The notes below the pieces were generated by a model that saw nothing but the letters and a program-made list of their open reading frames with translations, did no database searches and was not told where the DNA came from. 64,000 nt of DNA from Dillenia suffruticosa (lineage: Eukaryota; Streptophyta; Magnoliopsida; Dilleniales; Dilleniaceae). The translations under genes and the position numbers were made by a program. The DNA is taken from positions 3,177,001 to 3,241,000 of the forward strand of contig JAVTVX010000027.1 in assembly GCA_033439265.1 (NCBI GenBank), in the 5' to 3' direction. Positions 1 through 64,000 of the stretch are shown here, in pieces; the first letter of the stretch is position 1; each line of letters begins with the position of its first letter.

Positions 1-1240
1 ATTGTTTATTTGAGAACGTATCACTTTGTGTTATGGGTCTTTCCTTTTTCCATTTTCCTGGAAAAGTCTAGATCTAGACACTTAGAGATTTGGTTGTCCA
101 CAATTGAGTATGTGGGAAACACTCCTTCTTTTTGTTATTAAACTCTTTTGAATTAAGTAACTGGATACTCTATGTTTATAATTAGAAACTTTAAATTCAA
201 ACACTGAAAATGATAAAAAAAAAATTAGGAGAGTCGATCCCTAAAAAATTAATCCAAAATGTTTGAATCAGATTAATTGAGTAAAAACCTAAATATCAAT
301 GATAAAAAAATTCAAATTTTAGTAATATTTCGTTAGTCTAGTGGGTATGACACTAGCACCACACACTAAGAATCGAAATTTGAGTTCTGGTAGTAACAAA
401 AATAATACTAAGAAAACTCCCTCCCGATTGAGATCCGACAGTAATTAAATCGAAATTAGTTAGAGTAAAACTTTATATTTTTTACGGTGAATCAAATTTA
501 AGGGACAAAAAAAAATTCAAACTTTCTGGGCCCAAACTATCTAGAGTTGGGCCTATAATGGGCTTAGACAGATGCACTTACTTAATACAAATTGACTTCA
601 AGACAAGTGAGGGGTAGAGTCAAGAAGACCCGTGAGTTGTAGGCTTGTGGTCCGTGGGTGTGCGTCGTCCCTTGGACCGGGTTTCGGTGTGTTTGTTCTC
701 TCTTCCTAAAAAAATAATACAATTGACTTTTTTTTTCTTTTTATAAATTATTATTATTCAATGATTATATTAAATTCTATTAAATTTGATTAGAATGATA
801 TTTAATTTAAAAAAATTAAAACTTTCACGACACTTCTTTGCATACACATGAGTCAAAATTGAAACTTAATATTTGTGCAATTTTGTAGGTGTGGGCTACC
901 ATACCACAAACAAGAAAATTTTGTATTTATTTTACATTTTAGCCGGCGGCAAGAGTTAGATCTAAATTATTCTATCGGAGCGAGGTTTGATGAAAAATTG
1001 TTAATAACAATAAAAAAGATTGTTTACATTTCCATGACATTACCATTCTAATAATTGAAAATTACAACTAGTAACACAGTATTCTCTTTTATAATTTTTT
1101 AACAAATAGAATTTGAGAGTTAGTTTGAAATTATACGATATATAAAAAATTCAAATTCACATATAGTACTGCATATTCCAAAATTAAAAATAAATATTGT
1201 TGACTTGATCTTTAAATTAGGGTTGGGGTTGGCGTTGCCC
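1..1240. other. Intergenic, AT-rich, no gene seen
   Basis: No coding region is recognisable. Around 331-400 a stretch has a tRNA-like A-box look followed by a weak B-box-like motif, so it could be an old SINE remnant, but it is too degraded to call. The remainder is AT-rich spacer upstream of the RNR1 promoter. Confidence 0.6.
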
Positions 1241-1435
1241 TCGCTCACTCGTGCGTGCGGTAGCGAGTGAGATGGCAAAGCTTGTAGGGCACAATAAAGT
1301 GAGTGAGATTAGGGCCGACCATGTGCCGAAAATTGCTCGGCAAGATTGCCTCCCACTTGTTCAAACCTTCCAAAACAAACCTTACCTCTCTTTCTAAACG
1401 CTCTCCCATCACACACACACTCAGAAAATCAAAAC

Positions 1436-1446
1436 TTGGCGCCAAA
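1436..1446. promoter_or_regulatory. E2F-like palindromic site upstream of RNR1
   Basis: The sequence TTGGCGCCAAA is the near-perfect palindromic E2F/DP consensus. It lies about 370 bp before the RNR1 start codon. Plant and animal ribonucleotide reductase genes are known to be induced at G1/S through E2F sites, so site and gene fit each other. Binding itself is inferred. Confidence 0.6.
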
Positions 1447-1498
1447 CAAGAGCGCCATCCTCCCCTCTCATTCAAATCAAATCTCCATCATTAAAAAC

Positions 1499-1502
<4 letters not shown>

Positions 1503-1533
<31 letters not shown>
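1503..1533. repeat. (GA)n microsatellite in RNR1 5' region
   Basis: About 15 uninterrupted GA units lie roughly 280 bp before the RNR1 start codon, in the presumed promoter or leader. GA/CT tracts are common in plant core promoters. Confidence 0.9.
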
Positions 1534-1535
<2 letters not shown>

Positions 1536-1641
1536 ATTTTTTTCCATTTAAAGCGAAAGGGGTGAATTCATGGTGGTCCATACGCCTCATCAAGACCGTC
1601 CACCGAACCTCAAAACAAAATTTATCACAACCGTCCATTCC

Positions 1642-1652
1642 TTTTGGCGGGA
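1642..1652 (+). promoter_or_regulatory. Second E2F-like site near RNR1
   Basis: The sequence TTTTGGCGGGA matches the canonical E2F core TTTSGCGS. It sits about 165 bp before the RNR1 ATG and is the second E2F-like element in this promoter. Two sites upstream of an S-phase gene strengthen the cell-cycle reading. Confidence 0.6.
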
Positions 1653-1816
1653 CTTTCAAAACCCACTCAATTTCACATTTAGAGCCAAACCCTAATCCAT
1701 CCCTCCCTTATTTATTCTCTTTCTCCCTTCCGCTGTCTCATATCTCCGCTCACCTGTTCGACAAAAGTTCTCAGAGAGCAAAAATCTTGCCATCGATTCT
1801 TTGTTTTTGAGACAAA

Positions 1817-4800
1817 ATGTACGTGGTTAAGAGAGATGGTCGCCAAGAGGCTGTTCACTTCGACAAAATTACTGCACGTTTGAAGAAATTGAGTTATGGG
1901 TTGAGCGTCGATCACTGCGATCCGGTGTTGGTGTCACAGAAGGTGTGCGCTGGAGTCTACAAGGGCGTCACAACTAGTCAGCTCGATGAGCTGGCTGCCG
2001 AAACTGCTGCTGCTATGACTGCCAATCATCCAGATTATGCCTCGGTGAGGATTTTATTTTTTGGGTTGGTTTTGGGATTTTGTGATTTAAGGTTTGATTG
2101 GTACTAGGTATTTTTGGATTTTGCCAAAATATTGTGTTACTAGTATTGACCAAATTATTTCATCTGGGATTGTTACTTGTTACAGTTAGCGGCAAGAATT
2201 GTTGTTTCAAATTTGCATAAGAACACCAAGAAGTCATTTTCAGAAACGTAAGTGTTTCACTCATCTTATAATGGCGAATTCAGTTGCATCCCTGAATATG
2301 CAGGGCGTAGAAGATTAACTGATTAGTTGTGATATCAGGGTCAAAGACATGTACAACCACTACAATCAAAGGTCTGGAATGAAGGCTCCTTTGATTGCTG
2401 ATGATGTTTATGAGATCATTATGAAGGTTTGCTATTCTCCCTATTTTACTTGACTTGCTTTTTTAACCCTTGTTGCGTGATTTATTATGTTTTTATATTA
2501 TTACCCTCTATCAAACAACCAGAGAGGATGCTTTTCTTGCTCAATGGTCAATACTATTTTCTTCGCACTTTCCAAAGAATTTAGAGATTAGGCATAGACA
2601 ACTAAAGAGTTTTCAAACCTGTCTTGCTCTGGATTCAACTCAGTAGGATCTAGGTTGCCCTTTTCCCCCATATACTTTTAGTAAGATTATCAATTGACTG
2701 CTGTCTAGATATGATATCAGCGTCTTTAGTTTCTTGGTTAGTAAAATAAGCCAATTTGTAATAATCAACTTCATCTTTGAAACTCAACACATAAACCGCT
2801 CCTAATTAAGTGCACTCATTTTAGATGTATCAAAGATATTATATTTGTTATGTGATCTAAGTGGCTATTTACATCTTGACCATTGTTTCAGAATGCTGCT
2901 CGCTTAGACAGTGAGATCATTTATGACCGGGACTTTGATTATGATTACTTTGGCTTTAAGACGCTTGAGAGGTCATACCTCTTAAAAGTGCAAGGGAAGG
3001 TTGTTGAAAGACCACAACACATGCTGATGAGGGTTGCTGTCGGGATCCACAAGGATGACATTGAATCAGCGATTAGAACATACCACTTGATGTCCCAACG
3101 ATGGTTTACTCATGCTTCTCCTACCCTCTTCAATGCAGGGACTCCCAGGCCTCAAGTATATCTTCTAGCACCCATATGTACTTTTTGTTGTGATTTGTCA
3201 AAAGCTTCATGCATCTTGATTTTTAGATTAGATGAAGCTTGGGGTTCAGTTATGCTACTTTGGGTCTTTTCACTTGTGCTGATCTTTGTGATATGGTTGA
3301 CAGTTGAGTAGCTGCTTTCTTATATGCATGAAAGATGACAGCATAGAGGGAATATATGACACTTTGAAGGAGTGTGCAGTTATCAGCAAATCAGCAGGTG
3401 GAATTGGTGTTTCAATTCATAACATCCGTGCCATGGGCAGTTACATTCGTGGAACGAATGGGACATCGAATGGCATTGTACCAATGCTACGAGTGTTTAA
3501 TGACACTGCTCGCTACGTTGACCAAGGTGGTGGCAAGAGAAAAGGTACATGCTCAATCTTTATTGCTTGTTTTATTTGTACTGCTGGTGCATATAACGCG
3601 TCTGTGTGAACTTTAACATTGGCTTTGCTCTAAATGCATGAAGTCCAAAATATTTAGTTGCATGAAGTATTCTGTCATGCTTAAATGTTATTTAAAATGT
3701 TATTTTGCTTATTGCAGGTGCTTTTGCTGTGTATTTGGAGCCATGGCATGCTGATATATTTGAGTTTCTAGATCTCAGGAAGAACCATGGAAAGGTATTG
3801 TTGGACATCTCTGTTAAGACTATTGCCCGATGATGATAATTGCCTGCTCATTCCAAAACTATAATAGAGTGTGAATTTTGCAGTTCAACCTTATTTGATC
3901 TGTTTCATCAGTTGTTTCCTTCACCATATCTGGGAACCATTCACTTAATGTCAGTGATCTGTTTGTTTAATTGCAGGAAGAGCACCGGGCTCGGGATCTC
4001 TTCTATGCCCTTTGGGTCCCTGATCTCTTTATGCAAAGAGTGCAAAGTAATGGAGAATGGTCATTGTTTTGCCCTAGTGAAGCTCCAGGCTTGGCTGATT
4101 GCTGGGGTGAAGAATTTGAGCAACTTTACCAGCAGTATGAAAGAAAAGTAATTTCTGTACTGCCTTTTTTTATTGTTATCTTACCTAATACTTATTTTTT
4201 GCTCATGCTCATGCTATTATGTTTCTTAAAATGATATTAATTGCTTTCTTTGTTTTGGACTTAGGGCAAGGCAAAGAAAGTTGTCCAGGCACAGAATTTG
4301 TGGTTTGAAATTTTGAAATCCCAAATTGAAACAGGAACTCCCTATATGCTTTTTAAGGTATTCACCAAGGACAAACATGATCCCTTTTGCTGCTAATCAA
4401 ATGCTTCATTTTGTATTTTCTTAATGATTCCTTTATGTTGTTTGCACTTGTGAAGGATACTTGCAATAGGAAAAGTAACCAGCAAAACCTGGGTACAATT
4501 AAATCCTCCAACTTGTGTACTGAGATTATTGAGTATACAAGTCCTACAGAGACTGCTGTTTGCAATCTGGCATCCATTGCTTTACCACGATATGTCAGAG
4601 AGAAGGTCGGTTAAGCTTGTAAAACATATTGGCAGTCTGTTTCATGCCTTTATTGGGGTTCTAATAATGCTCTTCTTGCAGGGGGTCCCAAGTGAGTCAC
4701 AACCATCAAAGCTTGTAGGGAGCGGTGGCTCTAAGAATCGATATTTTGATTTTGACAAGCTGGGGGAGATTACTGCAATTATCACTGCAAATCTCAACAA

Positions 4801-6794
4801 GATTATTGATGTAAACTACTACCCCGTTGAAAATGCAAGAAGGTCAAACTTACGCCATAGACCTATTGGCCTTGGAGTTCAAGGGCTTGCGGATACCTTC
4901 ATTTTACTTGGCATGGCATTTGACTCTCCAGAGGTGAATATTGTGGTTGATCGGAACCTCTTTTATTTGTATATTTAAATTTAGATTGTTGGGGGTTCAA
5001 TAGTATTTGTCTTTAAATTTCAGGCTCAACAACTGAACCGGGACATATTTGAGACTATATACTATCATGCACTGAAAGCTTCTGCTGAGCTGGCTGCAAA
5101 AGAAGGCCCATACGAGACTTACAATGGGAGTCCTGTTAGCAAGGTATCAATCGATCAAATCATAGTTGCAGTCTTGGCCTGAAGCCTAGGCCAGGACTGC
5201 ATGCAAAATGGAAATCATTGGAGTAGTTATGTGCAACAAGTCTGTTGTTAAAACATGGAACTGAGAAAGGTACTAGCTATATTGTAGCTGTAACTTGCAG
5301 TTGTCGCTCTCATTTCTCAGTGACAGCTATTATGCCACTATGGTAAATTTTTTATTATTTAAATGTGGTCAACCAGTAGGGCTGAAATGAGATCAGCTAA
5401 TTCATGAATAGCTCATGATTTGATTTGGTAATTAGATCAATAAGCTAAATTCACAAAAGCAAGTGTATTTTTGCATTAAACACCTCTAAAGTCTCTTATA
5501 AACACACTTTATGTTTAGATTAATTTCTGGGACATTATTTGACAAACTTACTGGAAGAAAAAAAAGGAAGTGTCTTGAACCCATGGTGAATAATTTTGTT
5601 AGGTGTTATATCCTGTGACAGTTAAACTTTTGTTCTTATTGGTGGCCATTCTGATGTGCAGGGAATCCTGCAACCTGATATGTGGGGTGCAACACCATCT
5701 GATAGATGGGATTGGGATCATTTAAGGAAAATGATATCTACAAATGGAGTACGAAACTCGCTTCTGGTGGCGCCCATGCCAACTGCTTCCACAAGTCAGA
5801 TCCTTGGCAACAACGAATGCTTTGAGCCATATACTTCCAATATCTATAGCCGCAGAGTCCTAAGGTTTTTCTCTTAACCAATTAAATTGATATCCTCCTT
5901 TCATGCCATCCCTTCTCTTTGCAACTCTTTTGGTTATTATTGGTTAATGTGATCCCTTGAATGTTCTTTGCAGTGGTGAATTTGTTGTGGTTAACAAGCA
6001 TCTTCTACATGACTTAACTGAGATGGGCCTTTGGTCTCCAGCCCTTAAGAACAAGATAATTTATGAGGATGGGTCTGTTCAAAACATTGCAGAAATACCA
6101 CAGGAATTGAAAAACATTTACAAGTAGGCGTTCTTTGTTTTTTCACTCTTATGCTTCTGTTTATATGCTCTCTCCATTCTCACATTGTCTTCTGCATTTA
6201 GGACTGTGTGGGAGATCAAGCAAAGGACCCTGGTTGATATGGCTGTTGATCGTGGATGCTTCATAGACCAGAGTCAAAGCCTTAACATACACATGGACAA
6301 ACCCAATTTTGGCAAACTTACTTCTTTGCATTTCCATGCTTGGTCTAAGGTATTTACTGATGCTGAGAAACATATGTTCTTTGGATTTGATATCAGGATT
6401 AGAGTTTATACTTTTCTCTCCCTATCTAGGATACTGGAGTTATTTTGATTATGATCATGAATTCTACTATTATTATTATTCTCTTTTTCATCATAAATGA
6501 CAACATTTTCTTTTCATCGTTGCAAAAGGGTCTGAAAACGGGGATGTATTATCTTCGATCACGTGCTGCCGCAGATGCGATCAAGTTCACTGTTGATACA
6601 TCCGCTCTCAAAGTAAGTTGCTGCTGCTGTTTATGTGCATTGTGTAATTCGTCTGGTAAACTAGTTTAATCTTTGCTGACTGAATGTTGGCCATGCAGGA
6701 GCAATCCAAGTCTCCAGATGATGATAATACCAAAATGGCTCAGATGGTATGTTCTTTACAAAACCGCGATGAATGCTTGGCTTGTGGAAGTTAG
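1817..6794 (+). CDS. RNR1: Ribonucleoside-diphosphate reductase large subunit (class I R1)
   Basis: R1 reduces ribonucleoside diphosphates to deoxy forms with the R2 subunit and so sets the dNTP supply for DNA synthesis. Sixteen exons join in phase: 1817-2044, 2186-2247, 2339-2426, 2892-3155, 3304-3544, 3718-3794, 3977-4147, 4265-4357, 4456-4605, 4682-4933, 5024-5143, 5662-5864, 5974-6123, 6202-6349, 6529-6612, 6699-6794. The product is 808 residues, close to the usual plant length of about 816. An N-terminal ATP cone (residues 1 to about 90, starting MYVVKRDGR) is followed by the catalytic barrel. The redox pair Cys218 (LSSCFL) and Cys444 (VCNLAS), the thiyl Cys429 with Asn427 and Glu431 (NLCTEI), the radical-path tyrosines 756-757 (MYYLRSR) and the C-terminal shuttle pair CLAC (803-806) are all present. 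It looks intact and functional. E2F-like sites upstream suggest S-phase expression. Confidence 0.96.
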
Positions 6795-7206
6795 AAGTCT
6801 TGTGATGATGTTCGGTTCTAGAAGGAGGTTGGTCATTATTCTGCAACGTGGGTGAGAGAGTCTAAGAATTTTTTCAAAGAAATCATGCTATTTACCGGCA
6901 ATGTGATTGGAAGTTAAAAGATTATCTTCTATAGGTGCTGTCTCACAAACTAGATGACTGAAAAATCATTGTATAGCTTTATAATTGTATTGGCATCTAT
7001 CCGAGTATGTTTCTTTGTATATGTATTGTCTTGAAATTTTCATATGATTGGTTAATGTTCTTCTGACTTGGCCTTTAAATTAAGCATGTGGTTGATGAAA
7101 ACTCAGGTTGACCAACCCCCGCCTTGCATTTTTCCAACTTGTTAGGAAAGATTATCTGGTGGGTTGGGTTTGGTTAATGAACAGAGGTCCAATTAGCACG
7201 GTATAC

Positions 7207-7241
7207 GGTTGGAGGTTGGAGGTTGGAGGTTGGAGGTTGGA
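7207..7241 (+). repeat. Minisatellite of five GGTTGGA units
   Basis: Five perfect head-to-tail copies of the heptamer GGTTGGA lie about 410 bp after the RNR1 stop codon. The G-doublets could form a two-tetrad G-quadruplex on this strand. Confidence 0.9.
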
Positions 7242-8920
7242 GGGGTGACTCAAATTTCCCACGGCCTGACGCGCTTTTGACTCATCTTTAGGGCATGGGT
7301 ATTTTGTGGCTCCTCAATTTTTTAAAACATGGAAATGGGTAACCTTGCATAGAATAAATAATGATTTGCGATAATTAGTAAAAAAAAAAAATTAGTCAAA
7401 ATAAATAGAGATATCAGAAGAAATAAATCAATTCATGCCATCAGCACGTTGATTTTTAATAATTAGTCAAGAAACAATTTAATTGATAATATGCTAATAT
7501 AGATCGCCGCATACAATTGGACCCACATATTATTATTTTTTTAATGTAATAAAATAATAATGGTTTATAATTTTTAGTGAATCATTTGCACAAAATTAAT
7601 ATTTCCTACTAATATTTTATTTTATTTTATTTTACAAATACAGTAAAATAAAATAAAAAGAGGCAACAAGAGGCTTTCCAAAGGGATCTCTTGACCATAG
7701 GGAGAAGTTAGCATGTCATTTTTCCTGTGACGTGAGTGTTAAAGAAGATAAACTGTGAGATGCATCAAATCCTGTCATTTTCATTCTAACCAAATTCAAA
7801 ATCACAGTGATTTTCACGTTCAGATTCACAGATTTTTAGGGTCAAGCATCATCCCAAATCAGCTTTTAGAATAAGTCAGTAAAATCTCTACCTATATTTT
7901 CAGATATTTCCCGAATATGAACTTGATTTTATTTTTATTCTCACTGCCAAATTCTTGACTTTTGCCCTTTCGGAAATTCAAAAACCTAACTCCATTTCAA
8001 AAATTTATTTGTAATAAATTCATTTAAAATCGTGTACGTGATACAATCTATTTCTATTATTTTTGTAATCAGTTGGTACCAAACTTCATCTGAATAATTT
8101 TGTGAAACTTATTAAGGGTTGACTTTTTCAAATCTCATATCACTGAAAGATGAAACATAACCTATGATTTTATGAAAGAGAATGAAATCGGTGATACTCA
8201 TTGCCTATTTCTTCTAAGCACGCATATGAGCGTTCGATTCATATATTTAAATCAAATATATAATCATTATTCCCCAAAAAAAAAAAAAAAATTCAAACTC
8301 ATGAGTGAAAAAGAATAGTTTAGTGCGGTTCATATGAAAAATTTTGCTAAATATGAACACTTTTTAATTCGTCTCCACTAAATTTATTTATTATTTTATT
8401 ATAATTAAAAAAATAAGTTGACCCGCACTCACAAAAAAAAAAAAAAAAAACAAAACAAAAAAATGGTTCACAATAAAAATAAATGCTAACCATTGGACTT
8501 CGTTACAAAGTTCTGTTGTGAAAGGTTTTATAGGAAAAGTCAAATATTAAAAAAATTTTGTTTAAATGTTTACTCCTATTTGAATTTTCGTGAATCATAA
8601 TTTTTGCAATTCTCGTCCAACTTAGGAAAAAAAAAAAATGGTTCTTGCGGGAAAGACTTCAGTTTTATGGAAACTTGGAGTCAAAAATTGAACAAGTTGG
8701 AGATCTCTCTCTCTCTCTATCTCTGTGGGGGTAAGATTATTCGGTGGAGGTTTGTAAAGGATTTGAGCGTGGAGGGGGAGGGAAGGTCGCTGTTTTACGC
8801 GTTGAAAAAGAAAATAAAATTATAAAAAGTATCAATTATTTTTCACCGTGCAAAAATATTAAATTGTCATTTATTTCGAGTCGAACTCAGGAATGGAGAA
8901 AGGACACAGCATCGTTTATC

Positions 8921-9101
8921 AACTGCGCCAACCAATATCGATGATTTGAACTCTTGCCCTCACAACAGCATCCAGAGGAATGTATGTAAACACTTACTTA
9001 TATGTCAGCACCATTTGCCAACTATGCTAACATACCAATGTTGATGATTTGCACTCTCACCCTCACAACATCTAGAGGAATGTTCACTTACTTATATGTT
9101 A
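8921..9101. repeat. Imperfect direct repeat of about 70-85 bp
   Basis: Two diverged copies (about 8921-9008 and 9020-9101) share the order: CAAT..GATGATTTG, CTCTTGCCCTCACAACA or a near match, AGAGGAATGT, CACTTACTTATATGT. This looks like an old local tandem duplication. No coding role is visible. Confidence 0.6.
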
Positions 9102-11300
9102 TAAATTTGGTTAAATGATTTGTACCAAAAAAAAAAAATTGGTTAAATGATTGTATATTAATTACCCTTTAACTAAAATATTATATTCGAATTATGTATA
9201 TAGAAAAAATAATTATCAGGAGAGTTTTTCTTCTTAATCGTCAAATTTAACTCGAATCAGATTTAATCAGATTTAATGTAATTATCAAATACCAATGATA
9301 TATAATATATCCATACACACGCACTAATTGCCCTTCTGAAGTACTTGTTGATAGAGAAAATGCAATATCAATATCATACAAACAAACGGAAGAAAACAAC
9401 AAACAAGTGTACATTATAAACAATATTCAGCTGAACCTTGTGTGGGTTTTACCTTCTGGGAGGGACCTTGATCCTCCAAATATGCATATATTTTGAGAAT
9501 GGTCGCATCCAAGTGGACGAGATCCTTTTCAGAGTAACATTTATGTTGATATATATATATATATTTTTATTTTTATTATACAGAGATTTAAAACTGAGAT
9601 TATTAGATTGAAGGAGAGAATTATAATTACTAGATTATCTATTTTGAATCTTGTGTTGATATTCTAACTAAACTAGACCTTCGCCATCTCCTAACTTTTA
9701 TGAATTTTTCTCCTTTTTCGGTAAGATATCGTTCTTTAATCAGAGATATTTAGGAAATGGATTACCTTAGAAGCTAGTTTCTCTCCGTCCGTTTTATATA
9801 AATAAATAACAAATTGAGACGGAATATCTTGCCTTCAGTTTTTTGGGGGTATTATGGTAATTTAGTGTCTAGTATAAACAGGGATGACGTTTCAACCGAA
9901 GTCAACGTTGACAAATGAGGTGTTGGGTCGGCATCTTAGTCGGAGCCGAGCGTAGAAATTTTAGTGAAGGTCGTTTTTATTATTTTTGGTGAATAATATT
10001 ATCATAATATTAGAATTTACAAAAATAAAAAAAATGTGCTGGAAATTCGCAAGCGGGTCAAACAGATTGACCCGACAAACATTCCGAACCATATCCGAGT
10101 TTGACCTGTCGACTCTCAGATATTTGGCACGCTTTCCTTAATTTAAATATTTACTTAACACTTATTTAGATAAATTTGGATTAATATATTAAATTATTAA
10201 TTAGTGAAGATTGATCAAAAATTCATTTTTTTCGTTTTCGTGTTATTCATCTAAATTTCCCCTATTTTTTTAGCCAAAAGAAATACAAATTAATTATTTT
10301 TAAATAGAATTTCTATTTTTTATTAAATTTGTAAATAGTTTTTTTTAATTTTTCTCCTTGCACTAAACATATTTAGTTAATTAAGCATTTTTAGTGTAAT
10401 TTGATGTTATACAATTGAATTGGGTAATTAATCAATAAATTGCAACTTAATTATTAAATATAAAAATTTTTATTAAAATAATGTGAATTTTAAGAATAAA
10501 TTTAACATATTTAAATAAGTTTTATAAAAGTAAAATTAACTTTTACGTCACATTCCACATAATCCAGTTCAAAATTAACTTTTAGATTTAAAATATTGAA
10601 ATAATTCAAAATTAATTAAATTAAAGAGTTTCCATATAAATTATCACATAAAGTTTAATTTATTTAATTAATAATTTTCTTTTATCTATATATCATTGCT
10701 TTATTTTCCTAACCACTAAAGAAATTCCAAATTTTCGAAAAATTATTTATTTTTGCCGAACTCAGAATATATATATATATATATTACTATCTCTGAATTT
10801 TATATTGGCCGGTCCAATCATCTTCGCCCAACTGCTGTGCCGTAGGCACTTGAAAAACATAACGGGTTTCTTCCCGAACGGGTTCTTTCATGTGCGGTGT
10901 CGGCCATCTCTGATTTTTGTGTCTCAATCTTAAGCACCGACGTTCAAAATGCAAGGCTCGGAATGGTGTCGGTATTCGTTTTGAATTCACACGAAGAACC
11001 TTTGACTCCTTCTCTTAAAAGGTTCCCATAACTCAACTTCAACTTGAGCGAATAAGGAATGCGAAATTTGTCAAAGACTGCAAGTGGAGATGGCGGACTT
11101 ACTGTTCTTATGCCGCTTTCTTTAATCCTCAATTGCAAACCTCGTACGTTATAAAACTGCCTCAGTTCAGTGTTTCCTAAATGGGATTTTGCTAAAAGCC
11201 AAAAGAAATTGTGGGGGTCGATTCATTTGGAAGAAAATTTATTTAAAAAAACAAAAAGAACACTGTTTTCTTTTGAAAGGCTTACATGTGCTTTTTCAAG

Positions 11301-11866
11301 ATGGCGAATTCGAGGAATCCGACGAATGGTGATGGGAGAGAGAGTGAAGAAGAACATAGAGATCCGATTTCGTTTTCTCCGATAATGATTTCTGGGTATA
11401 ATAGAGATATGGAAATGATGGCTATGGTTTCGGCCTTGACAAATGTTGTTTGTGGAGAAACAGGGGATTCGATGCTTGCTGGAGGTAATCTTCTCTCTCC
11501 AAATGATGGTTTTGGTAATTCATTCTTTTCTCCATCTTCCTCTTCTCCTCCTTCTTCGACACCTTCTTCGTCGTCCTCAATGGCTTTGGGATTGAAGAGA
11601 GGACGTGAACGTTTTGGAAGTTTTTGTGATTTTGAGCAGCAAGGAGGGACATCATCTGCAACCAGAGGTTAGCCGCACATATGATATCTTCAACCAATCA
11701 CGACATACCATTAATGTGCCATTCGTAGGGAATTTTTTTTTTTTAAACCATTTGAGTATGTATGGATATTCACATGGTACGTCATTTATAATTTTAGCAT
11801 GAATTTATTTTATCCATCATTCAACAATCCTAATTTTAGTAAGAATGAATGCCCATAAAATAGTAG

Positions 11867-11915
<49 letters not shown>

Positions 11916-13133
11916 AACCTAGGATTCATGAATTTTGTATTTTTATATTATTTTTATGATTATATATAAATATATACCCATAATACTCATAGAACGTTGT
12001 TACTTCCTTACAAAATATATGTACAATATATTTTTAATGCAGGTTAGTTTATAGTTATATAGGTAACATTTTTCTTATCATGATTTCTACATTTCTTCAT
12101 GAATAAAGAAGAAACATGATTTTATAATGTAAAGGATTTATTTTTTTCATAGGTTTTGAATGTTCTTACATAATTTCTCAAATTACAATTCAATCAAGTC
12201 AAGAACATTAAAAAAAAAAATCCAGGAGAGATCTTTTTATTACTTAAAACTATGAAAAATTATGCACAAAAAAAAATCTGTTTAATAACAATTTAGTAAA
12301 CTGATCCAAATAATAAAAATTGATGAGTTACCAAAATGCGCATTTTAATATTATTGCATAAATAAAATATTTTGAATTAACTTTTTCAATCTAAATAATG
12401 TTATTATAAGAATTTTTATGAATATTTTTATTTTTCATATCTCCATTTATTTTTTTGTCTCCAATTATTTGTAGAAATTGCGAACCTGACCCTCAAGCCA
12501 ACACCCCCACCACCGCCTCCAAAAACAGAGGCATTATACGTGTCAACATACGAGAACACCGAAAACACAGCCTACAACACAGAGCCGAGAAGAAGATACA
12601 GAGGAGTCAGACAGAGGCCATGGGGAAAATGGGCAGCTGAAATCAGAGACCCTTTCAAGGCTGCAAGAGTCTGGCTGGGCACATTCGACACTGCAGAAGC
12701 TGCAGCACGAGCCTACGACGAAGCCGCTCTTCGTTTTCGAGGAAGCAGAGCAAAACTCAACTTTCCGGAAAATGTCATTCTCCGAGCATCTCCGGAGGAA
12801 TCTCCCGCGACCCAGTTGACCATTTCGGATTCTTCCAACACCCTTTTGAGGAACCCTATGTTGGATTACCAGGTTGTTCAGAATCATCCGGAATCTGAAA
12901 ATCCACTGTTTCGGATACAGGGGAACGAGAATGATTACAATGAGGTTTTGAGTTATTCTCACAATCAAAATGATGATCTTTTGGAACAATTGATGAGGTC
13001 TTCATCTTCTAGTTCAATGGCTAATCAAATGCAGTCTTCATCGTCATCGCCACCGCCTTCTTCATCCTCATCAGCTTCTCAGTTTTTGCCTGGTCAACGG
13101 GAGATCGGGAGGCGGGGAAAGGAGAGAGAATAA
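11301..13133 (+). CDS. AP2/ERF-family transcription factor (ERF subfamily, group X/ABR1-like)
   Basis: This is a nuclear DNA-binding regulator expected to bind GCC-box type sites in ethylene, ABA or wound responses. Two exons, 11301-11667 and 12475-13133, join in phase (G|AA) and give 341 residues. One AP2 domain covers about residues 163-221 ([20 protein letters not shown] ... LNFPENV). The Ala and Asp of WAAEIRD mark the ERF rather than the DREB subfamily. The acidic and serine-rich N-terminus, a six-proline run before the domain, and the single intron ahead of it resemble the ABR1/RAP2.6/ERF110 group, which is how I place it. ATG 11301 (MANSRN) is preferred over the in-frame ATG at 11286. 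The last 18 residues are basic and unlike the family: a possible recent frameshift near the stop is discussed in the findings. The 807-bp intron holds a long AT repeat. Confidence 0.9.
11871..11910. repeat. (AT)n microsatellite in ERF intron
   Basis: About 20 uninterrupted AT units lie within the single intron of the ERF gene. It is likely to vary in length between individuals. Confidence 0.95.
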
Positions 13134-14330
13134 TATGCATGGGACGTCATGGAGAGCTTCTGGTCGTTTTCCTAGATCTCCTTCTGGATAATATTATTGT
13201 CATTTTCCTTTTTTTTTAAAAAAATTAAATTGTTTTAGAAAATTTATGCAACTGGGGTCATATTGGATTGGTTCTACTTCGGTTTGCTTGGGTTATGGCT
13301 TTGATTGGTTGATTGGATGTTGTTGGTATATTCGCAAGTGTCCTTTGACTCTATAATCATAAATTTCGCTCACTCCCTACAAACGAAATAAGCGCACGTG
13401 GCTTAATAGTGGATGAATGTTGTAGTGGAAGGCCGACAGTGGTCCAATGTGAGAATATTTCTCACAATTTTTGTTTTTAGTTCAATTAAATTCAATTCTT
13501 AATTGGACTCAAATTAAATCTAAGTATAAAATCTTCTGATATATATATTTTTTATAAATAAAACTTAAATTCAAATTTTATTTAATAAATATTATTATTC
13601 AATCTGAACTAATTAAATATTAATATTATTCAATGTATATAAACATACATAAATAAACGAGGATTTGTATTTTTTTTAAGTACAAATTCGTAGTTATAAT
13701 CTATTTAATAATTATATAACAAGATTTATTCTCATTGTACAACCCTAACCCTATAAACTCTATTAAAATCATTCACAGCCGAACAATTGACGATTGATCG
13801 ATCGTCATTCATAACCAACTCATGCGGATAATTGAAAATTTAGAGAATTTGTTTCGATCATTATGCTTGTAATGTAAATAAAAAGATGAAAATTAACATA
13901 TTTCATGGAAGAATGAAATTATACCATGTTATTCAAGTAGTAATAGAAACAAGCACATTAATTTACACATGCGTAATTAAAAAAAAAAATACGATTTTTT
14001 AAAACTTAAAATAATACAATTTTTTTTTAATATAATTTTGTCATATTATAATATCTTTATCCAGTTGTATTGTGGGATCGTGTTTCACGCGATCAGCGAC
14101 TTTGAATTAAAATGCTAGTAAGTCGGATTCAAGAACCTGCCGCCCCATGCTTGGATTCTTTTGAAGTCACAATCGTGATGCGAAATTTTATGCTGTTTAT
14201 ACCCAAGAAGCAAAAACCAAACAAAACTTTGATCTCCACCTCAAAATATTTCAAAATTCACAAAAATTTTGACACTTGGACATTAAAAAAAAATATATAT
14301 CTCATTTATGTAAAAGGGTGATTTCAAAAA
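13134..14330. other. Intergenic between convergent ERF and RPN5 genes
   Basis: AT-rich sequence. It must contain the 3' ends of both convergent genes. I recognise no further gene and no clear terminator signal. Confidence 0.6.
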
Positions 14331-14904
14331 CCATGCAAGGTGATTCTCTCTGGAAGGATCTAAATTTCAATAAGTACGTAGAAAGAAAGTTTTTCTTCCG
14401 CCAGCCTTCAACAGTATGAACAAGATCATCCCAGAAAGTTCATAAAAGCACATCAGCAAGGAATGGTAATTTGAAGTTGAAAAAATAACAATAACTTGAT
14501 CAACAATGAAACCCACATGCAATGTAATCTGCCTATGAAACAAAACCAAGAATCAAATATTTGGAACACTTGATTTGTTTGCATGGCTACAAGCCAGGCC
14601 CGTTCTACATCCTCTAGGTAGTCAAGTGATATGCTGGTAGTATACAATAGTTTAAACAAGCAAATCTTGCGTTTTCTATCCTCCAAAAGAAAGAACACTC
14701 GGCAATCACCTGATAAATGGATGCCTGGCTAAGCTGGCCAACCTTCATAATCCCTGCCTGGGCATGGACCAACCTGGAAAAGATAGAAAGAGTAAGCTTC
14801 ATTTAAACAAATTCCTCTGTTTCAACAATTTCTTTGTATTTGCTTATCCAAAACCATGTTAAAGGTGCAGGGAAGAGAGAGAGAGAGACCTGAAATGCTT
14901 GATT
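14330..14904 (-). other. Probable spliced 3'UTR of RPN5
   Basis: After the RPN5 stop codon the - strand shows a donor at 14889/14888 (CATTTCAG|GTCTCT), then a candidate 64-nt exon 14710-14773 bounded by a good acceptor (TCTTTTCCAG) and donor (TTATCAG|GTGATT), then further sequence. This suggests at least two introns in the 3'UTR. The exact 3' end is not visible. Confidence 0.45.
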
Positions 14905-17900
14905 TCAGTTGCCTCCAACTTTAAGAGCGGCTTTGTGGACCATGGTTTCCTTGTGAATTTGATGGCAACTCTTCTCCACAAGATCCAGCAGTTTCTCCAA
15001 GTTCATTGCCCATGAGTTGAGAATGTCATTGCTGTCCTTTGCTGTCTGGAAACACACTATTCCCCTTGGCCTGTCAATCTTAGCAACTAGGGACTTGGAC
15101 ACAACCATTTCAGATAGATGCTTCTCAGCTTCCTGACAAAGAAAGAGATATTGGTTAACATTTTTAGACAAGGCATCATGTTAAAACTGACATCCAGGCA
15201 GGCCATAAATGAAAGCAGGGAAGCAAATACAATAAGGCTCATATGCTGGTAAAATTTTATCTTAAAAAAAATCAACTTTATTTAGCAATTCAACTAAAAC
15301 AATCCTCAAAATGGTTGCTACCCTAAATATTTGATTCATGAGTACATTTATCTATTTTCACTTACACTAGGTCTGAACCCCTAACCTCCAATCTTGTCAA
15401 GAGTCAATGAGTCAATCCTCCTTTTATCATCAGACAAAAGACAAAGTCCATGCAAGTATTAAAGCAGGTTTAACTGCCATGAACCATGCAAAAATAGTAT
15501 AGTTCGAAAAATTCCAAGCCCCACAATATTGCATTAGTGTATACTCAGTCACATCAGTCGGGACTGAATTCTTCATATTATTAACATAATATTCTACGAA
15601 TTAGCATAAAGAGGAAAAAATTTTGAAGTATGCTGCACAGTCTCACACTTGCACACATGAAATACTAGTCATGAATAAATCCTAGTAATGAAAATAATAA
15701 ATTATAGGTTAAACCCCAATGTACCTGGATGCTAAGACACAAAAGATCTGCGAGTCTCTTCAATGTAATTCTTGAGTAATACTTAGAAACAACTAGGATG
15801 TTCTGAAAAACAAAAAACATAATCCAATAAGTGATCCCTGAAAGCACCAAGTCAGACAAAAGAAAAAAAGAATAAAAAACCTAATTTGTGCCTGAAAAAT
15901 ACATGTTCAATTATTCTCTGTCTCAGATCTTCTGCGGCTTTTTCTACCAAAGAGCCCCCAAGCAAATTCTTCTCACCCTCAAACTCATCCTTATATGCCG
16001 CCCAGAGATTAGTCCACTGGATGACCTCCATTGTGACCAATTGTTTCAGCAGCAATCTATGATGATAAGCAAGAGGAAATGAAGATGGAAAGTAAGGCTA
16101 TGTTCAAGGATTTATTTGCAAGAAAATAGAAAGGCAGAAAACACACCTGAAATTTGGAATTTCAGAAAGGTTCTTATCCTCCAGGGTGGAATTGAGAAGA
16201 CTGGATTGCATTGGATCATGGGGCGACAGAACCAAATACCAACAAATTTTCCTCAAGACCTACATATTTTGGAACTTTAAGAAGCTAACAACACATGAAA
16301 TAAATGCACATGCAGGGAAGGTGCTTTACCGGTATCCACTGTGCTGGGTCTTCTCTAACAGAAGGGATCTCATAGATTGCCTTATAGCAACGACATATCT
16401 CAAGGTAATCATTGTGATGTGAATAATACCTGTACATGAGGAACTATATGTCCATAACAAGAAAAGCATCCAGCTACAGCAAAAACAGAGCCAAAACCTT
16501 ACGCAACATATTTAGACAGTAAACTTTTTGAAACTATAACGTTCCATCAAACATCAATCCTGTCAATTTGCAATCGAATGCCAAGAAAGCACCACTTAGA
16601 TTAGAGAAAGAAGTTGCTCCACTCTCGGTTCTGCTATTTCCTTTCACATTAATGATGAAACTACTTCATCAAGAGAACTTGAGATTAAGCATCCTAGCAT
16701 TGTGCACAATTAGCACCATACTTCATCACTTGACTATACTAAATACGTCCCTAATTTGTCAACCAGGAATAGAGTGGTGATATCTTTCTTGCTTGATTGA
16801 TAAGGTCAACAGGAAAGAATAAAAAAAAAAAAACACTTACATCCCCAGAAGAGGTAGAATAAGTGAAGTTTATCTCACTAGATTGGGCCAACAAACTTTA
16901 GGATAGGGACATCAAAGTTCACAAGGATTTACTTATCATCATGCTGTAAACTAATAAAGGCTTTCTGACTCTTATCTCGTGGTTTGCTCTTAAGACAGTA
17001 ACTAGTTATTGGGCATTGTATTTTTCTTTTGTGAAGTAATTTTAGCTTTTCCTCTGCATGTGCCGAGAGCAACCTTCATTACAACAATCTATCATTTTCC
17101 CAGAATTCATCTTGGGGATTGCATTTATTGTAGGACTCATGCTACCTATTTCATAACATATTGTGTCCAAGTGGCACTTACAAAACTTGTGCAATCAACT
17201 TGCTAGCTAACTTCTTTTTTTTTTTTTTTTCTGTCAACAGATCTCACTAATCTTCTTTGATTTGCTGCTACTAAAACGCCACATTATTCACCCCTTCATG
17301 TTTAAACATCAGTAGTGAAATGACCATTGAATTTTTTTAACTCATGAGATGTGAACCATAGAATTCAAGCGGGTTGGATGAAGGGCATCTGGAATGCTTT
17401 ACGATCACACGATGCCATTGCATTTGAAGGGAAAGTTCTATAAAACCACGATTAGACCTATGCTATTGTATGACACTGAATGCTGGGTTATTAAACAACA
17501 ACAAAAGCAAAAGATGATTGTAGCAGCAATAAGGCTATTTAGGTGAATGTGTGGAAAAACTAGAAAAGATAAAATTAGAAATGAAGAAATTCGTAACAAA
17601 ATAGGAGTTAGTTCAATTGTGGATAAGATGCGAATATGTCATTTGAGATGGTTCGGACATGTGCAAAGAAGACCCAAAGATACACCGGTTAGGAGAACCG
17701 AGAACTTAAATATGAGAGATCTAATAAAACGGAAAGATAGACCGCTGAAAACTTGAATACAAGTTATCTATAAAGACATGGAAGTTAAGGGTTTAGAAAA
17801 GGAAACAGTTTTGGATAGGGATGAATGGCATAGAAAAATCCGCACAAATTAAACCAATATACTTTAGATATTTATCTATTGATTTATTTATTTGCTTTCC

Positions 17901-20900
17901 TTTTTCTTTTTCTTTTTCTTTTTCTTTTCTTTTATTTATCTATTATAGATATATATGTTTTATTTTCTTCAAATTTGTCTCTCAAATGGCCAACCCTAAA
18001 TATTGGGATTAAGGCTCAGATTGTTGTTGTTGTTGTAGAGGGCAAATGGACGAGAAGTAATGAAACCTGAGAGGGCTAATATAATCTCTATCTGCTTTCT
18101 CAATAATAAAGCCTTAAGTCCCCACCTTTACACATTTATTTAACAATTTGGCCTCCCATTTTGTGCAGCTCCTTAGCTGCCCAATGCTGTATGCTAGAAA
18201 TAAAAACAGCAACTACTTAAAAATTCTATCAGTAAGCAAGTGAAAACTTTAGAATCAAGCAACAACCCACCTCAACTTTCTATCACCTACTTTGTAAGCT
18301 AGTGTTTGTCTATTGCATAATCAATATTTTTAGATCAGTAAAACATAAAATTCTCTGAGGCCAAAAGGTAAAAATAAAATAGAAGTCACATGAGGGTCCC
18401 AATGTCACATTTATAAGTTCTCATTCACTAATTTCTCCTCTTCAGTGAAGTACTTTTATTGTTCTAGGAATTCATTAAACCAAATTGCATATTTATCAGC
18501 CATGTACTTCCAAACAAATATTTTATCCTGTTTCATCTTTCCTAAAACCCAATTCACCATAAACTACCACAACCAACAAGAATAGTAGAAATATTTAGCA
18601 CTACAAGAGTTATAAGGTTCCACCACATGTCCATTTGCCTCATCAAATCCTTTATAAAATAGATTCTGTATTCTTCTCTTATATCCTCTTCTTGACCCAA
18701 AACTCTTGATCAGCAGCTTTAACGCATTCGTCGGGCAAGTCTCTGCACTTATTTCCCCTTGTTTAGACATACTTTCAGAAGAAAATGTACTTCAACCAAG
18801 GGGGTGAATGAACTGAAAACAAATGAATTCATCTATTTAATATGTATTTTGGATTTTATCACTTGCATTGGGACAAAGGGAATATATGTTGACCATTGAA
18901 ATGCTTAAAAGTCAAATTGTTCAAGACCAAGCTCAAGAAAAGTACTCAATACTTGAAACCAACAAATAATAGCAATCAAGAGAGGAGACAGCAAAATTAG
19001 CTAGTGTAAGGAGAACACATGCAATCTGTCTTGAGATAAACAGAATAAGAAAAAAAAAGAATTAAACAATCTCTATTTAGGGGACTGATTTTGCATTCTC
19101 AAATCAATCGAATCAGATACATTATGGTTGTAAGAGGATTTTGTGTGGTGTTATTAGTGTTACAGTTCCAAATTCATGAGTGTGCAGAGGGTGGAGGAGC
19201 ACAAATTTTAAGCCACAGTTAATATCAAGCATCATCCCAAAAGTTTACTACAAATAGTCCCTTGCATCCACAAAAAACATAAACCAGGACACAAAGCATG
19301 AGAAGCTTTATTTAAATTTCACACAAACTATGGGAAGCAAAAAAAGAGTAAAATAAATACCAAGAATAACTAACTTACAACAGTCACTTACCTTATCATC
19401 AATTCATAGTATATACGTTTCAACTCTAACAATGATGGTATGTCAGCAGGAGCTTCTTCCACGACAGCCTCACCTTCCTTGGGTTTTTTCTTCTCTTTTG
19501 AAGTATCAGCATCAAAAACTCTTGGGCTGATCTTCCTTGAGAGAATTTGCGCACGCACATAATCCTGACGATCTAAACATAGACGAACCTAAGAAGTCGA
19601 ACAGTAAAGACAATGACAAGACATTAGCTTCCATATGTTTAAAATAACATAAAGCACTTCAAATTTCAGAGGATAAATATATCCTTAGAAAGAAGAAAAT
19701 GCAGGTAACTCCATACTTGCTCAAGGATAAAAGCAATTTTCTCCGTTTTTGCCATGGCACCAAAAGTCTCTACCTACAATTGCAAACCATCACAATGTCA
19801 GCAGAGAGCACCTGCAACTGTAAAGGCCATAAAGAAATCTATTTAGTAATAACACTATAAATTCTAGAAACAGCCAAGCCCATACTGACCGCAACTTCCT
19901 GCATCAAATCCGCCGCTTCGGCTAGAAGTCCCTGCTCTTCCTTAATCTTTGCAAGTTTCTTAATAAGCCGTGATCTTTCTATTTCAACATAGATCTAGAA
20001 TACAATGACACTTGTCAATCTAACAAATATAAATAAGTGAATCAAGAGATGAGCCAGGAAAAAAATTTATTGACATCTTCACCTTCCCAGCAGACACAGT
20101 GTTAAGTGTCTTGATGAGTTCCATTTTTGTTTCAAGATCTGGAGTCTGATCAATGTATTCCATAGCTTGCTGGACCACTGCCGTTGTAGCCTGTGTGAAC
20201 AAGACAAATGCATAATGACAATAGTAAGCTATCAACTCCACAGCACCAACCTTCTAAAGTAGGAAAACCTCAATATATTATAAAAGACTTCAAGGGAAAA
20301 AATACAACAGCCTTCATTAACAACAGAGACGTAGAAGTGGAAATCTCCATTTTGCTTTTTGCACATTTCACAGGCGGAGTTAAGGTAGTGCCAAAAAAAA
20401 AAGCTCTAAACAAGGGTAGTGCAACTTCAAATTTCTGAACAAGTGTCCAAAACTTGTTTTGCAGGTACAAAGATTGATAAAAGAAAGCAAGTAACTATTG
20501 ATTTCAAACACTGAAACATCAATGCTCTACTTGTGAAGGCCCGTCGAATGTGTAAACATGTGTCAGGCACGCTTCCACTCGTGTTCAAAAGAATTATTAA
20601 TTTAGAAAATGGACATAGCACCAACATGGCTGGCCAATTCAGGCTCACAACATGGAAGTAGCACCACAGTGAAAAGACAAGAAAATAAAGGGGCGCAATG
20701 ATCTGAGCCTACTTATGCAGGCTTAATTGTTAAGGAATGAATGGCAGAAGAGGAAAAGCTGTGCTAATGAATGTAATCAATTTGCAGTTAGTTTTGGGGC
20801 ACAAGCGATGGTTTGAGAGGTGTGTGATTGCTTAAAAGCAGATAGATGGGTGTAAAACAGCCGGATTAGCATAAAAAATGGCACGCAATTGAAGTAACAT

Positions 20901-21588
20901 AGTCAGAAGTTCAATTTCTTCATCTAACTATGGGGTTATCGCAGTAAGAAATTATCTCACCAAACAATTCTGCAGACTCCAAGAACCCTAACTTGCACCA
21001 ATACTGCTCAAAGACAATCATACGCATCATTAAACTAATAAAACAGGTAAAGAAAATATTCAAAAATCTAATTTAGAAATTCAAAACCCTAAAATTCCAA
21101 CAGAAAGCAGATCAGTATCTATCACTAAACAATGATCACATAATACAAACTCACAAACTTCCCCAAAAAGAAGCCCTAACTTGCACAAATAGGATCCCGG
21201 CACAGGTACGCACATAATCACACTAATCAAACTCAAATTAAAAACCTAAATTCCCAAATTCAAAACCCTAGAAAATGTAAACATAAAACAGTTAATTTTA
21301 AACCTTACCTGCTTCAGTTGACCTCTTCGTTTCGAGAGGAGCAGAATCTGATCATTGAGAGTCTTCCAAGCTTTGGCTTCAAAGCAAAGTTGGAGAATAT
21401 CGATGACCGCTTTCTTTGTTCCGGCGACATCTCCGGCGTTCCTCATTTGTTTCTCCACATTGAGAAGCGACTCTATTTGTGCATCTAGATTACCTCCTCC
21501 TTCCTACAAAGACCAAAAGCACAGGCGATGTTAGAGAGCGAGAGAGATTGCGAGATCTGGAATGTGAAATTGAGTGTGTCATTACCAT
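14905..21588 (-). CDS. RPN5: 26S proteasome lid subunit RPN5 (PSMD12)
   Basis: RPN5 is a PCI-domain scaffold of the proteasome lid, which positions the RPN11 deubiquitinase. Eleven coding exons, written high to low: 21588-21586, 21503-21309, 20190-20083, 19994-19890, 19773-19717, 19588-19392, 16429-16330, 16259-16147, 16056-15903, 15802-15725, 15132-14905. They join in phase to 445 residues; Arabidopsis RPN5 has about 442. The first coding exon contributes only the ATG: the next codes [14 protein letters not shown], matching the family N-terminus. Conserved blocks include [48 protein letters not shown], the charged [10 protein letters not shown] loop, and the C-terminal PCI region to [13 protein letters not shown]. 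No damage is seen. Intron 6 (16430-19391, about 3 kb) carries a LINE fragment in the opposite orientation. The gene is convergent with the ERF gene. Confidence 0.95.
17363..18033 (+). mobile_element. 5'-truncated RTE-type LINE inside RPN5 intron
   Basis: The + strand encodes a decayed C-terminal tail typical of plant RTE-clade LINEs: a GWMK...W block, then AMLY-like and ECWVIKQQ-like text, then [20 protein letters not shown], then [16 protein letters not shown]. The 3' end reads AATATTGGGATTAAGGCTCAG followed by a short (TTG) repeat, the usual RTE tail. Only the last part of the reverse transcriptase ORF and the 3'UTR remain; the reading frame is interrupted more than once, so it is dead. A CTTTTT-rich tract lies between ORF and tail. 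It is antisense to RPN5. I found no clear target-site duplication. Confidence 0.85.
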
Positions 21589-21619
21589 CTTGAAATCGAG
21601 GTCTGAAGCCCTAGGAAGA

Positions 21620-23230
21620 TAGAGGAATTGGATTGAGTAGGGGACTCGGAGTGATGAGGGTATTTCGTAGACGGGAAAACCGACGGGGGGAGAGAGAGAG
21701 TTGAAATGTAACCCCTGCAGTTTTATCAAAACCCTTTCTCAAGGAAGGACCTCTTCGGGTTTTCAGATGTCCCCTATCTTCTTCAAATTCGCGGAATGAC
21801 CCCACGCTCTTATCCTTCTTTGCTGGCGTGCCCCTGGATCTTATGAGCGTTCGAGTCGATGCCTTACTATTACACATATCTTACGTTTATGAAAATAAAA
21901 TTTGAACAACAAGGTAACATGTAAAACAAGATTCGATTTGAATTTTGAAAATAAAAAATTTTATATTAAAAAAAATTCTTTCAAAAAAAAGATTTGATAA
22001 CAGTTTGGATCAAATTAATTAGAATATAATTTCAAATAACGAATGATCCAGAAATCATAAAAAAAGACCATATAATTTCAATTATTACTTTTAAACCTTA
22101 TCCCCCAAAAAAAGTGAAGGAGGTAGTCAATGTAATATTTTTCTATTAATATTAGAATCATTATTTTTCCATATATCAACATATATATATTGAGTTATAA
22201 TTATCATAATAACATTTTAAAATATTAAATTTCTCATTTACATAGATTATATTATTGTAATTAATCCTATTAATCACTAGATGGGTAATTTGATAATGAT
22301 TAGATATTGCTAGGGAAAAGAATAAGAGCTCTTGATTTGTACTCGTAAATCGAAGTTGGATTTTGAATCAAATATTTTGAAAATGGATTTAAGGAATTCA
22401 TATTTTTACTTGGTTTCAAAAATCTTATAATTTAAGAGTTTCATTTCTAAATCCTATTTTTATTTTATTAATTTAAAAAAATCATATAAAAAGCTATCTT
22501 AACCCTCCTAATGACCGTCTAGGATTGATTTTGGCACAACACAACTCTGCAAACTGAGGGTGGTCCACTTGCACTTCACTATACGACCGCAACTGATAAT
22601 TTTTTTTTCATAAACAAAAGGAAAAAAAATAGATTATAATTATAAGTTATGATGCAAATTGAAAGATGCAGATAAAGGAAAGATGAAAGAAAGAAAAAAA
22701 TATCAGTCATTTAAAATTCTAATATGTAAGGTTTACGTGACATCCTATAAAACAAACATAAAAATAGTTAATCAAAATGACTAATTTAAATGAAACTTGA
22801 CTCTTCATAGACATATTTGAGATTTACGATCCTAGGAAAAATAGTATCTATGTAGATACGCTCAATGACTTTTTCTCATAATGAGAATGTATATAACGTT
22901 ATTCTAGTTTGGCATGGTATGGAATTAATTTATAATCATGAAATCGACTCAATTATCAAATTATAAATTATAAGTTCATAACCATAACCCATTACGATAC
23001 ACTTTTAATCAAAAGAATTTTATCAATTCCAACAATTAAAAAAATTCAAAATATATATTTTGATTTTTTTTATTTTATTATTTTAAATTGTCAAATTGAT
23101 TAATAATCTATTTTATTAATGAAAATAGGATTTTTTTTCTTTTTTTCTTATATATTTAAGAATTTTAATAGGAATCTATATCATTAGGAATAGATAAATT
23201 TGTGTCTCCACAAAATGCGTTGAGACGTAG
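21620..23230. other. Intergenic, AT-rich, no gene seen
   Basis: The first 100 to 200 bp are likely the RPN5 promoter and leader (CT/GA-rich, moderately GC). The remainder is very AT-rich with no supported coding region or structured repeat. Confidence 0.6.
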
Positions 23231-23234
23231 CAAT

Positions 23235-23410
23235 TGATTGGACATCTAGGGATAAAGCATTGTTTCGGTGTGGGTTGCGAGAGCAGTACCAAATCGAAAC
23301 AAACTCTAAATACTAGAGATAACCTCAAAATAACAGGGGTCAAGATCGTCGGCCAATGAGACGATGGAGGATAAGCTTTATCGTCGAGAGGGAAATAGCC
23401 GGGATCAACA
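23235..23410 (+). pseudogene. Plastid 23S rRNA fragment in nuclear DNA (NUPT)
   Basis: The stretch reads like plastid-type 23S rRNA: CTAGGGATAAAGCATTGTTT, then GTGTGGGTTGCGAGAGC, ACCTCAAAATAACAGGGGTC, then GAGACGATGGAGGATAAGCT and TCGTCGAGAGGGAAATAGCC. It is a partial, diverged copy with many C-to-T/G-to-A type differences from what I recall of plastid rRNA, as expected for old, methylated nuclear plastid DNA. It is not a working rRNA gene. Confidence 0.75.
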
Positions 23411-23574
23411 GCTAAAGCCCACATGTAATGATGGGAAGATCAAAAAATTGGAAGAAGAAATGATTTTTTGATCAGACACATGGAATTGACTAAGCATTTT
23501 ATTCGAACAAATATAAAATCAGAATGGACAGTTTCGATTTGTTTGGAAAATATAGATTATGACAATATATTCTG

Positions 23575-23745
23575 GATCATGAGATTCTTTTCTTTTAGAT
23601 AGGAAGGGTTGTTGAATAAAATATACTTCTAAATAATTGTTACATAGATCTTATATCTATGTATATAAAAAAGAAATCATATAACAAAGAGGATTTTTAT
23701 TTGTGTAAATGATACTTTGAACTTGGACTAAGCTTGGACGGGACA
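23575..23745 (+). pseudogene. Decayed plastid ycf2 fragment (NUPT)
   Basis: Reading + strand from about 23575 gives text such as DHEILFF, IGRVVE, NILLNNCYIDLISMYIKKKS and YFELG, with in-frame stops. This matches the ycf2 region [23 protein letters not shown] ... YFELGTS of plastids. Stops and substitutions show it is a non-functional nuclear copy. It follows the 23S rRNA fragment by only about 170 bp, although these genes are not adjacent in plastid genomes. The stretch between and the 130 bp after may also be plastid-derived but I could not place them. Confidence 0.7.
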
Positions 23746-24893
23746 TTTAGTTCATGTTGTTATTCCTAGACCTAGGGAGGAGTACATTCGATAGAACAAT
23801 TTCTTTGATGTATTACCAAATCTCCAAGAGGTAGGAAGTACATATAGAAGTACAAATGATAACCCTATACATATATGCCTATATATGTATTACCATAATA
23901 TATTGTAATTCTAATAAAATAATAAAAGAGGAGGATTTTCAATGCAAAATCTAAAAACATATCTCTTTATGGCATCGATACTAAGTGTTCTATGGTTCAA
24001 GTCTAAACACATACTTTACGAGCAGTGTATTTATCAAATTCAAAGTGGATTTGATCGTGAAAACGCTCCAATGTGATCGATTTTTCATCAACCCTTTGTT
24101 TTAGTTTATAAAAAATAATTAAAAATTATATAAATTTATGAATTATGACAAATCTATTCACTTTATCAATAATCGAGAGGAGACATCTCTATTTTTCCTT
24201 CGAAAATTTTTAGAATTACTACTTTTTTAGCTTTTAATTTGCCTTTGATCATCAAATAAATTGTGAATAACCTGTACTCCTCTCTTTAAAACAAGGAACC
24301 GCTTCTGAGTTTGTCAACGCTTGAAACAATTTTATCTTCTCCATATTACTATATCTTTAGAGTCACTTATTTTTTTTGTTGATTTCTAATTTTACAATGT
24401 ATTTGATTAGAATAGTGTAATTAAGAATTAAAATTTTTTTAAGAAAGAAAAATAACAGAAATATAGTATTTTTCTTAAGGCGGTCTACATGGGTCACCCA
24501 TTCAAGCAATCAGGTGGCATCAAATTGTATACTTGATATGAGATGCTATGGCCGAAGGGGAGGGGGAGAGGCGAATCAGCTCGTCGTCTCGTCTCCCATG
24601 AGCAAGGCCACAGAATCACCTCCTTATATCAGAGATTTCTGATTATAGTTTATAGTTTGCACTACAAACCCAGCAGGGCAGCATATATATATATATGTTG
24701 AAGTCGTAAGTGGAAGTACAATCCTCTCTATTTGTATAAATGTACCCTTCAAAAAGTTCAATGACGCTTCAACAGACTACATGAGCAACATGACCCTGCG
24801 CCTCTTGCCTTCCTTAGACTGTTTGCGTCTTACTTTTTGTATTAGCTTCAGAGAATGTCAAGATCCCTACTGGCTCTTAAAACTACAACTTCT
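23746..24893. other. Intergenic and probable 3'UTR of the S-acyltransferase gene
   Basis: AT-rich spacer. The part from roughly 24.7 kb to 24.89 kb is probably the 3'UTR of the - strand DHHC gene. A GC-rich patch near 24.55 kb (GAAGGGGAGGGGGAGAGGCG) stands out but has no coding meaning I can see. Confidence 0.5.
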
Positions 24894-27800
24894 TCAAGCC
24901 CAATTTGAATAGTATGGTGCTGAATGAACAGCATGACACTTTGATCCTGAGCCAAAACCAAGTTCATCCTCACAAAATCCTACTGGTTCATCACCCCATT
25001 TGCTTTGCATGTCTTCTACAACTTCATCCTCACGACGTTGGGATATCTTGAGGAGATCTCTTTCAATCTCTAAATCCTCTTCTACCTTTGCTCGTGGAGG
25101 CCCACTTGAATCTACTAAATCTCGAGTAGCTCTTAAGGGGAGTCTTGGCACCTCTTCCTGTACATATGCTCGAAAATTGTTTCTTGAAGGCTTTATCTTT
25201 GTGCAGAACACTTCTACATAATTACTTAAGCAACCCCGGTCGTAAACATTGACTCCATTATCAGCTCTTCTACGGAAATTCTCATATGTTGTCTGAGGAA
25301 ATTACGCCAGCAATAGCATGAGGTTAGTGCAAAACAAGATGGCTGAAAGCTAAATGGTGTTGGAAACAGAAATTTGACGTGCATAAAGAAATTTGATGGA
25401 CCTGGTTTGTGGCGATAAGGTACAAATGGAAGCCTGTAAGACCTCCCACAAACCACAAAGCCAAGAAGCAGTAGACCATTAGCACAACTGATGCGGGTGT
25501 TTCTTTCATTGCCCTCCAGATAGTCCCATAATCATCAGCAAGAAACTTTATGTATAAGCCCGACATTGCAAACACAAAAATACAGAGAAGAGCTGATGAA
25601 GAAATGAAGAGGAAGACGCTACGGTAGTTTCTCTACACAAGAAGTTTCGAAGTTAGCCCTTTTACTGTGGCCAAACCGGAAAGTAGATGTATCAACTGAT
25701 AAAACTATTCAAAGAAAGCGATCAAATGAGGGCATTGCTTTCACTCATTGTTCCCGATTTACAAAGGACTAATCCTTTTTTACTTCTAGAAGTTGAAATA
25801 AAGTATGTAAATTTATTAATCTAATCTAATGAACTGATTAGAATGCTTCAACTAGCATCTCACATCCTTTATAAAGTAAAATTATTTTGTTGCAATTAGA
25901 AAAGTTTCACTTTAGCACAATTATTCGCATTGATCTTCCCTCTTTTAAAACTAAGACCAAAACTAGGGCTCAGTAGGGGAATGGAAAAAGGAAATGTGAA
26001 AGTCACAGAAAGGGACGGGCAAAAACACTTTAAAAGAGCACATACCACTCCAATGCATTGGCCGACCCAAGGGCAGTGGTGATCAAACCGCTCCACACAA
26101 TTATTGCATATTGAGCAATGAGAGCAACGGGGAGGACGATAAAGCATGCATGTATCACAGTACTTGACCCTCACAGGAATACCATTGACAAGGACTTCTT
26201 TGGTACGGGGAAGCTGTAGGGTTGGGGTTTGTCTTCCACTTCCTCCACATGGAGCGAAGGCTTCATTACACAACTCCTCCTCTGGAGGATGTGCATTGCG
26301 AGGCACAATGCCTGGATCACGTGATGAAGTTAAGAGAAGCAGCACCAGTACCTAACATGATCAAATGATCTAAGTGATCAAACACAAGTACCTAAAGCAG
26401 ATGAGTTCGGCGTCTTTAACTCTCGTAAGCTAAATGAAACCTAGAATATAAATACATGAACAGTTTGATTGATATAAGGACTGTGGGGCTCAAACAGGTG
26501 CTACTTATATAATGTCCACTGGGATCAGTGAAAAGAAAACCAAGAAACTGCCCAAGCCCAGAAGCTGATGACAGACAGAACTAACCTGAATCAGGAAAAG
26601 GATTGCTACCACAACAATTATGTATCCTGTATTGGACTCCGGAAGTTCTTGTAGGAGATGCCTTGCAACAAGTGTGCAGAATATAATAACAGGTACAAAG
26701 ATAAGTGATAAGGTGACAATCAGTGATTTTGCATCTGGTCCAAAAATTAACCTCCCATTTAAAACAAACCTCTGCAAGCAAAGACAAACATGAAATGATC
26801 AGAATAACCCAACATGAAAATTGATAGCATCAATAGTCATGTAGTTGGGGAACAACAGGAACAGAGCTGAAGGTTCTCCAAAATTTAATATGGACCAATT
26901 TATATTTCAATTGGTAAGAACTTTATGGAGTGCATAAAAGATACATAGGGGAACAAGTATCATGGTCACGCTCATTGAGCTAAACCTCATTTACCATCTA
27001 GTGCTTCATGTCATATCATGAGAAAAATATCAAATTTTTAAAAAGATGAAATTTTGCAATCAGAAAAATATAGTACATTAACAAATTAAAATACCAATAA
27101 TGAGATCATCAGAAAGACGACTATAATTTCCTCAGTTGGTAGAACCAACCAAATCGGTTTGGGTTGTTTTGCAGTAAAGACTAAATTTATTAGTGAGACA
27201 AGAGAAACGATCGAACATAGAGCCATGTCATCTCAAATGACATTAGCCCAACACGAACACTGTAAAAGAAAGAAAAGTCCAACAAAACCAATCTTCCGTT
27301 TGCAGGTCCAACCAAAGGCCCATGGGAACACCACTTCATTAAGGACCAACATCTTTAGAAAGACATAACCTCATCAATCCCAACAACTGATTCCTTTTTG
27401 GTAAGCTTTGACAAAGATTCGCCATCTATCACCCATTTAGTAGAAACAGAATCTAGCATTAAAGTAAGCTAAATAAGCAAGAACTAATCAACTTCATGGG
27501 TAATCAAGATTACGATTGCAATGCATAGAACCCCGGATAACTGAACAAGAGGAAGATATCAATGAATGATCCACGCTGTCTTGAAACTAGCCCACCGGTT
27601 CTAACAAACATGCAGGGCCGTCCAAACAGAGACAGCAACACAAATCTATATTTGCAATGAATTGCAAATTCCTTAGTACTAGAATACCCAGAAGCAAAAA
27701 GAAAAAGTAAAAAAAAAAAAAGAAAATTTCATAACAAAGCACCAGAATACTCAGAACCAGTCTCAATTAGCTACATTCAACCTGTTTTAACAACAATTCT

Positions 27801-27980
27801 TAGCCACCCAAGTGCAAAAAACCACTAAAATTTGGGCAAACAGATCCAAGCAACCAAAATTGGGAACACCCAGAAGCCAAAATCATTTTACCAACATTAA
27901 ACAAATCAAAAAAGGATCTGGAGATTTGAAGTCTACATTACATTGTTTCCCTTCCAAACTTGGTAAAGTTGCTTAGCCAT
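24894..27980 (-). CDS. DHHC-type protein S-acyltransferase (PAT)
   Basis: The enzyme transfers palmitate from acyl-CoA to cysteines of membrane proteins, through an acyl-cysteine intermediate, in Golgi, plasma or vacuolar membranes. Five exons, high to low: 27980-27942, 26771-26586, 26351-26046, 25632-25402, 25292-24894. They join in phase to 386 residues. The start [13 protein letters not shown] agrees with plant PATs. Two transmembrane spans (about residues 30-80) precede DPG (87-89, [10 protein letters not shown]). The cysteine-rich domain [19 protein letters not shown] leads to DHHC at 165-168, with Cys168 as the catalytic residue. Two more transmembrane spans follow ([20 protein letters not shown] and [17 protein letters not shown]), then the TTYE motif (TTxE) and a cytosolic tail with [14 protein letters not shown]. 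It looks complete. Intron 1 is long (about 1.17 kb). It most resembles the Arabidopsis PAT05-PAT09 group; I do not assign a number. Confidence 0.93.
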
Positions 27981-29950
27981 TAGATGCTTATCAGATAAAC
28001 CTTAACCAGGAAGAGAATCAAAGATTTGGAACTTCTGGGTCGACTTCATTTCTTTTCTTGCTTTTTTCTTATCTGGGTGTGCATGGAAAGCCGTGTTAAA
28101 GAAAAAGGCGGTCTCTGTGTTCAAATGTTGGGCTTGGGTTTTGGTATTTGATTCATTAATTTTGATGGGGTTTCTTTGTTCTCTTCCGTGAGGTTAAAGA
28201 AAAATATAGAACCCTTCATTTCTCCTCTGAGAGAGTGGGAGAAACTAGAAAAGCAAACACGAGTGATGGATTCTGTCCATTTCGATACAGAAAAAGGAAT
28301 GTAGGTCTGGGACCGTAAAAGATGCCTGCTTTTCTGAATTGACTATTTTGCCCTTGAGATTTGCCTTTTTCTTTTTTTAGATGCCTTCTTCTTTTCTTTT
28401 GATGAATTAACTGATAAATGCCATCTATTGATCGGGGTTTTTTTCTTTTCTTTTTCTTTTTCTTTTTTTTTAACATAAAAATCATAAAAATATATCTATT
28501 AATTTCATAATAATATATCCACCGATAAAAATTGAACACTAGATGTTGATTTCGATAAAAACTTTTATCCACTCAAATGTCTTTACAAAGATCCCTTAAC
28601 AGGGATATAAAGAGCCTAAAAGCTCAAATTCAATAGGTGAATTTGAGTTGATGTTAAGTGTTATCGTATGGTCAAAATGAAGATTGATCATTAATTTAAT
28701 TATTGCTTATTATTTAATAACATTTTTAAGAAAAAATTAAATAAGATTTTAGTCAAAAATATTGAGAGAATGATAATTTAATTATTTTTATAAATGTTTT
28801 TATGATTTTTTGTTTTAATAAAACTATTTATAATTAAAATAAAATAAAATCAATTAAAAATTCTTAAACAGGCCAATATAATATTTCTTTATTTAACCCT
28901 AATGTGATGATAATTCTAATCATTCTATTCGTCTGGCCAATATATTTTACATTATGATCGATGTCAAAATTAGGATAATCGAAGAGATTTATATTTACAG
29001 AAAGTCATGGGATCTCAAACATGGTAATTTGAATCATGGTATGGTCACATTTATGATAATATAATCATAATGAATTTTTTAAACACCAAATGAAAATTAA
29101 ATTTAAATGTACATAAAAAAGAATACAAATTATTAAAAAATCAAAGCCGACCTTAACCTTCGGTTGACCCAACTTTTTGCGATGTAAATAAAAGTTAAAT
29201 TCTAAATTCAGTTTTTTTTTTTAATTCCAAATAAACCAAGGTTTTTTTATTGACAATGTTATTTTGTGTATATTAAAAAAATAATATTATAGTAATGAAT
29301 TTATCTGAATTAATAATAATTATAATTCAAATAAAATATTTTAAGAGAGATAAAAAAAAAAACGCACATGGCACTGTCAAAAAATGGATTACAATGTTGA
29401 TCACTGCCTGCAGATCCTCCATTAAAACTAAGTAGAGAAAAAAGAAAGACCAAATTTATTAAAAAAAATTCATAAGCTGAATAAATAGGTCCGATAATTA
29501 ATTGAATAAATATAAGAATTTAAAATGATATGAAAAAAAAATATACAGTAAGAATACAAGAAACGGAAAACGAAAATATGAAAATATGTTAAAATAAAAG
29601 AATATATAAATTTTTATATAAATTTTAATTATTTAATAGAATTAATAGAATAATTATCATTTATAATAATAATGTAAAATAATTAAATATATGATTATTA
29701 ACTTTAAAATAAATGACATAAAAATAAAAATTATAAATAAATAAATAATTTATTAAATAAAAAAATATATAAATATTAATTAATTTAAGAAAAATTTCAG
29801 CATATCATAAGTAACAGTTGCTCTCGTCACGAATTTGGCCATGGTATTTGACTTGGTCAACGAATTTGGTGGGTTTGACCACAATATTAGGTTGTAGGGT
29901 AGCTCAAGCCACGTCACCAAAATCATAAGTAACAGTTGCTCTCATAATTT

Positions 29951-29954
<4 letters not shown>

Positions 29955-29997
<43 letters not shown>
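29955..29997. repeat. (CT)n microsatellite
   Basis: About 21 CT units. A second CT tract lies 180 bp downstream. Such paired CT tracts are typical of plant 5' leaders, but no gene is visible after them. Confidence 0.95.
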
Positions 29998-29998
<1 letters not shown>

Positions 29999-30170
29999 AT
30001 GGTCTAGAAGTTTCGCCTCAAAGCAGAAAAGGATCGGCGCTAGATGACTCTGTCTTCTCCAAACAAAATCCCAGCCGTTGATCTAACGCAATCCATATCA
30101 CTAACCCTACCCTCAAGGTTGAGACCTTTTCCATATCCGACCATAAGTACGTCGCCTCCTATCAGAATGA

Positions 30171-30174
<4 letters not shown>

Positions 30175-30211
<37 letters not shown>
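30175..30211. repeat. (CT)n microsatellite
   Basis: About 18 CT units immediately before CAATCTAGGGTTTTAATG. An ATG follows, but the 84-residue reading frame it opens (30226-30480) is not recognisable. Confidence 0.95.
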
Positions 30212-30214
<3 letters not shown>

Positions 30215-30330
30215 CTAGGGTTTTAATGTATCGCCTCTTCTTTTCATTATTCTCGATCTCACTTTCTTATGTATGGCTAAATGTCGATGATGACAAACAT
30301 CAAGGCTTGTTTCTCAAAAAACATTCGCAG

Positions 30331-30686
30331 TGGCCGCCTAAGAGCTTTCGCCTTCGCCGAGGCTTGAGAGCTTGTGCTGCTTTTCTCCTTCCTTGGATGT
30401 CTGAGATGTTTCTTTCGTTGTTTTTATTTTTTCTGGGACTTTACGTCTGCCCCTTTAGCTCACACATCAGTGCTAGTTAGGGATGAACAAGTCCCTCACA
30501 TGTTAAATCCATCCTTACCATGTCATCGGTCTTTAATTTCTGGTTTCTTGTTGATCATGCAGGATGGAACATTCTAAATTTTCCTTTCTGTTTTTTGAAA
30601 GCACTTTTGTTTCTGTTTCGAGTAGTCGGTGTTCGCCTGAGAGCTCTCGACTGCCTAGGTTTGAGAGCTCATGCTGTTCTTATCCT
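30331..30686. repeat. Pair of imperfect 56-bp direct repeats
   Basis: The unit CGCCTAAGAGCTTTCGCC...GCTTGAGAGCTTGTGCTG at about 30331-30388 recurs in diverged form at about 30631-30686 (CGCCTGAGAGCTCTCG...GTTTGAGAGCTCATGCTG), 300 bp apart. Function unknown. Confidence 0.6.
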
Positions 30687-32039
30687 AGTCTGAGACCCAC
30701 ACTCCAATATCATTAAATTCACTTTGTTTAATAGTAGAATTAATTATTTTTGGGATTTTTTAATTTATCTGAAAATTTCGTCAATTTTTGTTATTTTATT
30801 GCAATTTTATGAAGGGTTATTTTTATGGGTTTTTTTACCTACTTTTCTATTTGATACCAGTCAATTATTGCGACAATGATTCAGACAACATGGATCATGG
30901 TCCATAATTGTTTAATATGTAATTAATATTTTAAAGGGTTTGTAGCATTAATCTTTTAATAAAATAGGAAAAGAAGATAAAAGGAAAGGAAGATACAAGA
31001 TAAAAAATAAAAAATAATTAAAAAAGGATTAAATTAATTATAAACAGTCACCTTGATTATCCACTACTTATGGCCTTTTGAACTTTTTTCTATTACATAT
31101 AATGTAAATACGATAACAACAATAAATTAAGTCTTGATTTTAATATTTGGAATCGATAATTTGAGAGGTAAATTTAAAAAATATATATAAAAAAAATAAG
31201 TAAATAAATTAATAGATAGATATTTAAAATATATTGATTTAATTTGTATGTATTTTTTTTACGTCACATTCCTATTTAACACCATTTCCTATCTAATGTC
31301 ATCCACTACATAAAATGCAAATAAATTAAATAAATTTTTTATTAAATTAATCATTGATTGATTCATAAATAAGCAATGAATCAATTAAATCAATTCGACA
31401 AAGTGGGTATTAGAAGACTCCTCTCTTGCATCCGTTGTACTCCTGATGTTTTTCTTGTTATCATTTTAGTTAAAAGAATTTATTCTTTGAATAAATATTT
31501 AAAATAATAAATTTGGTATAATATTTTAGGAATTATTATTTAATAATTTGTTTCTTAATTAATTAGTTATCAATATTTAATAATTTAATCTCCTTTCTCA
31601 AATACCTTATTTGATTTTTTATAATAAATAAAGTTATTTGTTGTGCATGCATTGCTTGTGGCATCGGCACGAAAACTTCTCAATTTCAATGTTTTCCTGT
31701 TTTTAAAATTTTTTTGAAACGTTTCAACATTATAAATAAATTAATATTTATATAAAATTTTTATATTTTTATATTTACATATTTACTCAAGATTTTTATT
31801 TTTATATTTTGATAAAGTATCATTTTTTTAGTATTATTTCGGATTCATTTTCGTTTTCTATTTCCATTTTTGTGTAACATACGATACCAATGGAAAAGGG
31901 CAGACTGCAGAGTACTTCTATTTTAATCAAGCAAATATTGAGATCGGGTAAACATCAATTTTTTTGAAAAATTATAAGTTCCTACAAAACATTTTTAAAC
32001 ATTTCATATATTTTATTAATTTTTTTTATTTTAATTAAA

Positions 32040-32045
<6 letters not shown>

Positions 32046-32072
<27 letters not shown>
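32046..32072. repeat. (AT)n microsatellite
   Basis: About 13 TA units in a very AT-rich intergenic stretch. Confidence 0.9.
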
Positions 32073-32259
32073 ACAAAATAAAATAGAACGTATTTGAGTC
32101 AAATTAAATTAACATAAAATAAAGATTTTTAAATCGAAATTGAATTGTTGTATGATTCTATTCATCTTCATTGAAAAGGATGATATCGTTAAATCATAAG
32201 TAATTGATAATTTCATCCACCTCTAAATTCAACTTTATCAACAATTATCATTAATTTGA

Positions 32260-32700
32260 AGCTGTGTGAATAGGCCACCGCAGTTTGCGAACGGAGGCGA
32301 ATCCCAAGTTCGTCGGCGTTGAGAACTGCAAAATTGATCAAGGAAGGGAAGTCGAATGGTCCAAAAGAGGAGACGAAGGTTCGGCGTCGATTCGGCTCTC
32401 TGCGTCGGAGTCGGACATCTTCTGAATCATTGCAACACCGCAATCACCATCGAAGCAGAGGGAAGTTTTCACTGTCGATCGTCATCATCGTCCAAGCAAT
32501 CCCGGAATTCGAGTGTCTATTCGTCAGATTCTCTTTTTTTTTTTAATTTCAATTTTTCGGCGACCTATCTCTCTGTCTCTCTCCCCCCCCCCTCGTTGCT
32601 AGGGTTGTTGTTGAAGAAGAAGAAGGGAATAGTGGAGGAGCGTTGAATCGGGAAAGGAAAGTGAGATTGCTGGATTTGCAGGGTAAAGTGTGATGACCTT
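32260..32700. other. GC-richer island without a recognisable gene
   Basis: Composition rises sharply from the AT-rich background here. Open frames of 75-96 codons exist on both strands (for example 32319-32546 + and 32213-32443 -), rich in Arg and Ser, but none resembles a known family. It could be a lost first exon or promoter of a gene, or an untranslated transcript. A poly-C run at about 32582-32592 and CT repeat at about 32743-32763 are included or adjacent. Confidence 0.35.
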
Positions 32701-33902
32701 CGCTTTGACCTTGACAGAGACATCATGATCCATTCCGAATGCGCGCTCTCTCTCTCTCTCTCTGTGAAATGAACATGACTGGCTTTAGTTGGGTTTGGGA
32801 AATAAAGTTAGGTCCAATTCAGCAATAACATGAATGCTTCTTAAACACGGGCCGAGCCTAAATCGGGCCGAGCTTAATAATGTACCCGTAATTAAAACGA
32901 GCATAAATTATAGGTCTCGACCCGACCATAAAATGAGTCAAGCTCGCCCTTTAAAACGGGCCTGACTCGGGTCATCCCGACACAATTGCCAGTCCCATGG
33001 TAGGGTTTAACATGAAAGGGACAAAATTGAATATATAAAACAAAAAGGATAAATGCAATAGATAGAAAGTAGACGTGTGCGTGACGTGAGGAAAAGGTGG
33101 GACTCGGCCATTCTCACATTTTGGGAGCCCAACAACTTTTAGGCCCATGGACTCCAATTGGGTATGGTCCATATGGATTTTGGGACGTTTATCCCAATTC
33201 CTTTTTTTTTTCTTTTCCTTTTTTCTAAAGCACAGTGTAAGTGAATAATTGGTACAAAATGTGAATTTGAATTGGACTGAATTTATAAAGCAATGAATAT
33301 TTAAATATTTTTTTAAAGATTTTAAAGCCAATTTTCAATTTTAACTTAAGATTTATATGGGCTAATTAAATAATTACTTTAAAAATGACTCTTAATGAAT
33401 AGAACAAACATAGCGAAATTGGGTACAAATTTGCATCCACAAACAACCTACCAAGCATGGGGCTTATAGACCAGAGTTGAGTGGTGCTTGATAATTTTTT
33501 TTTTATTGAAAATTTTAGTATTTAAAAATATTTTATAATAAATATATCAATCGATTGTATTATATTTTAGCGTACTTAATTGAATTATTTTAAGATTTTT
33601 TCTAATTTTTTATGAAAAATTGAAGTATTACTTCATTAATGAACAACCACTTCAAGTTCGATTTCTTTTTCCTCTTTATTAAGATAATATGCATATTTTG
33701 AAAAACCTAAAATTAAGGAAATTCTAGGGAAAAAAATAATAAAGAAAATACGGAGGAGGAAATTTTATTTACCGCACCCGGACCTGTTACTGTTAGTAGA
33801 ACTAAACAAGAGAGAGACACCATCGTGTTCTGCAGTACCAACGCATTCTTAGGGTTCTCGGGTGAACACGGAAAAAGTGAAAACTTTTCGAAATTTCAAT
33901 TC

Positions 33903-33923
33903 ATGAATGTCCGAGGAATTTGA
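33903..33923 (+). other. Six-codon upstream ORF before UBP27
   Basis: ATG AAT GTC CGA GGA ATT TGA (MNVRGI, stop) ends five bases before the chosen UBP27 ATG at 33929. If it lies in the mRNA leader, scanning ribosomes would meet it first and it could lower UBP27 translation. Confidence 0.45.
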
Positions 33924-33928
33924 AACAA

Positions 33929-34290
33929 ATGAAAATCGAAGGACAGCTTAGTCTTAATTCTATAATCCACAAACTCAAACATGGGTATTCGATTTTGTCT
34001 CCCGTTAAATGGGGTTCCTTCTCTGGTAGTCATATTCAAGTTGTTGGCCTTCTAAGTATTGCCGGTTTGATATTGGCTTTAAGAGATAGTAAATTCAGGA
34101 GTTTCAGTAGCATTCAATGGTTTTCAGAAAAAAACAGACCTTTGGAGAAGTTCTGGGTTGTACCAGGATTGCGAAATTTGGGCAACAATTGTTTCCTCAA
34201 TGTAATTTTACAGGTAATATGAAATTATTCTACTAAATGTTTTTATTGACATTCTTAACATGGGTTTTTGCAATTATTTTTTAATCTGAC

Positions 34291-34328
<38 letters not shown>

Positions 34329-37300
34329 GTTCAGGCTTTGGCTAGTTGTATGGAGTTTGGTTGTTTTCTTGAAAAAGTTATACTGGAATCTCAATCATCC
34401 TTGACCGAGGATTGTGCTGAGAACATGCCACTATCTTGTGCTTTGGATGCTTTATTGAGAGGTGAACTGGGAATTTCTGAACTATGTTTCAGTAATTAGT
34501 ATATATAATTACATGTGTGTGTGTGTGTGTACAAACAGCTTACATAATGACTACTTGCTAAGGATTGTTATTCTATTGGTTTTGCAAATGTTTTGGAAAA
34601 TTGGTTTTGGGTTTTATTACTTAGAAATGCTGAACTTGTTTCTGATCAAGTAAATAAGTTTGTTGGATATTTGACTGATTATATAACAATGTGGTTATTT
34701 TTAATGGGGTAGCTTTGCTGTGCTTCTTCAGAACTATCTATTGTCCGTGACCGGAGAGTGGTTCTAGATCCACATAAAGTGATGGTTGCTTTGAATCTTT
34801 ATATTCCTAAGTTTAATTTGGCAAACCAGCAGGTAGAATTGTTTGTCTTTCTTTGTTTTGACATTGAGGAATCTCAAGTAGATGGTAGATATGATTTTGT
34901 GTCATCAATTTACTGTTGATGCTAATGAATCTCTGCAGGATGCAGAAGAAGCATTCCTTCTTCTTTTGTCTTGTTTGAGAGATGAGTTTTCAGAAAGTTA
35001 TGGTCCAAGTCGCAGTTCTGTGGCAGATATTCTTGGTTTGGGTAATTCTAGAATTTATGATTCAAGGAACGATGATTTGAGTGAGCAGAAAAGATGGCAA
35101 CACCATTATTTTGGGCCATTTGATGGGATTATTTGCAGCGTTCTAACTTGTCGAACCTGTTCTTCTCAGGTCTGTGTGGCCTCTCTAAGAGTTATAATGC
35201 TTCCAAAATGCTTCCCGTTAGTTGCTTATCAATCCTGCGATTATTCTCATTTAAACACAGCTAAACCATACATTGAAGTAACAGACTTTCATTAACAAAA
35301 ACAATAACTGATCCATTATGAAGTACCTCAATTTCAACTTTCATATGTTGGTCTAAGAATGTGCATGATTCTTGTCTGTGATCATTTGGTCAATGTTTGA
35401 ATATGTGAGCACTTCTAGGTGTATTGAAGTGACATGTATGATTCCTTATTATTTTTACTGCCATCCTTTGTAGGGGCTTCACTTATGTATATAATGTTCA
35501 TTGGTTATTTGACTTTATGCAGATCTCATTGGATTTTGAATTTTTTCACAGCTTACATCTTTCACCTGTGACTGATGGTGGTGCAAGCATTGTAAGAATT
35601 ACAACGTCTCACTATTTTGGACCTTTTCCCCCTCTTAAGTAAAACTTATTGCTCAAGCTTGAGGTTTCCATGATGAGTCTGATCTCTGAGGCACTTTGTT
35701 ATCTTCTTTGCATTAACTTAGATGGCTGGCTGTACTTTGGAAGATTGTTTGAAGCAATTTGTTGTTGCAGAGCGAGTTGAGAATTACTATTGCAGCAATT
35801 GCTGGCATTCGGCTGCAATTAAGTACTTGTCCACATTAGGAAGAAGTGAGGTACTTGTTATTCTTATTTCTGAACCTAGAGAGTTCACTATGCCCGCTGC
35901 GATCTGCTGACCTTACGGATGAATGGTTGTCAAGGCATCTCGTTTCTAGATCATCCACTAATGAATCTAACGTATTTTTTATGAGTGTTATGGTGTATTT
36001 GTTTTTCAGACAGATGTAGGGAAGCTCATGAGTTGTACACAGCAAGATAACTGTCACTGTAAACATACCGCAGGGGTTCAAGCTATCCCTTGGTCAAATA
36101 ACTTTTCACATACTGTAAAGCAATTAAGTATGGCCCGTTGCCCAAAGGTACAAAAGTTAAGCTTTTCACTTGAAACTCTTAAAGTAAAAATTCATGAGCT
36201 GGAGTGGTAGCATAAAGAAAAGGGAATTATTGTGATTATAGCAATTATGGTTAATGCCTTCATGTTGGACACTTCTATCTGTTGGCACTGTATGAGAAAT
36301 GGAATTATATCATTGAAGGCGAAGTTAATTTGGACTATAATGCATTGCTATGTTGAGTTGATCTCTTCTAGAGATGTTTTCTTCTTCAGAATAAGTTATC
36401 GTTAACATGTCAAATGCTCGATGCTACCTTTGCCTTCTGAGTGGACATTTTGCCTTTGTGAGGAGAGTGTGTATAGATAGTCTAAACTCTTATGTATTCG
36501 TGCTGGTCTGATCATCGAGCATTTCAGGTTCTCTGCATACATCTGCAGCGTGCTCGGATGAATTATGTTGGAGAAACAGTCAAACTTCAGGTATTGTTTT
36601 TCTAATAGATTGTTTGTTTTTATTTATTTATTTATGTAATTAATTATTTTATTTATTTATTTATGTAATTAATTATGTAGCACAACATTACCTAAGTGCC
36701 ATTGTAAACAGTTGGCACCACATTATAATTTATTTGCACGTTTATTGTCTTCATGTGATTTTTCGCAGACTTACCTTCCTATTGGAGCTCATGTATCTGT
36801 CATATTACATGGAATTGTCACTTTGTCCCAGCATGGCAGGACACAACATGGCTATGAATATTATATCTCATTTTAGACCATGATTAATTTTGTTTGCATG
36901 TGATTTTTGGATCTCAAGGTGTACATTCTTTTTTCGACTCTAGGAAAGCATAATGAACTTGACACTTGTAGTTCCATTGACTACTCAATTGACATCCAGG
37001 GACATATTGATTTCCCTTTGTGTTTGGACCTTCATCCTTACATGAAGAATGGAGTGGGAGTGAAGAATTTAAAAGATCCTTGGCTAGGAAAGCATGTAAA
37101 GCAGCAACTTAGGCAACGAGTTCTTCGTACTAACTATATTGTGCAACTTGATTCAAGCTTGGTCAACTGTACTAATATACTACCTGGAAAAGATTCTGGT
37201 TCTGGATTGGTGGATGCAGATGAAGTGGGATCAGCTAGCACATCTCTGCAAGTTCCCAAGGAAGTGTGTTCTTGCCCTACTGGAAATGGCTACTCAGAGT

Positions 37301-37853
37301 CCAAGGTTACCGAAACAAGGAGAAATTTGGAACACAAGGTTGGTTATATACTTGATGATGGAAGGTCAAGCAGTGTGGTTGTTCCCATGTGTGTGCTTGT
37401 GAAAATATATATATGAGTAAGAAAACTGAATTATTAAAGATGTTTTGAGGGCTTGAACTTGAATATCATCCTAAAGAGAATCTTTAAAGTCTCGGATTGG
37501 GACATTTTTAGGAGTTTTGCTGATGTCTATTAGACATAGAGCTAGCACTGACTTTTATATCTTCTTTGATGCAGATGAGCGCTAATTGTACCATGGTACC
37601 TGTGCCTGTGAAATCTCACACATACCGTCTTGTATCTGTTGTTGAGCACTTTGGAAGGGCTGGTTGGGGCCATTACACTGTGTACAGAAGAGTAAGAGAT
37701 AAGAGGCTCCAAGAGGATCCAGATAAACAAATGGAGCCTTTTCCTTCGCGCTGGTTCTGTATATCAGATTCAGAAGTGTTCAGTGTTTCGGAAAACGATG
37801 TTCTTGCTGTGGAGGCGAGTTTGCTATTCTATGAGAGAATTGTCCAAGGTTAA
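33929..37853 (+). CDS. UBP27: Ubiquitin carboxyl-terminal hydrolase 27-like (USP/UBP family)
   Basis: This is a cysteine protease that removes ubiquitin; Arabidopsis UBP27 sits in the mitochondrial outer membrane. Ten exons join in phase: 33929-34213, 34335-34461, 34732-34832, 34939-35169, 35523-35591, 35722-35850, 36010-36147, 36528-36590, 37000-37338, 37575-37853, giving 586 residues (Arabidopsis about 494). An N-terminal membrane span (IQVVGLLSIAGLILAL) precedes the Cys box GLRNLGNNCFLNVILQ, nucleophile Cys88. Zinc-finger-like CRTC and CSNC pairs follow. The His box is VVEHFGRAGWGHYTVYRR, with catalytic His527, and the tail has WFCISDSEV and SLLFYERI as in the family. Exon 3 must start after the acceptor at 34731, because the earlier AG at 34712 breaks phase. 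The extra length is mostly in exon 9, whose donor (AAG|GTTGGT) is less certain. The last exon is where a large tandem duplication begins. Confidence 0.92.
34293..34325 (+). repeat. Poly-T tract of 33 in UBP27 intron 1
   Basis: An unbroken T run ends 9 bases before the exon 2 acceptor (ATGGTTCAG) and so acts as, or sits in, the polypyrimidine tract. Length variation could affect splicing. Confidence 0.85.
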
Positions 37854-39138
37854 CAGGTTTTGCCTGCTCCATCTACCAATATTTTGGAGTTGATCGGTAA
37901 CAGCTGCTGGGAAGTTTGGCGTAGGTGTATGACAGGCAGCTCAAGAGAAGCCCTAGAAGTCAAGTCAGGATAGCTTGCCTGTTAGTTCGTAGACAACACA
38001 GTGCCCTCTTTGATTTTTTTTTTTCTTTTTTTTGGGACTAAATTTCTATGTACTCTACAAAAGGGCAAGATTCTGGTATCAACATTGCCCGTGATGCTTT
38101 CTTGTATTACCGTAAATTGTACCAAACATTGACCACATAAAATGATATCAAAATTTGTTGCATTCTCTACTATTGAATTGAGTCAATGAAGAAGGTGCCC
38201 TGTTGCACATTTTGACCCAACTCCACCCTCTTGGGTTTGTTTCGGATTCTTCTCGAAATTTTTGCTGAAAGGTGGTGCTTGCCTTACCTTTTGCCTTGTT
38301 TAATGTCTAAGATTGTTAGTCCATGAAAACTGTTCAAATAACTTTGAACACTGGTTGCCGGACTGTATTGCATGGCCAAATCCCGTTGCACTCCAGTTCC
38401 TCATATACTGGGGAACTTTTTACCTCATCTGCGTAGCTTTGTGGAACCCTCCTTCACCCCCATCTTTTTGGATGTTCACTGCTAAATCTATCCAAGTGTT
38501 ACATAATAACTCACAAATCCCATGAATTAAACAAGCACAGAAATCATGTATACTATATGAACACATGGGAGACGAGGGAGATTGTGTGGGTTCAAGATTT
38601 CTCTTCAAAATCTTTTACAAAATTGAATGATATTTGGATGCCTTCATTTTCTTAGCTTTGGATAAAAGGATTGTAGGTGAGATATGAATATGTACAAGGT
38701 ATTTGGCACATTTTGTAGCTAAAATATGCCCGTCATGTGATAAGTTGCCCATGATGTATACTCTTGATCTTAGCATAAAGGCCGAGAAATGTATGATGTG
38801 TACTCTTGTAAATACTAATAGTAGATTCTCAGAATTTATGGAGTACAATACACTTTTCCTCTTTTGCTTGTAGTGCAATACTGCATCTGCATAGCACACA
38901 CTATCATACATCATATACACTGGATTGAACGGCACACCAGATGCACACGTCCTGTTTATACACACCCCCCCTTTCCAGCTACTTGGCGTGCAAGAGACTC
39001 GCTAGCCCTCCCTCTCTCTCACTCTTTCTCTCTACGTACACATGCACACATACCTTTTTTATGGTTAAGTACATAATAGCAAAGTAGCTCAAGGAGGAAT
39101 CATAATCTTCTGAGGCATTCCATTACGAATCTGCAGAC
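37854..39138. other. UBP27 3'UTR and spacer, copy A
   Basis: The first several hundred bases are likely UBP27 3'UTR. The rest lies downstream of the - strand peptide gene. An open frame 38313-38525 (+) keeps similar text in copy B (47329-47646), including AALQFLIYWG-like words, but it has no recognisable domain and lies in presumed UTR, so I do not call it a gene. Confidence 0.5.
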
Positions 39139-39531
39139 TCAGTTATGAATAGGAGGGTTCTTTTCGGTGGGACTGTAGTCCACTGCAAGTAACTTTTCAA
39201 CATCTTCTTCTGGAATAAAGGCTTCCTCACTTTCATGACTCTTCTCAGCTCCGGCACTCACTGCATGCAGATTCCTCCCCTCAACTGAAAATTTGTCGAC
39301 CCGATTAAACAATTTTTTTATTTGAAAAACAAAATCACATAATTATTTTGGCTAACTCTTCAAAAACACAATGAAGGGAAAAAAAAAAAAAAAAGAAAAA
39401 CCCTGTTGATTAGTTCAATCAATAAAAGTCTTTTATAATTATAATAATTTACCTTCTGATTTATTAGAAACAAGATAGAAGAAGACCAATACAGATATGA
39501 ATGAAACTCGTTTGCATGACAGAAATCCCAT
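39139..39531 (-). CDS. RGF/GOLVEN/CLEL-type secreted peptide precursor, copy A
   Basis: This is a small precursor of a tyrosine-sulfated peptide hormone of the root meristem growth factor family, which acts outside the cell through leucine-rich-repeat receptor kinases in root and gravitropic growth. Two exons, 39531-39453 and 39284-39139 on the - strand, join G|TT to give 74 residues. Residues 1 to about 22 form a signal peptide (MGFLSCKRVSFISVLVFFYL). An acidic variable region follows (residues about 27-61). The precursor ends exactly in the conserved hormone, DYSPTEKNPPIHN, then TGA. The DY start (sulfation site), the prolines and the PxHN end fit the family. The longer frame from 39596 lacks a signal peptide, so ATG 39531 is preferred. 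The paralogue in copy B keeps both exons and splice sites. Confidence 0.85.
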
Positions 39532-39969
39532 CTTTGGCTCTTCTTTCTCTTATGTCTTGTTCGTTTCAATTTGTTTGTATCCTCAAAGCTCTTCATCGGA
39601 ATTCCTTATATAGAACCTGATTTGCTTGTGGTTTATACATGTAGTGTGTAAAATCTAGTACTATTCTATTGTCTGCACTTAGAAATTTAGTGTTAATCAA
39701 TGTCATTTGTAGCTTTGTTCGACAAGGTGTCCAATGGAAACAAAACTTGTAGATAAAATATCTACCTAAGCAGATTTATTACCTCTATTTTTATTTATTT
39801 ATCTGTTAATAGTTAATCTTTGTGCTTGCCCTAATATTTGGTTCTTTGCTTTACATTTAAAATCATGTTGTGCTGTAGAAACCATGCAAATTTCTAATTT
39901 CTAGATATGTATCCGGTGAACCCATTTTCGGGTCGATGTAATTAAATTTGATTGGAAGATTGACTTGGG

Positions 39970-40490
39970 GGAAAAATTTAAATTTTTATTTGTACTGACT
40001 TCTTTCATGGAAAAATCACTTTCACATATTCCTTGAAAAGTTTGGAATTTTGCTGTCTGCTTCTCTTTTCCCTTTGTACCTTTTTTTTTTTCTTCTGTAA
40101 ATATTGTTTCCCTTTAATGAAAAAATCATTTTCAGATTTTTAGCAATAAAGAAATTCACAAAGTCTGTTTTCATTATTGGGAAAAGTTTGAGATACCGTC
40201 GGGAAAATCACATTCAGAGAGAAGTTTGAGATATTGCTTTCCCTTCGATGGAAAAATCACTTTCGATATTTATAGAGAAATTTAGAGTTTTGCTGTCTTA
40301 AATTTCTACTTTTGAATTATATATTTGGGGGCATAATTATCTTTGCCTTTATACCCTTTATTCTTCGTCTTCTTCTAATTCTAATAATAAAGGAATTCAC
40401 AAAATCTTTTTTCATTTTTTATGAAAATTTAAAATTTTATTATCTCAAATTTTTTGTTTTAGCTTGTATACTATGTCATAATTTTCCGTC
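39970..40490. repeat. Degenerate repeat block present only in copy A
   Basis: Units beginning GGAAAAATCACTTTC or close variants appear near 40009, 40119, 40199 and 40250, often followed by AGTTT(G)GA..TTTTGCTGTC. The corresponding place in copy B (about 48890-49050) has unrelated, shorter sequence. This is either a local expansion in A or a loss in B. Confidence 0.5.
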
Positions 40491-41104
40491 AACTCAACCA
40501 GCAATACAATGGGTGTATAATTTCCTTAAAAATAGTGATTATTTCATGCACAAATTTATTTAAATTTGCATTCTCATAGTCTTACAAAATTAACGACACA
40601 TAATACATTGGCATACTTTTGAAAAGGTAATATTCAGTTCTTCATTTTCTTGGGAACATGTGAGTAAAGAAAATTCATTCAGATAGAATTAGATTCTAAA
40701 ATCTCTTCCTCTCCCTCTCTCTCTCTCTCTCTTTTTCTTTTTTTACAATCTTGAAAAATTTTCCATTGAAGGGCAAATGCAAGATGTTTTTCTTCTTCTT
40801 TTTTCTGTTATTTATTGTTCTTGTCAGAGAAATAATGATGCTTTAAAGAAACTTTTTTTTATTATTTTATAAATAAAAAAGAACTTCATATGTAGAAACG
40901 ATGGGGAAAAAAATCCCATATTTGAATTTCCAATTAAAAAACATTTTGTAAAGATTGACGTCTGATTTTGTTCTAATGAACAAGTGCATGTCTTCAGAAC
41001 AATAATATAGATCACCCTCTCGTAACATGGAACCAAACCACACAAGTTAAAAGCATTGCCCAGTTTGTCAATGTGAAAGCACAGCTTCAGACATGTAGGA
41101 AACA

Positions 41105-41182
41105 TCAGGGACCCATCTTGATGCCCTTTTTTCCAGCCTGATTTATCAGTGATACACCATGTTCATGCAATCTTCCACACAT
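41105..41182 (-). other. Short reading frame conserved between duplicate copies (A)
   Basis: The - strand encodes MCGRLHEHGVSLINQAGKKG then IKMGP and a stop; copy B (49599-49676) encodes MCGRLPEHGASLINQAGKEG then IKMGP and a stop. The frame and stop are kept, but three of six base differences change the residue, so selection is not evident. The family is unknown. It may be a last exon or chance. Confidence 0.25.
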
Positions 41183-42374
41183 TTCAATTTCGCAATTTTT
41201 ACTATGTGCCTTCTCATGAGTCCCATATTTTAATTTGTGCTTTTTCTCATGCACATTGAATGAGTAGAAGGGTTTCTTTTTTTTCTTTAAATTTTCTTTT
41301 GGGGTTTCTAATAGCAATCGAACCACCCAATGGGCTCCTCCTTCCGTCAAACGCCCGGTCTTGATTCCCGAGAGATTTGATTTCGAAATCATGTAATACC
41401 ATCTTTTCTTTTTTTTTTTTACATCTAAATGATCAATCACACCGGATATGATTAAATTCATTTCGAATCGAATTCAAAAATTTAAAAGTAAAATTTTTTT
41501 ACGTCTATTCTTTTTATACATAATATTTAAATTTAAGATTTTATTTAAAAAATATTAATCTGATAATTAAATCAAATATGTATTAGTTTATGCAATCAAA
41601 AATGTTTTTGCTAACTAAACTAATCGATATGGGTAGTTCAGAAATTTTTTATTTGTGTTTTTCTCTGCCTAGATATTGCTGTATAAATGTGTACTAATAC
41701 CAAGTAAATTTATGTGATGCAAATAATAAGTAATACTCTCGTCCATTGCAAATTTTTTTTTTTTTTTTTTTTTTTTATAATACAAGACAACTTTTGTTTA
41801 TAACCAAAAAAAAAAAAAATCGCTTTACTTTTTCCTTACTCGGATATTGTCGGGGATTTGGATAGGCCGGGGACCATTGTCTCACGTAAGTTGCCATGCC
41901 AGGTGTATGGAGTGGGAGTATGTCTGGTATTTCCTGTCTCATATATTTGTCATAAAAACGATAAAAAAAATCAAATTAATTCAAAATGAGAGAAAATCAT
42001 AAAGCAGGAACCAAAAGTTACAAACTTTAAGAAAGAAATTGTTGGAAATTGGGGGGTCGCCCATGTGGGTTTTGACCCGACGCAAACCCATTTATTAAAG
42101 TTCAAATGGTATGAAAACAAGGAAGGCGGAGTAGTAAAAAGGGTTTGGGTCGGGTCAAAACCCATATGGGTGACCCGACCCCCCAATTTTCAATAGAAAT
42201 AAAAATAAATAAATAAATTGCACCTCTAAAAAAATTAAAGGGTTGTTTTAATAATTTTGTAACGTAATAATAAAAGAAAAATCATCCATCTTTGAACTGA
42301 AAATGATTCCTGTACTTTTGTGATATAACATAAAAATCATCCCTAAAACTTTTGAAGAGGGTAAATTGGTTGTT

Positions 42375-42423
<49 letters not shown>
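42375..42423. repeat. (GA)n microsatellite, copy A
   Basis: About 24 GA units with one interruption near the start. The same tract, with AAAGAG interruptions, is at 51401-51446 in copy B. Confidence 0.95.
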
Positions 42424-42425
<2 letters not shown>

Positions 42426-43599
42426 GTGAAGGGAGTGAGGTTAGAAAAATTAAAAGGGATGTCGAAAATTAATGCCCTCTAAATAATTTATAAAAGTTGA
42501 TTAGATTATACAAGTTTAACTCAGTTTCCTTAAAGCTTTATTTCTTGAGAAGAAAGTGGAGAATGTTTGATTGTTGTGTAACACATTTTAAGAATCAAGT
42601 TAAAATATTACATCTTATAAAAATATTTTTCAAAATTGTCATATATTAAATTTTAAATATGTCTAAACTATATATATATTATTAAGTCATGAAATAAGGA
42701 CAAAATTTACGTGGGAGGAGTTGTTTGAGATGATTTTAACCCAAAAAAAAAATTATCAAATGGAATAATTGTCTCATCTCTTTACGGCAGAGAGACCCTT
42801 TCACCCTTTTGCTTGTCTTATGATAAAAGAAATTTGAAACTCTTGGTCGGTTTTCAGAATAAAAAAATAGATATTTAGAAAATCAATCTCTAAATTAGAT
42901 TTTATAATAATTAATTAGATTTTCAAATACATGTATTCAAGTAGAAAAAGAAAAGAAAAAGAAAAGACTCTCTCTCTCATGAACGAATTAAGGAGAACCA
43001 AACTGCTATGAATATTATAATAGAATATTACGTTATATTCTCTTAATTATAAATCTCGAATTCAAACCATAAAAATACAAAAATTAGATTTGAAAAAGCC
43101 AAATCCTCAATGGGTTCTATAGTGTTCAGACAAGATTAGTCAGACAAATTTCGAATACTGATCGGTGATAAAAAAAATCCGTTTATATCAAAAAAAAAAA
43201 AAAAAAAAGAAAGGAATTTGGGGGGAGTAGGCCATAATGGGCCAGGGAGTCTTGGTAAGAAATGTCTTCGAAATGGGTCCATTGTGTAGTCATGGTCTTT
43301 TCCTTGTCGGGCCGGCGAACTATGGGCCCGAGAAGAATGGTGTGTCACGTGTTTAACCCAAGTTTTGCATGGGCCTCTTGTGGGTGCAATTCCAAGATTT
43401 CGAGGTATTCACGTCACGTGATTGGATTAGAGAATGATCACAGATCACAACTTGGAGATTGATGGTCTAATCAAAATCATGTTGGGGATTATTTCTTAAT
43501 TTGTGTATTTTTAGTGATCGTGGAATCGTGACTTCTTTTTTTTTTTTTTTTTGGTATACATAAAAATCACATTAAGCACGTGTAATAATTCATTAATCT

Positions 43600-43686
43600 G
43601 TCAATAAGTTTCAGCTCAAATGATACATTCTCCCTTTCCATGTAATACGTTCGAGTTCAAGCCCCTATTTATTCACAAAAAAAAAG
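43600..43686 (+). mobile_element. Short tRNA-derived SINE-like element with target-site duplication
   Basis: An 87-bp element has an A-box-like start (CAGCTCAAATGATACATTC), a B-box (GTTCGAGTTCAAGCCCC) and an A-rich tail. It is flanked by 13-bp repeats AATTCATTAATCT (43587-43599) and AATTCGTTAATCT (43687-43699), one mismatch. A related copy lies inverted at 50437-50520. It is too small to encode anything and depends on LINE machinery. Confidence 0.65.
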
Positions 43687-45658
43687 AATTCGTTAATCTT
43701 ATTGCACCTTGTCTCTAGATCAGACTACATTGGAAGAACCATTAGGGCCTCCACAGATTAAGGACAGATGTATAGTATATTAAGTAGGATCCAATAATCA
43801 CATTTAAATTTTAAAATTTTTTATTAAATATATAAAATATATAAATTTGACACCACTTAATTTTTATATTCAACTCTATTAATTTTTTTTTGACTCCGCC
43901 CCTATCGTAGATATTTGAATCAAATTAGTCGAGTTATAATTTTAGACATAGATGAAAAAAAAAAATCTTATCATACCTTGGACAACACATCGGACATGTT
44001 AGACCTTTCTGGGAGAGGTATAGCTTTTATCAATTAAATTTGAGATCATTGAGGTATAGTTTTTATTAATCTCATGAGTGTTTTATGCTTCCCCTCCTCA
44101 CACTACTCCTGACTTTGACCTATAACAAAAAATTAAAAAAAGAAAAAAAGAAAGAAGACTCTTAGACGAATCATAAAATTCGTGAATAGATTAATTAAAA
44201 ATATAAAATAATTAATAAAATCTCTCTTACATGAATAAATTTTGAAATAATTATTTATTTTTCGAAATCCGGAAAAGTTATATGACTTCAAGTCATTACC
44301 GAACTCCATTTTTATCCTATTTAACATTGTTTGCTATTTTTAGCTATCAAATTTGATTTATAATAAATAAGGTGCAATTTGGAGGTGTTTGCTAGGATGC
44401 TTAAGGCGCGGCTGGCCTCGGCAGGGTTTATGCTTAGGAAGTACAAGCTCTTGCTTAACTCAATAGATGAAGAAGAAGAAGATGGTCCCAGGTTTTGCGA
44501 AAGTGGCGCCCTCCTCTAACAGGGATGGCCAGGTTGATCATAGATGCTGGCTTATCGGAGTCGAGTAAGATAAGTTTCGGTAATTTTTTAAACTATTGGA
44601 AAAGTTCTAGTATGCACATTAGCAAGTATAATAGATTTAACGAACTTTATAGTTAACGCAAAATGAATTAATCGAGATCAATAAATTAATTATCGAGTAT
44701 TGATTAGTCAAAGAAAAAAAGAATATCGGTCTATCTCATGGAGCCTGCTCTAATTAGGTATGAAATTACTGACGAACTTAGTATATAAAGGTATTAAATT
44801 CATCAATCAAGTTTTGGATTCGAAACTTAAAAATAAAAAAGATCATGTTAGAAGAACTCCTCCTAAATTATAATCGATAACATTCAAATCAAATTTAAAA
44901 TTAAATTAATTAAAATATAACTCTAAATATTAATCAGTTATTAAAAAAAATAGAGATGAAGTTATAATGGGTTTGGATTTCTCATTTCGCGTGGTACCCA
45001 ATCAGACCCACCCGACTATTTACTACACTTGTTTAGGCCCAACATTTTTGGGCCCTAGTCGGGTTTTTTTTTTATTGTACAAAAATTAGAACATGAGATC
45101 ATCATGTTAGAGGAGTGAGGTTTGTATCACTAGGTTATCCCCTTGAGGATCTCTTTTTTTTGTTATATAAGAATTCGAACCCTGAATCTTAGAATTGGGG
45201 GAGGGGGATCGTGACCTCTAGGCTGTCCCCTTAGGGACATCTAGCCAGGCTTGTCTACTGCTTAACTGACTCCTTGATGATGTTTTTTTTTAATAATAAA
45301 TTATTGATATCCAATAATAATAAATTATTGATATCCAATAATCACGTTAAGTTTAATTAAATTTAATTTGAACTAGATTAGACTCTTAAGGTGACAATTC
45401 CCTCTTAGCACCTATTTTTTCTATCCACAAAATTTAAACCTATAATTTTATTTAAGATATATCGATATTCGATTACTAGATTAACCTGATATTAGTTCGC
45501 TCAACCCTTGGTTGTAACATAATAATTTTCCCAACACAGGTTACTAATTTTTCCCTCCAAATTGTGGTTACTTCTCTTTTAATTTTGTCTTTTGATGCCC
45601 AACTTACATAGAGATTTCTGATACCTACCGCTTAGGCCTGAAAAATTGAGACCATCCT

Positions 45659-45675
45659 CCCCCCCCCCCCCCCCC
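45659..45675. repeat. Poly-C run of 17, copy A
   Basis: Seventeen consecutive C. The corresponding site of copy B became an inverted repeat (53308-53339). Confidence 0.9.
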
Positions 45676-45887
45676 AATGTAGCATGTCCTTGTCCTATTA
45701 GTCATATATGATGGATAAAATCATGCATGTTATTGCCACAAAGGGTTAGTCTTAGCCATACCTCGAAAAAGTTGTATGGATATTTGAAAATTTTGAGACC
45801 CTGGAACCCTTATCGGCTCAAGCACTCTAACTCAAGGACATGCAATACATATATGTATATGCGTGTTTATGCATATATTGCACTCTT

Positions 45888-46112
45888 TCAATTATGAATG
45901 GAAGGCCTCTTTTGTGCAGGTGTGTAATCCAGATGCAGTGTCTCTTCACCCTCGAGCATTCCATCTTCTTCTTTTGTGAAACCACGACCTCCGGCTTCCT
46001 TTTCAGCTCCAGTATTAGCGTTGGGCAAAATCCAGTCCTTAACAGCAAAAGTTTTTAATACCCATCCTAAAATTTCTTTTCTAAGTGACATTAAGTGAAC
46101 TAAATGAGTCAA
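45888..46112 (-). CDS. Second RGF/GOLVEN-type peptide gene, C-terminal exon (partial)
   Basis: The - strand frame ends in LHLDYTPAQKRPSIHN and a stop, again the DY...P...HN hormone pattern at the extreme C-terminus. The preceding text (NANTGAEKEAGGRGFTKEED) shares the AGAEK word with the neighbouring peptide gene (AVSAGAEK), so both descend from one ancestor. The open frame shown has no signal peptide: its N-terminal residues are probably intron. A usable acceptor at 46067 (AAATTTTAG, phase 1 like its neighbour) would start the real exon at 46066. I could not identify the signal-peptide exon between here and the duplication junction at about 46667. It may be missing from this copy, in which case the gene cannot be secreted. 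Confidence 0.6.
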   Translation of the reverse strand: MTHLVHLMSLRKEILGWVLKTFAVKDWILPNANTGAEKEAGGRGFTKEEDGMLEGEETLHLDYTPAQKRPSIHN

Positions 46113-46674
46113 AAATCAAATTAATTAAATTTTAAGTTATAATATATATTAACAAAAGATTTGATCTTTTAAACAAATAATTTTGAACTAGTCAGAATAT
46201 CTTATAAATCACATAAAAAAAATTTTAAAACAGATTGCCAAGTAAACTTTGGTTTATTTAATCTTTAAATTATTTGATCTCTTAATGAATATATATAACA
46301 TTAGCATAACCAGCCATAGAAGCCTTCAACTTGCTCATCCCAACCCCAATCAAAAGGCTATTTGGGCAAGGGGTTAAATATAATTTCAAGCCATGTGAAA
46401 CCATACAATACTGAAATATAAATTTAACTTGCTAGAAAGCACTACACTTAAATGCAATTCAAGTAATCTCCTCAACCCTTATCTGTCAAGAGATTATTCA
46501 ATTAAACCAAACCCTAGTAATCCGGTCACAATAAAATGCAATGGGCAACCATTTTTAGTGGAATTATTTAAATATCATCAAATACTTATTTTATACGATG
46601 AAAAAACCATTAAACATGATGGTGAAGAGACCGGGAGCAATTCAACCGAAAAAATTTTATGATATAATGAAATT

Positions 46675-46888
46675 TCATACATACCGTCTTGTTTCCGTTG
46701 TTGAGCACTTTGGAAGGGCTGGTTGGGGCCATTACACCGTGTACAGAAGAGTAAAGAGGATCCAGGTAAACAAATCGAGCCTTTTCCTTCGCGCTGGTTC
46801 TGTATATCAGATTTGGAAGTGTTCAGTGTTTCGGAAAAAGATGTGTGGAGGCGAGTTTGCTATTCTATGAGAGAATTGTCCAAGGTTA
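46675..46888 (+). pseudogene. Truncated UBP27 last-exon copy
   Basis: This matches the C-terminal third of UBP27 exon 10: HTYRLVSVVEHFGRAGWGHY then TVYRRV. A deletion after that point and others further on shift the frame relative to the intact exon. It has no upstream exons, so it cannot make an enzyme. It marks the left edge of copy B. Confidence 0.92.
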
Positions 46889-48098
46889 AGAGGTTTTGCC
46901 TGCTCCATCTACCGATATTTTGGAGTTGATCGGTAATCAACTGCTGGGAAGTTTGGCATAGGTGTATGACAGGCAGCTCAAGAGAAGCCCTAGAAGTTAA
47001 GTCAGGATAGCTTGCCTGTTAGTTCGTAGACAACACCGGTCATTTTTTTTTTTTTTTTTGGACTAAATTTCTATGTACTCTACAAAAGGGCAAGATTCTG
47101 GTATGAGCACCGTCCGTGAAGCTTTCTTGTATTACCGTAAATTGTACCACACATTGACCACAGAAGATGATATCAAAGCTTGTTGCTTCTTTACTATTGA
47201 ATTGAGTCAATGAAGAACGTGCACTGTTGCACATTTTGAACCCACTCAACCCTCTTGATTACATTTCGGATTCTTCTCGAAATTTTTGATGGTTCTTGCC
47301 TTGCCTTCGCCTTGTTTAATGTCTAAGATTGTTAGCCCATGAAAACAGTTCAAATAACTTTCAAGAGTGGTTGCAGGACCGCACCGCATGGCCAAATCCC
47401 GCTGCACTCCAGTTCCTCATATACTGGGGAAATTTTTACCTCATCTGCGTAGCTTTCTGGACGCCTCCGTCTCTCCCCATCATTTGGATGTTCACTACTA
47501 AATCTATCCAAGTGTTACATAATAACTCACAAATCGCATGCACTAAACAAGCACAGAAATCATGTATACAATATAAACACATGGGAGACGAGGGTGATTG
47601 TGTGGGTTCAAGATTTCACTACAACACCTCTTCCCAATTTACATGATATTTGGATGCCTTCATTTTCTTAGCATTGGATGAAATGATTGTACGTGAGATA
47701 TGAATATGTGCAAGGTTTTTGGCATATTTTGCAGCTAAAATATGCCCGTCATATGACAAGTTGCCTAAGATGTATACTATTGTTAATACTAGTAGTAGAT
47801 TCTCATAACTTACGAAGTACAATACAATTTTCCTCTTTTGCTAGTAGTGCAATACTGCATCTGCTTAGCACACACTATCATACATCATATATACTAGATC
47901 GAACGGCACACTACATACACACATACCTGTTTACACCCCGCTTCCAGCTACTTTACGTGCAAGAGACTCGCTAGCCCTCTCTCTCTCTCTCTACGTACAC
48001 ATGCACACATACCTTTTTTATGGTTTAAGTACATAATAGCAAAGTAGCACAAGGAGGAATTAGAATCTTCTGAGGCATTCCATTACGAATCTGCAGAC
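46889..48098. other. Spacer, copy B
   Basis: This parallels the UBP27 3'UTR and downstream spacer of copy A, with the same landmarks (the poly-T/GGACTAAATTTCTATG block near 47045-47075 and CT tract near 47978). No gene is seen. Confidence 0.55.
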
Positions 48099-48485
48099 TC
48101 AGTTATGAATAGGAGGCTTCTTTTTGGCGGGAGTGTAGTCCATTGCAAGTAACTTTTCAACATCCTCTTCTGGAACAAATGCTTCCCCAGTTTCATAACT
48201 CTTCTCAGCTCCAGCACTCACTGCATGCAGATTCCTCCCGTCAACTGAAAAATTTTCCACCAGATTAAACAATTTTTTTATTTAGAAAACAAAATCGCAT
48301 AATTATTTTGGCTAGCAATTCAAAATCACAATGAAGGAAAAAAGAAAGAAAAAAAAATTCTCTCTTGTTCAATCAATAAAAGTCTTTTATACTTATAATA
48401 ATTCACCTTCAGATTTAATAGAAATAATACAGAAGAGAGTCAATAAAAATACGAATGAGACTCGTTTGTATGACAGAAATCCCAT
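48099..48485 (-). CDS. RGF/GOLVEN/CLEL-type secreted peptide precursor, copy B
   Basis: This is the paralogue of the gene at 39139-39531. Two exons, 48485-48407 and 48244-48099, join G|TT to the same 74-residue length. The signal peptide MGFLSYKRVSFVFLLTLFCI is followed by an acidic region (RNLHAVSAGAEKSYETGEAF, VPEEDVEKLLAM) and the predicted hormone DYTPAKKKPPIHN, then TGA. Frame, exon lengths and both splice sites are kept despite about 10% divergence. That suggests selection on the whole gene. Compared with copy A, the hormone differs at four of 13 positions, changing T/E/N to A/K/K and thus its charge. Expected role: extracellular signalling in root growth. Confidence 0.85.
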
Positions 48486-48750
48486 CTTTTGCTCTTTCTC
48501 TTATATCGAGTTCGTTTCAGTTTGCTTGTATCCTTAAAGCTCTTCATCGGACTTCCTTATATAGAACCTGATTTACTTGTGGTTTTTACCTGTAGTGTGT
48601 AAAATCTAGTACTACTCTATTGCCTGCGCTTTTAACCCTACAAATTTAGTGTTAATCAATGTCATTTGTAGCTTTGTCCGACAAGATGTCCAATTGGAAA
48701 CAAAATTTGTAGTTAAAATATCTACCTAAGCAGATTCATTACCTCTATAT

Positions 48751-48781
<31 letters not shown>

Positions 48782-49598
48782 TAGTTAATATTTGTGCTTG
48801 CTCTAATATTGGTTCTTTGCTTTACATTTAAAATTATGTTGTGCTCTACAAACTATGCAAATTTCTGTATATAAGGAAGAATGGGGCTTTTATCTCACAT
48901 TGGAAAAGAAAAAAAAAAATACCTTGATGCAAATCAATTGAATTCGGTTGGAAGAATAGTTGGAGGGAGAGTATGAATTTCTAAATGACACTTGGGTGGG
49001 CATGGAAATTAATGTTAATTGTCTCTATTTGTTTGTCTTCCTTAAAGACCGTGATTATTTCGCAGGTTCATTCAAATTTGCATTCTCATGGTGTTACAAA
49101 ATTACCAACACATGATACATTGGCATACTTGAAAAGGTAATATTAAGTTTTTCTTTCTTTTTTTTTTGTTGGAAAATGTGAGAAGATTCAGATAAAATTA
49201 GATTTTAAGATCTCTCCCCCTCTCTCTCCCCCTCCCCCCTTTTTTTTTCTTTTAACAATCTTGAGAGATTTTCCATTGAAGAACAAATGCAAGATGTTTT
49301 TCTTCCCTTTTCTGATATTTATTGTTATTGTCAGAGAAATAATGATGCTTTAAAGAAACCTTTTTTTGTTTATTTTATAAATAGAAAAGAGCTTCACATT
49401 TGGAAACGTTGGAAAAAAAATCTCATATTTGAATTTTTAATTGTAAGATTTGCATCTGATTTTGTTCTAATGAACAAGTGCATGTCTTCAGAACAATAAT
49501 ATAGATCAACCTGTCGCAAAATTGAACCAAACCACACGAGTTAAAAGCATTGCCCAGTCTGTCAATGTGAAAGCAAAGCTTCAGACATGTAGGAAACA

Positions 49599-49676
49599 TC
49601 AGGGACCCATCTTGATGCCCTCTTTTCCGGCCTGATTAATCAGTGATGCACCGTGTTCAGGCAATCTTCCACACAT
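49599..49676 (-). other. Short reading frame conserved between duplicate copies (B)
   Basis: Counterpart of 41105-41182, with the same length, frame and stop. See that entry. Its identity is unknown. Confidence 0.25.
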
Positions 49677-49678
49677 TT

Positions 49679-49851
49679 CTTTTTTTTATTTTCACCACCG
49701 ATATCTAAAACTATATTCCAATTAATACACTTTGAGTATTTACGAGAACCCTATTTAGAAACGACTCTTTTAACATAATTTTTACTATTTCTAAGTTTTG
49801 AACTCACAAACTAAAACTCTATCCTATTAAATTAACTGTCCATTTCACAAC
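49679..49851 (-). mobile_element. SINE-like insertion unique to copy B, 13-bp target-site duplication
   Basis: A 173-bp insertion interrupts sequence that is continuous in copy A. Perfect 13-bp repeats CTTCCACACATTT flank it (49666-49678 and 49852-49864). Read on the - strand it begins with a tRNA-like A-box region (AGTTAATTTAATAGGATAGAG), a B-box-like GAGTTCAAAAC, and ends in an A-rich tail. All of this fits a tRNA-derived SINE inserted after the duplication. Confidence 0.7.
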
Positions 49852-50436
49852 CTTCCACACATTTAAATTTCATCATTTTAGTCCTAGCAGAAATATTTAT
49901 ACATACATACATACATACATATATTTAGTTCAACTTTCAGTTTTATAGAATTTATTTCTAAATTTTTTTAAATTATTTTAAGGGTTTTTATTTATTTACG
50001 ATATTTCTTTTAAGCGAACCATCAATATCCATGTCTCTCTCTTTACAGACTTTGTTTCATGTCCCAACAAGAGAAAAACTTGCCGTACTTCAATCCTCTA
50101 TTTTGGAATGTCTACACATCTCTTTCAAATTCAATTATCATATCCTACGCTTTATATTAAAATTTCACAGGCATTACAATAATAATATCCTTTAGCTCAA
50201 TTATTTTCTTTATCATTTGGGCATGACAAGCAAAATATCTACATTGCTCAAAAAGCAATGCTTGAAAACTAGCAAATTTTTATGGTTAGTACCACCATTG
50301 AGCTCTATGATTCTTGGGCTTGCGATTACCAACGTTTTAATATGTTAAATTAATTAATATTTATATAAAAAAATACCAAATGTTATAATTTTTAATATGT
50401 GCTTTCTCATAACTCCCATATTTTAATGTGCTTTTT

Positions 50437-50520
50437 TTTTTCTGGTGTATACATGGGGCTCGAACTCAAACATATTACATGAAGAAGGGGAATGTGTTAT
50501 TTGAGTCGAAACTCGGTGGC
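50437..50520 (-). mobile_element. Second copy of the short SINE-like family, unique to copy B
   Basis: On the - strand this reads GAGTTTCGACTCAAATAACA ... GAGTTCGAGCCCC ... and then a run of A. It is clearly related to the element at 43600-43686. Flanks TTTAATGTGCTTTTT (50422-50436) and TTTAATTTGTGCTTTTT (from 50521) look like a target-site duplication with a two-base difference. Copy A has the empty site near 41232. Confidence 0.6.
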
Positions 50521-51400
50521 TTTAATTTGTGCTTTTTCTCATGCGCATTGAATGAGTAGAAGGATTTTCTTTTTCTTTTTTTCCCTTTAATTTTTCTTTT
50601 GGGGTTTCTAATAGGGATTGATAGTTTATTTTTAGCCATTTCTTTTTCTTATTTTAATTTTATTTTTTTTGTTTTATCTTCTTTATTTTTACTTTTAAAT
50701 TTTAATTTTATGTTATTTTTTCTTTCTCCTATATTGATCTCTCAAATGATAAATTATAAAATTTGAAATTTAGGAGTCAGTTTATTATTATTATTGATTT
50801 CAAATAGCGATTCAATCACACAATCGGCTCATTTTCTGTCAATCCCCCGGTCTTGATGCGTGAGAGATTTGATTTCAAAATCATGTAATACCATCTCAAA
50901 TGTTATGTGTACCAAGTAAATTCATGTGATGCAAATAACAAGTAATACTCTCGTCCATTGCAATTTTTTTTTTTAAAAAAAGTTGTTTATAAGCCAAAAA
51001 AAAAAAAAAAAATCGCTCTACTTTTAAATTAGATATTTTCAGGGATACGGGTGGGGTTGGGGACCCATGTCTCATGTAAGTTGCCACGCCAAGTGTATGG
51101 AGTGGGAGTATGCCTAATGTCTCCTATTAACATGAAATGTCAAATATTCTTTTGTCTCATATTTTTGTCATAAAAACGATAAAAAAATCAAATTAATTCA
51201 AAATGAAAGAAAATCATAAAGTAAGAACCAAAAGTTACAAACTTAAAGAAATTAAAAAAAAATGAAGGGTTCTTTTAATTTTGCAACGTAATAATCAGAA
51301 TAAAAAAAATCATCCATATTTGAACTGAAAATGATTCAAATCTTGTGATATAACTTTAAAAAAAATCCCTAGAAATTTTGGGTAGGTAAATGGATTGTGT

Positions 51401-51435
<35 letters not shown>

Positions 51436-51446
51436 GAGAGAGAGAG
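51401..51446. repeat. (GA)n microsatellite, copy B
   Basis: Counterpart of 42375-42423, with AAAGAG interruptions. Confidence 0.9.
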
Positions 51447-53307
51447 ATGTGAAGGCAGTGAGGGTTAGAGAAATTAAAAGGGATGTCGAAAATTAATGCC
51501 CACTAAATAATTTATAGAAGTTGATTAGATGGGAAGAGTTGTTTAAGATGATTTTAACAAAAAAAAAAAAAAATCAAATGGAATAATTGTCTAATCTGTT
51601 TACGAGAGAGAGACCCTTTCACCCTTTTGCTTGGCTAATGATAGAGAAAGTTGAAAGGTAAGTTGAAAGATCTTCGATAACCGATAATAAAATATAATAT
51701 TAAATTTTATTAATCAAATTTTAAAATTTAAGTTTTAAAATTATAAAAATAAGTGTCAAAAATCCAATCATTAAATTGGATCTTATAATCATTTAAATTA
51801 AATTAGTTAGATTTTTAAATACTCATGGTTAAGTAAAAAAAAAAAAAGAGGGAGAGAAAAAGAAAAAAGAAAAGTCTCTCTCACGAACGAGCTGGGGGGA
51901 GGGGGTCAGATTGGGCCATAATGGGCCAGGCTGTATTAGTAAGAATTGTCTTTGAAATGGGTCCATTGTGGTAGTCATGGTCTTTTCCTTGTCGGCGAAC
52001 CATGGGCTAGAGAGGAATGGTATGTCACGTGTTTCACCCAAGTTTTGCATGGGCTTTAGCGGGTGCAATTCCAAGATTCAGAGTTGTATTCACGTCACGT
52101 GATTGGATTAGAGAATAATCACAGATCACAACTTGGAGATTGACGGGTCTAATCAAAATAATGTTGGGGATTATCTTCTTAATCGAAATAAGACTTTCAG
52201 ACGAATCATAAAATTCGTGAATAGATTTATTAAAAAATAAAAAATAATTAATAATATCTCTCTTTACATGTATAAATTTTGAAGTAGTTATTTATTTTAC
52301 GAAATTTGGTATAATTATTTAACTTCAAGTCATTACTGAACTCCATTTTTTTTTATCCTATTTAACATCGTTTGCTATTTTTTGCCATCAAATTTGACTT
52401 ATAAAAAATAAGGTGCAATTTGGATGTTTTTGTTAGGATGCTTAAGGGGCGGCTGGCTTCACGGGTTTATGCTTAGGTAGTTCAAGCTCTTGCTTAACCA
52501 CATGGTCCCGGGATTTGCCGAGGTGGCCCCCTCCTCAGACGGGGATGGCCAAGTTGAACATAATACGGGGAAAATTCTGGTATGCACGTTAAAAAGTATA
52601 ATAGTCATTTTACAAGACAATTAACTTAAAATGATTAATTATGACTAATAAATTAATTATCGAATACTAATTAATTAAAAAAAAAGAAATATTGGTCTGT
52701 CCTATGGAGTATGATCCAATTAGGTATGAAGTTATCAATGAATAATTGATTTAATGGATGACATTATTATATTTATTAACTAAATTTTGGGTTTAAAATT
52801 TGAGAATAGAAAAAATTATATTAGTAAAAATTTTTTAAATCGGCATGATAAATAAATTTAGTGGCCGTATTTAGGCCCAACATATTTTTGGCCCTAACCA
52901 AGCTAGACTTGTCAATTGCTTAGCTCACTCTATAGTGTGCGTGAGTGCCCGCGTTTTTTTTTTTTTTCCTTAATAAATAAATTAATAATATCCTATAACT
53001 ATATTTAATTTAAATAAATCTGACACGAATCATATTAGATTCTTAAATGATAAATTTCTCTTAACAATTGTTTTTCTTATTTACAAAACTCGAAATCAAA
53101 ATCATATTTAAAATATATTAGTTCCTGACTATTATATTAATTGAGCGTTAGATTAGTTCACATTGGATTATAATATAATAATTTTTCAAAGACAGGTTAC
53201 TAATTTTTTTCCTTTGGTTAACTTCTGATCTTTTAATTTTGTTTTTTGGTGACGAACTTACCTAGAGATTTCTGATAGCTACCGCCTAGGCTCGAAAAAT
53301 TGAGACC

Positions 53308-53339
53308 ATTCCCCCCCCAACCCCCGGCGGGGGGGGAAT
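53308..53339. repeat. Perfect 11-bp inverted repeat at the poly-C site
   Basis: ATTCCCCCCCC (53308-53318) and GGGGGGGGAAT (53329-53339) are separated by a 10-base loop. Copy A has only a C run here. The hairpin probably arose by template switching during replication. Confidence 0.85.
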
Positions 53340-53520
53340 GCAGCATGTCCTTGTCCAATTTGGCATATATGATGGATAAAATCGTGCATGTTATTGCCAC
53401 CAAGGGATAGTCTTTGCCATACGTGAAAAAGTTGTATGATTATGAAATTTGATATTTGAAAATTTTGAGACACCCTGGAAACCTAATCAGCTCAAGCACA
53501 CTAACTCAAGGGCATGCTAC

Positions 53521-53675
53521 ACAGGTGTAGTGTCTCTTCACCCTCTAGCATTCCATCTTCTCCTTTTGTGAAACCACGACCTCCAGCTTCCTTTTCAGCT
53601 CCAGTATTAGAGTTGGGAAAAATCCAGGACTTAACCGCAAAAGTTTTTAATACCCGTCATAAAATTTCTTTTTAA
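53521..53675 (-). pseudogene. Second RGF/GOLVEN-type gene, copy B, hormone deleted
   Basis: The variable region (AGAEKEAGGRGFTKGEDGML, EGEETLHL) is kept in frame and matches the gene at 45888, but a deletion of roughly 80 bp removes the entire DY...HN hormone and its stop. The frame instead runs into CSMPLS and stops. Without the hormone the product cannot signal, so this is a pseudogene although its remaining frame is open. Confidence 0.75.
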
Positions 53676-54040
53676 AGTGATATTACATAAATCAAATGAG
53701 TCAAAAATTAAATTAATTAAATTTTAAGTTACAATATATATTAACAAAAAATATGATCTGTTAGTGTATATATATAACATTACCATAACTAGCCTGCCAT
53801 AGAAGCCGTCGACTTGCTCATCCCACCCCCCATCAAAAGGCTACTTGGGCAAGGGGTTAAATATAATTTCAAGCCATATGAAACCATATATACTTAACAC
53901 TTGCTAGAAAGCACTAGACATGATGCAATTTAAGTAATCTCCTTAACCCTTATTAGTCAAGGGATTATTCAAAAATGCAATTGATTACCAATTAGAATTA
54001 TTTAGATAAGCGACGAGAGCAATTCATCCCTTAAAATTTT

Positions 54041-57000
54041 AAAATATAACTCAGAATACCGTTTGAATCAATTACAACAATAATTCATGAAATAATAATT
54101 TTAAATGCTTATTATAAATTTTTAGTTCCATTCTTGTTCAAACCAATTTCACTAGATAATACTTTTCTCACTGGGCCATTCACTTGCTAGGAGTCTACCA
54201 TTTCTCTCTTCCCTCTAGGATGGGACTGCAAATTTGAAAACAATCCAACAAAACATGCGTTGCATCACAAGAATTTGCAGGTGGCAAGGTCATTTTTGAG
54301 CAAGAAATTCACTCTGATCATTCACGTCAAAGGCTTCTTGTCTGTCTGATTGATATTGCTCAAGGAATTAAGATTGGACTCATAAATGGAAGGAGACACC
54401 CAACATCAATGGGACCGAGGCATGTTCCTGTTGGTACAAATTGTTCCATAGCCTTTCCTACAAAAATCTCACGTGAGTAGCAATGTGTCCAGCCATTCTG
54501 TAGTCCCATCTTGTCCTAAGCTTTAAGTTTTAATGCTGAGACATATGGTCCATCTTACAAAACTTAATACTTCCAATTTTTGCTCTTTCTCACCTTTTAA
54601 TTAAAGACTTCTAAGTCAATTTATTAGCAAACATTATCCTTCCAAGTGTCTGATTATTACTTGGATTTTTGCATGTCAAGACATGACCACAGTCACATAT
54701 CAACATCGTACCATATCTCAAAAATCCTTTTGTTCATCTAAACTCCAAAATAATTATTGAATCCCACCAAATTCATTACTCAAGTGTACATATGATCTAT
54801 TTTGTAACCATGTGGGTTTAGTTTGAGTAAAGCAAATTTCTAAAAAAAAGAAAAAAAAAATACATCTGAACAATTGGGTTACAGAAAATATTAATCCATT
54901 TTCGGTATTTTAATAAGAGTGCAGTGATGAATCCGATCTAAAAATATTAATTATGACTCAAATCGAATATTTTATGATAAGACATTTTTTACGGTAATCT
55001 TTTAGGGGAAAGTAATATTAATTAAGAATTTTTTAGGAATATGTAATGAACTTTTTTAATATACTTTTTTATAACAATTAAAATATAAATTTTTTTAAAA
55101 TATTTATATTTAAATAATTTGTAACGAGATCACCTAAGGTAATCTGATCCAACTTGTCACTCTTATAAGACTAAAGAGTGTGAGCGCATTGTAACATAAA
55201 AAGAAAATTGGAGAAAGTGCGATAAAATTATTGAAATAATGGGTTTACTTTATTAATAGTAGAAATATTCAGTTTCATTTGCTTAAATTATGAAAATCTT
55301 TTTAATCGTATAATAGTAATAAATCAAGTTACGGTAGATTTTGCTAATTTTAATAATTTCGATCGATTCTTTATCTTGGACGTGAAAATAAAAATTATCT
55401 TTTATTGGTGAAATTACAAAATTTTAATTATAATTATACTTCTAATATTCCCTCCCGAGCCACCAAGGTGAAAACAAGCAGCCTCTCTCATGGCGGTGCC
55501 GCCCCCTTTGGGCGACAACAGCGTTAAAAGTCTCATTCTTTGTCTCTAACGGAACAGTCTAATAATCACAAATTATTCTTTCAAATTAACGATCTTTCAA
55601 ATTAAAAGTCTCAATTTCAAATCTTGATATAATTAAAAAAAATATCCCATGAACGCGTTTGGATACTATTAAAGTTTGCATCTATTTGGAAGAAAAAAAA
55701 AATTATTATAAAAAATTTTTAACATAACACCTATCTTAATTTGTTCATAGAAATTATTTATTTTTTAAAAAATTATTTTAATAAATATCTTAATTTTTTT
55801 TTTAAATTATATTATCGAATTTAAATATTAAAAATAAAAATAAAAATATTAAAAAAGTTAATCCTATTTCATAATTGTTAAAATTGAATTAATCTAATTT
55901 TTTACTATCGATTTTCGAGTTAAAAAAATAATAATAAAATAGAAGATGCTTGTTTGACTCGCGGAATAGAACATTGAATCATGATCACGAATTTTTCTAA
56001 ATGGGACCCGTAAGATCACGAAGGGGGCCGGACCGGTGATTAAGGCCAGCGCGGTGGACACAACCCACTTGGCTAGAAAGGTTTCTTTGGAACTGTGGTC
56101 CCTCAATTTGTCGGACCGTCCGCTGGCCCCACGTTTATAAAATTCAATTGCCGAACCTTTTAGAGTCCTCGTGCGATTTTTGTGAACTTTCTAACTTTGT
56201 GATTTACAAGAATTTGACTTTAAATTTCTTGATCGATCTGTCAAAAGTTAGATTACAAATTTTCTTTGGTTTCGTAAAATTTTCAATTTTATCAAATTTT
56301 TATGGATATAACGGTAAAATATTATATTTTCTTAATTATAAATTTCGGATTATGAGAATAAAAAAATAAAATTTAAAAGAGTCAATTTTTTAATAGACTT
56401 CACAATACTCGAACTAAATTAATCGAATAAATCCAAATATTAGTTGATAAAAATTTTAAAAAAAAGATCAACAAAAAACTATGTACAATTGATTTAAATT
56501 GATACGTCTTGATTTTGAATTAAAATCGAAATAAAACTAAATTTTGTAAAATTGAAACAAAATTATAATTTTGTCTCAATTTTGAAATTGAAAATTTTAA
56601 ACCACTAGTTTGATGAATTATAATCGAAACTTATAAAGAATTATAATGTCCAGGAAACTAACCAAGAAAAACCAAAAGAATTGTAAAAAATATTTAAAAA
56701 ATCATTAAAAAAAAGTTTTTTTTTTTTTTTTTCAAGTTAAAGCGGAACCACTCAATTAGATACCTTGCCCGTGTAGTCCGTACTACAAGAAAGGCCCATG
56801 AAGGAATGGCCCACCCGTCGAAGGCGGATGAAGAATAATGGGCTCCGACGTTAAGGGCTACCAAGTCTCGGTTTTTTTTTTTTTTGGTGAGAACCAAGTC
56901 TCGGTGTTTGTTTCTTGATTTGGGCCCTTTTGTAGTTCTCGAAATGCTGAAAAATAAAACCAAGGAAATTATTTTTTTAATTTTTGTATTGTCAAATAAA

Positions 57001-57070
57001 AATAAATTTCTCAATTACTGTTTTTAATATATATAAATATAAAATATTACATATGCTTCCACTTATAATG
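54041..57070. other. Intergenic, no gene seen
   Basis: Beyond the duplication. Mostly AT-rich; a GC-richer patch at about 55.98-56.13 kb has no recognisable coding content. The signal-peptide exon of the ancestral second peptide gene might lie in the first few hundred bases (- strand), but I could not identify it. Confidence 0.5.
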
Positions 57071-57074
57071 GCCC

Positions 57075-57395
57075 AAAATCGACGGTCATTCTTATTTCTT
57101 AATTCTTAAAGTTTTCAAAAAAAAAAAAAAAAGGTTTTGTCTTGTAGTGAAGCTGTGCACATGTTTCTAAATGCCTGTGGCTTGTTTGTTTAAATTACAG
57201 GGACAAGTGAGCTCACTTGTCCTACGCATCGATGGTTCCTCTCCCAGTGATCCAAAGTTCGATGTTCATTCTTGTTTCTTGATTATTAATTTTGTCAAAA
57301 AATTTAGGGTTTTTTTTTTTGTAGCGAATTTGTGCATACGTTTTTCTGAATGCGGCGTACTTGTTTGTTTAAATTACCGGGATAAGTAGAGTAAT
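57075..57395. repeat. Tandem duplication of about 185 bp before the EME1-like exons
   Basis: Two diverged units share, in order, CATTCTT(A/G)TTTCTT, a TTTTGT(C)..GTAG stretch, TGTGCA.ACGT/TGTT..CTGAATGC-like text, and CTTGTTTGTTTAAATTAC. The first unit ends TTACAGGGACAAGTG, the second TTACCGGGATAAGTA. The second runs into the first recognisable EME1 exon, whose acceptor AG is changed. Confidence 0.6.
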
Positions 57396-59878
57396 CTGTT
57401 TGGAGTCCGACAATGAGTCTGAAGAGAAAAAGCGGAAGGAAAGCAAAAATAACCCAACAAGTTCTCCTAGTGAGTTGATTAATCCTTGGAAATTTTGGCT
57501 CTATGATGATCCCTAAATTCAAATAGAAATGTGAATTATTTTCTTAGATTATTCAATAAATAATGTTATTTAATGTTTATTAGGAACTTTCAATGACATG
57601 GAAAGCAACAATGATGCAATATGTTCTCTTGGTGAACTAATCTAGCTAGAGAATGTTTCTGCATATGAATTGTCGTTTTTTCTTGTTATATCTATGAACA
57701 ACGGGTTGTTGATGTTCATTAGGAACTTATGATGTTGCAAAGACGTTGTTGGAGGACGTGGTTATGGATAGTATGAGTTTGGAACCTAATGACCTTCAGG
57801 TACACTATTTTATGCAAGAGATAGTGCTGCTTTATGCAGAATGATCAAACTCATGGGCTTGTTTATGATGAAGAAATCTCATTGGGGGAGGGCCCTGATA
57901 TTAGTTTCAGAATTAATTGCATACTATGTTGCATGGAAGCTTCTCGAATTGATGGTGTCGGTGTTGTCTATGTTGTTTACGTCCTTTGGATGTGATAGGA
58001 TACAACGGAAATTGTAAGGTTTTTATCTCTTTGTCCACTATTGTGTAGCATCTTGTATTTGATGTCTGTGTCATAGATCACATATAAATAGACTTGCAGG
58101 AGAAGAGCTTGAAAGTATGAAATTGGAAGTATGTTTTGCATTTTTGGATACGATAATTTTTGTTGATGCAGAGATCATCCTACACAGTTGCTAAATCCTT
58201 AATTGAGATCATTTTGAAGATCAATCTTTATATTATGAAGTTCAGGCTTCTAGTGTAGTTGTGGTGTTGTCAAGTCCTTGCTTTCTATTTTGCTATCAAC
58301 TGTATTCTTGAGCTTGTTTTTCTAATGGTAGCAACTCTCTCAAGTCCAGTATATTTTATGTTCCATCCTGCAAACTACGTAAACATGATTGGAAAGTAAA
58401 AGTTTTCATTGGGCAATGCATGGTGAATATGGTTATCTTGTGCTCTGAACTTGTGGCAGATTGCTAGCCCATTGCATGAGTTACTTGTACTCAGCTTCTA
58501 AATCCCTCTTGTCCTGTTTCTATTAATGACTTGGTATATTATCTACCTTTCAAACTTGATTCATTTTTCATGCTTAAATTTTTAAAACACATAAAGTCTA
58601 AGAGAATATTGAAAATCGGGCATGGAAAAGCAAAATTCATTTTTTTTTCTTCAGGCCTAGGATTACATCTTGCATAATTAGATGCCTGGAGATGGCTTTA
58701 TAAATAACTCTTCATTGTTCCTGGTTCATTTGTTAAACAAGCATGTCATGAATTCACAATCACATGTATTATGATCAAAAGCCTCTCAGTGCCACCCCAT
58801 TATTGATTGGTTTTGCACAGGTGGAGAAGCACTCTACAAATGAAGAGGTATTGCCAAGGAAAAAGAGAAATATTTCAAAACAGAAAAAGAAGGACAAGAC
58901 TAAAGAAGTGAGGAAGAAGCAAAGGCTTACAGAAGTCGGTCTCTTGGGATACAACAAAATTAGTTTCTATTCTATTCATTACTTTCAGAGCCTTGTCCAG
59001 GAAGTTCATCTGATACAGGAAGAGAAGTTGCAAAAGGCAGCACAGAAGACTGAAGAGGCAAGGATGAAAAAATTGCAGAAGGAAAAGAAGAAGTGGGAAA
59101 AGGGGAAGTATGCCTTAAAGTCCATTGTGGCTGAAATCGACACCAAGGTTGTTGAACGAGGATCAACTGGAGGTTCATAAGCTGTATTACCCTCAACTTT
59201 ATTTATTTATTTGTTTGTTTTACTTTTATGCTGGTAAACAAACTCTAGTTAAGTGCCAAGGGGCTCTCACCATCCTTTGGCAAGGTAACCACTTAAAAAA
59301 GAATTTACTAAATTCTTACGATCAGTTTTCTCAAGAAACTATAAAACATTTTGAAGATTTAGTGGCTATTGGAGGAAAAATTTATCATTTCCATCAAATT
59401 CCTTATCAGTTAGTTTACTGAGAAATACCAGGGGAAATATGAAATCTCTTAGCTCCTTCCTTTGAGTATCTTTTCCCCTTCCTGAGTTCAATAACTTCAA
59501 CCACAGTATCTAAGATGACCTGTGAAAATGGAATAAATTATTCCTCTAATATTTGTATATATATATATTAGAAAATCTAGAGTTTTCTCTACACTTTTGC
59601 AAAGTAAAGCATCCAGATTTTGTAGTTCACATAAATTTAGGTGTTAGCTAATTCATGATTGGCTTAAAAGGGTTTGCTTTTATGGATGTATGGCACTTGT
59701 TGACAAGGTTTGCTGAAAAAGGCCTAATGTATCGTATAAAGAAATCCTGTTCAAAGTTCAGTTGTGTGGTCTATGACTCTTCTGGATGAGATATCAGAGG
59801 CATGATTTGTTCAAAGTGTTAATGTTACTTCATGGGGACAATGCAAATCATTTTCTGATTTTTCTTTTTACTAGTATC

Positions 59879-59946
59879 TTCAAATTTGTCTCTCAAATAG
59901 CCGACTCCAAATATTGGGATTAAGTCTCAGTTTGTTGTTGTTCTTC
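59879..59946 (+). mobile_element. 68-bp RTE LINE 3' tail with perfect 17-bp target-site duplication
   Basis: TTCAAATTTGTCTCTCAAAT, then AGCCGACTCCAAATATTGGG and a TTG/TTC repeat, matches the 3' end of the LINE at about 17965-18033. It is flanked by identical 17-mers TTCTTTTTACTAGTATC at 59862-59878 and 59947-59963. It is an extreme 5' truncation from target-primed reverse transcription, inside an EME1-like intron. Confidence 0.85.
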
Positions 59947-61776
59947 TTCTTTTTACTAGTATCATGAGATTTGTTGTTGTTTGTACTTTGAGAACTGCTT
60001 TTTCTGGCTGCTCGCGGTTTTAGACAGGAAAAGAAAGCTAAACCTTAGTAGCAAATATGGATTTCCTCACCTCTGTGGTACATGTGACATCAATTACCAT
60101 CATAAAAGATGGTATTATTTTGAATTTTTGCTTGAATTTGAGGTTTTTTATTTATTTTTTTCCACTTAAGTCCCTGGGGTGCAGGCTTCTTAACAAGGAA
60201 TAGAGTCATGAAAGTGAACCTAGTATATGACCTTTTTGTTTTATGTGTCATTTACAAGTCTATTGCTAACATAAGAAGAGGCCAAAAATGCATCATGGAA
60301 TTGAATTTTTTTTTAGGTGATGGCTTTCTGAGGATATATAGGAGCTGAGAAGCAAATCTTTTAACACAGTACATGGAAGACAACAAAGGTTTTTATCATA
60401 CTATTCTTTGTCAAAATGTTTTGCATATTTCTTAAACAAAAAGTTAAAGGTTGCTTGAAGGAGCATATGCATACACACTACATCCTCGGAGTTCTTTTGA
60501 GAACACTGAACAACCATCTTGTTGAGTAGTTGGTCAATTTTCTATCCCTGTCTCTATATTTCTTTCTTGCTACAGCTTTTTGGTGCATATTGGATTTCAT
60601 GTCCCTATCATGCTTTCTAATGATCATTCTCTCAATATTGCAGCTCTTTCCGGAACTTAGAGAAATCTCATATATAGTACTTGTGTATGAGGCTGACAAA
60701 TTTTGTAGCTTTGTTATGGATAAATCGCTTGTGGATCATGTTTCTTCTATTCGAAGCCGTTACCAGTCTCACACTATTTGCTACCTCACAAATAGTCTGA
60801 TGAATTATATTCAGAAAAGGTAAGGCAGTTTCTACTGTTTTCCCTTCTCTCTCTTTGTGTTTTTCCCCTTGGGCAGAGGGCAGCTGGGTTGGGGAGGGGG
60901 TATTTCTATGTTAGTAATCCCATTTTATGTATTAGGTATTGCCAGCCTCTTGTCTCTGATGTTTTGGGCTTTAGAGTTCTCATAGTGAAATGGAAAGTGT
61001 GTTACCTCCATGTTGCACAAACGTAACACTGCACCCTTTTTCCTGGAATTTTTTGCATTCTCTTTGGACTAAAATTACTTCCCTTAAACCCCTAGTTTTT
61101 TTTTCTTCCTAATGGGGCACAAAAGAGGGACATAAGGTAAAGGAGAACACTCAAGAGACAACCCTAAATATACGCCTACCTAGAGAAAGATCACCCTCTT
61201 CCAGCCATCAAGCTACTTACACAAATGTATACACATTCTCTCTGATGCAATTTTGGTTTGTCCGAGGTAGGGCCATAAGCTCATTGCAATTTTCCGTTTA
61301 ATTAATTATTTTCTCAAGGTCAACGCATTGATTGACTTCTTTATTGGTTTCGATGCATTCGATTTATGGATATAAAAACAAAAACTGCTAATCTGCTGTT
61401 TGCTTTGTTTGTTCTAGATGAATTTCATGTCCTAGTCAGGATTCATCTGAACTTTCTGCTCTTGGAGTTTTAATCCCAATTTAGCAACAGCTGTTTCTTC
61501 CTTCTAATATTTTGCTGTTTGTATTTATATGCTGAATGCACGTGCTCTCTTTCCTGGATAGCCAACTACTATGTATTTTGCCTTATATGTGCTTGGTATA
61601 TATGTGCTTTATTAATTAGAAACAATTCTTTTTTTTTTTTTTGGTATTTTCGTAGGGAACAAAGACAGTACAAGAGTCCAGAAAATAATGATGATTGGAG
61701 ACACCCACCTGTTGAGGAGGTTGGATTGTCAACTGAGAAACAGCTCTCATTTCTTCCCTTCTAGAGGACCTCCCTC

Positions 61777-61777
61777 C

Positions 61778-61809
<32 letters not shown>
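61777..61809. repeat. (CT)n microsatellite in EME1-like intron
   Basis: CT-rich run in the intron after the PPVEE exon. Confidence 0.9.
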
Positions 61810-61810
<1 letters not shown>

Positions 61811-63389
61811 GGTGCTCTTCATGTTCTTTTTCATTTTTCTTCTTTGGAGGCTAATGGCCATGCATTTTTCTTGTTACGATCCACAGATAAGAACAAACCA
61901 TAAATGTAGGTTGAGGTTTGCTTGCATCCTAACCTGCATGCGTGCACTTGCATATGTCAAATTTGACTGGTTAAATTTATCTTTCTTGGTGATACATTTT
62001 AATTACCCACTTATTTCCTAGGATTAAACAAACTTTCATTGTGCTATATTTGGCGATGGTTGTTAACTTTGAAAAGGTGTATGTTCATATTTATGATTGT
62101 TTATGCTAATATACAGTGGTTTTAAGTTTGTTCTCATGTGTGTATGTGCTTTTGTGAATTATGATGAAAATAAATGAGAAAAATCTTTCTTGCAGGTAGT
62201 GTCATTATTAACCACTCATTTTATTGGAGTACATTCTAGGCAATATGTAGATGAAGCTGAACTTGCTGAACATGTGGTTGGTCTGACTTGCAGCTTGGCA
62301 TGTCAGTCAAGGTATTACTTTACGAAAATGGAATTCAAGGCGAAAATTAAGGTCTAGATTGTACATTAGAATGCATGATTATGATGCAGATGAAATTGAA
62401 TTTTGAAGAAGATTTCTATGTATTTATCAAATAACATATTATTTAACCAATTAATTGTTTATGCTAATATACAGTGGTTTCAAGTGGTGAATTTTGCTGT
62501 TGACTTGTTTTTGCTTCATATTTGCTGCATTATTAATTAAAAGAAATCTGCTTGCAAAACTATTATTTTTAAAAGGCCTTTTGAGCTATCTGTAAGCTTC
62601 AGTTAGTTCTCTGACTCTTTATTTGATGTTTGAGCAAAGCAATCAGCTCTAATATCTTCATCTAACTTGGTGTGTGTTCTATCTTTTGACTTCTTTTGCT
62701 CCATTTTACTTATTTCTCTTGCACATTCTGCCTTTCTCACATTAAGCAGGTATGTTCTTCCATTTTGCTTTTGTATAACTGCAGGAACAAGCCCACATGG
62801 CTCTCTGTAAATGCTAATGGTTCTTTTATTGCCAAGGATTCGATAGATCGAAATTTAATAAAGAAGAGCTTGTGGTAAGTAACTTGCACACTTCCTCATT
62901 AATCTTGGTGAAGAAAGATTTTTTGAAACAGTAGATAGTTACTTTCTTTCCAAGTCTTGGTATTGTTTCTTAAGCTATAGCTTAACGACTATTATACTGA
63001 TGCATTTTGTTGTAAGCTCCTTAATCTAAGACCATTCCCAGAATATTCGAGAGAATCTCAACTTGTCAATAAATGGCACTGATTGCATAATTGCATTTTG
63101 TGTTGTGTGCTCACGCAATTATTTAGGGGTACTACTGAAATAACTAACATAACCTAGCTCTAACTTGCTAAGCCTTTCTCTGAAGTAGCTGGGGTTACGA
63201 ATCTTTTGTTTTTATTCAGTTTAGTTTGACATCTTTTCTGATAGTCTTGTTAAAAAAAAAATCTTATGCTTTCCTTATTCCTTGAGATACTATTAATTTC
63301 TATGCTTTTCCTTCGCTTTTTTGGTTCTAAGAAAGTGCCTTTTTTGTACTTGACCAAAACCATCTTAAAGTAATAGTAATAATAATAAC

Positions 63390-63390
<1 letters not shown>

Positions 63391-63429
<39 letters not shown>
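63391..63429. repeat. (ATC)n microsatellite in EME1-like intron
   Basis: Thirteen ATC units between exons at 62874 and 63895. Confidence 0.95.
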
Positions 63430-64000
63430 TTAATCTAATCTTAATCTTAATCTTCAACTAAAACTAGTCTTGACATTCTCCCAACACATTTATTTCTGAC
63501 CCAATATTTTCATTTTAATTTAGTAATTCATGTCCTAATTTATGCGACCTTATGATATATGCATTTTTTAAGTTATGTAAGCTGGTGAAATTTTTTTTTT
63601 CTACTACTAAAATAATTATATGAAATATTTGAAATGTAGATCCTGGTTGCCTTTTGATCATGCAAACTATTTCATGAATACAAGAATATTCAAGCTTCTA
63701 GAATTTGCTTCCATGAATTTATCAGCTTGTCCAATGTGCATTAGTGTGTGAATTCTGAATAGTATATGACCATATCACTGAAAGGTAGGCAACCTATGAT
63801 TATTTACTGCTTGCCTGTGGATGGCTATGCAAACTTCTATTTGTTTCTTTATCTGTGCATGACATCCCTCTTGCTGGCTCTGCAGTTGGTTCAGGTTAAA
63901 GGTATTGGTAGCAATCCCAAAGGTACAGCCACAATTTGTCCTAGCTATATGGAAAAGATATCCAACAATGAAATCTCTTTTGAGTGTTTACATAGATCCA

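Follow-up and report, generated by a model that had tools for sequence, protein, structure and literature searches.

The window, a stretch of 64,000 nucleotides from the genome of Dillenia suffruticosa, holds two genes, A and B, that are members of the RGF/GLV/CLEL peptide precursor family (PF21529 GLV1-2). Each has two exons and encodes a precursor of 74 codons with a 13-residue hormone at the C-terminal end, and both precursors score above the curated cut-off of the PF21529 profile (28.1 bits), with 37.4 bits for A (E=5e-9) and 50.8 bits for B (E=3.4e-13). Judged from n-region charge and Kyte-Doolittle hydrophobicity, their N-termini are signal-peptide-like, with a charged n-region followed by a hydrophobic core (best 12-residue means of 2.52 in A and 2.98 in B). 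A TATA-like box, TATATAAGGAA, stands 81 nt upstream of the ATG of A and 78 nt upstream of that of B. A preliminary description of this region had proposed such two-exon genes with signal peptide and C-terminal 13-mer, and its coordinates for both proved correct in every case when the spliced frames were re-read. All six anchors listed for the RGF family in passages of PMC10448048 (D1, Y2, P9, P10, H12, and N13) are present in both hormones, as is the Asp needed for cleavage of RGF-type peptides according to an excerpt of PMC7162652, and A keeps the candidate pre-processing site RNLH.

Table 1. Peptide genes, relics, and tandem units in the window
Feature	Position	Strand	Evidence or detail
First tandem unit (3' part of ubiquitin-hydrolase gene, A, spacer, C)	37609..46501	.	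window self-comparison
Gene A, GLV1/2-type precursor	39139..39531	minus	spliced frame of 74 aa and PF21529 match
A, exon 1	39531-39453		79 nt; ATG 39531
A, intron	39452-39285		GT...AG, phase-1
A, exon 2	39284-39139		
A, hormone DYSPTEKNPPIHN	39180-39142	minus	
Relic C, exon-2 remnant of neighbouring GLV gene	45888..46042	minus	PF21529 E=7.3e-7 for exon-2 part
C, hormone DYTPAQKRPSIHN	45929-45891	minus	six-frame 13-mer scan
Second tandem unit (ubiquitin-hydrolase 3' fragment, B, spacer, D)	46668..53972	.	window self-comparison
Gene B, GLV1/2-type precursor	48099..48485	minus	spliced frame of 74 aa and PF21529 match
B, exon 1	48485-48407		ATG 48485
B, intron	48406-48245		
B, exon 2	48244-48099		
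B, hormone DYTPAKKKPPIHN	48140-48102	minus	
Relic D, duplicate of C	53522..53634	minus	hormone and stop codon deleted, acceptor GCGG

Self-comparison of the window places both genes in a tandem duplication of about 9 kb, whose units match collinearly at 73-90% identity, with the UCH fragment repeated at 46670-46753. A six-frame scan finds the 13-mer pattern at three places in the window, namely A, B, and C. The preliminary description had taken the last of these for a third related gene; a related 13-mer is indeed encoded there, but C is a relic that has lost exon 1 and the splice acceptor. As an intact duplicate gene, it fails on three counts: no recognisable exon 1 candidate was found for it, its acceptor reads GCTG where the intact gene Y (described below) has GCAG, and P10 of its hormone is changed to S. 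A functional gene using another start was also considered and rejected, since the 67-codon frame from the ATG at 46091 has no signal-peptide-like beginning (best 12-residue hydrophobicity of 1.31, versus 2.52-3.68 in A, B, and Y). The second unit also holds, at its end, a fourth, hormone-less copy, D. The possibility that a breakpoint separated C from an exon 1 retained by D can be ruled out, because the place taken by exon 1 in Y is occupied by a common sequence in C and D, indicating that the loss of this exon preceded the tandem duplication.

The block that holds the window (C27) has a sister block in the same genome (C12), and both would stem from a whole-genome duplication. Positions 33.5-62.3 kb of the window are collinear with C12, where both tandem units map to the same stretch, and the divergence between the flanks of A and B amounts to 0.52 of that between the sister blocks. 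The C12 block contains a single, unduplicated copy of the A/B type, X, whose hormone, DYTPAKKKPPIHN, is identical to that of B, together with a second gene, Y, which is intact. X is devoid of a first exon of the A/B type: tblastn over 20 kb of C12 gave a best E of 0.47, none of the eight frames with hydrophobic runs in 5731-8850 of that stretch looked A/B-like by eye, and a genome-wide DNA search with this exon matched only A and B, while a control query of the same length (exon 2 plus 3' flank) matched A, B, and X (75% identity). For X, a makeshift and non-homologous first exon is conceivable: one of the eight frames, hydrophobic, 21-22 codons long and equipped with poor phase-1 donors, is located 148 nt upstream of exon 2, though a comparable one is offered by 311 of 2000 stretches taken at random from the window. 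On C27, the first gene type is intact (A and B) and the second (C and D) is missing both exon 1 and the splice acceptor. Since X has no A/B-type first exon while Y is intact, each block appears to have kept one of two ancestral neighbours, in an apparently reciprocal loss. The RNLH/RTLH motif tracks the intactness of these genes: A, B, and Y carry it, and X (RNQH), C, and D do not. X may have been free of constraint during some of its evolution, even though its hormone still equals that of B.

The hormones of A and B share D1, Y2, P4, K7, P9, P10, I11, H12, and N13, and differ at four of 13 residues, in positions 3, 5, 6, and 8. Counting K, R, D, and E only, the charge is +2 in B and -1 in A, which holds E6 and N8 where the basic core normally stands. 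By reading of the 15 hormones compared, A shows the lowest charge in the core (positions 6-8), and all of the others have a basic residue at position 8. The four differences, the K to E/N charge changes among them, and the untouched DY, P, and PPIHN anchors therefore stand as originally described. A is the changed copy, and B keeps the outgroup hormone: with X as outgroup, all four hormone differences fall on the branch of A and none on that of B. The earlier guess that A had changed is in this way borne out, and the A form is not ancestral, a possibility raised at the time as a potential objection. Polarised codon changes in exon 2 (non-synonymous:synonymous) number 7:2 in A and 3:1 in B.

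The tests on the rate of these changes are small, comprising 13 hormone codons and one outgroup, and leave some probability to positive selection on A and to an A that is already silent. The preliminary description had suggested a shift in receptor preference or stability and had proposed dN/dS over both precursors as a check. Over the whole CDS, this ratio is 0.98 (dN 0.132, dS 0.135), which fits weak constraint, and the CDS is as divergent as the non-coding DNA (27/222 versus 151/1421, p=0.49). On the A branch, the hormone changed at about twice the rate of the 3' flank as a point estimate (4/39 versus 44/875 nt, P=0.14), and its substitutions in A versus B are 4:0 (p=0.125). A mutation hotspot at A is ruled out by the equal flank rates on both branches (44/875 in A, 43/875 in B). 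A receptor-preference shift is hence not supported over relaxed constraint. Neofunctionalisation, in which the four changes of A were favoured because they altered receptor choice, affinity, or stability and made A a distinct ligand, is accordingly improbable. It would account for the fact that all four hormone substitutions change amino acids, with no silent one, and lie on the A branch, for the unusual charge and position 8 of A, and for the avoidance of the six anchors, which four hits would miss with a chance of about 5%; the ratio of non-synonymous to synonymous hormone changes, 4:0 against 6:8 in six other pairs (p=0.09), points the same way. However, none of the rate tests is significant. 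The hormone change in the A-B pair exceeds that in five of six comparison pairs, yet the C17/C20 pair has changed as much (4 nt, 3 residues), so A is not alone in having a diverging hormone core.

The same rates would also be expected of a dying copy, where A has already lost transcription or function and its open frame is a leftover. Relatives at both blocks have decayed (C and D, as well as X with its missing first exon), and under neutral drift since the duplication, a single copy would stay intact with a probability of about 0.15. This explanation is nevertheless unlikely, since A keeps its start, splice sites, stop, and six anchors (a joint chance of 0.06 when the RNLH residues of the candidate cleavage site are included), and the promoter-proximal 5' flank is only 8.8% divergent between A and B, with the TATA-like box kept. 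Both copies would remain intact with a probability of about 0.02, and these low odds make complete neutrality of both unlikely; some constraint on A is plausible, because its anchors look kept. Retention of A and B through expression in different tissues, with the hormone changes being incidental, has a precedent in RGF duplicates reported to be kept through regulatory divergence (passages of PMC8708909). The upstream match between the genes breaks off at 39895/48866 and is taken up again only from 40522/49038, so that distal upstream DNA differs. Proximal upstream DNA, by contrast, is only about 9% divergent, and such regulatory subfunctionalisation seems very doubtful.

The reading that fits best, and which is moderately likely, is that of an ordinary duplicate, with B as the working hormone and A as a redundant copy under relaxed constraint, likely a weaker agonist. 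The tandem duplication on C27 produced A and B along with C and D. Both precursors would enter the secretory pathway, be cleaved at the candidate SBT6.1-type site (RNLH) and at the conserved Asp, be sulfated at Tyr2, and be sensed by RGI/RGFR receptors. Because the signal peptide, the candidate pre-processing site, and the six anchors are kept, A probably still yields a peptide, with weaker predicted binding. It would have retained the ends read by the receptor and lost the basic core, which in RGF1 occupies a negatively charged region of RGFR1 (excerpt of PMC6749341), and should therefore be a weaker agonist. There is a slim chance that A is instead a charge-reversed natural RGF ligand, selecting a different RGI receptor or competing weakly with B; if so, it would keep the sulfotyrosine and His-Asn ends while presenting an acidic residue to acidic receptors, and would be made next door to B on the same chromosome.

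Among known systems, A and B resemble Arabidopsis GLV2/RGF9/CLEL9 (AT5G64770) and GLV1/RGF6/CLEL6, which share the short precursor (79 aa for RGF9 in a table of PMC11534595, 74 aa here), the signal-peptide-like start, and the C-terminal 13-mer. The RGF9 hormone, DYNSANKKRPIHN, has the DY start, basic core, and PIHN end of this type. Unlike GLV1 and GLV2, A has its basic core replaced by E6 and N8, and the two genes stand in tandem next to decayed neighbours. R/K at positions 7 and 8, given as the mark of group R RGF-like peptides (Furumizu and Sawa 2021; passages of PMC8329595), is found in B (K7 K8), X, Y, and C, whereas A keeps K7 and has N8. A peach RGF/GLV hormone, DYSPARRKPPIHN (excerpt of PMC5641559), recurs as the same 13-mer in this genome at C35 and C13, which are family loci other than A and B. 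Searching the genome with the two 13-mers alone gave no match, such queries being too short to inform. No main text in the literature searched contains the exact 13-mer of A, B, C, or Y, and the best 8 of 802 matches on duplicate fates in the RGF family include no peptide-core mutants. The A/B pair looks like an addition to a known peptide-hormone family and not a proven new hormone. The locus is also a neat example in which each sister block has apparently lost a different one of two adjacent hormone genes. With X and Y, A and B form a natural series of hormone changes, in which B is identical to the outgroup hormone and A has four altered core positions between unchanged ends, a contrast that bears on the roles of the basic core and the ends of GLV1/2-type peptides in affinity and receptor choice.

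Two GLV1/2-type (RGF/GOLVEN) peptide-hormone precursor genes, A and B, lie in tandem on contig C27 (positions 3,177,001–3,241,000) of this 596 Mb plant genome. Both were claimed to be intact in the preliminary description, and this holds, as each consists of a 79-nt exon 1, a phase-1 GT-AG intron and an exon 2 ending in the 13-mer hormone. The Pfam family PF21529 (GLV1-2) matches above its cut-off in A, B and the exon-2 part of C, one of two relics (C and D) of a second, neighbouring GLV gene, and a six-frame scan of the window places the hormone pattern at these same three places. A candidate SBT6.1-type site, RxLH, is present as RNLH in A and B and as RTLH in Y, the relative of C and D on contig C12; on reading the sequences, it is absent from X, the relative of A and B on that contig (RNQH in its place), and from C and D. 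Taking RxLx as an SBT6.1-type pattern is a reading by analogy, modelled on the RRLR and RRAL sites reported for CLEL6 (PMC7162652).

Location and state of the GLV genes and relics on C27 (window positions) and C12 (positions in the fetched locus L010)
Feature	Position	Strand	State
Gene A	ATG 39531 to stop 39139	minus	two exons, 74 residues
Gene B	ATG 48485 to stop 48099	minus	two exons, 74 residues
Relic C	45888–46042		exon 1 and acceptor lost
Relic D	53522–53634		exon 1 and acceptor lost; hormone, stop codon and following bases missing
X	L010:5587–5730		A/B-type exon 1 not found
Y	L010 ~8833–9366		kept, with exon 1

When the window is compared with itself, 37609–46501 is collinear with 46668–53972. 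In both units a ubiquitin-hydrolase gene contributes its 3' end, accompanied by one GLV gene (A in the first, B in the second), a spacer and what is left of exon 2 of the other GLV gene (C and D, respectively). The 28-residue hydrolase piece of each unit scores 24.1 and 23.6 bits against PF00443 (UCH; cut-off 23.9), the second falling just under the cut-off. This duplicated 3' fragment (46670–46753) and B converge, in the same arrangement as the longer gene and A. C/G runs at 45659–45675 and 53311–53336 occupy the equivalent spot in both units, with unequal length and make-up, and are possibly assembly-sensitive. Other open frames in the window encode a ribonucleotide reductase large subunit (2883–3308), an AP2-domain protein (12540–13130) and a DHHC palmitoyltransferase (25899–26345).

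A genome-wide search with the B exon-2 peptide returned nine matches, B first and then A and X, each of these two 79% identical to it over 48 residues; Y lies 3.2 kb from X. The window from 33.5 to 62.3 kb is collinear, with gaps, to 20 kb of C12 (loci L010 and L011), and one C12 stretch receives matches from both window units, which indicates that C12 represents the unduplicated state, with one gene of each type. As judged from these blocks alone, they are most simply explained by a whole-genome duplication.

Y has an exon 1, whose signal-peptide-like start lies at L010 position 9366, and its splice acceptor reads GCAG, the equivalent place being GCTG in C and GCGG in D. Across the stretch that holds exon 1 in Y, C and D are alike and unlike Y, so exon 1 had already been lost from C27 when the tandem duplication took place. 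The further deletion in D corresponds to 45850–45929 of C and starts at the first base of the hormone. X retains its acceptor and exon 2; an A/B-type exon 1 was found neither by tblastn nor by eye among eight hydrophobic frames. Over the genome, a 461-nt query of the A upstream region and exon 1 recovered A and B only, without X, while one of the same length from exon 2 and the 3' flank recovered all three. X could instead have a non-homologous first exon, with a poor donor, in a hydrophobic frame that lies 148 nt before its exon 2; a similar makeshift first exon is offered by 311 of 2000 random window stretches. Run on the other copies, the same script identified the genuine first exon in each of A, B and Y and returned none for C and D. 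Reciprocal loss thus appears to have taken place: of two ancestral genes that lay side by side, C12 retained Y and C27 retained A/B.

The hormone of X (DYTPAKKKPPIHN) is identical to that of B, with a single silent difference, and that of Y is DYTPAQKKPPIHN. Polarised by X, exon 2 carries seven amino-acid-changing and two silent codon changes in A, and three and one in B; within the hormone, A has four and none, and B has none at all. By this sequence comparison, the A form is the derived one, as had been guessed earlier. The hormone charge goes from +2 in B to −1 in A.

Whether these changes reflect selection is a separate matter. Over the whole CDS, A and B differ at 21.0/173.5 non-synonymous and 6.0/48.5 synonymous sites (dN/dS 0.98), with 1.13 for exon 1, 0.53 for the exon-2 pro-part, and four non-synonymous and no synonymous differences in the hormone. 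The 4:0 split of the hormone changes between the A and B branches has p=0.125. CDS divergence (27/222) is no lower than that of non-coding sequence (151/1421; p=0.49), and on the A branch the hormone (4/39) compares with the flank (44/875) at P=0.14. The proposed shift in receptor preference or stability therefore goes beyond the evidence, and positive selection on A is neither shown nor excluded. The four changed codons miss all six anchors (D1, Y2, P9, P10, H12 and N13; list from PMC10448048) with a chance probability of 0.049, in a test devised after the data were seen. In neutral simulations with the observed substitution and indel rates, one copy stayed intact with probability 0.15 and both with 0.022; one copy intact with the six anchors had 0.072, and 0.059 on adding the RNLH residues. 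Overall, constraint on A is weak, though probably not absent.

PF21529 gave at least 26 matches in the genome, at least 11 of them over the cut-off; one of 14 control genomes scores below it. The fetched loci hold a DY...HN 13-mer at 15 places, four of them under the cut-off; on reading, the other 11 of the 26 matches hold none, and four chance matches of other form to the loose hormone pattern were excluded. Six pairs other than A/B, matched by similarity with synteny examined for C12/C27 alone, show zero (B/X, C35/C13, C2/C5), one (C24/C26, C10a/C10b) or four (C17/C20) non-synonymous hormone differences; C/Y, with two, was left out of the pool because C is a relic. The change between A and B exceeds five of the six pairs and equals C17/C20 (4:0 vs 6:8 in the pool, p=0.09); the A-B split, the only one dated, stands at 0.52 of the C27-C12 divergence. 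The C17/C20 pair (L025, C17:7344354–7344548; L027, C20:7916970–7917107) is similar, with diverged hormone cores DYSPVRNKTPIHN and DYSTAREKTPIHN, the latter also having an acidic core residue. By reading, A alone among the 15 hormones has a non-basic position 8, and A alone a single K/R at positions 6–8.

By analogy with CLEL6 and CLEL9, for which SBT6.1 pre-cleavage, Tyr sulfation and a cut at the conserved Asp have been described (PMC7162652), the A and B precursors would be secreted and processed through these same steps. The released peptide would be sensed by RGI/RGFR receptors with SERK co-receptors, as reported for RGF peptides (PMC11534595). In the described RGF1-RGFR1 structure, a positively charged receptor surface contacts both peptide ends, an RxR motif reads the last Asn, and the core lies within a negatively charged region (PMC6749341). 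With both ends preserved but core charge lost, the A peptide is predicted to bind more weakly, by analogy with a family member that has a different core. None of the 13-mers of A, B, C or Y turned up in the papers searched, by main text alone. The locus adds a new member to a well-known family, and its local history is instructive. Within this family, R/K at positions 7 and 8 has been given as the mark of Group R (PMC8329595), and tandem and segmental RGF duplicates, mostly under purifying selection, have been reported in several species (PMC8708909).
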